This document shows positions 1 to 53,179 of a stretch of 53,179 nt of DNA, in pieces. Source of the DNA: an uncultured Alphaproteobacteria bacterium (lineage in GTDB: Bacteria; Pseudomonadota; Alphaproteobacteria; UBA8366; JADFVY01); the NCBI GenBank assembly GCA_947259795.1, contig CAMYNJ010000126.1, positions 1-53,179 of the forward strand, in the 5' to 3' direction. Each line of letters opens with the position of its first letter. The stretch's first letter is position 1. The position numbers and the translations under genes were made by a program. The notes below the pieces were generated by a model. That model was not told the origin of the DNA. It made no database searches and worked only from the letters and a program-made list of their open reading frames with translations.

Positions 1-248
1 CGGGCCTGAACCCCCGGGAGTCGGCCGAGTTGAACCAGCTTCTGCTGTTCATCAAGACCGAACACAAGATCGGGCTATTGCTGATCGAACACGATATGAT
101 CGTCGTCATGGGGATTTCCGACCGCATCGTGGTGCTGGACTATGGCCGCAAGATTTCCGACGGCACGCCGGAGGAGGTGCGCAACGATCCGGCCGTGATC
201 CGTGCCTATCTCGGTGAAGACGAAGACGAGGCGGAGGCGGCGCGATGA
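1..248 (+). CDS. livG: Branched-chain amino acid ABC transporter ATP-binding protein LivG, C-terminal end (partial)
   Basis: This is the last ~80 residues of an ABC ATPase; the gene starts before the window and the first full codon is at 3-5. The visible part opens at GLNPRES, just after the expected Walker B/D-loop, followed by the H-loop stretch LLIEHDMIVVMGISDRIVVL and the C-terminal tail YGRKISDGTPEEV typical of LivG. It would energise uptake of leucine, isoleucine and valine at the inner membrane. The stop overlaps the next start as ATGA (245-248), so it is translationally coupled to livF. The acidic end (GEDEDEAEAA) is unremarkable. Family identity is secure from the motif order and the neighbour. 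Confidence 0.9.
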   Translation, partial: GLNPRESAELNQLLLFIKTEHKIGLLLIEHDMIVVMGISDRIVVLDYGRKISDGTPEEVRNDPAVIRAYLGEDEDEAEAAR

Positions 249-970
249 CCGGCGAAGCGATGCTGTCCGTTTCCGGCGTCCATACGTTCTATGGCAATAT
301 CGAGGCACTGCGTGGCGTCGATCTGGAAGTGAACCGGGGTGAAATCGTCACCATGATCGGTGCCAACGGCGCCGGCAAATCGACTCTCCTGATGACGATC
401 TGTGGCAATCCGCACGCGGCGCGGGGGCGCATCGTACTGGAAGACACGGACATCACCGCGCTGCCCACCGACGCGATCGTTCACCGTGGCATCGCGCAGT
501 CGCCCGAGGGCCGGCGCATCTTCCCCCGCATGACCGTCATGGAAAACCTGATGATGGGTGCGACGGTTGCCGACCCGGCATATTTCGACGAGGATCTGGC
601 CGGGGTCTTCGAACTGTTTCCGATCCTGAAAGAACGCAGCGACCAGCGAGGTGGAACCCTCTCTGGCGGCGAACAGCAGATGTTGGCGATCGGGCGGGCG
701 CTCATGAGCCGCCCGCGGTTGCTGCTGCTTGACGAGCCGTCCCTGGGTCTGGCGCCGCTGGTCGTCAAGCACATATTCAAAACGCTGCGCGACATCAACG
801 AGCAGCAGGACATGACGATATTCCTCGTCGAGCAGAACGCCTTTCACGCGCTGCAGCTGGCGCACCGCGGCTACGTCATGGTCAACGGCCGCATTACACT
901 CAGCGGCACGGGAGAGGAGTTGCTCGCCACGTCAGAGGTGCGCGCGGCCTATCTCGAGGGCGGACACTAA
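245..970 (+). CDS. livF: Branched-chain amino acid ABC transporter ATP-binding protein LivF
   Basis: A 241-residue ABC ATPase of normal LivF length. Visible motifs are Walker A GANGAGKST (residues 39-47), signature LSGGEQQ (139-145), Walker B LLLLDEPSLGLAP with D163/E164, and the H-loop region FLVEQNAFHAL. It pairs with LivG as the second nucleotide-binding subunit of the high-affinity branched-chain amino acid (or related amide) importer. The ATG overlaps the livG stop by 4 bases. The following small membrane gene begins 13 bases after its stop and the binding protein lies further downstream, so this is the 3' end of a liv operon whose permeases are outside the window. The true substrate cannot be read from the ATPase. 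Confidence 0.95.
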   Translation: MTGEAMLSVSGVHTFYGNIEALRGVDLEVNRGEIVTMIGANGAGKSTLLMTICGNPHAARGRIVLEDTDITALPTDAIVHRGIAQSPEGRRIFPRMTVMENLMMGATVADPAYFDEDLAGVFELFPILKERSDQRGGTLSGGEQQMLAIGRALMSRPRLLLLDEPSLGLAPLVVKHIFKTLRDINEQQDMTIFLVEQNAFHALQLAHRGYVMVNGRITLSGTGEELLATSEVRAAYLEGGH

Positions 971-983
971 GGGGGCGCGATGT

Positions 984-1352
984 ATGGAACAGTTGATCGG
1001 AAACAGCCTGACCGTGTTTATCGGTGTGACCTGCGTTTTGGCCGGCGGGGCCGCCTGGATGACCGGCCATGCGCTTGCCACGAACTGGCGCCCGGCGTGG
1101 CAGGCGGTAGGCTATGCCCTGCTGCTCGCGCTGGCGGACCGTTTTCTGATCTTCGCCCTGTTCGAGGGCCAACTGCTATCGCTGGCCGGTTTTGCACTCG
1201 ATGCCACATCGCTGGTTGTTATTGCGCTCGCGGGACATCGGATCACCCTCGTCGGCCAGATGGTCAGCCAATATCCATGGTTGTACGAACGGCAAGGTCT
1301 GTTATCGTGGCGTCAACGCAGCCCCGTCATGTCGGGCGTCAGCCAGGAATGA
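984..1352 (+). CDS. Small membrane protein of the liv operon, DUF6867-like
   Basis: A 122-residue protein with about three hydrophobic segments (roughly residues 6-28, 38-58 and 64-84) and a polar tail ending near residue 122. A motif GQMVSQYPWLYER follows the last helix. It resembles the small DUF6867 proteins found after livF in alphaproteobacterial branched-chain amino acid transporter operons; I assign this from memory of the family and its position. The start ATG is 13 bases after the livF stop. Function is unknown; an accessory role for the permease is inference from context only. Confidence 0.75.
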   Translation: MEQLIGNSLTVFIGVTCVLAGGAAWMTGHALATNWRPAWQAVGYALLLALADRFLIFALFEGQLLSLAGFALDATSLVVIALAGHRITLVGQMVSQYPWLYERQGLLSWRQRSPVMSGVSQE

Positions 1353-1482
1353 CGGAGACATCTACAAAGCCGTTGCAGTAGAGCTGGAAGCAGCATAATT
1401 TTACGCTTAACGCGCTCGGTCAATCGCTGCGCGGTTTGTATTATCTTGGTCCCGTCTCAAGGGACCCCTGACAGGGAGTAAA

Positions 1483-2592
1483 ATGAGAATGAAAGGACAT
1501 ATGAGCGTTTTCGCGGCCGTTGCCGCGGTATCCCTCTTCGGCGCCGCGACGGCGCATGCCGATATCACGATCGCCACCGCCGGCCCGATGACCGGCCAGT
1601 ACGCCAGTTTCGGGGCGCAGATGAAGGCCGGCGCGGAACAGGCCGTCGCCGACATCAACGCCAAGGGCGGCGTGCTCGGACAGAAACTCGTGCTTGAGAT
1701 CGGCGACGACGCCTGCGATCCCAAGCAAGCCGTGGCCGTGGCCAACCAGATGGTCAACAAGGGGATCAAGCTGATGGCCGGGCATTTCTGCTCCGGCTCG
1801 TCGATCCCGGCTTCGGCGGTCTATAACGAGGAAGGCATCCTGCAGATCTCGCCGGCCTCGACCAACCCGAAACTGACCGACCAGGGGCTGGACAACGTGT
1901 TTCGCACTTGCGGCCGCGACGACCAGCAGGGCCAGGTCGCGGGGGCTTTCCTTGCCAACAAGTTCAAGGGCAAGAAGATTGCCATCATCCACGACAAGAC
2001 CGCCTACGGCAAAGGCCTGGCTGACGAAACCATGAAGTACATGAACAAGGCCGGGCAGAAAGAGGCCATGTACGAGGCTTACACCGCCGGTGAGAAGGAC
2101 TATTCCGCTCTCGTCTCGAAGCTGAAGCAAGCCGGCGTCGATGTCCTCTATGTCGGCGGCTATCACACTGAGGCAGGCCTCATCGTGCGCCAGATGCGCG
2201 ATCAGGGCATGAAGACGATGCTGATGTCGGGCGACGCGCTGGTTACCGACGAATATTGGGCGATCACCGGCGCCGCCGGCGAAGGCACGCTGATGACCTT
2301 CAGCCCGGACCCGCGCAAGAACCCGGTCGCCGCCCCGGTCGTCGAGGCCTTCCGCAAGAAGGGCATCGAGCCGGAGGGCTACGTCCTTTATACCTACGGC
2401 GCAATCCAGGCCTGGGCGCAGGCTGTCGAGAAATCGGGCGGCACGGACACCAGTAAGGTGGTTGCGACCTTGCATAGCAATCAGTTCGATACCGTCCTCG
2501 GCAAGATCGGTTTCGATAAGAAGGGCGACGTGACCGCGCCTGGTTATGTGTTCTACGAGTGGAAGAACGGCAAGTACGACTATCTGCAGTAG
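1483..2592 (+). CDS. Branched-chain amino acid ABC transporter periplasmic substrate-binding protein (LivK/LivJ type)
   Basis: A 369-residue type I periplasmic binding protein. Residues 1-26 form a signal peptide ending AATAHA, and mature DITIATAGPMTGQYASFG is the classic LivJ/K start. Cysteines in DDACDPKQ and GHFCSGSS are placed as in the conserved disulfide of the family. It captures amino acid ligands in the periplasm for the LivFGHM importer. An AGGGAG ribosome site sits 6 bases before the ATG. The leader contains a TATTAT -10-like element (1439-1444) and a 6-bp hairpin (1448-1466), so the gene may also be transcribed separately from livF. It is followed by a strong terminator. Ligand specificity is not determined by sequence alone. 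Confidence 0.93.
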   Translation: MRMKGHMSVFAAVAAVSLFGAATAHADITIATAGPMTGQYASFGAQMKAGAEQAVADINAKGGVLGQKLVLEIGDDACDPKQAVAVANQMVNKGIKLMAGHFCSGSSIPASAVYNEEGILQISPASTNPKLTDQGLDNVFRTCGRDDQQGQVAGAFLANKFKGKKIAIIHDKTAYGKGLADETMKYMNKAGQKEAMYEAYTAGEKDYSALVSKLKQAGVDVLYVGGYHTEAGLIVRQMRDQGMKTMLMSGDALVTDEYWAITGAAGEGTLMTFSPDPRKNPVAAPVVEAFRKKGIEPEGYVLYTYGAIQAWAQAVEKSGGTDTSKVVATLHSNQFDTVLGKIGFDKKGDVTAPGYVFYEWKNGKYDYLQ

Positions 2593-2617
2593 GATACTGG
2601 ACCGGAAGGGACCGGAA

Positions 2618-2655
2618 GGGCCCGGCCTGCGCGGTCGGGCCCTTTCTTTTTTCTT
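2618..2655 (+). terminator. Rho-independent terminator after the liv operon
   Basis: A 10-bp stem (2618-2627 with 2633-2642, one G-T pair) has a 5-base loop and is followed by a T-rich run through about 2655. It begins 25 bases after the livK-type stop and ends the liv operon before the MDR oxidoreductase. Confidence 0.9.
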
Positions 2656-2739
2656 GTGGCGTTGGGCCGCTCCGTCGTCCCGAGCCGCAATCGCTCTGGC
2701 ATAAGATCGGCGGTTGTCTGCGAGCCTGGAGGACATGCC

Positions 2740-3744
2740 ATGAAAGCCTGGGAAATCGTTTCGGACGGCGGGATCGACGCGCTGGCATGCAACGAGCGGC
2801 CGACGACGGCGCCGGGGCCGGGCGAGGTGTTGGTGCGCATGCGCGCCAACTCGATCAATTTCCGCGACCTTTCCACCGTGCTGGACCCGGGCGCGCGCAA
2901 CCTGCCCTATCCGCGCATCCCCAATTCCGACGGCGCCGGCGAGGTGGCCGCGACGGGGCCCGGCGTCACGCGCTGGAAGGCGGGCGACCGGGTGGCGGGC
3001 TGCTTCTTCCAGGACTGGCCGGCGGGCGGCATTTCGGCCGGGGCCATGGCGACCGCACTGGGCGGCGCGCTGGACGGCGTGCTGGCAGAGCAGGCGGCGC
3101 TGCGCGAGGGCGGGCTGGTCGCGATACCCGACCACCTGTCCTTCGAGGAGGCGGCCTGCCTGCCCTGCGCCGGGCTGACAGCTTGGAACTGCCTGATCGC
3201 GGGCGGTGGATTGCGCGCCGGGGAGACGGTGCTGCTGCTGGGCACCGGCGGCGTATCGATCTTCGCGCTGCAGTTCGCCATTGCCGCGGGCGCGCGGGTC
3301 ATTATTACCTCGTCCAGCGATGAGAAGCTGGAACGCGCGCGCGCCATGGGCGCCCATGAAACCATCAATTACATCGACCATCCCGGCTGGGCGACGCGAT
3401 TCCTGGAACTGACCGGCGGGCGCGGCGCCGACCATGTGCTGGAGGTCGGCGGTCCGGGCACCATGGAGCAGTCGATCGAGGCGGTGCGGGTCGGCGGCCA
3501 TATTGCCTATGTCGGCGTGCTGACCGGCGGCGCGATCAATCCGGTCGGCATCATGCGCAAATCGATCCGGCTGCAGGGCGTCTATGTCGGTAGCCGCGCC
3601 ATGTTCGAGGACATGAACCGTGCACTGGCCCTGCATGATCTGCATCCCGTCATCGACCGGACTTTCTCCTTCGCGGACGCGCGCGATGCCTTTCACCATA
3701 TGAAGGCGGCGGGGCATTTCGGAAAGATTGTGATTACGGTATAG
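2740..3744 (+). CDS. Zinc-independent MDR-family NAD(P)-dependent oxidoreductase (quinone oxidoreductase-like)
   Basis: A 334-residue medium-chain dehydrogenase/reductase. The N-terminal GroES-like fold carries SINFRDLSTVLD, where the NFRD signature replaces the catalytic zinc cysteine of alcohol dehydrogenases. The nucleotide-binding loop is LLGTGGVSIFALQ and the C-terminal region ADARDAFHHMKAAGHFGKIV is typical of the family. The structural zinc cysteines are also absent, so it is probably a zinc-free NAD(P)H-dependent reductase such as a quinone or enone reductase. I chose the ATG at 2740 because GGAGG sits 7 bases upstream; a GTG at 2656 lacks this and falls in the terminator T-run. It stands alone after the liv terminator. 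The substrate is unknown. Confidence 0.85.
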   Translation: MKAWEIVSDGGIDALACNERPTTAPGPGEVLVRMRANSINFRDLSTVLDPGARNLPYPRIPNSDGAGEVAATGPGVTRWKAGDRVAGCFFQDWPAGGISAGAMATALGGALDGVLAEQAALREGGLVAIPDHLSFEEAACLPCAGLTAWNCLIAGGGLRAGETVLLLGTGGVSIFALQFAIAAGARVIITSSSDEKLERARAMGAHETINYIDHPGWATRFLELTGGRGADHVLEVGGPGTMEQSIEAVRVGGHIAYVGVLTGGAINPVGIMRKSIRLQGVYVGSRAMFEDMNRALALHDLHPVIDRTFSFADARDAFHHMKAAGHFGKIVITV

Positions 3745-3799
3745 CCCTGATTTCCCGCGCGGCTCACGCCGACGTGACCCTTCTGCAACCGAAACACGC

Positions 3800-3826
3800 T
3801 TGACTCCTATATCGCTCCGATATACT
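3800..3826 (+). promoter_or_regulatory. Putative sigma70-type promoter of the PadR/RND operon
   Basis: TTGACT at 3800-3805 and TATACT at 3821-3826 are separated by 15 bases, slightly short of the ideal spacing. The first dyad of the operator set fills the spacer and the second overlaps the expected start site, the geometry expected for repression. This is prediction from sequence only. Confidence 0.5.
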
Positions 3827-3859
3827 GGTTATATCGTTTCGATATATATCGACTCGATA
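3808..3859. promoter_or_regulatory. Three tandem dyads, probable operators for the PadR regulator
   Basis: Two perfect inverted repeats of the form TATATCG-N3-CGATATA lie at 3808-3824 and 3830-3846. A third, shorter one (TATCG-N3-CGATA) lies at 3847-3859. All have a 3-base spacer. They sit immediately before the padR gene and its downstream efflux genes, so autoregulation of the operon is the natural reading. The motif differs from the ATGT-N8-ACAT element known for some PadR proteins, so the assignment of binder is inference. Confidence 0.65.
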
Positions 3860-3915
3860 CGACCCCTTCAGGGCGGCGCGAATATGGCCGCCCTTTACCG
3901 CGCGGGAGCAGGATC

Positions 3916-4461
3916 ATGGATGTCAGGATGGTTTGTCTCGGTGTACTGACGCTGGGCGACGCCACCGGCTACGAAATTCGCAAGATGTTCGAGGAAGGAC
4001 CGTTCCAGTATTTCACGGATGCGGGCTTCGGATCGATCTATCCGGCGCTGAAGAAGCTGCATGGCGAGGGTTATGTGACGGTTCGCGAACAGGCGCAGGA
4101 CAGCCGGCCCGACAAGAAGGTCTATACCATCACGCCGGCAGGCCGCGCGGCCTTCACGGCGGCCATCGCCAAGGCTCCCGGGGCCGACAAGTTCCGCTCC
4201 GACTTCCTGCTGGCGATGTTTTTCGAGCATTTCATGCCGCCGGACCTGATCGCTGAAGCCGTGGACGAACGCATCAAATGGTACCGGGAGAAGCTGGAGC
4301 TTATGCAGTCCTGCGACCGGTCGGGATGGGGCGCGGGTCCGACATTCGTGAACCTGTTCGGCCAGGCTGTCTACGGGGCGGCGGCGAATTTCCTGGAGGA
4401 AAATCGCGATGGGCTGATCAAGTCGGCGGGATATCCCCCAAAACCCGAAGCGGCGGAATAG
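3916..4461 (+). CDS. PadR-family transcriptional regulator
   Basis: A 181-residue protein with the PadR winged-helix domain at residues 3-85: VCLGVLTLGDATGYEIRKMF, then GSIYPALKKLHGEGYVTV and KVYTITPAGRAAF. The C-terminal half (~90-165) is the helical Vir_AcT-type dimerisation and effector domain. PadR proteins are usually repressors released by phenolic or hydrophobic compounds. It is the first gene of an operon with an adaptor and an RND pump (19-base gap to the next gene), and three dyads lie just upstream. It therefore most likely represses this efflux operon and senses a pump substrate; the ligand cannot be inferred. Confidence 0.92.
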   Translation: MDVRMVCLGVLTLGDATGYEIRKMFEEGPFQYFTDAGFGSIYPALKKLHGEGYVTVREQAQDSRPDKKVYTITPAGRAAFTAAIAKAPGADKFRSDFLLAMFFEHFMPPDLIAEAVDERIKWYREKLELMQSCDRSGWGAGPTFVNLFGQAVYGAAANFLEENRDGLIKSAGYPPKPEAAE

Positions 4462-4480
4462 GCAGGAGGGTGCAAGGACA

Positions 4481-5602
4481 ATGAAAGGCTCCTACCTGAT
4501 TGCGCTCGTTGTCGCGCTGGCGGCCGCCCTATGGATGGCTTCGCCCTATCTGATCGGCGCCCCCGAAGAGACCGAAAGCGCCTCTGGCGCCGCCGCGGTG
4601 CCGACCGAGCCGGCGGCGAAGACGCCCATGCGGGTGCAGGTCCGCCAATCGATCGCGGAGACGAGGGTCAATTCGCTGGTGCTGACCGGGCAGACCGAGG
4701 CCTCACGCCAGGCCACTGCCAGGGCGGAAACGGCGGCGCGCGTCGTCGCGGTCGAAGCCGAGAAAGGCGCGCCAGTAGCCGAGGGCGACATCATCGTACG
4801 ACTGGCCATCGACGATCGCGAGGCCCTGCTGAACGAGGCCCGGGCACTGCTGAAGCAGCGCAAGATCGAATATACGGCGGCCAGTGAACTGTCGTCCAAG
4901 GGCTTCCAGACGCAGACCAGGCTGGCGGAGGCCAATGCCAATCTGGAGGCCGCGGAAGCGCGCCTGAGGCGCATCCAGATCGATATCGAGCGCACCGTGA
5001 TCCGCGCCCCCTTCGACGGCGTGATCCAGACCCGCATGGTGGAGGTCGGCGACTATCTGGGGATCGGCGATCCGATCGCCCTGATTGTCGACCTTGACCC
5101 ACTGATCGCGGTTGCCCAGTTGTCGGAGCGCGAGATTGCCGGCGTCGTAAGTGGCGGCAAGGGCAAGGTGCGGCTGATCACCGGCGATATCGTTGACGGG
5201 CGGGTGCGCTATGTCTCGTCCGTGGGCAGCCAGGGCACCCGGACCTTCCGCGTGGAACTGGCGATCGACAATGCCGAAAACCGCCTGGCGGCGGGGCTGA
5301 CAGCAGAAATCCGACTGCCGGTGATGGCCGTCGAGGCGCACAACATGTCGCCTGCGGCCCTGACGCTGGACGATGCCGGAATCGTCGGCGTGAAGATCGT
5401 CGATGCGGCCAACATCGTGCGGTTCCACCCGGTCGAACTGGTTGCCGATGGGACGGACGGCATCTGGATCGGCGGCCTGCCCCATGAGGCGAAGATCATC
5501 ACGGTGGGTCAGGAATTCGTGCTGCCGGGCCAGACGGTTACGCCGGTGCCGGAAGGCAGCATCCCGTCATTGCCCGGAAGACTAAGCGGGAGCGCACTGT
5601 GA
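4481..5602 (+). CDS. RND efflux periplasmic adaptor subunit (HlyD/MFP family)
   Basis: A 373-residue adaptor. An N-terminal hydrophobic segment (residues 2-24) is a signal peptide or anchor and is followed by an Ala/Pro/Glu-rich linker. The barrel-sandwich half RAETAARVVAVEAEKGAPV leads into a helical hairpin (~115-165, LLKQRKIEYTAASELSS) and returns with TVIRAPFDGVIQTRMVEVGD. A beta-barrel and membrane-proximal domain follow. It bridges the inner-membrane pump and an outer-membrane channel not encoded nearby. The GGAGGG ribosome site is good. The stop overlaps the permease GTG start by 4 bases, so the two are coupled. The absence of a lipobox cysteine suggests it is not a lipoprotein. Confidence 0.9.
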   Translation: MKGSYLIALVVALAAALWMASPYLIGAPEETESASGAAAVPTEPAAKTPMRVQVRQSIAETRVNSLVLTGQTEASRQATARAETAARVVAVEAEKGAPVAEGDIIVRLAIDDREALLNEARALLKQRKIEYTAASELSSKGFQTQTRLAEANANLEAAEARLRRIQIDIERTVIRAPFDGVIQTRMVEVGDYLGIGDPIALIVDLDPLIAVAQLSEREIAGVVSGGKGKVRLITGDIVDGRVRYVSSVGSQGTRTFRVELAIDNAENRLAAGLTAEIRLPVMAVEAHNMSPAALTLDDAGIVGVKIVDAANIVRFHPVELVADGTDGIWIGGLPHEAKIITVGQEFVLPGQTVTPVPEGSIPSLPGRLSGSAL

Positions 5603-8600
5603 AACTGATCGACGCCGCCCTTTCGCGTTCGCGCACGGTGATTTCGGCGCTGCTGCTGATCCTCGTCAGCGGCGCATACGCATGGGTGGAAATCCCCAAG
5701 GAAGCCGACCCGGACATCACCATCCCGAAGATCTACATCACGATCAATCATGAAGGCATCAGCCAGGAGGATGCCGAGCGGGTGCTGGTACGCCCGATGG
5801 AGGAAAAATTGCGCTCTATCGAGGGCGTGAAGGAAATGATCTCCTGGGCGCGCGAGGGCGGCGCCAACATCCTGCTGGAATTCGACGCCGGTTTCGACCC
5901 CGACAGCGCGTTGCTGGACGTGCGCGAGGAGGTCGACAACGCCAAGAACGACTTGCCCGCCGAAAGCGATGAACCCCATGTGCAGGAGGTCAATATCAGC
6001 CTGTTCCCGGTGCTCGTGGTGACCATGTCGGGCCCGCTGCCGGAACGCGCGCTGCTGGCCCTGGCGCGCGACCTCAAGGATGAGGTCGAGGCGCTCCCGG
6101 CGGTCCTGGAGGTCAAGATCGCGGGCGACCGCGACGAACGGGTAGAGGTTATCGTCGACCCGATCCTGGTCGAGAGCTACGCGCTGGACCCGGAACAAAT
6201 GGCCGTCGTCGTCACCCGATTCAACCAGTTGATCGCCGCCGGCGCGATGGATACCGGCCAGGGCCGCTTTTCGGTCAAGGTGCCCGGCGTATTCGATTCC
6301 GTGCGCGACATCATGAAGCTGCCGATCAAGGTGGAAGGCGACGCGGTTATCACGCTGGCCGACATCGCCTCGGTGCGCCGAACCTTCCGCGATGCCGAGG
6401 GATTCGCCCGGGTCAATGGCCAACCGGCGTTGGCGCTGGAAGTCTCCAAGCGCGCCGGCGAGAACATTATCGACACCATCGAGGCAGTAAGGGAAATAGT
6501 CGAGGCGACGCGGTCGGGCTGGCCGGAGACCATCGAGATTACCTATAGCCAGGATAAGTCGAAGGACATCCGTTTGATCCTGGGCGATCTGCAGAACAAT
6601 GTCATCAGCGCGGTGCTGCTGGTGATGATCGTCGTCATAGCGGCGCTCGGCCTGCGTTCAGGCTTCCTGGTCGGCATCGCCATTCCGGGTTCGTTCCTGT
6701 CCGGCATCCTGGTGCTGGCCGCCTTTGGAATGACGATGAATATCGTGGTGCTGTTCGCGCTGATCCTGGCCGTCGGCATGCTGGTGGACGGCGCCATCGT
6801 GGTCACCGAATATGCCGACCGCAAAATGACCGAGGGCGAACCGCGCAGGCTGGCCTACGGGATGGCGGCCAAGCGCATGTCATGGCCGATCATAGCCTCG
6901 ACCGCGACCACGCTGGCCGCCTTCCTGCCGCTGCTGTTCTGGCCGGGCATCGTAGGCGAGTTCATGAAATATCTGCCGATCACACTGATCGCGACGCTTG
7001 CCGCGTCGCTGACGATGGCGCTGATCTTCGTGCCGACCGTCGGCGCCTATATCGGCAAGGCCGGCGCCGAGGACGAACAAACCGCCCTGGCCCTGGCCGC
7101 GGGCAGCGGTGAGGAATTGATGCGCCTGAAAGGACCGGTCGGCCTGTACGTCCGCTTGCTGGCGCTGGCCTTGCGCTGGCCCTCGCTGGTGCTTTTGCTT
7201 GCCGTGCTGACGCTGGGCGGCACTTGGATAGCCTACGCAAGCTTCGGCAAGGGCGTGGAATTCTTCCCCGAGGTCGAACCCGACCGCGCCGTGGTGCAGA
7301 TCCATGCGCGCGGCAACTTGTCGGCCCTGGAGCAGGACCAGCTGGTCGCCCGGGTCGAGGCCCATGTGCTGGATATCGCCGGGGAACGGAACGAATTCAC
7401 CACCGTCTATACTGCCAGCGGCAAGCGGGAAAGCCGAACGGAGGAAGCCGAAGACGTGATCGGCACGATCTCGCTGGATTTCGTCAAGTGGGACCAGCGC
7501 CGCACGGCCCGCGAAATCCTGGACGACATCCAGGGGCGTAGCGCCGGCATTCCCGGCATCATCGTCGAGACCAGGAAGGAGGAAGGCGGCCCGCCGGTCG
7601 GCAAGCCGATTCATGTAGAACTGGCCGCGAACGACTGGGATCGGCTGTACCCGGTGGTCGATCTCGTGCGTGCGCGCGTCGAACAGATGGAAGGCTTGCG
7701 CGACATCGAGGACAGCCGCCCGATCCCCGGCATCGAATGGGAATTGCAGGTCGACCATGAACAGGCGGCGCGCTTCGGCGCCGATGTTGCGGTGATCGGC
7801 TGGTTCGTGCAGATGGTCACCAAGGGGCTGAATATCAGCTCCTACCGGCCCGACAACAGCGACGAGGAACTGGACATCGTCATCCGCTTCCCCGAGGCGA
7901 ACCGCACGCTTGTACAGATGGACAGCATCCGCATCCGCACCGAGTTGGGGCTGGTGCCGATCGGCAATTTCGTCAAGCGCGTGGCGCGGCCCAAGGCCGG
8001 TACGCTGCAGCGGGTTAATATGCATCGAGTCATGTCGGTGAAGGCGGACGTGATGGAAGGCGTGCTGGCCGACGACAAGGTACACGAACTGCGCGAATGG
8101 ATCGCCGGCGTAAAACTGCCGCCGGGCGTGACCTATAGGTTCAAGGGTGAGGACGAAGAGCAGGCCGCCGCACAGGCCTTCCTCGGCAAGGCCTTCGGCG
8201 TGGCGCTGTTCATCATGGCGATCATCCTGGTGACCCAGTTCAACAGCTTCTACAGCGGCTTCTTGATCCTGTCGGCGGTGATCATGTCGACGGTCGGGGT
8301 GTTGCTGGGGCTGCTGATCACCGGCCAGCCCTTCGGCATCGTGATGAGCGGCGTCGGCGTGATCGCGCTGGCCGGCATCGTAGTGAATAACAATATCGTG
8401 CTGATCGACACATTCGACCGGCTGCGCGCGGTCGAGCCCGATCCGAAGCTGGCGGTACTGCGCACCGGCGCCCAGCGCCTGCGGCCGGTGCTGCTGACCA
8501 CGGTGACGACGATCCTGGGCCTGCTGCCGATGGTGCTGAGCACGAATATCGATTTCTTCAGCCGCCAGATCACCGTCGGCGCACCCTCGACCCAGTGGTG

Positions 8601-8802
8601 GACCCAGCTGTCGACGGCCATCGCCTTCGGACTGGCCTTCGCAACGGTGCTGACCCTGGTGGTGACGCCGTCGGCCCTGATGCTACGGGCCAATATGCGC
8701 GGCCGAATCGATCAATGGCGCGACGCGCGCGTGCGCCGCAAGGCGGCGAAAGCCGCGGCCGACCGGGCGGAAACGCCGCCGATTAAGCAGGCCGCCGAGT
8801 AA
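5599..8802 (+). CDS. RND-family efflux permease (AcrB-like inner-membrane pump)
   Basis: A 1067-residue proton-driven RND transporter of standard length. It has one transmembrane helix near residues 11-30, a large periplasmic loop with EIPKEADPDITIPKIYITIN, helices TM2-6 (~333-490), TM7 (~525-545), a second periplasmic loop, and TM8-12 (~860-1040). TM4 carries VGMLVDGAIVVTEYAD, retaining D397 while the neighbouring acidic residue of AcrB is Gly. TM10 shows GIVVNNNIVLIDTFDRLR in place of a lysine motif. These fit the family branch common in alphaproteobacteria rather than true AcrB. Its GTG start overlaps the adaptor stop. No outer-membrane factor follows, so a TolC-like protein elsewhere is assumed. 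The exported compound is unknown. Confidence 0.92.
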   Translation: MKLIDAALSRSRTVISALLLILVSGAYAWVEIPKEADPDITIPKIYITINHEGISQEDAERVLVRPMEEKLRSIEGVKEMISWAREGGANILLEFDAGFDPDSALLDVREEVDNAKNDLPAESDEPHVQEVNISLFPVLVVTMSGPLPERALLALARDLKDEVEALPAVLEVKIAGDRDERVEVIVDPILVESYALDPEQMAVVVTRFNQLIAAGAMDTGQGRFSVKVPGVFDSVRDIMKLPIKVEGDAVITLADIASVRRTFRDAEGFARVNGQPALALEVSKRAGENIIDTIEAVREIVEATRSGWPETIEITYSQDKSKDIRLILGDLQNNVISAVLLVMIVVIAALGLRSGFLVGIAIPGSFLSGILVLAAFGMTMNIVVLFALILAVGMLVDGAIVVTEYADRKMTEGEPRRLAYGMAAKRMSWPIIASTATTLAAFLPLLFWPGIVGEFMKYLPITLIATLAASLTMALIFVPTVGAYIGKAGAEDEQTALALAAGSGEELMRLKGPVGLYVRLLALALRWPSLVLLLAVLTLGGTWIAYASFGKGVEFFPEVEPDRAVVQIHARGNLSALEQDQLVARVEAHVLDIAGERNEFTTVYTASGKRESRTEEAEDVIGTISLDFVKWDQRRTAREILDDIQGRSAGIPGIIVETRKEEGGPPVGKPIHVELAANDWDRLYPVVDLVRARVEQMEGLRDIEDSRPIPGIEWELQVDHEQAARFGADVAVIGWFVQMVTKGLNISSYRPDNSDEELDIVIRFPEANRTLVQMDSIRIRTELGLVPIGNFVKRVARPKAGTLQRVNMHRVMSVKADVMEGVLADDKVHELREWIAGVKLPPGVTYRFKGEDEEQAAAQAFLGKAFGVALFIMAIILVTQFNSFYSGFLILSAVIMSTVGVLLGLLITGQPFGIVMSGVGVIALAGIVVNNNIVLIDTFDRLRAVEPDPKLAVLRTGAQRLRPVLLTTVTTILGLLPMVLSTNIDFFSRQITVGAPSTQWWTQLSTAIAFGLAFATVLTLVVTPSALMLRANMRGRIDQWRDARVRRKAAKAAADRAETPPIKQAAE

Positions 8803-8824
8803 AGGGTGGCGCGCTACATCGCCG

Positions 8825-10039
8825 TCACCCCATCGCCGCCTTCAGGTTCTCGTCGATCTTGTCGAGGAACTGGGTGGTGGTCAGCCATTTCTGGTCGGCG
8901 CCGATCAGGATCGCCAGATCCTTGGTCATGAAGCCGGATTCCACCGTCTCGATGCAGACCTTCTCCAGCGTCTCGGCGAATTTCACCACCTCGGGCGTGT
9001 TGTCGAACGTCCCGCGGTAATAGAGGCCCCGTGTCCAGGCGAAGATCGAGGCGATCGGGTTGGTCGAGGTCTCCTTGCCCTGCTGGTGCAGGCGGTAATG
9101 GCGCGTCACCGTACCATGCGCCGCCTCGGCCTCGATCGTCTTGCCGTCCGGCGTCATCAGCACCGACGTCATCAGGCCGAGGCTGCCGAAGCCCTGCGCC
9201 AGTGTGTCTGACTGCACGTCGCCGTCATAGTTTTTGCAGGCCCAGACATAGCCGCCGGACCATTTCATGGCACAGGCCACCATGTCGTCGATCAGGCGAT
9301 GCTCGTAGGTGATGCCCTTGGCCGCGAAACGGTCCTTGAATTCGCTGTCGAACACCTCCTGGAAAATGTCCTTGAAGCGCCCGTCATAGACCTTGAGGAT
9401 GGTGTCCTTGGTCGACAGGTACACCGGCCAGCCGAGGTCCAGGCCGTAGTTGAGGCAGGCCTGCGCGAAGCCGCGGATGGAATCGTCCAGATTGTACATC
9501 GACATCGCCACGCCGGCGCCGGGGAAGTCGAACACCTCGCGGGTGATGGGCGCGCCGCCGCCTTCCGGCTGGAAAGTCAGGGTCAGCTTGCCCTTGCCCG
9601 GGATGATCATGTCGGTGGCGCGGTACTGGTCGCCGAAGGCGTGGCGGCCGATCACCACCGGCTTGGTCCAGCCCGGCACCAGGCGCGGTACGTTCTTGCA
9701 GATGATCGGCTGGCGGAACACGGTGCCGCCCAGGATGTTGCGGATCGTCCCGTTGGGCGAACGCCACATCTGTTTCAGGTCGAATTCTTCGACCCGGCCC
9801 TGATCGGGCGTGATGGTGGCGCATTTCACGCCCACCCGGTGCTCCTTGATGGCGTTGGCGGCATCGATGGTGATCTGGTCATCCGTCTCGTCGCGCTTCT
9901 GGACGCTGAGGTCGTAATATTTCAGGTCAACGTCGAGATAGGGCAGAATCAGCTTGTCCTTGATGAAGGCCCAGATGATCCGCGTCATCTCGTCGCCATC
10001 CATTTCGACGATGGTGTTCTTGACCTTGATTTTGCTCAT
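8825..10039 (-). CDS. icd: NADP-dependent isocitrate dehydrogenase, homodimeric eukaryote-like type
   Basis: A 404-residue enzyme of the TCA cycle that oxidises isocitrate to 2-oxoglutarate and CO2 while making NADPH. It begins [20 protein letters not shown], as in alphaproteobacterial and eukaryotic cytosolic/mitochondrial enzymes rather than E. coli Icd. Substrate-binding [18 protein letters not shown] and the metal-site region [20 protein letters not shown] are visible. The start at 10039 is preferred because AGGAG lies 6 bases upstream; an upstream in-frame start at 10063 would add eight residues without support. It converges on the RND gene with 22 bases between the stops and appears to be a single-gene unit. 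Confidence 0.96.
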
Positions 10040-10246
10040 CGATGGCTCCTCGAAAATGCACAAAATTCAATGCCGCCCGCGCGGCCGCGCGCACAATAGC
10101 ACCGAATTTCCGCAGTGCAATATTTCAGTGGCGCGGGCGCAGGGTGGGTACGCGACCGTGCAGGAGGGCCGGTTAAGCGGGCAGGCGCGACAGGGGTGAT
10201 CCGGCCGCGGTGCCGCCCAGCTTATCGGGCGGCGCCGCGGCGATGG

Positions 10247-11329
10247 TCAGTAGCACCACATGCCATCCGCAGGATCGACGCACATTGACACCGCGACGCC
10301 GCTGCCGGTCCTATCGTCAATCGCGGAACCGTAGGTCGCGCTGCCGAAGGCCTTTGACGCGAGCGTTGCGGCGGTAAAGTCGGCAAGCACCCGGTGCGCC
10401 GCAGTCGTCGGATGCAGCAGGTCCCAGAACACGAAACCGGCGGGAACGAGCAGATCATCGAATGGGTTGTCCGGCGTGCCGCCATCGCTCACCACGCATG
10501 GGGAAAACGGATTCGGTATGGCCGTCTGGCCGTCGGCGAGGACCAGAAGGCAGGAATCCGTCGCATTGGTAAAACCGAACCGGTTCGGATGACCGACGAT
10601 CTGGCTCATGACCGCGAAAATGTCGATGACGATGATCTCTGCGTCCAGTTGCCGGCGCAATGTGGATATGCGCGCCGACAGCAGGGCGTTATGGACTGCC
10701 GAAGCGCTGCCAAGTTGTCTCGCCTGCGCCGGTTCGAGGAACGACGCAAGCGGCACCCGGCTCAGATCGGGCAGTTGGAAGACCAGGATATGCTTCGCGC
10801 CAAGACCGCCCAGCCTCGCGATCGCCGCGGCAATATTTCCGACGACGGTGGCGGGCGCATTGTCCAGCCCGAACTGGGCGCCGAACAGGTAATCATTGAA
10901 TCCTGCCCAGACGCCGACAAGGTCGCCGCCACCGATCCCGCCTGCGAAATTGTCGATCTGCGTCTGCAGGCCGGTGGGCAGGAGTCCCGTCTCAAACCCC
11001 ATCCGGGCGGGCTCGCCATAGGAACCGGTCAGCGCCCCGGCATAGGCGCGATTGTCCAGGGCGGCGGCCACCCCCAAATCAACCAGATAGTCGCCCCAGA
11101 CCGGACCGTTCGAGAAGGCGCCGGTTGGATAGTAGAGGCCAAACGTAGGATGCATCAGGCTCCCGTATTCGGCGAATAGATTGCCATTGTCGGACGAGCT
11201 GTCGCCGAATACATAAAGCGTATCGAATGTAGCGCCACCATGGTCGGCCCGGGCCGGGCTGCCGACGGTACCGATGGTGGCGGCCGTGACGCTTGCAAGC
11301 ACTGCATTTAAAAGACGTCGATATTGCAT
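10247..11329 (-). CDS. Secreted SGNH/GDSL-family esterase or lipase
   Basis: A 360-residue hydrolase. Residues 1-28 form a signal peptide ending SPARA. Block I is VFGDSSSDNGN with nucleophile Ser44, block III is AGFNDYLFG (GxND), and block V is DLLHPTTAAHRV, supplying the catalytic Asp and His. This matches the SDNGN branch that contains thermolabile hemolysin-like and autotransporter esterases, but no C-terminal beta-barrel is present, so it should be soluble after export. GGGAG precedes the ATG at 11329. Cysteines near the end (VSMCVDPADGMWCY) could form a disulfide. It stands alone; about 200 bases on either side show no gene. The substrate is not known. Confidence 0.85.
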   Translation of the reverse strand: MQYRRLLNAVLASVTAATIGTVGSPARADHGGATFDTLYVFGDSSSDNGNLFAEYGSLMHPTFGLYYPTGAFSNGPVWGDYLVDLGVAAALDNRAYAGALTGSYGEPARMGFETGLLPTGLQTQIDNFAGGIGGGDLVGVWAGFNDYLFGAQFGLDNAPATVVGNIAAAIARLGGLGAKHILVFQLPDLSRVPLASFLEPAQARQLGSASAVHNALLSARISTLRRQLDAEIIVIDIFAVMSQIVGHPNRFGFTNATDSCLLVLADGQTAIPNPFSPCVVSDGGTPDNPFDDLLVPAGFVFWDLLHPTTAAHRVLADFTAATLASKAFGSATYGSAIDDRTGSGVAVSMCVDPADGMWCY

Positions 11330-11533
11330 GTCTGTCTCCCATTCTGGTTTCCCGATTAATGCGGGGACCGGTCCGGAACATGGCACTGCTGCCGCGTTCG
11401 ACAGTCTGTCCGCGTCGGGGCGGCAGGTTACCCATGACTTATTGATCTTATTGTTGAGACGGTAGCGCCGACCGACGGAAATTCAATCGGTAATCGGTTT
11501 CCCTCGACGGAAACGCTGCCAGGTCTTGATGAA

Positions 11534-12319
11534 TCACGAGTAGTTGGGCTTGCGGCCGCGCAGGTGGTGGGGGCGGAGCTCGCCGATTTCGAGGGCCGGG
11601 ATCAGGGCGCGCCAGATCTCGATGTTGCGGTCGGTTTCTTCCCTGCCGGCCGCGGCCACGCCCTTTTCGTAGAGCGGTCCTTCCATGTCGGCCAGTTCCC
11701 TGCGGGCCACCTTGTGATACCATTCGTTACGGTCGGTCAGACTGATCTCCGTAAAGCCCGCCGCCGCCAGCGCCGTGCGATAGCGTTCGGGCGAGCCCAG
11801 ACCAAAGCTCAGCCCTTCCGCCTCCAGATAGCGTTTCATCACCGCGGTCGGTTCGCCGTCATGGCTGCTGAGCCAGTCGCTTGCCACGAACCGGCCGCCG
11901 GGCTTCAGCAGGCGGAAGACATCGGCGAACAGGGCCTCCTTGTCCGGGATATGGATCATCGCGTCCTTACTGAAAACCAGGTCGAATTCACCATCATCGA
12001 AGGGCAGCGGGCCCGGCGCGACCTTGACGAACTCGACACGGTCCGTCAGGCCCGCCGCGGCGGCCCGCCTGTTGGCGGTGGCGAGGACCGGGTCCTCTAC
12101 ATCGACTCCGATCACCTTTGCCGCCCCGTAATCGACGGCCAGCGAAAAGGCGATGCCGCCGGTGCCGCAGCCGATGTCGAGCACCTTGCGCCCCGTCAGG
12201 TCCAGCCCGTCGAGGATGCGGCCCACCTCTTCCGGACCGCCGGGGGAGAGATAACCCTCCCCCCAAATGATTTCGAGAAAAGATATGAATTCGTCTGGAT
12301 ATTCCAGATCCTCGCCCAT
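11534..12319 (-). CDS. Class I SAM-dependent methyltransferase, phosphoethanolamine methyltransferase-like
   Basis: A 261-residue Rossmann methyltransferase. Motif I is VLDIGCGTGGIAFSLA, the acidic end of strand 2 is VIGVDVED, and later motifs are LPFDDGEFDLVFSKDAMIHI and RLLKPGGRFVASDW. The N-terminal FLEIIWGEGYLSPGG resembles phosphoethanolamine and sterol methyltransferase-like proteins, hinting at a small amine or phospholipid head-group substrate, which is inference. The start at 12319 has GGGGGAC upstream; an alternative ATG at 12340 would add seven residues. It follows the LOG gene in the same direction with at most 25 bases between, so the two are probably co-transcribed. Confidence 0.8.
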   Translation of the reverse strand: MGEDLEYPDEFISFLEIIWGEGYLSPGGPEEVGRILDGLDLTGRKVLDIGCGTGGIAFSLAVDYGAAKVIGVDVEDPVLATANRRAAAAGLTDRVEFVKVAPGPLPFDDGEFDLVFSKDAMIHIPDKEALFADVFRLLKPGGRFVASDWLSSHDGEPTAVMKRYLEAEGLSFGLGSPERYRTALAAAGFTEISLTDRNEWYHKVARRELADMEGPLYEKGVAAAGREETDRNIEIWRALIPALEIGELRPHHLRGRKPNYS

Positions 12320-12344
12320 GGAGTCCCCCGTGCCCGTCATGCGC

Positions 12345-12938
12345 CTAAAGCCACTTCGCCTCAACATCATGTTCAAAAGCGGGCATGGCTTCAAGCGCGG
12401 GCAGCAACTCGTCGATGCCGTCGATTACCTGGAACAGGGCGCGGTTTTCCGGCTTGGCATAGCTCTCGCCGATCATATGATCGATCAGTTCGGTGAGATG
12501 GTGCCAGTAACCGCCGATATCGGCGATGATGACCGGCTTCTCATGCAGCCCCAGCTGCTTCCAGGTCAGGATTTCGAAGGTCTCGTCCAGCGTGCCGAGC
12601 CCGCCGGGCATGATCAGGAAGGCGTCGGACAGCTCGGCCATCTTTTGCTTGCGGTCATGCATGTTGTCGGTAACGATAAGCTGGGTCACACCGGAATGGC
12701 CGACCTCGACCTGTTCCAGAAATTGCGGGATGATGCCGACCACTTCGCCGCCGTTTTCCATCACGGCGTCGGCGATGCGGCCCATCATGCCGATGCGCCC
12801 GCCGCCATAGACCAACTGAATGCCGGCCTTCGCCATAATCCCGCCGAGCCGCAGGGCGGCGTCGTGATGGGCCTGGCGGCCGCGGTCCGACGAACCGCAA
12901 TACACACAAAGAGATTTTATTTTCGCCATGGATGTCAT
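12345..12938 (-). CDS. LOG-family protein (cytokinin riboside 5'-monophosphate phosphoribohydrolase-like)
   Basis: A 197-residue LOG protein. Residues 6-12 read SLCVYCGSS, the phosphate-binding loop is YGGGRIGMMG, and the catalytic signature PGGLGTLDE (PGGxGTxxE) is intact. Family members cleave the N-glycosidic bond of nucleoside 5'-monophosphates, releasing the base and ribose 5-phosphate; in bacteria the role may be nucleotide salvage rather than hormone synthesis. The ATG at 12938 has GAGGA five bases upstream, better placed than the ATG at 12929. It lies directly upstream of the methyltransferase gene in the same orientation. Confidence 0.92.
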   Translation of the reverse strand: MTSMAKIKSLCVYCGSSDRGRQAHHDAALRLGGIMAKAGIQLVYGGGRIGMMGRIADAVMENGGEVVGIIPQFLEQVEVGHSGVTQLIVTDNMHDRKQKMAELSDAFLIMPGGLGTLDETFEILTWKQLGLHEKPVIIADIGGYWHHLTELIDHMIGESYAKPENRALFQVIDGIDELLPALEAMPAFEHDVEAKWL

Positions 12939-13020
12939 TCTTTTCCTCAGTTCATCATCTTGCAAGTAAAAGCTTCCTGCAACGCCCCGCTTGCCATTTC
13001 TGCAACCCGATCAAAATAAT

Positions 13021-13047
13021 TTGACAGGCCCGCGGAATATCCGTGGG
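13021..13047 (+). promoter_or_regulatory. Putative -35 element with adjoining dyad upstream of the cytochrome c genes
   Basis: A perfect TTGACA at 13021-13026 is followed by an imperfect inverted repeat, CCCGCGG at 13029-13035 and CCGTGGG at 13041-13047, with a 5-base spacer and one mismatch. It lies 67-93 bases before the cytochrome start. No convincing -10 hexamer is seen at the ideal distance, so the promoter may need an activator; this is inference. Confidence 0.35.
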
Positions 13048-13113
13048 CTATGAGTGTATTCCAGTCTGATTCGCACCACTTAACGTCAACAACGACATTA
13101 TCAGGGAGAGATC

Positions 13114-13608
13114 ATGAACATACGGTTTTCGTTTTCGCAAAAAATCCTCGCCACTGCCTCCGCAGCGGCGGTGGCAGGTATGCTGACCTTGCCAGTCCTC
13201 GCCGCTACGCCGGCAGAAACGGTCAAATTGCGCCAGGAAACCATGAAACAGCTTGGCGGGCATATGAAGGCGATCAAGGGCTTTGCCATGGAAGGCCAGG
13301 GGTCGGCGGAAGACGTGGCGGTGCGCGCCGGCGAGATCAACAAGATCGCGGCCAAGATCCCCACGCTGTTACCTGAAGGCACCGGCATGGACGAGGTCAA
13401 GGACCCGAAGAACGGCGCGAAGCCGGAAATCTGGCTTGACTGGGAGAAATTCCTGAAGGCGGCCAACAGTCTCGAAGCCGAGAGCAAGACCCTTGCGGCA
13501 GTGGCCGGGGGCGGCGACAAGGCGGCCATAGCGGCGGCTTTCCAGAGCGTCGGCAAGAACGGTTGCGGCAGCTGCCACAAGCCTTTCCGGATCAAGCTCG
13601 AAAAATAG
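13114..13608 (+). CDS. Periplasmic cytochrome c of the c'/c-556 family
   Basis: A 164-residue exported cytochrome. Residues 1-31 form a signal peptide ending PVLA-A. The rest is a four-helix bundle with the single heme motif near the C-terminus, NGCGSCHKPFR (C151, C154, H155), as is characteristic of class II cytochromes. The axial methionine of c-556 could be one of the Met residues in the first helix (KQLGGHMKAIKGFAM), but this is not certain. The next gene, a diheme cytochrome, starts 3 bases after its stop, so both form one operon. The role is probably periplasmic electron transfer; the dehydrogenase partner is not in the window. Confidence 0.9.
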   Translation: MNIRFSFSQKILATASAAAVAGMLTLPVLAATPAETVKLRQETMKQLGGHMKAIKGFAMEGQGSAEDVAVRAGEINKIAAKIPTLLPEGTGMDEVKDPKNGAKPEIWLDWEKFLKAANSLEAESKTLAAVAGGGDKAAIAAAFQSVGKNGCGSCHKPFRIKLEK

Positions 13609-13611
13609 CCC

Positions 13612-14535
13612 ATGCTTCGCCGGGGCCTGCTGCTGGCGGCGCTGCTGGCGCCCCTTGCCGCCGCTACAGCACAAGAGGCGGGGCAAGCGGCGGCGGACGA
13701 GGCCGCCAGCCGCCGGGGCGAGTATGTTTTCCACGCCGCGGGCTGTTACGGCTGTCATACGGACGTGAAGGGGAAGGGGGCGCCGCTGGCCGGCGGGCGG
13801 CGCCTCAAGACCCCGTTCGGCGACTTCCTGGGTCCCAACATTACGCCCGACCCGGACCATGGGATCGGCAGCTGGACATTGGCCGACTTCACCCGTGCCC
13901 TGCGCGAAGGCGTCTCGCCCGCTGGCGATCCCTACTATCCGGCATTCCCTTACACCTCTTTCTCGCGGATGGCGGAGGAAGATATCGCCGACCTGTGGGC
14001 CTACCTGCAAACGGTCGAGCCTGCTGATACCGAGAACGGCGCGCATGAGCTGGACTTCCCCTTTGGCTGGCGCTGGCTGACGAGCATATGGCGCACGCTC
14101 TATTTCGCGCCGGGCGAGTTCGAGGCCGGCGACCCGCTGGCGGCCGTCGCAAAGGAAGACCGGGACAAATGGAACCGCGGCGCCTATCTGGTGCGAGTGC
14201 TGGGCCATTGCGGCGAATGCCATACGCCGCGGGGCGGACTGGGCGCCATGGATGAGGGCCTCTTCCTGGCCGGCAGCAAACAAGGGGCCGAGGGCGCGCC
14301 CGTGCCCAACGTCACGCCAGACCCGGCGACGGGAATCGGCGACTGGAGCCTGGCGGATATCGAGGGCTACCTGAAATTCGGCATGGACCCCGACGGCGAT
14401 TTCGCCGGCGGCGCCATGGCCGAGGTTATCAACCACACGACTGGCAAACTGACACCAGAAGACCGTCGTGCGATAGCGGTTTTCCTTAAATCCCTGCCCG
14501 CCATGGAGCGCAAGATAACCCGCCCGTCGGGTTGA
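13612..14535 (+). CDS. Diheme periplasmic cytochrome c (alcohol dehydrogenase cytochrome subunit-like)
   Basis: A 307-residue protein with a signal peptide (residues 1-20, ending ATA-Q) and two CxxCH heme sites: CYGCH at 45-49 and CGECH at 200-204. Repeated class I cytochrome features such as GPNITPDPDHGIGSW and PNVTPDPATGIGDW mark the two domains. These NITPD motifs are typical of the cytochrome subunits of membrane-bound sugar and alcohol dehydrogenases, though no dehydrogenase subunit lies nearby and the third heme domain of those subunits is missing. It follows the c-556-type gene with a 3-base gap. A membrane anchor is not evident at the C-terminus. Confidence 0.88.
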   Translation: MLRRGLLLAALLAPLAAATAQEAGQAAADEAASRRGEYVFHAAGCYGCHTDVKGKGAPLAGGRRLKTPFGDFLGPNITPDPDHGIGSWTLADFTRALREGVSPAGDPYYPAFPYTSFSRMAEEDIADLWAYLQTVEPADTENGAHELDFPFGWRWLTSIWRTLYFAPGEFEAGDPLAAVAKEDRDKWNRGAYLVRVLGHCGECHTPRGGLGAMDEGLFLAGSKQGAEGAPVPNVTPDPATGIGDWSLADIEGYLKFGMDPDGDFAGGAMAEVINHTTGKLTPEDRRAIAVFLKSLPAMERKITRPSG

Positions 14536-14743
14536 TCTTCCTGCGATATTTGCAGGGCCGGATACGGTGATCGTTGCGCCCGCGCGCCAGCCGTACTATA
14601 CCAAGGCTCGCTGATAATGACCCGTTTGACCGGGTTCCCTTGCCCGATGCGGGGACATCGCGCCGCGGACCGCGCCTGCCCGGCGGATCGCCGTGCGCCA
14701 GCAAATGGATCATTATCAACAAGCCTTGGAATTGGGGTTCGTC

Positions 14744-15940
14744 ATGGCAAGGGCCGCGAAGCGCGAAACGGGGACAGTGAACCGGACTATCGTCATAGGT
14801 ATCGTGGGCATCGTGGTCTTGTTGATCGCACTTGCCCTGAACTATTGGCTGTCGCTGGAGGACGCGCCGGCGCCCCCGACCGTCGCGACAACACCGATCA
14901 CGCCGGCGCCTGAGCCGGAACCGGATCCGGAACCACAGCCCCTGCCTGCAACGACACCGGAACCGCAATCCGCCCCCGCGCCGGTGCCCGCCGAATTGCC
15001 GGCGCCGGTCCCGCAACCCGCGGAAACGCAGTCGACGGAAACAACCCCCATGCCGGCCCCGCCACCCGCCGAGGCCGGAATGCCGACCGTCATCCTTCCC
15101 GAGTTCGATGTGGTGCGCATTGCGCCGACGGGCGATATCGTGGTTGCCGGGCGCGCCGCGCCGGGATCGGTCGTGACCGTTTATGACGACGGCCGGCCGA
15201 TCGGCCAGATCAAGGCGGACGGCCGGGGCGAATGGGTAATGCTGCCCGACGAGCCGCTGCCGCCGGGCAGCCGCGAGTTGAGCCTTTCGTCCAGGCTCGG
15301 CGACGCCGAACCGGCCTGGTCGGAGACGGTCGTGGTCGTCGTCGTGCCCGAGACTGGGCTGGACGTCGCCGGACAGCCGACCAACCAGTCGTCCGGGGCG
15401 CTGGTGGTCGAAGTGCCACGCACCGGGTTTGGCACCAGCGAGGTGCTGCAGCAGCCGCCCGCGGGCGAAGTGCCGCCGCTGCCCTCCGATGGGGATGTCG
15501 CGCTGTCGGTCGACGTGCTGGATTACGACGAAATGGGCAATCTCGGCCTTTCGGGCCGGGCCAACGGCAATAGCAGCATCCTGATCTATCTCGACAACGG
15601 ATTGCTGGCCGCAACGCCGGTCGGGCCGGACGGAACCTGGCGCATGGTCGTCGAACGTCCAGTGGCGCCCGGCCTGTATACCTTGCGCGTCGACGAGATG
15701 GCCGGCGACGAGGTTGTCGCCCGCCTCGAGTTTCCGTTCCAGCGCGCCGACCCCAAGGAGATCGATGCGGGCACGCTGCTGGTCGTGGTGCAACCGGGCA
15801 ACAGCCTGTGGCGGCTGGCGCGGCGCACGCTGGGAGAGGGCACGCGCTATACGGTGATCTACCAGGCCAACAAGGACCGAATTCGCGACCCCGATCTGAT
15901 CTATCCGGGCCAGGTCTTCGAGGTGCCGCGCACCAACTGA
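14744..15940 (+). CDS. Membrane-anchored LysM-domain protein with proline-rich linker
   Basis: A 398-residue protein. A transmembrane helix near residues 12-32 (VIGIVGIVVLLIALALNYWL) is followed by a Pro/Glu/Ala-rich linker of about 90 residues. Two Ig-like or carboxypeptidase-regulatory-like repeats come next (around PTGDIVVAGRAAPGSVVTVY and GLSGRANGNSSILIYLDNG). A C-terminal LysM domain is at ~344-396 (VQPGNSLWRLARRTLGEG ... IYPGQVFEVP). LysM binds peptidoglycan, so the protein likely spans from inner membrane to cell wall. I favour the ATG at 14744, but in-frame GTG 14693 and ATG 14705 are possible. No enzyme domain is seen. Confidence 0.82.
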   Translation: MARAAKRETGTVNRTIVIGIVGIVVLLIALALNYWLSLEDAPAPPTVATTPITPAPEPEPDPEPQPLPATTPEPQSAPAPVPAELPAPVPQPAETQSTETTPMPAPPPAEAGMPTVILPEFDVVRIAPTGDIVVAGRAAPGSVVTVYDDGRPIGQIKADGRGEWVMLPDEPLPPGSRELSLSSRLGDAEPAWSETVVVVVVPETGLDVAGQPTNQSSGALVVEVPRTGFGTSEVLQQPPAGEVPPLPSDGDVALSVDVLDYDEMGNLGLSGRANGNSSILIYLDNGLLAATPVGPDGTWRMVVERPVAPGLYTLRVDEMAGDEVVARLEFPFQRADPKEIDAGTLLVVVQPGNSLWRLARRTLGEGTRYTVIYQANKDRIRDPDLIYPGQVFEVPRTN

Positions 15941-16036
15941 CCCGCCGGGCGGCGCGGCTACCGTCTTGCTATAAGGCCCGCCGTTGCCTAGTTATTGTGC
16001 TGCCGCATGGGAATTTTCTGAGGTAAATAGCGCATA

Positions 16037-16744
16037 ATGGCGTCGAATATCATGGATTCGGTGCGTTCGGTTCTCGTCCCGATCCACCCCGAGGGCTGGC
16101 GATTCATCGGCATTTTCGCCCTGGTCACCCTCGTTATCGGTTTTTTCTGGTCGCCTTTCCTGTTTATCGGCGGGGTGCTGACCGCATGGTGCGCCTATTT
16201 CTTCCGTAATCCTGAGCGGATAACCCCGGTGCGCGACGGGCTGATGGTCAGCCCGGCGGACGGAGTCGTGCAGATGATCCAGCAGGCGCCACCGCCACCG
16301 GAGTTGGAAATGGGCGATGCGCCGCTGACTCGCATCAGTATTTTCATGAATGTTTTCAACGTTCATGTGAACCGCTCGCCGGTTGACGGGCGGGTCGAAA
16401 AGCTCGCCTACCGGCCGGGCAAGTTCCTCAACGCGTCGCTCGACAAAGCGAGCGAGCATAATGAGCGGCAATCGGTTAGAATGAAGCTGGCCGACGGGCG
16501 CGACATCGCCTTCGTGCAGATCGCGGGATTGGTGGCACGGCGGATCCTGATCTGGATCGAGGAAGGCCGGAACCTCGCCGCCGGCGAACGATTCGGCCTG
16601 ATCCGGTTCGGCAGCCGCGTCGATGTCTATCTGCCCGACGGCGTGTCGCCGCTGGTCTGCACGGGGCAGACCGCCATTGCCGGCGAGACGGTTATCGCAG
16701 ACCTCGCCACCGGCGAGGCGCCGCGAGAAGGAGAACGACGCTGA
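16037..16744 (+). CDS. psd: Phosphatidylserine decarboxylase proenzyme (short type)
   Basis: A 235-residue proenzyme that makes phosphatidylethanolamine from phosphatidylserine at the inner membrane. Two hydrophobic helices lie near residues 22-55. [11 protein letters not shown] and [10 protein letters not shown] are family motifs, [16 protein letters not shown] contains the conserved His, and the self-cleavage site is [11 protein letters not shown], with Ser193 predicted to become the pyruvoyl group. Its length and GSR site match the short bacterial/archaeal class rather than the ~320-residue E. coli form. Its stop shares one base with the pssA start, so synthesis and decarboxylation of phosphatidylserine are coupled in one operon. 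Confidence 0.96.
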
Positions 16745-17619
16745 TGCCGAGACGCAAATCCAAACGGAAACTTCGCCGGATTCCCCGTTTCAAGGGGCTG
16801 AGCATCTCGAAACTGATCCCCAATATGATCACGGTGGGCGCCACCTGCGCCGGCCTTACGGGTGTTCGCTTCGCGTTGAACGATAAATGGGAGTTCGCCG
16901 TCGTCGCCATCATTGTGGCCGCGGTGCTGGACGCGCTGGACGGGCGCATGGCAAGGCTTTTGAAATCCACCAGCGAATTCGGGGCGGAACTGGATTCATT
17001 GTCCGATTTCGTGGCGTTCGGCGTGGCGCCGGCCTTCATCCTTTATTTCTGGACCCTGCACGCCCTCGGCGGGATCGGCTGGGCGGTCACGCTTTTCCTG
17101 GCCATTTGCTGCGGCCTCAGGCTGGCGCGTTTCAATACTAATCTCGGAAAGCTGCCGCCTTATGCCTATAACTATTTTACCGGTGTGCCGGCGCCCGCGG
17201 GTGCGGCCCTGGCGCTGCTGCCGCTGATCGGGACCTTTGCGTTCGGCATCGACAATCTGCGCACACCGGGATTCGTTGCGATATGGAGCGTGATCGTGGC
17301 GCTGCTGATGGTCAGCACCCTGCCGACCTTCGCGTTCAAAAAGGTCAAAATTCCGCAAGCGGCCATCCTGCCGCTCCTGGTGGCCGCCGGACTGCTGGTC
17401 GCCGGTCTGGCAGGCGCGCCCTGGCGAACGCTGACCATATTGCTGCTGCTCTATATCGTCAGTTTCGGCTATTCCGCTTTGTCGTTCCGCCGCCTTACCA
17501 AGGAGGCCGAGCGCATGCATGAAGAGCGGGATTCGGAAGACGGCAAGGGGAAATCGGCCGCCTTGACCGATGCGCCGCCGTCGGGCGGAGACAAACCGCG
17601 ACTTCGGCCGGTCGAATAG
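16744..17619 (+). CDS. pssA: CDP-diacylglycerol--serine O-phosphatidyltransferase
   Basis: A 291-residue integral membrane enzyme that joins serine to CDP-diacylglycerol. The CDP-alcohol phosphotransferase signature is complete: LDALDGRMARLL then EFGAELDSLSD (DG-x2-AR-x8-G-x3-D-x3-D, around residues 61-85). Six or more hydrophobic helices follow, and the N-terminus is strongly basic (PRRKSKRKLRRIPRFKG). The hydrophilic tail after ~255 is variable. It overlaps psd by one base and is followed 13 bases later by a third lipid gene, so the substrate flow PssA to Psd is encoded in one transcript. Confidence 0.96.
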   Translation: MPRRKSKRKLRRIPRFKGLSISKLIPNMITVGATCAGLTGVRFALNDKWEFAVVAIIVAAVLDALDGRMARLLKSTSEFGAELDSLSDFVAFGVAPAFILYFWTLHALGGIGWAVTLFLAICCGLRLARFNTNLGKLPPYAYNYFTGVPAPAGAALALLPLIGTFAFGIDNLRTPGFVAIWSVIVALLMVSTLPTFAFKKVKIPQAAILPLLVAAGLLVAGLAGAPWRTLTILLLLYIVSFGYSALSFRRLTKEAERMHEERDSEDGKGKSAALTDAPPSGGDKPRLRPVE

Positions 17620-17632
17620 GGTAATACAAATC

Positions 17633-18295
17633 ATGCTGGACGGCGCCGTCAAAAAGCTGCTCGACCCGTTCTTCAACCTGATCGCGCGCTATCTGGCCAA
17701 AACCGGCATATCGGCGAATTTCATTACGCTTGCTGCTGTTCTGGTAGGCCTGGCGGTATTGATCCCCCTGGCCTTGCAGAACTATCTGGTGGCGCTGGCG
17801 CTGATCATGGTCAACCGCCTTATGGATGCGCTGGACGGGGCCGTGGCCCGGCGCAACGGCATCACCGACCTCGGCGGCTTTTTCGACGTAGTCGGCGATT
17901 TCATCTTTTTCGGCGCGGTCGTCCTTGGATTCGCACTGGCCGCCCCGGAAGCCAACGCGCTGGCGGCGGCCTGGCTACTGTTCGCCTTCATGGGCGCCGA
18001 GGCCAGTTTTCTGGCCTATGCCGCGCTGGCCGAAAAGCATCATTTCCACACCGAAAGCCACGGCAAGAAATCGATCTTCTTCCTCGGCGGCCTCGTCGAG
18101 GGAACCGAGACAGTCGCCGCCTTCGTGCTGGCTTGCCTCTTCCCTCACTGGTTTCCGTGGATTGCCGTGGTCTTCGGCGTGCTGTGCTGGATGACCACGG
18201 GTGCGCGCATCACGGTTGCAATCTTTACGCTCGGCAAGAAAGGCGGCCCGCCGCCCGGTGCCGAGATCGAACAGGACGCAGGGCCCGTGGCCTGA
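17633..18295 (+). CDS. CDP-alcohol phosphatidyltransferase family protein, YnjF-like
   Basis: A 220-residue membrane protein with about six helices. The catalytic signature near residues 65-90 reads MDALDGAVARRNG then GGFFDVVGD, giving DG-x2-AR-x7-G-x3-D-x3-D. This is one residue shorter than in PssA but agrees with what I recall of the YnjF subfamily. All catalytic aspartates are present, so it is probably active on a CDP-alcohol, but the acceptor alcohol is unknown; E. coli YnjF is also not well defined. It follows pssA by 13 bases and belongs to the psd-pssA operon. I chose the ATG at 17633; an in-frame start at 17570 would overlap the pssA end. Confidence 0.85.
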   Translation: MLDGAVKKLLDPFFNLIARYLAKTGISANFITLAAVLVGLAVLIPLALQNYLVALALIMVNRLMDALDGAVARRNGITDLGGFFDVVGDFIFFGAVVLGFALAAPEANALAAAWLLFAFMGAEASFLAYAALAEKHHFHTESHGKKSIFFLGGLVEGTETVAAFVLACLFPHWFPWIAVVFGVLCWMTTGARITVAIFTLGKKGGPPPGAEIEQDAGPVA

Positions 18296-18334
18296 CCCGC
18301 CGTCCGGCGGCAGCGGGTCCGACGGAACCGAAAC

Positions 18335-19375
18335 CTAATTCTGCAGGGTCTGTAGCGTGCGGGCGAACTCGGCGGCCATTTCCAGACGGATATTCTGTTC
18401 CTCGATGCGCTGATTGGCCTGCGACTCCAGCGCCTCCTGAAACTCTGCCACCGCCTCCAACGCGCTGTCGCTGTCTTCGCTGCCGGCATTGAGCGCGCGA
18501 AGATAATCCAGCAGCCCGCGTTCGCTTTCGAGAATTGCGCGTTCGATAAGGAAGGCCCGTTCGTAGGACTTCACGAGTTCGCCGATGAACCGGGCGCTGT
18601 AGCGGTCGGCTTCCGTCTCGGCGAACTTGCCTTCCAGGTCCTTCAGCATCCGCCGCGCCGCCTTTTCGCCCTCGACGACGGCCCTGCCGGCATCGCGAAG
18701 GCTGGTCTCGACTCCCAGCGCAAATTCGCCGGCGTCGAAATCCTCGCCGCGGAAGCTAGCCTCGACAACCTTGACGGCAATGACCATGGCGCTGTTTCCG
18801 CCGATGATCGCCTTGACCAGTCCCCGCTGGGGATGGTCCGGCGGTATCGCGATCAAGGACCCTTCCAGCGAGACATTTTCTGCGAGGATCAACTCGCCCG
18901 CAAGTGCCAGCGAATCCGCAGATGCGATGTCGTAGGCGCTTTCGTCGCCGGCAAGGGCAGCGTCGCGCAAACGGTACAATACGCCATATTGGCGGTCCAG
19001 GTAGTCGCCAAGTCCGACTACCATTTTCGCGAATCCCGCCAGGCTGCGCTCGTGGTTTTCGTTACCGATGGACGGCGGTGACGGGGCTCGCGGATAGCGA
19101 GCGCGGAAATCGTCGATGGCCACCCGCATGCTCTCGAGGAAAGGATCCAGGCCGGCGGTGAATTCCGCCTGTTCGATTTCGCCGGCGTAAAAGGAATCGA
19201 CATATTCTTCCGCGCTATCCATCTCAAAGCTCAGCGCGATTCCCTCTTCATAGACTGTTTGCATGCGCTGCGCGAAACCGGCGGCACGTTCAAGCTCGAC
19301 AGCCGTCAATTGCTGCGCCCCGGCGGGTGAAACGGCGAGCAGAACGACGAATATGAAAACGGTCAGGCGAAGCAT
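18335..19375 (-). CDS. Exported protein of unknown function, helix-rich
   Basis: A 346-residue protein that I do not recognise. Residues 1-20 form a clear signal peptide (FIFVVLLAVSPAGAQ). The mature part has no cysteine, is rich in Ala, Glu and Leu, and appears mostly alpha-helical, with long stretches such as ERAILESERGLLDYLRALNA; coiled-coil or bundle folding is likely. AAGGAG is placed 9 bases before the ATG. It lies 52 bases downstream of a small lipoprotein gene in the same direction, with a 7-bp hairpin (19394-19419) between them, so the two may form an envelope operon with alaS upstream. No function can be assigned. Confidence 0.75.
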   Translation of the reverse strand: MLRLTVFIFVVLLAVSPAGAQQLTAVELERAAGFAQRMQTVYEEGIALSFEMDSAEEYVDSFYAGEIEQAEFTAGLDPFLESMRVAIDDFRARYPRAPSPPSIGNENHERSLAGFAKMVVGLGDYLDRQYGVLYRLRDAALAGDESAYDIASADSLALAGELILAENVSLEGSLIAIPPDHPQRGLVKAIIGGNSAMVIAVKVVEASFRGEDFDAGEFALGVETSLRDAGRAVVEGEKAARRMLKDLEGKFAETEADRYSARFIGELVKSYERAFLIERAILESERGLLDYLRALNAGSEDSDSALEAVAEFQEALESQANQRIEEQNIRLEMAAEFARTLQTLQN

Positions 19376-19427
19376 CGATAAAATCTCCTTGTGCCCGGTC
19401 GCGGGCGGGCCTGACCGGGAGAATGCC

Positions 19428-19781
19428 CTAGCTGTCTTGATTTCCGGTTAACGGCGCGGGCTCATCCGCGGGCGGCGTCAGGACGGCGGGGTCCGGCTGG
19501 CAGATATAAGCGACCCTCATCGCCTTGAAAAGCGGGCAATCGTTGAGGAAGAAGCTGCGCTTCCACTGGCGCGGCCGTTCGACGGGAACGCCGGCATCGG
19601 CGCAAGCCGCCACCGCGATGGGCAGGATTTCGGTCTCCAGGTCGGTCGCGCCGGGCGGATAGCAGACGGAGACCACGACGGGCCCTTCTTCCGGCGTGTT
19701 GAGCGGATTGGAGGTCAGGGCAGGGTCGGGACAGCCGCTCAGCAGAAGCAGCGCCCCCGCCGGCAATGCCATGGGGGGCAA
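19428..19781 (-). CDS. Small putative lipoprotein of unknown function
   Basis: A 117-residue protein (from TTG at 19781; an ATG is at 19772) with a lipobox LLLLSGC followed by a mature domain with three further cysteines (VSVCYPPGA, VAACADAG, NDCPLF). Neither of these starts gives a basic n-region. Reading upstream in frame to a CTG at 19808 adds [11 protein letters not shown], which would complete a proper lipoprotein signal peptide, and GGAGG sits 7 bases before that CTG, overlapping the alaS stop. The true start is therefore uncertain. The residues after the lipobox are PDPALT. Function unknown; coupling to alaS is probable. Confidence 0.65.
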   Translation of the reverse strand: MPPMALPAGALLLLSGCPDPALTSNPLNTPEEGPVVVSVCYPPGATDLETEILPIAVAACADAGVPVERPRQWKRSFFLNDCPLFKAMRVAYICQPDPAVLTPPADEPAPLTGNQDS

Positions 19782-19804
19782 CCACAGCCATTTCGGTAAC
19801 GGCC

Positions 19805-22471
19805 TCAGTGCGCCGCCTCCGCCGCGCTGGCCAAAGCGGCCTGGATGGCCTCGATCGCGGCTTGGGCCTTGGCGCCGTCGGGTCCGCCGGCCTGGGCCAT
19901 ATCGGGGCGGCCGCCGCCGCCCTTGCCGCCCAGCGCCGCGGAGCCGGCGCGCACCAGGTCGACGGCGCTGATGCGGTCTGTCAGGTCGTCGGTGACGCCG
20001 ACCACCAGCGACGCTTTGCCGTCGGAGACCGCGATTACAGCCGCGACACCCGATCCCAGCTGCTTTTTGAAGGAATCCGCCATGGGCTTGAGCTCCTTTG
20101 CGGGCACATCCTCGACCGTGCGGCCGATGAATTTGACTCCCGCGATCTCGGCGGCTTGCGGGGCCGGACCTCCGCCCCCGCCGGTCGCCAGTTTCTGGCG
20201 GGTTTCTGTGAGTTCACGCTCGAGCTTGCGGCGTTCGTTCAGCAGCGCGGCGACACGGCCGGGGATATCGGCGACGCTGCTTTTCAGCGCGCCCGCGGCT
20301 TCGTCAAGCAGCGCCGCCTGGCGCATGACATGATCCAGAGCTGCCTGGCCGGTGACGGCTTCGACGCGCCGCACGCCGGCCGCCACAGCCGTTTCGCCCG
20401 TAATGACGAACAGCCCAATATCGCCGGTGCGGGTCACATGGGTGCCGCCGCAAAGCTCGGTAGAGAACCAGTCGTCAGGTCCGTCGCCCGCGCCCATGGA
20501 GATCACCCGAACCTCGTCGCCGTATTTCTCGCCGAACAGGGCAAGCGCGCCGGCCTCTATCGCGGCGTCCGGCGTCATCAGGTGGGTCACGGCCTCCCGG
20601 TTGGCGCGGATCTGGCGATTGACGTCGGCTTGTATGTCGCGCAGTTCGTCGGCCATTACCGGCTTGGGATGGGCGAAGTCAAAACGCAGATAGTCCGGCG
20701 AGACCAGCGAGCCCTTCTGGGTCACATGGCCGCCGAGATGGCGGCGCAACGCTTCATGTAGCAAATGGGTAACCGAATGATTGGTGCGCAACCGCGTGCG
20801 ACGCTCGTGATCGACCTGCAATTCCACCGCGTCGCCAGGTTTCAGGACACCTTCCGCCACTGCGCCGATATGGACATGCATATCGCCGAGCTTCTTCTGT
20901 GTATCGGCGATTTCGACCCGGGCGCCGCTGGCGGAAATCATCACCCCGGCATCGCCCATCTGGCCGCCCGACTCGCCATAGAACGGCGTCTGGTTGACGA
21001 CGACCGCGATCCGGTCGCCGGCAGCCGCCTGTTCCACCGGCTCGCCGTCGGCCAGGATGGCGCCGACCACGCCCTCGGCCTGCTCGGTGCTGTAGCCGAG
21101 GAACTCCGTGGCGCCCAGCTTTTCCCGCAGGTCGAACCAGACGGCTTCGGTGGCCGCCTCGCCGGAACTGAATTGCGCCTTGCGCGATTCGGCGCGGCGC
21201 CGCTCCATCGCCGCCTCGAAGCCCTCATTGTCCACCGGACGGCCCTCGGTCTTCAGCGCATCCTGCGTCAGGTCCAGCGGAAAGCCGTAAGTATCGTAGA
21301 GCGTGAAGGCGACCTCGCCGGACAGGGCCTCGCCCTCGCCCAGCTTGGCGGTTTCGGTCTCGAGGATGCGCAGGCCGCGGCTGAGCGTCTTCTTGAAGTT
21401 GGATTCCTCCAGCTTCAGTGTCTCCGCGATAAGGGGCTCGGCGCGCTGCAGTTCGGTGAAATGCCCGCCCATCTGGGCGACCAGGACGGGAACCAGTTGC
21501 CACATCACCGGATCGCCGGCACCCAGCATTTCCACATGCCGCATGGCGCGGCGCATGATGCGCCGCAGCACGTAGCCGCGGCCTTCGTTGGAGGGGGTAA
21601 CCCCGTCGGCGATCAGGAAGGCGCTGGCCCGCAGATGGTCGGCGATGACACGGTGACTGATCTTGCCGGGGCCGTCCGGGTCGCTTCCCGTCGCTTCGGC
21701 CGAGGCCTCGATCAGCGCGCGCATCAGGTCGATATCGTAATTGTCGTGTTTGCCTTGCATTACTGCGGCGATGCGCTCCAGTCCCATGCCGGTATCGACG
21801 GAAGGCTTCGGCAGGTCGATGCGCTTGTCTTTCGTGATCTGCTCGTGCTGCATGAAGACAAGGTTCCAGATTTCGATGAAGCGGTCGCCGTCCTCATCCG
21901 GACTGCCCGGCGGTCCGCCCGGGATATCCGCGCCGTGATCATAGAAAATTTCCGAACAGGGCCCGCAGGGTCCGGTGTCGCCCATGGCCCAGAAATTGTC
22001 CGACGTGGCAATACGGATGATCCGCGATTCCGGCAGGCCGGCGATCTTCTTCCACAAATCGAAAGCCTGATCATCCTCGGCGTAGACCGTCACCAGCAAC
22101 CGGTCCGCCGCCAACCCGTATTCTCTGGTCACCAGGTTCCAGGCCAGCTCGATCGCGCGATCCTTGAAATAGTCGCCGAAGGAAAAATTCCCCAGCATTT
22201 CAAAGAAGGTATGGTGGCGTGCCGTATGGCCGACATTTTCCAGGTCATTGTGCTTGCCGCCGGCGCGCACACATTTCTGCGCGGTGACGGCGCGGCTGTA
22301 ATCGCGCTTTTCGGCGCCGGTAAAGACGTTCTTGAACTGCACCATCCCGGCATTGGTGAACATCAATGTCGGGTCGTTGCGCGGCACCAGCGGCGACGAG
22401 TCCACGACCTGATGATCGTGACGACTAAAATAGTCGAGGAATTCCTTGCGGATATCGTTGGCGCTGTGCAT
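19805..22471 (-). CDS. alaS: Alanyl-tRNA synthetase
   Basis: An 888-residue class II synthetase of normal length that charges tRNA-Ala. The catalytic core (1-460) shows [29 protein letters not shown] and [13 protein letters not shown]. The editing domain contains [11 protein letters not shown] (HxxxH) and [15 protein letters not shown], the zinc/editing site that clears Ser- and Gly-tRNA. A C-Ala oligomerisation domain ends [13 protein letters not shown]. It is read in the same direction as recA, which lies 165 bases upstream with a terminator between, so alaS probably has its own promoter in that gap. The downstream lipoprotein gene follows directly. Confidence 0.98.
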
Positions 22472-22569
22472 CGCGTCTTTCTGCCGGAAACTGTTATATC
22501 ACACCCGTTTACCGGGCTCCCGCTTTTACCCCAGCCGGGCCGTACCTGTCGAGGGTTGCCGCGACGGCA

Positions 22570-22604
22570 AGACATAAGAAAACCCGCGCCGTCCGAACGG
22601 CGCG
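22570..22604 (-). terminator. Rho-independent terminator of recA
   Basis: A 9-bp perfect stem (22583-22591 with 22596-22604) has a 4-base loop and, read on the minus strand, is followed by a T-rich run. It starts ~33 bases after the recA stop and separates recA from alaS. Confidence 0.85.
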
Positions 22605-22636
22605 GATTATCTCCCGGAACCTGCCAGCAGTTGGAG

Positions 22637-23764
<1,128 letters not shown>

Positions 23765-23841
23765 CTATCTGCCTCCGTTATTTCACAGGGGTTCCGGTGA
23801 CGCAACGTGAAGCAGTGTACGCGTTTTGTTCTTTTGTGCAA

Positions 23842-23856
23842 GTTCTTTTTTTGTTC
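23842..23856. promoter_or_regulatory. LexA (SOS) box of the alphaproteobacterial GTTC-N7-GTTC type
   Basis: GTTC at 23842-23845 and GTTC at 23853-23856 are separated by exactly seven bases, all T. A further GTTC lies at 23828. The direct repeat is 78 bases upstream of the recA start, as expected for LexA control in this class. Confidence 0.8.
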
Positions 23857-23927
23857 TTCATCCAGACCAACGCCCCGACGGCGGCCATGCTGCGCGGAGT
23901 GCTCTGAAACTAAAGGACTCCGACGCC

Positions 23928-26327
23928 CTATTTCTCGCTTGATTCGACCCGCTCGATGTTCCTGGCGATGGCTTCCTTGACGGCGCCGGCGAGCTGTTTG
24001 AGACTGAACGGCTTGGACAGGAAACGCAATTTGTCGAGCGACTCGACTTCCTTGAGCACCGATTCTTCCGTATAGCCGGAAATGCAGATGACCGGCAGGT
24101 CGGGCAGCAGTTTGCGGGCCTCGCGAATCACCTGGGCGCCGTCGACGCGCGGCATCACCATATCGGTTACCAGCAGGTCGTAGGGCCCGCCGTCGAGGAG
24201 TTCCAGCGCCGCCTCGCCGGTCTTTGCCTCAACCACCTTGTAGCCCTTGTTTCGCAGCGCCCGGGCGCTGAACAGACGCACCGGATCCTCGTCCTCGACC
24301 AGCAGCACGGTCCCGCCGCCGGTGAGGTCCGCCACCACTTCGTCCATCGCGCCGTCGGCGGCCGGCGAGGCGACTGCATGCTGGCGTGCCAAAAAGATAT
24401 CGAACACCGTTCCCTGGCCTGCGCCGTGGCTGTCGACGAAGAGATAACCACCGGTCTGCTTGACGATGCCGTAGACGGTTGACAGTCCCAGCCCGGTGCC
24501 CGAGCCCACCTCCTTGGTGGTGAAGAAGGGTTCGAAGATGCGGGCGAAGTTTTCCTTCGGAATTCCAGTGCCGGTATCGCGGACCGAAATCTGCACATAT
24601 TCACCGGGCGGCATGACTTCGCCATGCGCCTGGCGGGCCTGTTTCGTGTCGGCGTTCCTGGTCTCGATGGTCAGCTTTCCGCCGCTTTCCATGGCGTCGC
24701 GCGAATTGACCGCAAGATTGATGATGACCTGCTCCAACTGCCCCTGATCGCCCTTGACCAGACCCAGGTCTCGGCCGTGCACCATGGACAATTCGGTCTT
24801 CTCGCCCAGCAGCCGGCGCAACAGGTTCGACAGTTCCGCCAGAACCTCGGTGACGTTGAGCAGCCGCGGTTGCAGTGTCTGCTGTCGCGAGAATGCCAGC
24901 AGCTGGCGTACCAGCGCCGCCGCACGGTTGGCGTTCTGCTTGATCTGCATGATATCGGCGAAGGACTGGTCGCCCGGCCGGTGGCGCTGCAGAAGCAGGT
25001 CGCAAAATCCGATCATGGCGGTCAGCACGTTATTGAAGTCATGCGCGATACCGCCGGCCAGCTGGCCCACCGCCTGCATCTTCTGCGACTGCGCCAGCTG
25101 CGTCTCCAGAGTCTTCTGCTCGGTATTGTCGATGACCAGAAGCACCAGGCCGGTCGTACGCTCGAGATCGTCCTGCAGCCTGCCGGCGAAAATCGAGGTC
25201 ACCGCCTCGCTGGGGCCCTTAATTCGGACTTCCAGCGATTTGGCGGCGGATTGTCCCTCAAGGATCGATTGAAGTTCCTTGGCGATGGCCACCTTCTCGT
25301 CCTCGCGCACATAGTCGAGGATCGCCTTGCCCGCCGCCTGGCTGTCGTCGATAAGCTGTTCGAAAGTCTGGTTGCAGTCGCCGATTCGCAGCCGTTGGTC
25401 GACCAGCGCCACGCCGACCGGCATCTCTTGAAACAACCGCTGGAAACGCTGTGCGGCGGCGCCCGCCGGGCCGACCGGCCGGGCGATCCCGTGTATTTTC
25501 GTACCGTCCGGTTCGTTTACCACGGCGTGCGATGTCTGCAGGTCGTGAATCCGGCCTTCGGCCCCGCCAACGCTGATCATGCCGATGCCTGGCCGCAACG
25601 GATCGTCGGAGGTGTCGTCTATCAGTACATCCCCGATCCGCAGGGCCGAACCAACGATCTCTTCGATGTCGCGCTCCAGCCATCCGGCCATGGCCGGATT
25701 GGCATAAAGGAATTGCCCGTCGGCAGCCAGGGTGTAAAGCCCGGCCATGGAGCCTCGGCTGTGCGCTTCTAAGCGATCGCACCACCGGATTCCTTTACTG
25801 CCGCCTTCGCTCAGACGGTGGATCCGCCAGAGGCGCCGGGTTCCGGTTGCAGGGCTTACCGAAACCTCATAGGTGGCGTCATCGCCAACCGATACGATGC
25901 GGCTGGCGGATACGGTTTCGGCGGCCAGCGCATCGACGGTCGCCGCCAGCTTTCCGTCCAGCGCGCCCAGACTGGCCAGTGAGAGCTCGTCCCCGTCCGC
26001 CAGGGAAAGCAGGTTTCGCATACTCTCGTTCGCATAAGCCGCCTGTCCCGGCCCGGGCTCCAGAAAAAGCGCGTCCTGTTCGAGATCGAGAAGTGACGCC
26101 AGGTCTTCATGGCCGGCCGATTCGGCCGCCAGCTTCCGCTTGACGGAAGCCACAAGCGACCAGCAAATGCCCACCGCTGCCAGCGCGGCCGCCGACGCAA
26201 TCCAGACAGCCGGTTGCCGCCAGCCCGCAACCAGCGCCGCAATCACCAGGATCGCCGGGGCGCCTGCCAGCAATAGCGGGGCCACCCGGTCATACATGTT
26301 CTGTTTTTCCGGCGATGCCCGGTCCAT
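23928..26327 (-). CDS. cckA: Cell-cycle hybrid histidine kinase CckA
   Basis: A 799-residue hybrid kinase. Two membrane helices lie near residues 13-55, followed by PAS-like domains (to ~400). The HisKA domain has QAVGQLAGGIAHDFNNVLTA with phospho-accepting His429, then an HATPase domain (DTGTGIPKENFARIFEPFFT, GTGLGLSTVYGIVK) and a C-terminal receiver with Asp722 (LLVTDMVMPRVDG) and Lys in LSKPFSL. The GGIAHDFNN box is the CckA hallmark. CckA sends phosphate through ChpT to CtrA and CpdR, and both partners of the CtrA branch are encoded within 15 kb. The start at 26327 has GGGAAG upstream; a longer in-frame extension lacks support. The gene lies between recA and an exported AMIN-like gene. 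Confidence 0.95.
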   Translation of the reverse strand: MDRASPEKQNMYDRVAPLLLAGAPAILVIAALVAGWRQPAVWIASAAALAAVGICWSLVASVKRKLAAESAGHEDLASLLDLEQDALFLEPGPGQAAYANESMRNLLSLADGDELSLASLGALDGKLAATVDALAAETVSASRIVSVGDDATYEVSVSPATGTRRLWRIHRLSEGGSKGIRWCDRLEAHSRGSMAGLYTLAADGQFLYANPAMAGWLERDIEEIVGSALRIGDVLIDDTSDDPLRPGIGMISVGGAEGRIHDLQTSHAVVNEPDGTKIHGIARPVGPAGAAAQRFQRLFQEMPVGVALVDQRLRIGDCNQTFEQLIDDSQAAGKAILDYVREDEKVAIAKELQSILEGQSAAKSLEVRIKGPSEAVTSIFAGRLQDDLERTTGLVLLVIDNTEQKTLETQLAQSQKMQAVGQLAGGIAHDFNNVLTAMIGFCDLLLQRHRPGDQSFADIMQIKQNANRAAALVRQLLAFSRQQTLQPRLLNVTEVLAELSNLLRRLLGEKTELSMVHGRDLGLVKGDQGQLEQVIINLAVNSRDAMESGGKLTIETRNADTKQARQAHGEVMPPGEYVQISVRDTGTGIPKENFARIFEPFFTTKEVGSGTGLGLSTVYGIVKQTGGYLFVDSHGAGQGTVFDIFLARQHAVASPAADGAMDEVVADLTGGGTVLLVEDEDPVRLFSARALRNKGYKVVEAKTGEAALELLDGGPYDLLVTDMVMPRVDGAQVIREARKLLPDLPVICISGYTEESVLKEVESLDKLRFLSKPFSLKQLAGAVKEAIARNIERVESSEK

Positions 26328-26500
26328 TCTTCCCAGCTTATACGTTAAACAACGATAGCGCGCCCGGTGGACGCGCCCGCAGTCTGCCACAACGCGCCGG
26401 AGCCGCGCAGCACGAAATATCCCGGCGGCGAACAAAGCTGGCGCGCGCGAAACGGCGGGCCTGACCCGAAAGCGAAAGCCGCGCGGTCACGCGCATTCGT

Positions 26501-27478
26501 TCAACTGCCGTTCAACGATTTCGGGCTGGCCCTGCGATCATAGAGCAGCAGATCGCGCGGCCGGCCCGTCGCGTTCGGGTCGTAATGGGTAAGCGGCGAA
26601 TGAGCGCCCTGGAACGCCTCTCCCTCCTCGGTGATCAGCGGAATCTCACTTTCGGGAGAGACGGCCACATGCGAGCCGACCATCGCAGGCACGACCAGCA
26701 CCTCGCCGGTCGGCGAAATGGTTTGCATCATGGCGCCGGCGGTGGCGCCGGCCAGCATATTGCCGAAGTCGCCACCCTCTTCCTGGACGTCGAGGACAAC
26801 CTTGGCACCTTCGCGGAAATGCCGGATATAGGATGTTTGGGGAACCGTCAGATTGACTACCAGATCGCCGCTTACGCTGGAGGCGCCCGACGAACCGAAG
26901 GCCGGCTTCGGCAAGGCGGCGTCGAGCGCCCGCAGGTCGACTTCCGCGGCCCTGTCGAACCGCATTGAAACCGACCGCCCGTCGCGGGCGATCGTATAAT
27001 CCACCTTGTCCGGCCAGGCGAACACCAGCCGCGTGAAACCTGGATGCCGCCCGACACTAACACGCACCCCGCTGCCGCCGCCGGCGGCAGTGCGTACCGG
27101 GGCGGCCGCTGCTGTCGCGCGGCGCAGGTCGACCACGACCGAACCGCCAGTCGCGAAACTTTCGACCGTGAAATTACCCGCCAGGCCAAACCTGGCCACC
27201 TTGCCCTGGTCAGTGAGTTCGGCACTTGTGACATAGTCGCCAAGATATTTCACGACGCGCCCCAGATCACCGCGCATGGGCCTGGAAAACTCCACAAGCA
27301 GCGTGCCGCCTTCAATCCGGGCCGAATGCTCAACGGGTTTCGACCAGTCGAAAATGATGCGGCCATAGGTCGATTTCGACCAGCCGCGGGCTTGCACATT
27401 CTCCTGCGCCTGAGCCGGCACGGCGGCAAATACCGGTATGGTCAGCAACAACAGCAATCGGGCGCCAAGAAATCTCAA
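26501..27478 (-). CDS. Exported AMIN-like envelope protein of unknown function
   Basis: A 325-residue exported protein. I place the start at a TTG (27478) because a perfect GGAGGAAG lies 5 bases upstream; upstream in-frame starts up to 27526 have no such site. The signal peptide is RFLGARLLLLLTIPVFAAV with PAQA. Two similar beta-rich halves follow, each with a pattern resembling AMIN domains: STYGRIIFDWSKPVEHSARI and HPGFTRLVFAWPDKVDYTIA, each leading to a segment such as VVVDLRRA or VVLDVQEE. Related long proteins in this group, as I recall, continue into TPR repeats; this one stops early at LNGS with no matching frame after it. A cell-envelope or peptidoglycan role is inference. Confidence 0.7.
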   Translation of the reverse strand: MRFLGARLLLLLTIPVFAAVPAQAQENVQARGWSKSTYGRIIFDWSKPVEHSARIEGGTLLVEFSRPMRGDLGRVVKYLGDYVTSAELTDQGKVARFGLAGNFTVESFATGGSVVVDLRRATAAAAPVRTAAGGGSGVRVSVGRHPGFTRLVFAWPDKVDYTIARDGRSVSMRFDRAAEVDLRALDAALPKPAFGSSGASSVSGDLVVNLTVPQTSYIRHFREGAKVVLDVQEEGGDFGNMLAGATAGAMMQTISPTGEVLVVPAMVGSHVAVSPESEIPLITEEGEAFQGAHSPLTHYDPNATGRPRDLLLYDRRASPKSLNGS

Positions 27479-27643
27479 ACGACTTCCTCCGTGAACATGG
27501 CCCCGGCGGTCGATGCGGCACAGCAAGGCCGGTCGGCCGAGAACGAAACCATGGTGTTGAGGGCTAACAGCCCGCCGTCGATATACCCGTCGATCGCTAA
27601 CATGAATTCAAATCCAGATCCGAATGCCGTCCGGCGCACGGCG

Positions 27644-28030
27644 TCAGAACGGGCCCAGGACGCTGGTCAGCTTCGCCTTGAGGGTCGCTGCATTGAACGG
27701 CTTGACAATATAATTGCTGACCCCGGCCTCCTTGGCTGCGACAACATTCTCGATCTTGCTCTCGGCAGTGATGATTATAAACGGCACCGCGCGCAACCTG
27801 TCATCCGCGCGCACTTCCTTAAGCAACTGAAGGCCGGTCATCGGCTCCATGTTCCAGTCGGAAATAACGAGGTCGAATTCGCCTTCGCGCAGCTTGCCCA
27901 GGGCCTCGCTGCCGTCGGTCGCCTCCTCAACGTTGGTGAAACCGAGCTGCTTGAGCAGGTTCCTGATAATCTTCAGCATGGTCCTGTAGTCATCGACTAT
28001 CAGGATCGGCATATTGTAATCGACGGCCAT
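27644..28030 (-). CDS. Single-domain response regulator, CheY-like
   Basis: A 128-residue receiver with acidic pocket VDDY, phospho-acceptor Asp58 (LVISDWNMEPMTG), the conserved Thr in FIIITAESK and Lys in IVKPFNAATL. This is a CheY fold with no output domain, so it should act by binding a partner such as the flagellar switch or a kinase. The ATG at 28030 has GGAGTGGAG just upstream; longer forms to 28093 lack support. A perfect TTAA-N7-TTAA CtrA box lies 82-96 bases upstream. It is not in the che operon at 32-37 kb, which contains a second CheY. Confidence 0.9.
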   Translation of the reverse strand: MAVDYNMPILIVDDYRTMLKIIRNLLKQLGFTNVEEATDGSEALGKLREGEFDLVISDWNMEPMTGLQLLKEVRADDRLRAVPFIIITAESKIENVVAAKEAGVSNYIVKPFNAATLKAKLTSVLGPF

Positions 28031-28111
28031 CTCCACTCCACTCCTGCGATCCGCTTCGCGTCGAAACTGGGAACTCTCGAATCTGGGGATCATAAAAAAG
28101 CATCTTACCGG

Positions 28112-28126
28112 TTAAATCCCGGTTAA
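28112..28126. promoter_or_regulatory. CtrA-binding box (TTAA-N7-TTAA), perfect match
   Basis: TTAA at 28112-28115 and TTAA at 28123-28126 are separated by exactly seven bases. It is 82 bases upstream of the start of the CheY-like gene read on the minus strand. The consensus is that of CtrA in Caulobacter and relatives, and ctrA itself lies 3 kb away. Confidence 0.75.
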
Positions 28127-28309
28127 TTCCGATGCAATTCGATGTCGATTAACGAAATCGCCGCGACGCAGGCCCCGGCGCGACCGGTCGAACATACAGA
28201 CAATAAACAGACAGATTTACGGAAAGGCAACAGGTGGCACGGAAAAAAGACGAAAAGAGGAACCAAAGTCAAAGACTGTCCGATCGCCCCGTTCATTTCC
28301 AGTTATCTG

Positions 28310-28726
28310 TCAATCGTCACGGTGAGTGCGTTCCATGCGTTCATGACGCTCCTGGGCTTCCAGGCTCAGTGTTGCGATTGGTCGCGCTTCCAGTCGGCGC
28401 AGCGAGATCGGCTCGTTCGTCTCCTCGCAATAGCCGTAACTTCCCTCATCGATCCGACGCAAGGCTTCGTCGATCTTGGAAATCAGTTTCCGTTCCCGGT
28501 CGCGGGTCCTCAATTCAATGGCCCGATCGGTTTCCCTGGTCGCCCGGTCTGCAAGATCGGGTTCCGCGAGATTTTCATTTTGCAGGCTGCTCAGCGTCTC
28601 GCTGGATTCGTCAAGCAGTTCAGCCCGCCAGTGCAGCAGCTTCTGCCGGAAATATTCCAGCTGCATCGGGTTCATGAACTCTTCGCCATCGCTGGGTTTA
28701 TAGTCAGGAGGAAGAAGAGGTGACAT
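28310..28726 (-). CDS. dksA: DksA-family RNA polymerase-binding factor with reduced zinc-finger cysteines
   Basis: A 138-residue DksA. The coiled-coil tip motif DLADRA (DxxDxA, D57, D60 and A62) that reaches the polymerase secondary channel is intact, as is ELRTRDRERKLISKI. The C4 zinc site of E. coli DksA is replaced: counting C-x2-C-x17-C-x2-C from C100 gives C, T103, S121 and A124, so only one cysteine remains (YGYCEETNEPISLRRLEARP). This resembles zinc-independent DksA proteins known from other bacteria. It should work with ppGpp to adjust rRNA and amino acid gene transcription. A near-perfect CtrA box lies 82-96 bases upstream. Confidence 0.9.
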   Translation of the reverse strand: MSPLLPPDYKPSDGEEFMNPMQLEYFRQKLLHWRAELLDESSETLSSLQNENLAEPDLADRATRETDRAIELRTRDRERKLISKIDEALRRIDEGSYGYCEETNEPISLRRLEARPIATLSLEAQERHERMERTHRDD

Positions 28727-28807
28727 GCGGGGCTCCCTATAACACGCCTGTTTCTGAGTGCGCGGAGTATATGTATCGAGTGCCCTTACATCAAGCGCAA
28801 ATAAATG

Positions 28808-28822
28808 TTTATTTTCAGTTAA
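28808..28822. promoter_or_regulatory. CtrA-like box (TTTA-N7-TTAA) upstream of dksA
   Basis: TTTA at 28808-28811 and TTAA at 28819-28822 are separated by seven bases: one mismatch to the consensus. It lies in the 138-base AT-rich gap between dksA and the diguanylate cyclase gene, upstream of dksA. CtrA control of dksA would be unexpected, so this is a prediction only. Confidence 0.45.
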
Positions 28823-28864
28823 TTACGTAGAAGATGCCGAATCTCTCCGGGTTCCCGCCCAGGC

Positions 28865-29764
28865 TCAGGCCACACGACCGGGGTTGATATCGGAGGCCAG
28901 TGCTGCACGGCCGGGTCCGCCGGATCTGGCCTCGAACATCATTCTGTCGGCACTAGCAACCAACGATGCTGCTTCGGCCAGGGGCTGGTCGGCGACCGCG
29001 GCGCCGACGCTGGCGGTTACGGCAACCGTCTCGCCGTTGACCGAAATCGGCTCGGCAACGCGATCGACGACGTGCCGGGCCACTTTCAGCGCGTCTTCCG
29101 GCGCGCGCAGATTTTCCAGAATGATGCCGAATTCATCACCACCAAGCCGCGCAGCAACATCGCTGGTCCTGATGGAATCCCTCAGTCTGCGGGCGATTTC
29201 GACCAGGACATCGTCGCCGGCATCGTGGCCAAGCTGATCATTGACCTGCTTAAAGCCATCCAGATCGATATAAAGCAGGCCAAGCCAGCCGTCTGTCCTG
29301 CCCAGACGCGCATTAGCCATTTCCAGCGTATCGCGAAACATCAGGCGATTGAACAGGTTGGTCAGGTGATCGTGGCGGGCCAGATGCGACAATTCCAGGT
29401 TCCGGTTCGTAAGATCCGTCTTCAGGCGGAACCAGAAGGTAACGTCGTGAAGAAGATACAGCACCACTGCACGGCCGTCGTGGCTGAACGATGCGGCCGA
29501 CATGGTGTAAAAACGGGAAGAGTCATCTTTACCCGCCAGACGATAGCAGTCGGCGCCGGGGGCGGATCGTCCGGCATCGTCGGATACGCAAGGTTCGATC
29601 AGATCGGAAAGCGCGCGACCGGAAATATCGGCTCGGGAACATTGCAGCAGCGCCAATGCCTGCGGGTTCGCGTCCAGAACGCGCAGATCCCGGGCATCTA
29701 CCAGTAAGGCCGCGGATTCATGGGCAACGCCTTCCCTGCCGGTGGAAAAGAATGATGTTTCCAT
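28865..29764 (-). CDS. PAS-GGDEF diguanylate cyclase
   Basis: A 299-residue protein. Residues ~15-110 are a PAS-like domain (AALLVDARDLRVLDANPQAL ... AVVLYLLHDVTF). Residues ~125-290 are a GGDEF domain with LARHDHLTNLFNRLMF, the intact active site GGDEF at 208-212, and the inhibitory RxxD site at 199-202 exactly five residues before it. It should make cyclic di-GMP from two GTP and be product-inhibited. No membrane helix is present, so it is cytoplasmic. The ATG at 29764 has GGAGGA 11 bases upstream, a little far. It is the only GGDEF protein in the window with a canonical catalytic motif. Confidence 0.9.
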   Translation of the reverse strand: METSFFSTGREGVAHESAALLVDARDLRVLDANPQALALLQCSRADISGRALSDLIEPCVSDDAGRSAPGADCYRLAGKDDSSRFYTMSAASFSHDGRAVVLYLLHDVTFWFRLKTDLTNRNLELSHLARHDHLTNLFNRLMFRDTLEMANARLGRTDGWLGLLYIDLDGFKQVNDQLGHDAGDDVLVEIARRLRDSIRTSDVAARLGGDEFGIILENLRAPEDALKVARHVVDRVAEPISVNGETVAVTASVGAAVADQPLAEAASLVASADRMMFEARSGGPGRAALASDINPGRVA

Positions 29765-30126
29765 GACGTTGCTGTTCCTCCCGGCACCTTTCCTGGCCAC
29801 GTCTCTTCCCTTGTTTTTTCCGCAAGCCGCACCTGCCCGGCAACAGGACAGATTTCGTATACAAGACGCGGAAAATTCTATCATTTGCCGGAACCGCGGT
29901 AAACCGGCGCATAGAGCGCACCGCAAAACTTCCCGGAAAGGCGAGGCCGGGCGCTTGTGCCTGTTCGTGGTCCGGTGATTTAGCCATTTCTTAAGCGTTT
30001 AGCGCAATATTGGGAACCGGTCGCGGGCACCAGAACGGATCGCCCTCGATCGAATCAACAGACCGGAACATTTTTCGCACCTTTTTCGTTCAAGATTCAT
30101 ATTTCAGGAATACGGGCCATAAACAC
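29765..30126. other. Divergent intergenic region between the diguanylate cyclase and sciP
   Basis: These ~360 bases contain no convincing gene. Seen features are a CtrA half-site TTAA at 29991-29994 and a GATTC (GANTC, CcrM-type) site at 30094-30098, 29 bases before the sciP start. Promoters for both flanking genes must lie here, but I could not define clear -35/-10 pairs. Confidence 0.5.
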
Positions 30127-30360
30127 ATGACCTTAGACGATCTGCCAGCACCGAACACTAAACGCTGGGTCATCCGCAGGAAGGCCCAGGTCGTCGTGGC
30201 CGTCCGTTCGGGCGTCCTCAGTCTCAATGATGCCTGCAGCCGGTATAATCTTTCGATTGAGGAATTCCTGTCGTGGCAACGCCTGATCGACCGGCATGGC
30301 ATCGGCGGTCTGCGCGCGACCCGAATCCAGCAATATCGCGAAATCGGAGAAGGCCCTTAG
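30127..30360 (+). CDS. sciP: CtrA inhibitor SciP (DUF1153 family)
   Basis: A 77-residue helix-turn-helix-like protein with the SciP family sequence PAPNTKRWVIRRKAQVVVAV, LSLNDACSRYNLSIEEFLSW and GLRATRIQQY. In Caulobacter, SciP binds CtrA on DNA and blocks its recruitment of RNA polymerase, resetting CtrA-driven genes in G1. The length and conserved basic first helix are as expected. I start at the ATG at 30127; a longer in-frame extension from 30010 does not match the family. The gene lies 860 bases from ctrA in the same direction, with a FliJ-like gene on the other strand between them. Confidence 0.93.
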   Translation: MTLDDLPAPNTKRWVIRRKAQVVVAVRSGVLSLNDACSRYNLSIEEFLSWQRLIDRHGIGGLRATRIQQYREIGEGP

Positions 30361-30420
30361 GCAATCCCGCCGATGCGTGGATACCTTTGACGAAACAGCC
30401 GGCCAGATAATCCGACAAGA

Positions 30421-30459
30421 CAAAAAGGCCGCCAGGCAGAAGCCGGTGGCCCTTTTTGT
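30421..30459. terminator. Bidirectional terminator between sciP and the FliJ-like gene
   Basis: An A-rich arm and GC stem at 30421-30433 pair, with one bulge and one mismatch, with 30445-30458, which ends in a T-run. A-tract and T-tract on opposite sides let it act in both directions, serving the convergent sciP and FliJ-like genes. Confidence 0.75.
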
Positions 30460-30473
30460 TGGCTGTCTCGCTG

Positions 30474-30842
30474 TCAGCCGCGCTGTGCCCGAACGATTCG
30501 GATATGTTCGACCTGGCCGCGGCCGCGGCCCTTGCCGATCGCAACGGGCACTCGGTCGTAACCGTCGCGTACGTTCTCGCTCTCCGCGAGAAAAGCGCGC
30601 GCGGCCTCCATCGCGATTTCCGTTTCTCGAATCTGCCGATCGATATCGTCGAGCGATATCTGAAGCGTGGCGCGACGCGTTTCCCCCGGTCCGTTGGCGC
30701 CATGATTGCCCAACGGGCTGGAGGCCAGGCGGTCGAGCGAAGACTCGATATGCTGCCTGAGTTCGGTGAGATCTCTTAGCTTGCGGCGCTTTTCGCTATA
30801 TTCGAATTTGCGCGCCTGAATTTCACGCTCGCGAACGGTCAT
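30474..30842 (-). CDS. Small coiled-coil protein, possibly FliJ-like
   Basis: A 122-residue highly charged protein. Residues ~1-45 (REREIQARKFEYSEKRRKLR) and ~65-95 (SLDDIDRQIRETEIAMEAAR) form two heptad-rich helices broken by a Gly/Asn-rich turn (SPLGNHGANGPGE), the plan of the flagellar export chaperone FliJ, an antiparallel coiled coil. Length is slightly short for FliJ and no fliI lies next to it, so the assignment is tentative. An AGGGA ribosome site precedes the ATG. It converges on sciP at a shared terminator and diverges from ctrA. Codon pattern favours this strand over the competing plus-strand frame. Confidence 0.5.
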   Translation of the reverse strand: MTVREREIQARKFEYSEKRRKLRDLTELRQHIESSLDRLASSPLGNHGANGPGETRRATLQISLDDIDRQIRETEIAMEAARAFLAESENVRDGYDRVPVAIGKGRGRGQVEHIRIVRAQRG

Positions 30843-31222
30843 GATAATGCTATCCCTGTAATATCAGGAAGGGCTTGCAGACGATATCGGGAAAAAGGGT
30901 TGCCCCCGGCCCGGCGGAATAATGCCGCCATATCCGAGGTAACGCTCCATTCCCTATGGTGACTGCAATCCAACTTCAAAACCAACATTGAATGTCCGAC
31001 CGCGCTTCCTGTCGACAATTCGACCGGAGCACACGGCCCCCAAAAATTTTCCTGCCCTTTGAATTTCAACCCTCGGGTTTGAAATATCGAGTGATTCTGC
31101 CCTGTATTTTTTAATATCCGGTAAAAAAAGGGCACATAAGCTTGATCTCTTAAGAAAGCCTTTACATTTTTTAATCAAAATGGTTAACCGATGGTACTGG
31201 ACCCCCGCAGGAGAGGATAATA
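30843..31222. other. Divergent regulatory region between the FliJ-like gene and ctrA
   Basis: These 380 bases have no gene. The ctrA-proximal half is AT-rich against a GC-rich background. Seen features: an imperfect TTTCAACCC/GGG-t-TTGAAA dyad at 31064-31084, a GATTC (GANTC methylation-type) site at 31093-31097, a CtrA-like box at 31150-31164, TTAA at 31171-31174 and TTAACC at 31184-31189, and GGAGAGG before the ctrA ATG. This density resembles the multi-promoter ctrA control region of Caulobacter; exact promoters are not resolved. Confidence 0.6.
31150..31164. promoter_or_regulatory. CtrA-like box upstream of ctrA (TTAA-N7-TTTA)
   Basis: TTAA at 31150-31153 and TTTA at 31161-31164 have the seven-base spacing of the CtrA site with one mismatch, 58 bases before the ctrA start. 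Autoregulation of ctrA is established in Caulobacter; here it is predicted. Confidence 0.6.
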
Positions 31223-31957
31223 ATGAGAGTTCTTCTTGTTGAAGACGATACTTCGGTAGCCAACAGCATCGTGACGATGCTTCGCTCGGAAGGATTCGTC
31301 GTCGATACGACGGACCTGGGTGAAGATGGCCTGGAAATCGGAAAAATATATGATTACGATATTATTCTTCTCGATTTGATGCTGCCGGATATCGACGGGT
31401 ACGAAGTTCTTCACCGGCTTCGTGCAGCCAAGGTCGACACCCCCATTCTGATCCTTTCGGGGCTGACCGATATGCAGCACAAGGTCAAGGGTCTTGGCAT
31501 CGGCGCCGACGACTATCTGACCAAACCCTTCCACAAAAGCGAGCTTGTCGCGAGAATCCAGGCCATCATTCGGCGTTCCAAAGGACATTCCCAGTCGGTT
31601 ATCACGGCGGGCCGCCTGTCGGTCAATCTGGATACCCGCACCGTGGAAATCGACGGTCAGCCGGTCCATCTTACCGGCAAGGAATATGCGATCCTCGAGC
31701 TGCTGGCGCTGCGCAAGGGAACGACGCTGACCAAGGAAATGTTTTTGAACCACCTCTATGGCGGGATCGACGAACCGGAACTGAAGATCATCGACGTGTT
31801 CGTGTGCAAACTCCGCAAGAAGCTCTCTTCGGCAACGGGTGGCGAAAACTATATCGAAACCGTCTGGGGCCGTGGCTACGTCCTGCGGGAGCCGAACATA
31901 GCGCCCATGGACAATTCGGAGCCGGACAAAGCGCAACCGGACGAAATCACCGCCTGA
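31223..31957 (+). CDS. ctrA: Cell-cycle response regulator CtrA
   Basis: A 244-residue OmpR-type regulator. The receiver has MRVLLVEDD, phospho-acceptor Asp51 ([16 protein letters not shown]) and TKPFHKSEL; the winged-helix DNA-binding domain covers ~125-225 with [20 protein letters not shown] and [16 protein letters not shown], near-diagnostic of CtrA. It is phosphorylated by ChpT, whose gene is 6 kb away, and in this class controls flagellar, chemotaxis and cell-cycle genes by binding TTAA-N7-TTAA. The C-terminal tail ([14 protein letters not shown]) is longer than in Caulobacter and ends Thr-Ala rather than Ala-Ala, so ClpXP-dependent turnover may differ. It has its own promoter region and a strong terminator. 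Confidence 0.97.
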
Positions 31958-31989
31958 GCGGACAATGCAAACGGGCGTTGCCCGATAAC

Positions 31990-32030
31990 AAAAAGGCCGG
32001 CCATCGTCGATGGGCCGGCCTTCTTGTTTG
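31990..32030 (+). terminator. Rho-independent terminator of ctrA
   Basis: A long GC stem (about 31993-32005 with 32009-32022, one bulged base) has a 3-base loop and flanking A- and T-rich runs. It follows the ctrA stop by ~36 bases and may also serve the convergent cheR. Confidence 0.88.
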
Positions 32031-32075
32031 CCTTGGAGGCAATGTTTCCACGTCCCGGCGGAGACAATTCAGCCT

Positions 32076-32942
32076 TCAAATGTTGGAGGCGTAATTTGCC
32101 GGCGCCATGCCCTGGCCGCCACCGCCGCCACGGACGCAACAATACATGCCGCGATGTTCATTGACCGGCTGGAATTTCTCAGTCACGCCCATGACCGTCT
32201 CGGCGCCGCCCATATAGAGCACGCCGTCCTCCGGCATCAGCTTCGAGACATTTTCCAGCACGCGGGTCTTGGTCGGCGGATCGAGATAGATCAGCACATT
32301 GCGGCAGAATACGATATCAAACTGTCCCTTCGAGGTCGGATCGTTCAACAGGTTGAATTCATCGAATTCGACCATGCTTCGGATCGCCGGGTCGATTTCC
32401 CACTTGTCGCCTGCCTGCTGGAAATATTTCATCAACATGGCGATCGGCAGGCCGCGCTGCACCTCGAACTGGGTGTAGAGGCCGGCCCTAGCCTTGTCCA
32501 GCATGGCACGGGAGATATCAGTCGCATGGATATCGATGCGCCAATTATCCAGGATGCTGCCCATACCCTTGAGAATCATAGCGATGGAATATGGTTCCTG
32601 GCCGCTTGAGCAGGCGGCACTCCAAATCCGGATATGCCGCCGCTCCCGGCGGCTTTCCAGCAACCGCGGCAGAACCACCTTCTCTAACTGTTCGAAGGGG
32701 GTCTGATCCCTGAAGAACAAGGTTTCGTTGGTAGTCATGGCTTCCGTTATCTCTCTTAACAATTCTTCGTTGGGTCCGCCGCGCACCGTAGCCGCCAACC
32801 CGTCAATATCGTTCATGCCCCATTTGCGGGCGACCGCCATGAGACGGTTCTCGAGCAAGTAGGCCTTGTCGGGCGAAAGTGTCAGGCCCGATCGGCTTTT
32901 GACGATGCCACAAAGCAACTCGAAATCTTCGGCCTTTATCAT
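32076..32942 (-). CDS. cheR: Chemotaxis protein methyltransferase CheR
   Basis: A 289-residue SAM-dependent enzyme that methylates glutamates on chemoreceptors. The N-terminal helical domain (KAEDFELLCGIVKSRSGLTL) is followed by motif TTNETLFFRDQTPFEQL, SAM site IWSAACSSGQEPYSIAM, ATDISRAMLDKARAGLY and FDIVFCRNVLIYLD. The C-terminus has a glycine-rich tail (RGGGGGQGMAP). Its ATG overlaps the cheB stop by 4 bases, so receptor methylation and demethylation enzymes are made together. It is the last gene of the cheA-cheY-cheB-cheR run. The in-frame upstream extension inside cheB is not real. Confidence 0.95.
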   Translation of the reverse strand: MIKAEDFELLCGIVKSRSGLTLSPDKAYLLENRLMAVARKWGMNDIDGLAATVRGGPNEELLREITEAMTTNETLFFRDQTPFEQLEKVVLPRLLESRRERRHIRIWSAACSSGQEPYSIAMILKGMGSILDNWRIDIHATDISRAMLDKARAGLYTQFEVQRGLPIAMLMKYFQQAGDKWEIDPAIRSMVEFDEFNLLNDPTSKGQFDIVFCRNVLIYLDPPTKTRVLENVSKLMPEDGVLYMGGAETVMGVTEKFQPVNEHRGMYCCVRGGGGGQGMAPANYASNI

Positions 32943-34210
32943 GCGGCGCTCCGCATGATGAATTTGCGGACATGCCCGCCGATCTGGTCGACCGGCAGCA
33001 CCGCGCTGCAAAGGCCCCGGGTCGCCACCGCGCCCGGCATGCCCCAGACGACGCTCGTCAATTCGTCCTGCGCAATAACCGTGCCACCGGCGTCGACGAC
33101 AGCCTGGCTGCCCAGCATGCCGTCGGAACCCATTCCCGTCATAATAACGGTAAGAATACGGCTGCCATATAATTCCACCACGCTTCGCAGCATGGGGTCG
33201 ACCGCCGGCCGACAGAAATTCACCGGCGAGTCCTGATTCGTCGCGATCACGGTCCGGTCGTTGCGAACCGTGAGCAGCATGTGATAGTCGCCGGGCGCAA
33301 TGTAGACCCGGCCGCGTTCGACAGCCTCGCCATCCTCGGCTTCCTTGCAGGGAAGGCCCGACGCCCGGCTGGCATGCTCAGCCAGAATTTTGGTGAAGGT
33401 CGGCGGCATATGCTGGGTAATCAGGATCGGCACCCCCGGATTGGGGCCGATATCGCGAAGTATCTGGAACAGCGCCTGCGGGCCGCCGGTCGAACTGCCG
33501 ATCGTGATAATCTCCGGCCGTGTCTTGCCGGCTGCCCTGAGAACGATTTCCTTGGGCTCGGCCTTGGTAAAAATCCGGGCATCGTCCATTGCCTGGGTGC
33601 TGCGCTCGATAACGCGCACTTTCGGACGCCCCGGGCGAACCGACGGGCGATATTGACGGTCCGAGGGACGGGAGGACGGCTTGTAGTCCGGGCTCGGTGC
33701 AATTCGTCGTGGCGGCGCCGCTGCCGCCGATCTGGCGGGACGGGCCGATTCCCGATTCGCATAACCCAGGGCGATGACCTTCTCGACAAGTTGGCGATTG
33801 AACGCCTCCATCGAACCCAGCCCATGCGCGCTGGTCGGTTTGGTCAGATAATCGGCGGCGCCTCGTTCCAGGGCCTTCAGCGAAATCTCGGCATTCTTTT
33901 CGGTTAGCGTGGACGCAACGATAACCTGAATGTTGGGCCTGGCTTCCAGCAGCAGCGGCAAGGCGGTCAACCCGTCCATTCGCGGCATTTCAATATCGAG
34001 TATGACCACGTCGACCGGAGTCCGGCGCAAGGCGTTGATCGCCATCTGCCCGTCACTGACGGACGATACGACCTCGACATCCGGCTGCGTTTCCAGCAGC
34101 CGCGTCAAAAGCCCGCGGACGACCGAAGAATCGTCCACGATCATAACGCGCAGCGGCTTATCCTCGCCGGTATCGCCCTGTCCGGTTCCTGTTGACGCGT
34201 CTTTCGTCAT
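32939..34210 (-). CDS. cheB: Chemotaxis response regulator and glutamate methylesterase CheB
   Basis: A 423-residue protein. The receiver (20-135) has Asp72 in VVILDIEMPRMDGLTALPLL. A long Pro/Arg/Ser-rich linker (~155-225) is unusually extended compared with E. coli CheB (349 residues). The methylesterase domain has the catalytic triad: Ser in IGSSTGGPQAL, His in ITQHMPPTFTKILAEH and Asp in TGMGSDGMLG. It removes methyl groups and deamidates glutamines on chemoreceptors after phosphorylation by CheA. Its start shares one base with the cheY stop (TAATG) and its stop overlaps cheR. Confidence 0.96.
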   Translation of the reverse strand: MTKDASTGTGQGDTGEDKPLRVMIVDDSSVVRGLLTRLLETQPDVEVVSSVSDGQMAINALRRTPVDVVILDIEMPRMDGLTALPLLLEARPNIQVIVASTLTEKNAEISLKALERGAADYLTKPTSAHGLGSMEAFNRQLVEKVIALGYANRESARPARSAAAAPPRRIAPSPDYKPSSRPSDRQYRPSVRPGRPKVRVIERSTQAMDDARIFTKAEPKEIVLRAAGKTRPEIITIGSSTGGPQALFQILRDIGPNPGVPILITQHMPPTFTKILAEHASRASGLPCKEAEDGEAVERGRVYIAPGDYHMLLTVRNDRTVIATNQDSPVNFCRPAVDPMLRSVVELYGSRILTVIMTGMGSDGMLGSQAVVDAGGTVIAQDELTSVVWGMPGAVATRGLCSAVLPVDQIGGHVRKFIMRSAA

Positions 34211-34575
34211 TAAAGCAGGCCTACCTGGGAAAACTTGCTTTGAATGATTTCGCTATCGAACGGCTTCATGATGTACTCATCTGCGCCGGCCTTGATGGCT
34301 TCCTGGATATGCTCCAGATCGTTCTTGGTCGTGCAGAACACCACCTTGGGCTTTTCCCCGCCGGGGAGTTGCCGCAAGGCGTAAAGGAATTCGAGGCCAT
34401 CCATGACCGGCATATGCCAGTCCAGGAGAACTGCGTCGGGCATTACCTGGTTGCAGCAATCAATGGCAGCCTGGCCGTCCTCCGCCTCCACGACATCGAA
34501 CTCCAGTTCTTCCATAATTTTGCGTGCGACCATTCGAATAACCCGCGAATCATCGACCACGAGGCAGGATTTCAT
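34210..34575 (-). CDS. cheY: Chemotaxis response regulator CheY
   Basis: A 121-residue single receiver: KSCLVVDDSRVIRMVARKIM, Asp52 in DAVLLDWHMPVMDGLEFL, Thr in VFCTTKNDLEHIQEAI and Lys in IMKPFDSEI. It should be phosphorylated by CheA and act on the flagellar motor, or act as a phosphate sink, since this genome has more than one CheY. I start at the ATG at 34575 (GCGGAG just upstream); a TTG two codons earlier is possible. It is second in the cheA-cheY-cheB-cheR operon, 177 bases after cheA, with the cheB start coupled to its stop. Confidence 0.94.
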   Translation of the reverse strand: MKSCLVVDDSRVIRMVARKIMEELEFDVVEAEDGQAAIDCCNQVMPDAVLLDWHMPVMDGLEFLYALRQLPGGEKPKVVFCTTKNDLEHIQEAIKAGADEYIMKPFDSEIIQSKFSQVGLL

Positions 34576-34752
34576 CTCCAACTCCGCTCAGTAATTAGAG
34601 GTCCAGTCTTTTCCGACAAATTCAAACTATTACCTGTCCACGAGAACATCTATCTTTTTTCCTTCAGCCCTTGCGGACTACCCTTGGCCGGAAAACCCGG
34701 AAGGTCATCTCGGCCCGTACAAAAGGCGGGCCACAAATCGCCAGTGACCCGA

Positions 34753-37425
34753 TTATTCGTCATCCACGCCCGCCAAATCAGGGTAGAGCGTGGTTTCCAG
34801 CGTGCGGAGCAGGGTATCGCGGTCGAATTTGCCGACATAGTCGTCAAATCCGACGTCGTGCCCGCGCTGCAAATGATCGATGGAGGTGTAAGCCGAAAGC
34901 GCGATAAGGGGCACATGCGCCCAGCGTTCGCTGGCCCGCGCCGCCTGTGCGAACTCGAAGCCGTTCATGCCCGGTAGCTCGATATCGCTGAGAATGATAT
35001 CGAAGTCGCGGCCATCCTCATAAAGTTCCATTGCACGGTCCGCCGAGTCCACCGTGGTCACGACATAGCCGGCGACAGAAAGCAGCGGGGACAGCAGGTT
35101 ACGGAAGAATGCGCTGTCGTCGATCAGTAGCACGCGGCTCTTGCGTCGGCTCTGCTCTAGGGTCGTGGTCTCGCCGCCATGCGGCACGAACCAGTCGCCA
35201 TAGGCCTGGGTCAGATAGTAGCTGGTGTCGACGATATCGGTGGCTTCGCCGTCGATGATGGCGCTACCCAGCATGCCCGGACGCTCGGTGGTCAGTTCGA
35301 TCGACAACCGATCCTCGACGATGTCGACGATCTCGTCCACCAGCAGGCCCATCGAACGGTCGCGGTCGGCGAAGACGATCGCCGACTGGCGGCCGGTCCG
35401 CGAAATTTCGCCATCTGCACGCAGCGGCAGCAAGGGCATCAGCCCACCGCGATACTGCACGACCAGTTGGCCGTTGGAGATTTCGACCTCGTCCAGATCG
35501 ATTTCCTCGAGGCGCGCCACAAGCGCCAGCGGCACCGCCATCGGGGTGTCGTCGCCGGCATGGAACAGCAGCAGCGGCACGCGGTCGTCGGAGTCCTCGT
35601 CCGCCTGGGCCGCGATCTCGGCCGCTGCGGTTTCGGCGACCGTGATTTCGCCGATATCCGAGGCGATGCCGTTCGGGTCCAGGATCATGATGACGCTGCC
35701 GTCGCCAAGAATCGTGTTGCCCGAGAACAGCGTGATGTTCCTGAGCAGCGAGGACACCGGCTTGACGACGATTTCCTCTGTATCGAACACCCTGTCGACG
35801 ATGATGCCGAACGAGAAATTGCCGACCTGGGTGACGATCACAAAACGATCCTCCTCGATCGTTTCCGCCTCGACGCCCAGCCTGAGCTGATGGCGCAGCG
35901 AGGTCAGCGGCAGCAGACGGTTGCGCAGGCGCAGCACCGGTGTCCCGTGAATGTCCTCGATGCGGTATTCGCTGCCGCGGCCGGTGCGGACCAGCTCCAC
36001 GACGCTGATCTGCGGCACCGCAAAACGCTCGCCTCCGGCCTCGACGATCAGCGCCGAGACGATCGCCAGGGTCAGCGGGATCTTGATGATGAAGGTCGTG
36101 CCGCGGCCTTGCAACGATTTCAGCTCGATGGTGCCGCCGATCTTCTCGATATTGGTCTTGACCACATCCATGCCGACGCCGCGACCCGAAACGGAGGTCA
36201 CGTTCGCCGCGGTCGAGAATCCGGCGCGCATGATGAATTGCTGGATGGCCTGGTCGGACATGACGTCCAGCTCGGCCTCCGTGGCCAGCCCCAGGGCCAG
36301 CGCCTTGCCCTTGATCTTGTCGACCGACAGGCCTTTGCCATCATCGGTAATCTCGATGATGATATGACCACCCTCATGAAACGCGTTGAGGGTGATCGTG
36401 CCGGTTTCCGGCTTACCAGAGGCCCGGCGTTCCGCCGGCTGTTCGATGCCATGGTCGCAGGAATTGCGTACCATATGGGTCAGCGGGTCGCGGATCAACT
36501 CCAGGACCTGCCGGTCCAATTCGGTCTCTGCGCCGACCATCTGCAGGTTGACCTTCTTGGACAGTTCCAGCGAAACGTCGCGCACGATGCGCGGCAACTT
36601 GGCCCAGGCATTCCCGATCGGCTGCATGCGGGTCTTCATGACGCTTTCCTGCAGCTCGGTGGTAACATGGCTGAGACGCTGCAACGGCGTTGAAAATTCG
36701 CTGTCGTCGCGTGCGCGCAGGATCTGCAGCAGCTGGTTGCGGGTCAGCACCAGTTCCGACACCATGGTCATCAGGTTTTCCAGAAGATCGACGCTGACGC
36801 GGATCGTCTGGTTGGCGACGCCGGTGCCGCCCGTCTGTTCTTCGCCGATGTCCGCCGACAGGCCGGTCTGGCTCACCGTCGAAGGAACCTGCTCGAAAGT
36901 CGTTTCGGAATGGTCCTCTTCCGGATCGGCGGCTTGCACAAGCGCGTCCTTGCCGGAATATCGGGCGGCATCGAAAGCCGCTTGCAGTTCAGCGGAATCC
37001 GAGGCGACCTCGGTAATATCCTCATTGCTCAACATGGCTTCCATCACCGCATCTTCGGCGAAGGATTCCAGTTGACTGATCAGGTCGTTGTCATCACCCT
37101 CGGGCTCGGTGCCGGTCTTTTCGAGTTCCTTGAGCAAGGCCTTGATTCGGTCGAGGGATTCGAGCACCAGCGACACCGCCTTCGGCGTCACTTCAAGCTC
37201 GCCGTCGCGGAAGCGGGCAAACAGGCTTTCAGCAGCGTGCGCTACACCTTCCAGCCGCGGCAAACCAAGGAACCCGCAAGTTCCCTTGACGGTATGAACC
37301 AGGCGAAAGATATTGCCCAACAACTCCGGATCATTGGGATTTTGTTCCAGCTTGACCAACTCGACGTCGAGAACATCCATGTTCTCTGCGGTTTCGGTCA
37401 AAAATTCATTCAAAAGGTCGTCCAT
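34753..37425 (-). CDS. cheA: Chemotaxis histidine kinase CheA with two CheW-like domains and a receiver
   Basis: An 890-residue kinase. Domain order: HPt (1-115) with His44 in RLVHTVKGTCGFLGLPRLEG; an acidic linker in place of P2; dimerisation P3 (LLENLMTMVSELVLTRNQLL); ATPase P4 (VRNSCDHGIEQPAERRASGK, DDGKGLSVDKIKGKAL, SGRGVGMDVVKTNIEKIGG); CheW-like P5 (ERFAVPQISVVELVR); a second CheW-like domain (~630-750, VPLLLFHAGDDTPMAV); and a C-terminal receiver (~770-885) with Asp in DIILSDIELPGMNGFEF. It links chemoreceptors to CheY and CheB. The extra CheW and receiver domains are common in alphaproteobacterial CheA. It starts 169 bases after chpT, with a CtrA-like box in the gap. Confidence 0.95.
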   Translation of the reverse strand: MDDLLNEFLTETAENMDVLDVELVKLEQNPNDPELLGNIFRLVHTVKGTCGFLGLPRLEGVAHAAESLFARFRDGELEVTPKAVSLVLESLDRIKALLKELEKTGTEPEGDDNDLISQLESFAEDAVMEAMLSNEDITEVASDSAELQAAFDAARYSGKDALVQAADPEEDHSETTFEQVPSTVSQTGLSADIGEEQTGGTGVANQTIRVSVDLLENLMTMVSELVLTRNQLLQILRARDDSEFSTPLQRLSHVTTELQESVMKTRMQPIGNAWAKLPRIVRDVSLELSKKVNLQMVGAETELDRQVLELIRDPLTHMVRNSCDHGIEQPAERRASGKPETGTITLNAFHEGGHIIIEITDDGKGLSVDKIKGKALALGLATEAELDVMSDQAIQQFIMRAGFSTAANVTSVSGRGVGMDVVKTNIEKIGGTIELKSLQGRGTTFIIKIPLTLAIVSALIVEAGGERFAVPQISVVELVRTGRGSEYRIEDIHGTPVLRLRNRLLPLTSLRHQLRLGVEAETIEEDRFVIVTQVGNFSFGIIVDRVFDTEEIVVKPVSSLLRNITLFSGNTILGDGSVIMILDPNGIASDIGEITVAETAAAEIAAQADEDSDDRVPLLLFHAGDDTPMAVPLALVARLEEIDLDEVEISNGQLVVQYRGGLMPLLPLRADGEISRTGRQSAIVFADRDRSMGLLVDEIVDIVEDRLSIELTTERPGMLGSAIIDGEATDIVDTSYYLTQAYGDWFVPHGGETTTLEQSRRKSRVLLIDDSAFFRNLLSPLLSVAGYVVTTVDSADRAMELYEDGRDFDIILSDIELPGMNGFEFAQAARASERWAHVPLIALSAYTSIDHLQRGHDVGFDDYVGKFDRDTLLRTLETTLYPDLAGVDDE

Positions 37426-37527
37426 CACCCTTATCCAGTACACTCAGCTGCTGAGACGTTCGATCCAAGGGGCATGTCAGCCACCCTTACTGACAAACCG
37501 GTACAGACGCAGCTTTTCATGCAATGT

Positions 37528-37542
37528 TTAAGAAGCCGTAAA
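37528..37542. promoter_or_regulatory. CtrA-like box (TTAA-N7-TAAA) upstream of cheA
   Basis: TTAA at 37528-37531 and TAAA at 37539-37542 are separated by seven bases: one mismatch to the consensus. It lies 103 bases before the cheA start, in the chpT-cheA gap, and would place the che operon under CtrA. Confidence 0.5.
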
Positions 37543-37594
37543 TGGAGAGCCTTGTATTACAGGGGGATTGCAATATTTTTTCGGTCAGGTGCCC

Positions 37595-38233
37595 TTACCT
37601 CAGGCGCGCTTCAAACCTGACGAGACCTTGCTCGCCCTCCAGAACCTTTATTTGCCCGCCCAGGCTTGCAGCCAGTTTAACGGTGAAATAGCTGTGCGCT
37701 TGGTATACGGTCAGACTCTCCACCGGGACATCCTCGAAATACACTGGGCGTGTAGCATCTTTCAGCCGCGCCGGCTCGCCCCTTGCCTCCACGTACAAAA
37801 GAACGCCAGCGCCGGCATCGTCGAGCCCGCTGACCAGCAGGCCGCCGCGTGGCAACGCTTCCGCGGCCGCCACCGTCAAATTCATCAGCATGCGCCCCCA
37901 ACCGGGCTGCAGGCTGGGGTTTCGGTTTTCATCAGGCCACTCCAGCGACAGCCGCCCCTCGCCCAGCAGACTGTTGGTCAGGTCCCTGACCTGGGTCAAC
38001 TCGCCGAGGTTTGCCACGCCGGACCAGCCGTACGCCATCCTGAAGAAATTCAGCCGATTCTCCATGCTATGCGCGCTGCTTTCGATCAGGCTCATCGTCT
38101 CGTCGCGCATGTCGTCGCCCACATCCATTAGAAGCTCGATGCCGTTACTGACCGCGTTCAACGGGTTGACCAGTTCATGGCAAAGATACGAGCTGAGCAA
38201 CCCGATCACACGCATATCGACAAGTTCTGACAT
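37595..38233 (-). CDS. chpT: Histidine phosphotransferase ChpT
   Basis: A 212-residue histidine phosphotransferase of the HPTransfase family. The N-terminal helical hairpin carries the phospho-accepting His19 in LLSSYLCHELVNPLNAVSNG, as in Caulobacter ChpT, followed by a degenerate Bergerat fold that lacks ATP-binding boxes (VYQAHSYFTVKLAASLGG). It receives phosphate from the CckA receiver and passes it to CtrA; both genes are in the window. I chose the ATG at 38233; a TTG at 38272 is a weaker alternative. It is divergent from the DUF3553 gene and lies just upstream of cheA. Confidence 0.93.
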   Translation of the reverse strand: MSELVDMRVIGLLSSYLCHELVNPLNAVSNGIELLMDVGDDMRDETMSLIESSAHSMENRLNFFRMAYGWSGVANLGELTQVRDLTNSLLGEGRLSLEWPDENRNPSLQPGWGRMLMNLTVAAAEALPRGGLLVSGLDDAGAGVLLYVEARGEPARLKDATRPVYFEDVPVESLTVYQAHSYFTVKLAASLGGQIKVLEGEQGLVRFEARLR

Positions 38234-38302
38234 TGACGGTACGGTCCTCTTTCGCTGGCTGTGCTGCTGCAACGATCAGTCAACCTTAAACGATGATTCG
38301 CC

Positions 38303-38491
38303 ATGACCCAAGGTCTCGTTCCCGGAAACTTCGTGCGCCACCCCGACAGGCCGGACTGGGGCCTGGGGCAGGTCCAGTCCGTATCGGCTGGTCGCGCCAC
38401 GGTAAATTTCGAGCATGCAGGGAAACGGACCATAATTCTGGCTTCGGTCGCTCTCGTAACCGCCAATCCCGGCGAAGGCGGTCAGACTTAG
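38303..38491 (+). CDS. DUF3553 domain protein
   Basis: A 62-residue protein almost entirely covered by a DUF3553-like domain: GNFVRHPDRPDWGLGQVQSV followed by ATVNFEHAGKRTIIL. This small beta-rich domain resembles Tudor/SH3-like folds seen at the ends of UvrD- and CarD-like proteins, so binding to RNA polymerase or nucleic acid is possible but unproven. It is divergent from chpT with 69 bases between the starts, and is followed 140 bases later by the PhnD-like gene. Function unknown. Confidence 0.78.
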   Translation: MTQGLVPGNFVRHPDRPDWGLGQVQSVSAGRATVNFEHAGKRTIILASVALVTANPGEGGQT

Positions 38492-38631
38492 AAATTAACC
38501 ACCCTACCGTGGCATGGCATGAATATTGCGTACCGACCGCGCGTCACCATCTGCAACTGACAGCGGCTTGCATCTTGCAAGATTTGGTATCTAATAGTTG
38601 TATGTTTCCGCATTATCGGCTGGAGAAAGTA

Positions 38632-39467
38632 GTGTTGTCATTTCGTTTTGCGAATCGAATATTGGCGGGATTTCTGGTCGTCGGGGCATTAATTGCGGGC
38701 GCTGACGCGACGGTATACGCCGACGAGGAACGACATCTGACATTGGGTCGGATCAGCCAGGAACCGGGCAAAAATATCGACCGCTTGGACGCCATGGCCG
38801 AATATCTGAGCGCCGCGCTTGCACCGCATGGAATCGCGACCGTCGATATCGTGATAGCGGAAAGCCCTGAAAGAATGGCCGAGATGCTTCGCAACGGCGA
38901 GGTCGACCTGTTTTCCGAAACCCCCTTCATCGCCTTCGACCTGGCGGAAAGAAGGCTGGCGGAACCGTTGATGCGCGAATGGAAGAAGGGCGTGGCGGAA
39001 TATCACACGGTGATCATCGCCCGGAACGATGGCGAAGTAGGGTCGCTGAAAGACCTGATTGGGCGGAAAATCGCCTTTGAGGATCCAGGCTCTACGTCCG
39101 GATATTTCTTGCCGCGGGTGGCGCTCGAAGACGCCGGCCCCGAGGGTTGGCCGACGCCGGGGCGATCAGCAATCTTGACTGGGAAGACCCGAAAAAGGCG
39201 CCGGAACAGCTCAAGGTAGGCCTGAAGATCATTTACGAAACGCAGCCCGTGACCCGTTCGATGATGATGGTTCGCCAGACGCTTGACGCGGATATCAAAG
39301 AGCGCCTGGCATCGGTGTTGGCGCAGATGCACCAGACACCCGAAGGTCAGGCCGCATTGAAGAAGTACTTCAAGGTTTCGCGATACGATCCGCTCGACGG
39401 CCCGGCGGCTGCGGGCCTGGAATCAGCCCGCCGGATGTGGCGGCAAGCCTGGAAGCAGGGCGAGTGA
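38632..39467 (+). pseudogene. PhnD-like periplasmic binding protein gene, broken by internal deletion and frameshift
   Basis: The 5' part (GTG at 38632, GGAGAAAG upstream) encodes a signal peptide and a phosphonate/phosphite-type binding protein up to STSGYFLPRVALEDAG. After about 39137 the reading frame ends in an unrelated tail with a stop at 39217-39219. The family sequence resumes in another frame at about 39141 as RGLADAGAISNLDWEDP and runs to YFKVSRYDPLDG and a stop at 39465-39467. About 40 residues normally found between these two parts are missing. This indicates a real deletion or an assembly error. The original stop overlaps the kinase start as GTGA, so the protein was probably the ligand-binding partner of that kinase. 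Confidence 0.8.
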
Positions 39468-42142
39468 TCCGTCTGCAGCTTCGCACCCGTTATGCGCTGG
39501 CGCTGCTGGTTCTGCTGCTCGCCACCGTCAGCAGCCTGTCCGCAGTGTTGCTGACCGAATTCTCTGTGACCGCCGACAACCTGCGTGAGACCTCCGCAAA
39601 GTCCATGGATGTAGGCTTGCTGCGCCAGTATGAACGGCGAGCCGACGATCTGTCGATAACGCTGGCGGAGAGCCTGGTGAATGCCGTTTATCTTCTTCAG
39701 GTCGACAATATTGCGAACGTCTCGGAAGGCCTGGCCGGAAGATCCGATATCAACGCGATCGCCGTCTTCGACAATGGCGGCCTGCTCTACTTCAGTGGCA
39801 GCATACCGGGTGTGGATGAAGAAATGCTCGGTGCTTATCATTTATCCAGCAGCGTGCTCGGCGAGGCGGAAACGTTCGTCGAATATTACGACCAGTCCGT
39901 CGCAAGCAACGCGCCGGTATTGTTGAACGAAGAGATCATCGGCCATGTGCTGGTCAATCTCTCCCTGGCCCCGATCCAGGAGCAGATCGCCCTGGCGCGC
40001 GCCGAACAGAACGAGCTGATCGGCAACGGGTTGAAAGCGGGGCTGTGGGTGTCGATTGGAATCACCCTGACCTTCAGTGGCCTGGGCGTAATTCTGGCGG
40101 TATTTATGGGAGACCGCCTGAGCCGCCCGATCGAGGCCGTGGCGAACCTCGCCCGGCAGATCGGAAAGGGCAATTACGAAATTCCCGCGGATATCAAGGG
40201 CACCGGTGAAGTTCAGCACCTGATCCAGTCCTTCCAAAGGATGGCCAGCGATCTGCGCCAAACGACCGTCAGTAAGACCCATCTGGACAATATCCTGCAT
40301 GGCATGCTCGACGGGCTTGTCGTGGTGGGCGCGGACGGCCGGATCCAAACAGCGAACAGGGCGACTCGCAATCTGCTCGGTTACGAAGAAAGTGAGCTTC
40401 TCGGCCAACCGGTTTACGCCTTCTTCCGCACGCCGGCCCTGGCCGACGCGACGGAAACCGACAACCAGCCGCGCGAAGGCACCGCGCGTACGAAGAATGG
40501 CGATAACCTGCCCGTGCTGCTATCTGTTTCGAGCCTGCGGGAACGATCTGCCGGTGGGGCCTCAACGGTCTGGGTATTCAGGGACATCACCCGCCTCAAG
40601 CAAACGCAGAACGCACTGGTTGCCGCGATGCAGGATGCCGAGCGCGCCAACCATGCCAAATCCCAGTTTCTCGCGAATATGAGCCACGAACTGCGAACGC
40701 CGCTGAATGCGATCATCGGTTACAGTGAAATGCTGGTCGACGAGGTCCGCGACAGTGGCCAGGACGAGATGACCGGCGATCTCGATCGCATCCGTGTCGC
40801 CGGCCGGCATTTGCTGGCTTTGATCGACGATGTGCTGGATCTGTCAAAAATCGAAGCCGGAAAAATGGAAGTGAAGCGGGAGGAGTTCCTGCTGCAGGCG
40901 GTCGTCGATGACGTGGTTGCCACGTTGCGGCCAATGGTCAGTGGCCGCGGCAATAGCCTGACGGTCGATTGTCCGGCGAATTTGGCGCCCATGGACAGCG
41001 ATCAGATCAAGGTACGGCAGATCCTGTCCAATGTTCTGTCCAACGCCGCTAAATTTACCGAAAACGGCTCGATCCACTTGTCCGTACGCGCCGAATCGGA
41101 CGATGACGGCGACTGGATCGCTATCGATATAGCCGATACCGGCATAGGCATGACCGAAGACCAGCTGGAAAGAGTCTTCAAGGAATTCCTGCAGGCCGAC
41201 AACTCCACCACACGCCAATATGGCGGCACCGGCCTCGGGCTGACCATCAGCCATAAGATGGCCAATAAGCTGGGGGGCGATATTTCCGCGGTCAGCACGC
41301 CCGGGGAGGGTTCGGTTTTCTCTATCCGTTTGCCAGTCCGCATGGCGGAGCGCACAACCGCAACCGCGAAGTTGTCGGGTCAGGTCGCGGCTGCACGACC
41401 CGGCGACCCCAATGGCGACGCCGGACGCATCTTGCTGATTATCAACAGCAACCCAGCCGAACTCGAGCTCGTGGCCCGGCGCCTCATGCTTTGGGGATTC
41501 CGCGTGGTGTCCGCAAAGCAGGACGAAGAGGGGCTAAGGCTGGCGCACGAAATTCGGCCCTTCGCCATCCTGGTCGGGGCCATGGCGACCGACGAGGATA
41601 GAGGTCACCTGGTGGAACAACTGGGTGCTGATCCGATTACAGCCGGAATCCCGGTCATTGTTGCGCCGCATTCTCCCGACGCATTGCCAGGCGACGACCC
41701 GCTGCTGGACCGGTTGGCCGCACTATTACCGCCTGCCACGGATAAATCGGCATTGGTGGTGGATAGTGACGCGGCGGCGCGGCGGCTGGTTGTGCAATCG
41801 CTGCAACAAGCCGGATGGAATATTGAGGAGGCGGAAAATGCGCAGGATGCCATGGCGCAGATTGCGAATCACGTACCCGACCTGATCGTCCTGGATCGGA
41901 CGATGTCGGAAATGGATGGAGAAATATTTCTGCAGGCGCTCACGGAGAATTCGGACACCGCCACCGTACCCGTGATAGTCCTTACCGCCAGCCCGGTCAG
42001 CGCCGGCCGGCGCCTGAGGTTAAAGGGTCGGACCGGCACAATTATCGAAAAGGGCGCAGACGGGTGGGTCGACGCTGTCCGGATTCTGGGCGGCGCTCTC
42101 GACCATCGAGCTGGCGGTGGATACGCGGTAACGGGAGAATAG
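39464..42142 (+). CDS. Hybrid sensor histidine kinase with two receiver domains
   Basis: An 892-residue membrane kinase. TM1 at ~6-28, a periplasmic sensor to ~188, TM2 at ~190-215, HAMP to ~270, PAS (~275-395, ILHGMLDGLVVVGADGRIQT), HisKA with His408 in ANMSHELRTPLNAIIGYSEM, HATPase (DTGIGMTEDQLERVFKEF, GGTGLGLTISHKMANKLGG), a first receiver (~655-770) and a second (~765-885) with Asp811 (DLIVLDRTMSEMDG). The first receiver has no acceptor: AILVGAMAT has Gly where Asp should be. The GTG start overlaps the PhnD-like stop by 4 bases, and a receiver gene follows 4 bases later. The three form a periplasmic sensor-kinase-receiver module. The signal sensed is unknown. Confidence 0.9.
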   Translation: MIRLQLRTRYALALLVLLLATVSSLSAVLLTEFSVTADNLRETSAKSMDVGLLRQYERRADDLSITLAESLVNAVYLLQVDNIANVSEGLAGRSDINAIAVFDNGGLLYFSGSIPGVDEEMLGAYHLSSSVLGEAETFVEYYDQSVASNAPVLLNEEIIGHVLVNLSLAPIQEQIALARAEQNELIGNGLKAGLWVSIGITLTFSGLGVILAVFMGDRLSRPIEAVANLARQIGKGNYEIPADIKGTGEVQHLIQSFQRMASDLRQTTVSKTHLDNILHGMLDGLVVVGADGRIQTANRATRNLLGYEESELLGQPVYAFFRTPALADATETDNQPREGTARTKNGDNLPVLLSVSSLRERSAGGASTVWVFRDITRLKQTQNALVAAMQDAERANHAKSQFLANMSHELRTPLNAIIGYSEMLVDEVRDSGQDEMTGDLDRIRVAGRHLLALIDDVLDLSKIEAGKMEVKREEFLLQAVVDDVVATLRPMVSGRGNSLTVDCPANLAPMDSDQIKVRQILSNVLSNAAKFTENGSIHLSVRAESDDDGDWIAIDIADTGIGMTEDQLERVFKEFLQADNSTTRQYGGTGLGLTISHKMANKLGGDISAVSTPGEGSVFSIRLPVRMAERTTATAKLSGQVAAARPGDPNGDAGRILLIINSNPAELELVARRLMLWGFRVVSAKQDEEGLRLAHEIRPFAILVGAMATDEDRGHLVEQLGADPITAGIPVIVAPHSPDALPGDDPLLDRLAALLPPATDKSALVVDSDAAARRLVVQSLQQAGWNIEEAENAQDAMAQIANHVPDLIVLDRTMSEMDGEIFLQALTENSDTATVPVIVLTASPVSAGRRLRLKGRTGTIIEKGADGWVDAVRILGGALDHRAGGGYAVTGE

Positions 42143-42146
42143 GTCG

Positions 42147-42515
42147 GTGCGAACGATACTGGTCGTCGAAGACAACGAAATGAACCGCGACATGCTGTGC
42201 CGCAGGCTTTTGCGCAATGGATTTTCTGTCCTGACCGCCGCCGACGGGGCTCAGGGGATAAACGTCGCCAGAACGGAGATGCCTGACGTCATAATCATGG
42301 ATCTCAGTCTGCCGCTCATCGACGGCTGGGAGGCCTGCCGCCAGCTGAAGGCCGATCAAAGCACGAGCATCATCCCCATCATCGCGCTGACCGCCCACGC
42401 CATGAGTACGGACAAGGACAAGGCGCTGGCGGCCGGATGCGACGATTTCGACACGAAGCCCGTCGACTTCACGCGACTGCTGGAAAAGATAGAACGGGCC
42501 TGCACCGGCGGATAA
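42147..42515 (+). CDS. Single-domain response regulator (DivK-like)
   Basis: A 122-residue receiver without an output domain: RTILVVEDNEMNRDMLCRRL, Asp52 in VIIMDLSLPLIDGWEACRQL, Thr in IIALTAHAMS and Lys in FDTKPVDFTRLL. The ALTAHAM segment and overall spacing are like DivK and related receivers fed by hybrid kinases. Its GTG start is 4 bases after the kinase stop, so it is the natural phosphate acceptor of that kinase. Whether it is true DivK cannot be settled: DivK is normally linked to pleD, which is not here. Confidence 0.88.
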   Translation: MRTILVVEDNEMNRDMLCRRLLRNGFSVLTAADGAQGINVARTEMPDVIIMDLSLPLIDGWEACRQLKADQSTSIIPIIALTAHAMSTDKDKALAAGCDDFDTKPVDFTRLLEKIERACTGG

Positions 42516-42613
42516 AATCTCCTGCTTGGCGGCGCCGGCGCCGGCGAACGATGACCGCACCGCGTCTTTATGTGTAGAATGTTCGGCCATGGATTAACGA
42601 ACCGATCGAACCG

Positions 42614-43615
42614 GTGGCAAGCAAGACAGAAAAGAGCAGCCGAACGGGAAACAGGCCGAGCAGGAGCGGGGCAAACAAGCCGAAGACCACCCGGAACAAG
42701 GCGAAGGCAAAAGCCGCGGCGACGGCGATCGAAACAGCTGTTGCCGGGCGTGCCGGACCCGGGCGCCAGAATAAGGCGGGGCTTGCGCTGATTGCCGCCA
42801 GCCTGTTCGCCGTCATGGCGGCAGGGGCCCTGCTTGGTCCGGACCCGTTGACAGGCGCCGCCCAGTGGGTCCGCAAGGGTCTTATTCAGGCGTCTTATGC
42901 GGTTCTGCTGGCCCTATTCGCCTGGATCGTCCTGCGCCGCCGCCGGGAGATATCCTATCTGCTGTTGCTGGGTATCATATGTGCGGGCATAGCCGCCTGG
43001 GATACCGGGGCCGGAATCTACGCCAGCCGCCTCCGGCTGGAAGCCAACAAAACGTTGATTACCCTTCGCGATGCACCCTTGAATGTCGAGGGATTGGCCG
43101 AAACGATCGAGCGCAATCCCTATGTCGAGGCCTACATTGTGATGCGCGACGTCTACTGGGAATTCGGCAACAGGCTGGACGACCGCATTGCCAGGTATGG
43201 CGCCAGTTACAAAAGCTATGTCGGCAGCGGCGCCTTTCTGGATACCGGGCGGCTTCGATCCCGGTTGGAATTGTGGCGCACCTTCTATCAAATCAGCGAT
43301 CTTGAACGTCAGTTGGCGCAGATCGAGAGCGAGCCCGTAAAGGCCGACGACCTGCTGTGGACGGTAAATCTGCTGGATGTGGATACCGCGACGCGCGAGG
43401 CTTATGCCCAGGATCTACAGGATACCATTTCGGCCGCAGCCGGTTCACAGGCGGAACTGATCGCCCGCGAGCGGCGGACATTGGCGCGAATCAAGCGGTC
43501 ATTGCAGGTTCTGATAGACGCAGAGGGCCGTTACCGTATTACCGATGGAAGAGTGGTGTTCGAAGACCCGGCCGATGCCGCACTTTTCGCGGGCGAGGAA
43601 ACGCCGGCGGACTAA
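42614..43615 (+). CDS. Membrane protein of unknown function
   Basis: A 333-residue protein that I do not recognise. The first ~55 residues are rich in Lys, Arg, Ala and Ser (TEKSSRTGNRPSRSGANKPK) and should be cytoplasmic. Three hydrophobic helices follow at ~56-76, ~92-108 and ~113-131, then a ~190-residue soluble domain with EANKTLITLRDAPLNVEGLA and helical segments such as LRSRLELWRTFYQISDLERQ. The start is a GTG; 98 bases separate it from the receiver gene. The soluble domain may face the periplasm. It lies between the kinase module and mobA, read in the kinase direction. No function can be proposed. Confidence 0.7.
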   Translation: MASKTEKSSRTGNRPSRSGANKPKTTRNKAKAKAAATAIETAVAGRAGPGRQNKAGLALIAASLFAVMAAGALLGPDPLTGAAQWVRKGLIQASYAVLLALFAWIVLRRRREISYLLLLGIICAGIAAWDTGAGIYASRLRLEANKTLITLRDAPLNVEGLAETIERNPYVEAYIVMRDVYWEFGNRLDDRIARYGASYKSYVGSGAFLDTGRLRSRLELWRTFYQISDLERQLAQIESEPVKADDLLWTVNLLDVDTATREAYAQDLQDTISAAAGSQAELIARERRTLARIKRSLQVLIDAEGRYRITDGRVVFEDPADAALFAGEETPAD

Positions 43616-43645
43616 TGCTTTTTTTGGATTGATCGGCGCCGGCGA

Positions 43646-44263
43646 TCACCCCGATGCGGCCAGAATTCGCTCAGCCTCGGCCAGGTCTTCGGGACGGTTG
43701 GCGTTGAAGAAAGGGTCGACAGGGTCAGTCGGCCAGTCCGCCACGGCCAGCTTGTAGCGTGCCGTCCAGATATCGACCTTGCGGATATCCTCGTCCAGCA
43801 TGGCGCGGCGCAAATCACCGGCCAGCCACACCGGCCACAGACCGCAAACCGGATGGTGGCGACCGCCGGAAGAAGCACAGGCCATGTCGGCCCCCTCGCG
43901 TTCCACCGCCGCCAGCAGGCGCCGGACGAGATCGCGGGGCAGGAATGGCGCATCGGTCGGCGCCGTCACAATCCAGGAACAATCAGGGGCATTCGCCCTG
44001 GTCCATTCCATACCGGTCAGAACACCGGCCAGTGGCCCAGCATGACCTTCGATAATGTCTGCGGCCACCGGCAGGCCGAAACCCGCAAACCGGGCCGGAT
44101 CGCCATTGGCGTTCAGCAGAAGTCGGGCAACCTGCGGTTCGACATGCGCGATAACCCGCGCCAGAATCGATTGCCCGCCCAGATCGCGCAGCATCTTGTC
44201 CTGTCCGCCCATGCGGCGGGACAGCCCACCCGCCAGCAGCACAGCAACGACCTCGCCGTTCAT
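43646..44263 (-). CDS. mobA: Molybdenum cofactor guanylyltransferase MobA
   Basis: A 205-residue enzyme that transfers GMP to molybdopterin, giving the guanine dinucleotide cofactor used by enzymes such as formate dehydrogenases. The nucleotide-binding loop is [18 protein letters not shown], and [20 protein letters not shown] plus [11 protein letters not shown] (the metal-binding Asp) are family motifs. [15 protein letters not shown] is the usual C-terminal end. It lies next to the degenerate GGDEF cluster and on the same strand as fdhD; with moaA this makes a loose molybdoenzyme maturation region. Confidence 0.96.
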
Positions 44264-44360
44264 ATCCTCTCCCTGGCTGGACTTGGGCCTTTACGGCATA
44301 CCACCGCCTTCAGGGGGACATAGCGCGTCAGCCCGCGCCGGTCTAGTGCCAGGCAAGGCT

Positions 44361-44933
44361 CTAGGCCAAATCGGGCGACCAGATACAGTTCCTGTTGCCG
44401 GCGATGCGGCCCGCTTCCATCGCCTTTTCAGCCCGATTGATCAGCTCCTGCACGGGGCTGCCATCCATCAGGGAGGCGCCAAGCGAAACCGTTACCGCGA
44501 GGTCGAGCCCGTTGCCCGGCATTTTGAACGGCATGCGCACGACGATGTCGTGCAGCCGCTGCAGCACTGCCGTGGCCTCCTCCGGCTTGACATGGGGAAG
44601 ACCGATCAACAGCTTTTCCCGGCCATGTCGAAATATCTTGTCGTAGGAACGCAGGCTGACGGCGAACCGGTCGGCAATTTCACCAACCGTAAGCTCCAGG
44701 GCCGCCCCATCGATCGGATTGGGCGCGCAGACCGCAACGCAGCAATAACTATTGCCGTCGGCGACCTTATTACGCGCGCTCTCCAGCCACTGGACCATTT
44801 CGACTATATTGTCGATGATCGGCAGCGGCCCGGCCATCTCCTTGCGTTCACCGAATTCGAATCCGGCAGGAGCGTTTGCGCCAGCGCTTCCGTCTGCGTC
44901 GACCTGCGTCCGGGGCGTCCCGAAAATGCCCAT
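44361..44933 (-). CDS. Degenerate GGDEF-domain protein, paralog 1 of 4
   Basis: A 190-residue protein with a diverged GGDEF domain over ~60-185. The catalytic motif is replaced by GREKL in LRSYDKIFRHGREKLLIGLP, so no cyclase activity is expected. The fold is supported by LQRLHDIVVRMPFKMPG and AVTVSLGASLMDGSPVQELI, matching the late GGDEF helices. It begins MGIFGTPRTQVDADG and ends CIWSPDLA, sharing the LR(S/P)YD box and the W-S/T ending with three neighbours. The ATG at 44933 has AAGGAAC about 10 bases upstream. It is the last gene of the array, 170 bases after the CZB-containing gene. It may bind nucleotide or partners instead of acting as an enzyme; that is inference. Confidence 0.75.
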   Translation of the reverse strand: MGIFGTPRTQVDADGSAGANAPAGFEFGERKEMAGPLPIIDNIVEMVQWLESARNKVADGNSYCCVAVCAPNPIDGAALELTVGEIADRFAVSLRSYDKIFRHGREKLLIGLPHVKPEEATAVLQRLHDIVVRMPFKMPGNGLDLAVTVSLGASLMDGSPVQELINRAEKAMEAGRIAGNRNCIWSPDLA

Positions 44934-45103
44934 GGTCCAAGTTCCTTTTTCGCTCTGGTGTCCCGTTTCCACATCCGCGAACACTCCCGGCACCGGGCAC
45001 AAATCCATGGATGCGTGTTCATTCTGCCAGACTATTCGTAAAGGATTGGTTTCCTGCCGCGAGGCAGTGGGAAGGGGCGGCGCCATATGTGCGGTGGACA
45101 ACG

Positions 45104-46027
45104 CTAGTTTTCCAGCGCGGCCGACCAGACGACGATTCGCTCACCCTTTGCGCTGCCGGCCATGTTGGCCGCGCGCGACGCCCGGTCCAGCACTTCCTGG
45201 ACGGGGCTCTTCGAATCCGACAGCGAAATGCCGAAACGGGCAGCGACGGTCGCTTCACCGTCGTCCGACAGGCTGACGGGGCTCTCTCCCAGCAATTCGT
45301 CCAGCCGCTTGGCGAGCGTTTCGGCGCGCGCGCGGTCGGTGCCCGGTGCACAGATCAAAAACCCTGCGCGTCCATAGCGGAATACCGAATCATAAGGCCG
45401 CAAGTGGGAGAACAGCCGCGCCGCCAGGCTGGCGATAACGCGGTCGGTACCGATCTGGCCATAGGTCTGCGAGACCGCGTCCAGTCCGTCAGGCCGAACC
45501 ATGATCAGGCTCATGGGGCTCCCCGTTCGCGCCGTGCGCTCCCATTCGCGCTCGAGCTCCGACATCATGGTCAGGCGGCTTTGCAACTCCGCAAGCTCCT
45601 CGTCGGCAACCACGGCTCCCTCCTCGGGCTTGCCGTGAAGCTCCTGAACGCGGACCGCAATCTTGCGGAACTTGTCGGCCACATCCATCATCGCATCGTA
45701 TTCGTCCGGCGGGAGCGATTCGCCCGCCGCGAGCCTGCCCATCAGATAGCGCGCCGCATCATGGACCTCGCGATGCATTTGGCCGAGATCGGCGAACAGT
45801 TTCCCCTCCAGCATCCCGGTGGCGCTGTGATACCGGAACCAGCGGCCGAAATGGCAGGTCAGGTGGGCATCCTCGTCGGTATCAATGTCGGCCGGCGGCA
45901 AGGCGCACAGCGCCGCGCGCTGCCATGCGGCAAGCCAGCATTCATGTTCCAGGATGGCATCGGCGACTGCCGCCGGTATGTCGCGCGAGATGATATCCGC
46001 GGATTGCGTATCGCCCTTGCCGGTCAT
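45104..46027 (-). CDS. CZB zinc-binding domain fused to degenerate GGDEF, paralog 2 of 4 (DgcZ-like architecture)
   Basis: A 307-residue protein. The N-terminal domain (~20-100) is a CZB domain: predicted zinc ligands H28, C58 (CHFGRWF), H85 and H89 have spacings 30, 27 and 4, identical to H22, C52, H79 and H83 of E. coli DgcZ. The C-terminal domain (~150-300) is a GGDEF fold (LEREWERTARTGSPMSLIMV, SVFRYGRAGFLICAP) where the catalytic box is GRAGF, so cyclase activity is probably lost. It ends VVWSAALEN. It lies 22 bases after paralog 3 and is likely co-transcribed. A zinc or redox sensor without its own c-di-GMP synthesis is the likely reading. Confidence 0.8.
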   Translation of the reverse strand: MTGKGDTQSADIISRDIPAAVADAILEHECWLAAWQRAALCALPPADIDTDEDAHLTCHFGRWFRYHSATGMLEGKLFADLGQMHREVHDAARYLMGRLAAGESLPPDEYDAMMDVADKFRKIAVRVQELHGKPEEGAVVADEELAELQSRLTMMSELEREWERTARTGSPMSLIMVRPDGLDAVSQTYGQIGTDRVIASLAARLFSHLRPYDSVFRYGRAGFLICAPGTDRARAETLAKRLDELLGESPVSLSDDGEATVAARFGISLSDSKSPVQEVLDRASRAANMAGSAKGERIVVWSAALEN

Positions 46028-46049
46028 CGCCCCTACAGGTCGCTCCAGG

Positions 46050-46589
46050 TCAGAGTTGCGGGGTCCACATGCAGATGCTGTCGCCCATGCCCTTCAGCGC
46101 CCAGTCATGCGCCTCGGACGCGCGATCCATATGTTCATGCAACGGCGCCGTCGAGTCCACTATTGTTGCACCGAACGAGGCTGTGACCATTGCTTTACCG
46201 TCGCCGGCGATGGGAAACGGTTCCCCTATGACCTGGGTGCGGAGGCGCTTTATGACACCGACCGCATTTTCACGGCCGACCCGCGGCAACATTACGAGAT
46301 ACTTGTCGTCGGCGAAACGGTAAATTGCGTCGTAGGATCGCAGCTTTGCCGCAAACCGCCTGCCGAAGGCGTCCATCACCTTGGCTGCGTTATCGCCGTC
46401 CGGGCTGACCACGCAGATACAACTGGATTCGTGGGTCTGGCGAATCCGGTCCAGTTCCCCCCTCAGCCCCGTCACGATCGCCACCGGATCGTTGTCGACC
46501 ACCGCCGGCCCGCTGTCGTCGCGGACCAGTCCGTATGATGCGCCATTCGCAGCCGCGACACCTTCCGTTCTTTCGCCAAAAGCCCGCAT
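46050..46589 (-). CDS. Degenerate GGDEF-domain protein, paralog 3 of 4
   Basis: A 179-residue protein that is mostly a GGDEF-like domain. The conserved box is LRSYDAIYRFADDKYLVMLP, with ADDKY at the GGDEF site, lacking the catalytic glycines and glutamate. Later segments MVTASFGATIVDSTAPLHEH and DRASEAHDWALKG match GGDEF strands and helix, and it ends SICMWTPQL. The ATG at 46589 has AAGGAA about 9 bases upstream; in-frame 46625 is an alternative. The stop is 22 bases before the CZB gene start, so both share a transcript. Function is unknown; no other domain is present. Confidence 0.73.
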   Translation of the reverse strand: MRAFGERTEGVAAANGASYGLVRDDSGPAVVDNDPVAIVTGLRGELDRIRQTHESSCICVVSPDGDNAAKVMDAFGRRFAAKLRSYDAIYRFADDKYLVMLPRVGRENAVGVIKRLRTQVIGEPFPIAGDGKAMVTASFGATIVDSTAPLHEHMDRASEAHDWALKGMGDSICMWTPQL

Positions 46590-46727
46590 AAGTCCGTTTC
46601 CTTGACTGATTTTCGCGCCATTCATTGATTAGTAAACGGTCAAGGACGCAATTTATTCCGTCATTGGCTAAAATTTAAGGTAATTCCCGGTCTTCAGTGT
46701 AGGGGAACCAATCTTGGCGGCGCTCGC

Positions 46728-47285
46728 TCAGGTGACGTCGATATCGGGGGACCACAGACAGGCACTTCCCCCGCCATCGTGCCAGGCCTGGATACGCGCC
46801 TGGTCCGCGCGGTCGATATTGTTTCGCAGCGACATGGTCGGATCGATCATTGCGCCCCCGATGGACATCGCCACTCTGGTCGGCTCGGCGCCCGCGATCA
46901 CCAGCGGTTCGTCGGCGATCCGCATTCGCAGGCGATTCATTACCGTTACCGTATCTTCAGGCTTGATATACGCCAGCGATATCAGATAACGGTTCACGCC
47001 GAAGACAAAAAGGCCGTCATAGGGCCGCAGACTTCGAGAAAACCGCTCGCCCGCCGCCGCCAGGATTTCGGCTTCAGATACGCCCTCGGCTGAACGCGGT
47101 TTGGCGACCGCAATGCAGCAGGTTTTCTCGCCTCGTTCGACAGCTGCAAACTCCGCTTGCAGCACCCGCATCATTTCGGATTCGTTGCGCACGATTGGAA
47201 TCGGTGGCGGCGCCTGCCATTCGCCGTCGACCGTTTCAGGCATAGAGCCCCGCGGTCCCCTATTAAAGAATTTCGGTCCGGGCAT
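46728..47285 (-). CDS. Degenerate GGDEF-domain protein, paralog 4 of 4
   Basis: A 185-residue protein with the same plan: variable N-terminus (PGPKFFNRGPRGSMPETVD), then KTCCIAVAKPRSAEG, the box LRPYDGLFVFGVNRYLISLA with GVNRY at the GGDEF site, VAMSIGGAMIDPTMSLRNNI, and the ending CLWSPDIDVT. Catalytic residues are missing. The ATG at 47285 has GAAGGAA upstream; in-frame starts at 47342 and 47336 are possible. It is the first gene of the array in the direction of transcription, with 138 bases before paralog 3. It is most similar by eye to paralogs 1 and 3. Confidence 0.73.
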   Translation of the reverse strand: MPGPKFFNRGPRGSMPETVDGEWQAPPPIPIVRNESEMMRVLQAEFAAVERGEKTCCIAVAKPRSAEGVSEAEILAAAGERFSRSLRPYDGLFVFGVNRYLISLAYIKPEDTVTVMNRLRMRIADEPLVIAGAEPTRVAMSIGGAMIDPTMSLRNNIDRADQARIQAWHDGGGSACLWSPDIDVT

Positions 47286-47363
47286 AATCCCTATTCCTTC
47301 GAAAGAAAGGTATTCTGAAAAATCAAAGACGGCCATCTTCACGGCAAAATTCTAAAAAAATTA

Positions 47364-48245
47364 CTAAAATGCCCCCTTTTCCATCGCGCCCTTGCGCGCG
47401 GCGGCCTTCGGTTCGTCCTCGACCGCCGCCCCATCGGCGTCGAACAGGATGCGGTCTTCGCCGGACAGCGCGATGAAGCGCTTGCCCCGGGCGCGGCCGA
47501 TCAGGGTAAGCCCGGCCTTGCGCGCAAGCTCCACCCCCCAGGCGGTGAAGCCGGAGCGCGATATCAGGATAGGAATGTCCATCTGCACCGCCTTGATGAC
47601 CATCTCCGAGGTCAGCCGGCCCGTAGTGTAGAAGATCTTGCCCGCGGCGGAGACACCCTCCATCGCCATATAGCCGGCGATCTTATCGATCGCGTTGTGG
47701 CGGCCGACATCCTCCATATAGATCAGCGGGCGGTCCTCCTCGCACAGCACACAGCCATGGATCGCACCGGCCGTGAGGTACAAGCTGGGCGCCGTGTTGA
47801 TCTTCCTGGTCAGGCCGTAAAGCCAAGAGGTCTTGAGGACCGCGTCTTGCGGCAGGCGGACCTCGTCGAACCGCTCCATCAGATCGCCGAAGACGGTTCC
47901 CTGCGCGCAGCCAGAGGTCAGGGTTTTCTTCTTCAGCTTCTCCTCGAAATTCGTCTTGCGCCGGGTGCGCACCACGACGGTCTCGATATCGTCGTCATAG
48001 TCGACGCCCGTGATCTCGTCGTCGGCGCGCAGCATGTTCTGGTTTATCAAGTAGCCGACGCCGAGATATTCCGGATGGTCGCCGATCGTCATCATGGTGA
48101 CGATTTCCTGGCCGTTGAGGAATAGCGTCAAGGGCCGCTCGACCACCACGCGGGTCTCGATCGGCTTCCCATCCTGGTCGATGCCGGCCACCGCTTCGGT
48201 CAGCCGCGCGTCTTCCGGGTCCGGTTTTACGACAAAATCATCCAT
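47364..48245 (-). CDS. fdhD: Formate dehydrogenase accessory sulfurtransferase FdhD
   Basis: A 293-residue protein that carries sulfur from a cysteine desulfurase to the molybdenum cofactor of formate dehydrogenases. Family motifs are YLINQNMLRADDEITGVD, EDVGRHNAIDKIAGYM, IFYTTGRLTSEMVIKAV and ISRSGFTAWGVELA. The flexible-loop motif, usually CxxC, is SGCAQGT with only the first cysteine. A separate CxxC occurs in AIHGCVLCEEDRP, which is not usual in the E. coli enzyme. I use the ATG at 48245; a longer start at 48302 has no support. It is divergent from moaA with 124 bases between the starts. No formate dehydrogenase genes are in the window. Confidence 0.93.
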   Translation of the reverse strand: MDDFVVKPDPEDARLTEAVAGIDQDGKPIETRVVVERPLTLFLNGQEIVTMMTIGDHPEYLGVGYLINQNMLRADDEITGVDYDDDIETVVVRTRRKTNFEEKLKKKTLTSGCAQGTVFGDLMERFDEVRLPQDAVLKTSWLYGLTRKINTAPSLYLTAGAIHGCVLCEEDRPLIYMEDVGRHNAIDKIAGYMAMEGVSAAGKIFYTTGRLTSEMVIKAVQMDIPILISRSGFTAWGVELARKAGLTLIGRARGKRFIALSGEDRILFDADGAAVEDEPKAAARKGAMEKGAF

Positions 48246-48369
48246 GGCCAGCAATATGCGCGCGGGGTGCGTCGACGGCAAGTCGCGGCCCAAAAACCGC
48301 ATTGAACGATGGGTAGATTGTCGCGGCGGCCTTCTGTAGGATAGGCTGCCGTTTCAAGGGAGCTGTTGC

Positions 48370-49362
48370 ATGAAAGACCCGTTCGACAGGGACGTCACCT
48401 ATTTGCGCGTGTCGGTTACCGACCGCTGCGACTTCCGCTGTGTCTATTGCATGGCCGAGGACATGACCTTCCTGCCCAAGAAGGACGTTCTGTCGCTGGA
48501 GGAGTTGGACCGGCTGTGCAGCGCCTTCGTGCGCCTCGGCGTGCGCAAGCTGCGGCTGACCGGCGGCGAGCCGCTGGTGCGCCGGAACATCATGTGGCTG
48601 ATCAACCGGCTGGGCGCACATCTCAAGACCGGCGACCTGGACGAATTGACGGTCACCACCAACGGCAGCCAGCTTGAGAAGATGGCGGACCAGCTTTACC
48701 AGGCCGGCATGCGCCGCATCAATGTTTCGCTGGATACGCTGGACCCGGAGAAATTCGTCGCGATCACCCGCTGGGGCAAGTTCGACAAGGTGATGGCGGG
48801 CCTCGATGCCGCCGACCGGGCGGGCCTGAAGGTCAAGATCAACGCGGTCGCGCTGAAGGGCGTCAACGACACCGAGTTCGACAATATGGTCGGATGGTGC
48901 GGCGAACGCGGCTACGACCTGACCTTCATCGAGGTCATGCCGATGGGCGACATGGGCGAGCATCAGCGGGTCGACCAGTATCTGCCGCTTTCCATGGTCC
49001 GCGCGGATCTGCAAAAGCGCTGGACGCTGGAGGATATCGACTACAACACCGGCGGCCCGGCCCGTTACGTGCGGGTCAGGGAGACCGGACATCGCATCGG
49101 CTTCATCACGCCGATGACCCACAATTTCTGCGAATCCTGCAACCGGGTGCGGCTGACCTGCACCGGCACGCTCTATATGTGCCTGGGCCAGGAGGATGCG
49201 GCCGACCTGCGCGCGCCGCTGCGCGCCAGCGAGTCCGACGAACTGTTGCAACAGGCGATTCTCGAGGCCATCGACCGCAAGCCCAAGGGACATGATTTCA
49301 TCATCGACCGCCGCAGCAGCAAGCCCGCCGTCAGCCGCCATATGAGCGTGACCGGGGGCTGA
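48370..49362 (+). CDS. moaA: GTP 3',8-cyclase MoaA
   Basis: A 330-residue radical SAM enzyme for the first step of molybdenum cofactor synthesis, using GTP and SAM. The N-terminal 4Fe-4S cluster motif is CDFRCVYC (C20, C24, C27). [17 protein letters not shown] and [12 protein letters not shown] are family motifs. The C-terminal cluster motif is [20 protein letters not shown], and the protein ends SVTGG, the two-glycine tail needed with MoaC. AAGGGAGC lies before the ATG. It is transcribed away from fdhD. Its length is normal. Confidence 0.97.
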
Positions 49363-49580
49363 ACGCCGGCGTCCGGCAGGCGCACGGTCTGCTCCGCTAA
49401 AGACAAGCTCGCCGAGAGGCGACCCGTCCCCGACCGCATCGATACCGCCGGTTGCGGCGTATATCGGCCGGCCGTTCCCATTGACCGGCCCAGCGCCGCC
49501 AGTCGCAACCGGCCGGCATAGTCTCCATTGCCGTTATCGAGTCATTAATCTCTCTAAGGTATATTATATTCCTTTATATA

Positions 49581-50450
49581 ATGTGCATTGGTATTATGAT
49601 CGCTTTCAGAAAATACCTATTATTGATAGCGACTGCTACCGTCACGACGCTGCTATCGGGCTGCGGGCAAGACACCCCGCCTGCCTCGTCGGAGCGGACG
49701 CCGGCACTGGCGGTGTCGATCGTCGTCGAGGTGGAGATCTTCGACCCGGAAGAACCCCAGGAGACGGAAAAGGCGCCGGTTGTGGCGGACGCCTCCGCGG
49801 CCGATCCGCTCCCGGCCGGGCCGGGGCCTTCGATCACCGGCGAAAATCCAATCCCGGGCGAAATGACGGCAGTTGCGGAAATCCCGGCCGATGCGGCCAG
49901 TCCGGACTTTGGAGACAGAGACCGGACATTCTTCGCATTCGACAATGCGGCGGTCCGGGAAGACCAGCTCGCGACGGTCCGGGAATGGGGAGACTGGCTA
50001 AAGGCCCATCCGGGATGGGCCCTGAGGATCGAAGGCCATACGGACCGGCAGGGCCCTTGCGGCTACAACCGGCAACTCGGACAGCAACGGGCCAATGCGG
50101 CGCGCAACATTCTCCTGGAGCAGGGGGTCAACGCGAGCCGCCTGCTGGCCGTCAGCTTCGGCGAAGACCGGCCCGCCATACCCGACGCAGCCAGGGCCGA
50201 GCGAAGCCAAAACCGCCGCGTGCGGGCCGAACCGATGCGGCTGGCCGAACTGCAAAGCTACGATCCTGACCTTGCGCCATGCGCGCTGGCCGACGGGGCG
50301 CCGCCGGAAACCGCGAAAAGCCCGGCAGGCGGCGCCGCTCCCCCATCGAATGGGGAAGGTCGGGAGGGGTTGGAATACCGGCGGCGCCGGGAAGAAGCAT
50401 TCGCAACAACAGCCATTGTACCGCGCCGCCCTGAAATTGCCACCCGTTAG
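49581..50450 (+). CDS. OmpA-family lipoprotein (Pal-like)
   Basis: A 289-residue predicted lipoprotein. The lipobox is TLLSGC after a short basic signal peptide (AFRKYLLLIATATVT). Residues ~35-110 are an Ala/Glu/Pro-rich linker, and ~115-215 form an OmpA C-terminal-like peptidoglycan-binding domain with FAFDNAAVREDQLATV, IEGHTDRQG, NRQLGQQRANAARNIL and RSQNRRVRAE. A 75-residue tail follows that is not part of the fold and has low complexity. The start is at 49581 or 49596; there is no clear ribosome site, and TATAAT overlaps the first ATG (49577-49582). It would tether the outer membrane to the cell wall. Confidence 0.82.
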   Translation: MCIGIMIAFRKYLLLIATATVTTLLSGCGQDTPPASSERTPALAVSIVVEVEIFDPEEPQETEKAPVVADASAADPLPAGPGPSITGENPIPGEMTAVAEIPADAASPDFGDRDRTFFAFDNAAVREDQLATVREWGDWLKAHPGWALRIEGHTDRQGPCGYNRQLGQQRANAARNILLEQGVNASRLLAVSFGEDRPAIPDAARAERSQNRRVRAEPMRLAELQSYDPDLAPCALADGAPPETAKSPAGGAAPPSNGEGREGLEYRRRREEAFATTAIVPRRPEIATR

Positions 50451-50488
50451 CCATATTCGCTCATCCAAAATCGCGCTATGGTGGCGCG

Positions 50489-50971
50489 ATGAATATTTCA
50501 CGCTGTTTTTCGCACCCGGCCGCCGCCATCGCGCTACTAGTCATGGCAGCCGCCCCGCAGCCGGAACGGCCTGAGGGCGTGTTGCAGGTAACTACCTGTG
50601 CAGTTATCGGCGACAGGGTCTTTTTCGACATCGGCAGTACGGAGCTGCGTCCGGACGCGATGTATATCATAATAAGCGCTGTCGATTTCTATTCGGCCTA
50701 TCCCGCTGAGATCACGCTGCAAGGACACACCGACGACCATTTCCCCGAAGAAAAAGGCGAGGAAGTGGGGTGGTTGCGGGCCGAGGCAGTGAGGGACGCC
50801 TTCATTGCGCGCGGATACCCTTTCGAACTGATCCACACCGCCAGTTACGGCGACAAGAGGCCGGCGGTGCTGGGCGAAAACGAAGACGCCTGGTCGCAAA
50901 ACCGTCGCGTCGTAATCTTGGTCGAAAATTACCTGATCGCCCCGCCGGAGCCTTATTGCGGCGACGGATAA
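50489..50971 (+). CDS. Small OmpA-domain protein
   Basis: A 160-residue exported protein. Residues 1-22 are a signal peptide (HPAAAIALLVMAAAPQ). The rest is an OmpA-like peptidoglycan-binding domain: VFFDIGSTELRPDAMYII, EITLQGHTDDHFPEEKGEE, WLRAEAVRDAFIARGY and WSQNRRVVILVE. It follows another OmpA-domain gene by 38 bases and may share its transcript. Cysteines near both ends of the mature protein (VTTCAVIG and EPYCGDG) could form a disulfide. It has no lipobox, so it is probably soluble in the periplasm. Confidence 0.82.
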   Translation: MNISRCFSHPAAAIALLVMAAAPQPERPEGVLQVTTCAVIGDRVFFDIGSTELRPDAMYIIISAVDFYSAYPAEITLQGHTDDHFPEEKGEEVGWLRAEAVRDAFIARGYPFELIHTASYGDKRPAVLGENEDAWSQNRRVVILVENYLIAPPEPYCGDG

Positions 50972-50979
50972 GCCGCTTC

Positions 50980-51390
50980 CTAATTAAACGTGATCGGCCC
51001 CTTCTCGCTGAGCATGGCGCGCGGCGGGGCTTCCGCGGTGGGGCCGGACTGGTGGTGGACCAGTTTCCAGTGGCGGTCCTCGCGCACGAAGACGTTGGTG
51101 GCGATCAGGTTGTTGCCGGCGATCACCTCGAAGCAGATCACCGCGGCATAATCGCCGAACAGCCGGATGCGCGGGCCGAGCGCCAGGATCGGCGCCTGCG
51201 AATCATGGCCCAGGATACCCTTCCAGCTGGCCATCACCGCGTCGCGGTCGAAGATCGGCCCGCCGCCGGGATGGATGCAGCTTACCGGCGACTCGCTCGC
51301 CCAGAGCCCCTCCATCGCTTCATAGTCGCGGCTGTTGAACGCGGCATAGAACGCCTCGTTGGCGAACAGGACGGCATCTCGGTCGGACAT
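50980..51390 (-). CDS. SnoaL-like / NTF2-fold small protein
   Basis: A 136-residue protein with a cone-shaped NTF2-like fold: DAVLFANEAFYAAFNSRDYE, WASESPVSCIHPGG, DRDAVMASWKGIL, FEVIAGNNLIATNVFVREDR and HWKLVHHQSGP, in the order seen in SnoaL-like ketosteroid isomerase-type proteins. These have many roles and the reaction is unknown. The ATG at 51390 follows the aldolase stop by 8 bases, with its GAGGA ribosome site overlapping that stop, so translation is coupled to the aldolase. The in-frame extension upstream lies inside the aldolase gene and is not real. Confidence 0.82.
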   Translation of the reverse strand: MSDRDAVLFANEAFYAAFNSRDYEAMEGLWASESPVSCIHPGGGPIFDRDAVMASWKGILGHDSQAPILALGPRIRLFGDYAAVICFEVIAGNNLIATNVFVREDRHWKLVHHQSGPTAEAPPRAMLSEKGPITFN

Positions 51391-51398
51391 GCGGTTCC

Positions 51399-52409
51399 TC
51401 AAGCAGCCTTTTCCATGGCCGTCGACCAGGTGCCGGCCGCGGCCGCGCCGTTGCATTGCGCGCGCAGCAGGAAGGCCGCCTGCGCCGCCGGCACGTTCTC
51501 CGCCTTGCCGCCCCAAGCCTTCAAGGGCGCCGCCTGCAGCGCACGGCCATAGGAGAAACTGAGCTTCCAGGGCAACGTCTCGCCCAGCTTGTTCATGGCG
51601 TCGAGATGCTCGGTCGCGAGTCTGTCCGACTGGCCGCCAGACAGGAACACGATTCCCGGCACCGCCGCCGGCACGCAGCGCTTCAACACCTCGACGGTGC
51701 GCGCCGCGACTTCGCCGACGCCGGCCTGGCTGGCGCATTCGGTGCCGGAGATCACCATGTTGGGCTTCAGCAGCGTCGCCTCCAGCCGCACATTCTGGAT
51801 GCGGAGTTGGGTATAGACTTCATTCAGCGCCGCCTCGGTCACCGCGGCGCAGCGCTCGATGTCGTGGGCGCCGTCCATCAGCACCTCCGGCTCGACGATC
51901 GGCACCAGGCCGGCCTCGTGGCACAGCGCTGCATAGCGGGCCAGCGCATGGGCATTGGCGGACATGCAGGCCTGGCTCGGATGTTCGTCTCCCTTGATGG
52001 TGATGACGGCGCGCCATTTCGCGAAGCGGGCGCCGAGCCGGTAATATTCGGCGCAGCGCTCGCGCAGGCCGTCCAGCCCCTCGGTCACCTTCTCGTCCGG
52101 CGAGCCGGCCAGCGGCTTGGCGCCGGCATCCACCTTGATGCCGGGGATGATGCCCTTGCCCGCCAGCAATTTCGCGAACGGCGTGCCGTCGGCCGCGCTC
52201 TGGCGCAGCGTCTCGTCATAGAGGATCACGCCGCTGATCGAGTCTTCCGCGCCGGCGGCGGTGAACAGCATCTCGCGATAGGCGCGGCGCGTTTCCTCCA
52301 CCGACTCCACATTGATCGAGTCGAAGCGTTTCTTGATGGTGCCCGTGCTTTCGTCGGCGGCCAGAATGCCCTTTCCGTCCGCGACAAGGGCTTTTGCGAT
52401 TTCGTCCAT
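51399..52409 (-). CDS. Class I fructose-bisphosphate aldolase
   Basis: A 336-residue class I aldolase that interconverts fructose 1,6-bisphosphate with two triose phosphates in glycolysis and gluconeogenesis. The N-terminal motif GKGILAADESTGTIKKRF is typical, VPIVEPEVLMDG is conserved, and the Schiff-base lysine is K215 in EATLLKPNMVISG. FLSGGQSD and WKLSFSYGRALQ complete the phosphate-binding site. It resembles animal- and plant-type aldolases more than class II metal enzymes. The last residues KAA replace the C-terminal tyrosine of the animal enzyme. It is followed by a coupled SnoaL-like gene. Confidence 0.96.
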   Translation of the reverse strand: MDEIAKALVADGKGILAADESTGTIKKRFDSINVESVEETRRAYREMLFTAAGAEDSISGVILYDETLRQSAADGTPFAKLLAGKGIIPGIKVDAGAKPLAGSPDEKVTEGLDGLRERCAEYYRLGARFAKWRAVITIKGDEHPSQACMSANAHALARYAALCHEAGLVPIVEPEVLMDGAHDIERCAAVTEAALNEVYTQLRIQNVRLEATLLKPNMVISGTECASQAGVGEVAARTVEVLKRCVPAAVPGIVFLSGGQSDRLATEHLDAMNKLGETLPWKLSFSYGRALQAAPLKAWGGKAENVPAAQAAFLLRAQCNGAAAAGTWSTAMEKAA

Positions 52410-52596
52410 GGTGAATTCCCTCTGAAGGCCTGTCCGGGCGCCCCTGGCGGCACCCCGCTGTTGCGCGGCCCGTTATACAGCGCGGTGCGCGTTAACGCTA
52501 TACAGCGGCGCACATTTTCGACGGGCTGGCGCCCGGCGTGCGCCTGACTATACTGCCAACAAGCAACCCGGCCTTGCAACCTCGCGGAATACCGAA

Positions 52597-53179
52597 ATGC
52601 CAGACAGCAAGATCGCCTTCGTCGCAAGCGACGAAGCGGATGCCCAGGAGGCGCTGGCCACCCTGACGGCGCGCTACGGCAATGCCGACCCGGCCTCGGC
52701 GCAAACCATCGTGGCGCTGGGCGGCGACGGCTTCATGCTGCAGACCCTGCACGACCATATCGGGATCGAGGCCGCGATCTACGGCATGAATTGCGGATCG
52801 GTCGGCTTCCTGATGAATGTCTGGGGGGTCGACGACCTGCCGGCGCGCATCGCGCGGGCCCGCCCGGTGAAGCTGCACCCCTTGCGCATGCTGGCCCGCA
52901 CCAGTTCCGGCGAGGAGGCCGAGGCGCTGGCCATCAACGAGGTCGCGCTGCTGCGCCAGACCCACCAGGCGACCAAGATCAGCATCCATGTGGACGGCGT
53001 GATGCGGCTGAAAGAGCTGATCTGCGACGGCGTGCTGGTCGCCACGCCGGCCGGCAGCACGGCCTATAACCTGTCGGCGCACGGCCCGATCATCCCGATC
53101 CGCGCGCCGCTGCTGGCGCTGACCCCGATCAGCGCCTTCCGCCCCCGCCACTGGCGCGGCGCCCTGCTGCCGCATACCG
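52597..53179 (+). CDS. nadK: NAD kinase, N-terminal part (runs off the window)
   Basis: The first 194 codons of an NAD kinase, open to the end of the window. It starts [20 protein letters not shown]. The diphosphate-binding GGDG is at residues 42-45 ([14 protein letters not shown]), followed by [13 protein letters not shown], the NE motif in [12 protein letters not shown], and [16 protein letters not shown], the conserved C-terminal ATP/NAD site. The enzyme phosphorylates NAD to NADP in the cytoplasm. It is divergent from the aldolase gene, with 187 bases between the starts. The short start and compact N-terminus match the alphaproteobacterial form (~250 residues). Confidence 0.95.

Follow-up and report, generated by a model that had tools for sequence, protein, structure and literature searches.

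The fdhD–mobA interval and its genes

The window (the whole stretch of DNA that was analysed, 53,179 nucleotides) is contig C126. It belongs to a metagenome-assembled genome that is incomplete (66% complete; 3.04 Mb, 164 contigs) and comes from a little-known family of uncultured alphaproteobacteria, referred to here as f1. The genome collection contains seven f1 genomes, which are metagenome-assembled where their titles are known. On the minus strand of the window, the interval between fdhD and mobA is filled by four consecutive genes, D, C, B and A. Directly upstream and co-directional is fdhD (47364..48302; PF02634, E = 5e-76), which encodes the formate dehydrogenase sulfurtransferase accessory protein; directly downstream and also co-directional is mobA (43646..44263; PF12804, E = 1e-36), which encodes molybdenum cofactor guanylyltransferase. 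The gene adjoining fdhD on its other side, and divergent from it, is moaA (48370..49362, plus strand), for the radical SAM enzyme of molybdopterin synthesis.

Paralogs A (44361..44933, 190 aa), C (46050..46589) and D (46728..47285) are standalone degenerate GGDEF proteins. Paralog B (45104..46027, 307 aa) is longer, as its degenerate GGDEF domain is preceded by an N-terminal CZB zinc-binding domain with the ligands H28, C58, H85 and H89 (3His/1Cys), for which the Pfam score is 29.2 against a cut-off of 29.4. The GGDEF box reads GREKL in A, GRAGF in B, ADDKY in C and GVNRY in D. Just ahead of it lies LRSYD in A (44640-44654) and C (46329-46343), and LRPYD in B (45389-45403) and D (47016-47030). 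A tryptophan close to the C-terminus is present in all four, within a WSP or WTP form in A (CIWSPDLA), C (CMWTPQL) and D (CLWSPDIDVT), and as WSA in B. Matches to Pfam GGDEF (PF00990) have E-values of 5e-12 (A), 1e-20 (B), 7e-7 (C) and 8e-5 (D), those of A–C being above the cut-off and that of D marginal, just under it. The sequence-only reading had described four same-strand GGDEF-fold genes between mobA and fdhD, with these four boxes, a shared LR(S/P)YD and a tryptophan-type tail in three or four of them; the open reading frames and the Pfam matches bear this out.

The starts of A, C and D were judged by ribosome-binding sites and orthologs. A starts at ATG 44933, with an AAGGAA site (a longer frame from TTG 45101 was rejected, since the extension is not conserved among orthologs); C starts at the conserved ATG 46589, also with an AAGGAA site, and has another ATG upstream at 46625; D starts at ATG 47285. 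From fdhD to mobA, the intergenic gaps are 78, 102, 22, 170 and 97 bases, if the start of C is taken as 46625, and such short gaps suit a putative operon. No Rfam family scored above cut-off anywhere in the window, and promoter and terminator scans of the window gave scores no better than those of shuffled sequences; control of the array by an RNA element or riboswitch was thus rejected.

On the plus strand beyond mobA, positions 42614-43615 encode a 333-aa hypothetical protein without a Pfam match, which stays beside mobA in f1 genomes at 36-54% identity. In genus g3, the gene for a formate dehydrogenase alpha subunit (L040:13545-16313) lies just past mobA and the 333-aa gene, which makes the g3 locus a cluster for formate dehydrogenase; the window lacks the alpha subunit gene at that place.

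A lost active site and a kept I-site

LR(S/P)YD is none other than the inhibitory site (I-site, RxxD) of diguanylate cyclases, and its spacing is canonical: the aspartate stands six positions ahead of the start of the old GGDEF box, exactly as in PleD, and in a profile alignment to PDB chains LRxYD falls on the RAID of PleD. For column statistics, PleD positions (in PleD residue numbering) were mapped onto an alignment of the 26 f1 members and 23 catalytic orthologs from sister families of the same order. The arginine and the aspartate of the I-site are each present in 26/26 f1 members, and the secondary I-site arginine (equivalent to R390 of PleD) in 24/26, the two exceptions being dispersed C-type copies.

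The active site is intact in 23/23 of the sister-family orthologs and broken in every f1 member. The metal aspartate, the second G of GGDEF, K442 and R446 each score 0/26; the FK position is lost; the ND position is substituted in B and deleted in A, C and D; and the GHxxGD position is likewise altered or deleted. Judged from these residues, the whole active site of A–D is gone, beyond the GGDEF box alone. The features of an active diguanylate cyclase (GG(D/E)EF, metal aspartate, substrate residues) are therefore found in none of A, B, C or D, and an active cyclase with an unusual box was rejected because the catalytic positions are missing. Three features of a degenerate-GGDEF I-site receptor are found: the GGDEF fold, the broken active site (26/26) and an intact RxxD at the canonical spacing (26/26). 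The GGDEF domain has 47 columns that are invariant in the 23 catalytic orthologs, of which 5 are invariant in all 26 f1 members, and the I-site arginine and aspartate are two of these 5 (chance 0.009).

The old active-site loop has acquired its own replacement in each ortholog group: GR[DEGN][KR][LI] in A, GR[AST]x[FY] in B, mostly AxDKY in C and mostly GPxx[YF] in D. These conserved group-specific boxes point to a new role for the loop.

The predicted structures agree with these assignments. An AlphaFold2 model of A, built from the family alignment, has a GGDEF fold with a mean pLDDT of 76 (the N-terminal 33 residues are of low confidence), and its best Foldseek matches are DosC and PleD. The model of B consists of a helical CZB domain and a GGDEF domain, with a mean pLDDT of 85, and its best Foldseek match is full-length DgcZ (4h54), over 279 columns.

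Descent from a CZB-GGEEF cyclase

The array is present in 6/7 f1 genomes, and among the 44 genomes of the order that were compared, standalone degenerate copies are limited to f1. The seventh f1 genome (G001, 96% complete) is without the array, fdhD, moaA and a homologue of the formate dehydrogenase alpha subunit. When D alone served as the query, no matches were obtained in the genome collection. In the tree, all 26 f1 proteins form one clade (support 97/94), within which B branches first and A, C and D together form one clade (100/99). Recruitment of unrelated GGDEF genes was rejected, as two further GGDEF proteins of the genome that holds the window fall outside this single clade. The ortholog groups A–D are common to the genera in the tree, which implies that the duplications predate the genera. 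The conservation of the array across three genera argues against chance. Its order varies: in genus g3 it is fdhD-D-B-A-mobA, with C located elsewhere, and in genus g2 there are two A-type copies upstream of fdhD.

In three other families of the order, the same slot is occupied by a single cyclase with a CZB domain and an intact GGEEF box. It is flanked by both fdhD and mobA in 21/24 loci; of the other three, one is cut off by a contig edge, and in the remaining two mobA is present, with no fdhD detected in the genome. No published name for this cyclase was found among the papers searched. From slot, ancestry and I-site, B is the direct counterpart of the cyclase, and differs from it in that the cyclase has an intact catalytic site, is present as a single copy and has mostly lost its zinc ligands. 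All four CZB zinc ligands are kept in B of 6/6 f1 genomes and in 1/23 of the sister cyclases. That one (L033) has both the catalytic site and the four zinc ligands intact, in the layout of DgcZ, and likely represents the ancestral state. The losses are mirror images: the sister cyclases keep catalysis and mostly lose the zinc site, B does the reverse, and the I-site is kept in both, a contrast that offers a direct test of the idea that the functional core which was conserved is the I-site.

The last strand of the sister cyclases reads GRNRLxLWS, with the tryptophan in 18/23 orthologs. Thus, the tryptophan tail of the paralogs is inherited rather than new, and the same holds for LRPYD, so that the shared boxes, which the sequence-only reading took as the hallmark of a dedicated family, come from an ordinary cyclase of the same slot. 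Its argument that decay would not preserve such boxes needs a corresponding change: decay is rejected, but the boxes are not novelties of the family, and the inference is valid only because the family lost its active-site residues and retained the I-site.

The fdhD-(CZB-GGEEF)-mobA arrangement is also present in one family outside the order (L083, L091), so the link between the cyclase and molybdenum genes is either older or was transferred. Within the order, outside f1, the cyclase co-occurs with fdhD (Fisher p 8e-5, a statistic weakened by gene linkage and shared ancestry). A literature search for fdhD, GGDEF and mobA together found no paper, and of the papers on fdhD and diguanylate cyclases none was recognisable, by title and abstract, as describing this arrangement. 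The linkage ties c-di-GMP genes to genes for the assembly of molybdenum enzymes.

Proposed receptors for c-di-GMP and the competing explanations

The reading that we favour, at a probability of roughly 0.7, sees in the array a set of I-site receptors for c-di-GMP that arose by lineage-specific radiation from a cyclase inactivated in place. As catalysis was lost but the c-di-GMP pocket was kept, A–D are probably dedicated signal receptors, and since RxxD and nearly always the secondary arginine are retained, each paralog should bind a c-di-GMP dimer. EAL proteins and proteins with canonical GGDEF boxes are encoded in the same genome, and c-di-GMP can therefore be expected in the cell. Gene content, loss of catalytic residues, retention of the I-site, a single origin, purifying selection and co-linearity with fdhD and mobA can be read from the sequence; binding of c-di-GMP by A–D is probable. 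The suggestion that the family might sense nucleotides is strengthened and sharpened, as the conserved box is the I-site for c-di-GMP.

The course of events was probably as follows. In the ancestor of the order, fdhD and mobA would have enclosed the gene of a DgcZ-like CZB-GGEEF diguanylate cyclase. In f1, this cyclase would have lost its active site and duplicated; the B copy would have kept the CZB zinc/redox sensor, and A, C and D, without a CZB domain and with the substrate-binding loop lost as well, would have become single-domain GGDEF folds. Each of A–D would bind an intercalated c-di-GMP dimer, which would alter its contacts with partners or its oligomeric state. As such changes are the only way in which a bare I-site domain can act, homo- or hetero-complexes bridged by c-di-GMP are expected, with B as their CZB-linked hub. 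DgcZ senses HOCl through a zinc-bound cysteine (PMC8262984); B may thus sense zinc or oxidants with an output other than synthesis, which sensing cannot control in B because the active site is lost. The output may fall on formate dehydrogenase or on maturation of the molybdenum cofactor. This is the least certain step: gene position, together with the co-occurrence with fdhD, suggests it, and the two sister genomes with the cyclase beside mobA had no detectable fdhD.

Degenerate GGDEF receptors are a known kind. CdgA of Bdellovibrio (box GVNEF) binds c-di-GMP (PMC3271064), PssE of Listeria (box DKDDA) does so with a Kd of 0.79 uM (PMC4125290), c-di-GMP binding has been shown for SgmT of Myxococcus, which has a degenerate GGDEF with the RxxD signature, and PopA of Caulobacter is a further precedent (both PMC3509222). 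Like the array, these four have a GGDEF fold, a broken active site and an intact RxxD before the box, and are conserved in relatives. Unlike the array, they are single genes, several of them with receiver, kinase or other domains; the array has four tandem paralogs at a molybdenum-cofactor locus, and A, C and D each consist of a GGDEF domain only, from which the substrate loop has been deleted. DgcZ (YdeH, Escherichia coli, 4h54) resembles B in its CZB and GGDEF layout and in all four 3His/1Cys zinc ligands, which among the paralogs only B has (6/6), and differs from it in that the active site of B is lost. What is new in f1 would be the tandem radiation, the loss of the substrate loop, the losses that mirror those of the sister cyclases, and the genomic context. 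It would amount to the conversion of a GGDEF enzyme into a receptor in place, with the catalytic form surviving at the same locus in sister families.

The alternative that fares best, though an improbable one, is that the GGDEF folds are non-signalling structural modules, serving only oligomerisation or as a scaffold (around the dimer of the CZB domain of B, for instance), with RxxD kept for stability of the fold. That A, C and D lack any other domain is compatible with this, and the conserved replacement box of each ortholog group suggests protein contact. RxxD was inherited from the ancestor, and its aspartate in particular may be structural. The RxxD arginine and the secondary arginine, however, have no obvious role in the fold and are nevertheless kept, whereas 42/47 of the ancestral invariant columns are not fully kept.

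Distinctly less likely is that the I-site pocket came to serve for a different guanine nucleotide: GTP, ppGpp or the bis-guanine molybdenum cofactor (bis-MGD), which MobA makes and FdhD handles. Both c-di-GMP and bis-MGD carry two guanines, the slot between fdhD and mobA persists in the order and in the one outside family, and there is the co-occurrence with fdhD; but that would arise from gene linkage alone, the catalytic orthologs of the same slot resemble ordinary c-di-GMP cyclases, and RxxD is a c-di-GMP signature. Just as unlikely is a specific form in which the array would consist of GGDEF-derived carriers or gatekeepers of the bis-guanine cofactor (or of c-di-GMP in competition with it) and would govern how the cofactor passes from MobA on to FdhD and to formate dehydrogenase. 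If true, this would be a direct biochemical link between the c-di-GMP signalling machinery and the maturation of molybdoenzymes.

More doubtful still is that the paralogs are copies of a diguanylate cyclase decaying under relaxed selection, in favour of which stand the active enzyme retained in sister families and, for D, its fast evolution and its truncation in G003. Pairwise dN/dS (NG86/YN00) was estimated within the genus; by NG86, A has about 0.08-0.13, B 0.12-0.19, C 0.13-0.24 and D 0.33-0.43, compared with 0.08-0.14 for the control genes fdhD, mobA and moaA; dS is near saturation, so these values are rough, and all are still far from 1. The orthologs are under purifying selection, strongly for A, B and C and weakly for D. 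The ratio near 1 that relaxed selection would give is thus not seen, and decay is also contradicted by the persistence of the ortholog groups in three genera, the long intact reading frames, the conserved boxes specific to each group and the invariance of the I-site. D is the fastest evolving paralog, and in G003 (L038:2493-3008) it ends early, before the tryptophan tail. Decay of A, B and C is already contradicted, and it could survive as an explanation for D only. The idea of a dedicated non-catalytic family is upheld by the single origin, by groups A–D across genera, by dN/dS well below 1 and by the absence of a working active site from every f1 member found; homologs with ordinary GGDEF motifs do occupy the slot in the sister families.

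Residual or combined catalysis, in which the paralogs complement each other or pair with an intact cyclase to make c-di-GMP, can virtually be dismissed: GGDEF domains do work as dimers, but every paralog lacks the metal aspartate, the substrate residues and K442/R446, and the half-sites therefore cannot be restored by any pairing.

Elsewhere in the window, a separate protein encoded on the minus strand (28868-29998) has an intact GGDEF domain (IRTSD...RLGGDEF) and is likely an active c-di-GMP synthase. Positions 23928-37443 hold a cluster of cell-cycle and chemotaxis regulators: a CckA-like kinase, CtrA, CheB and a CheA-like hybrid kinase.
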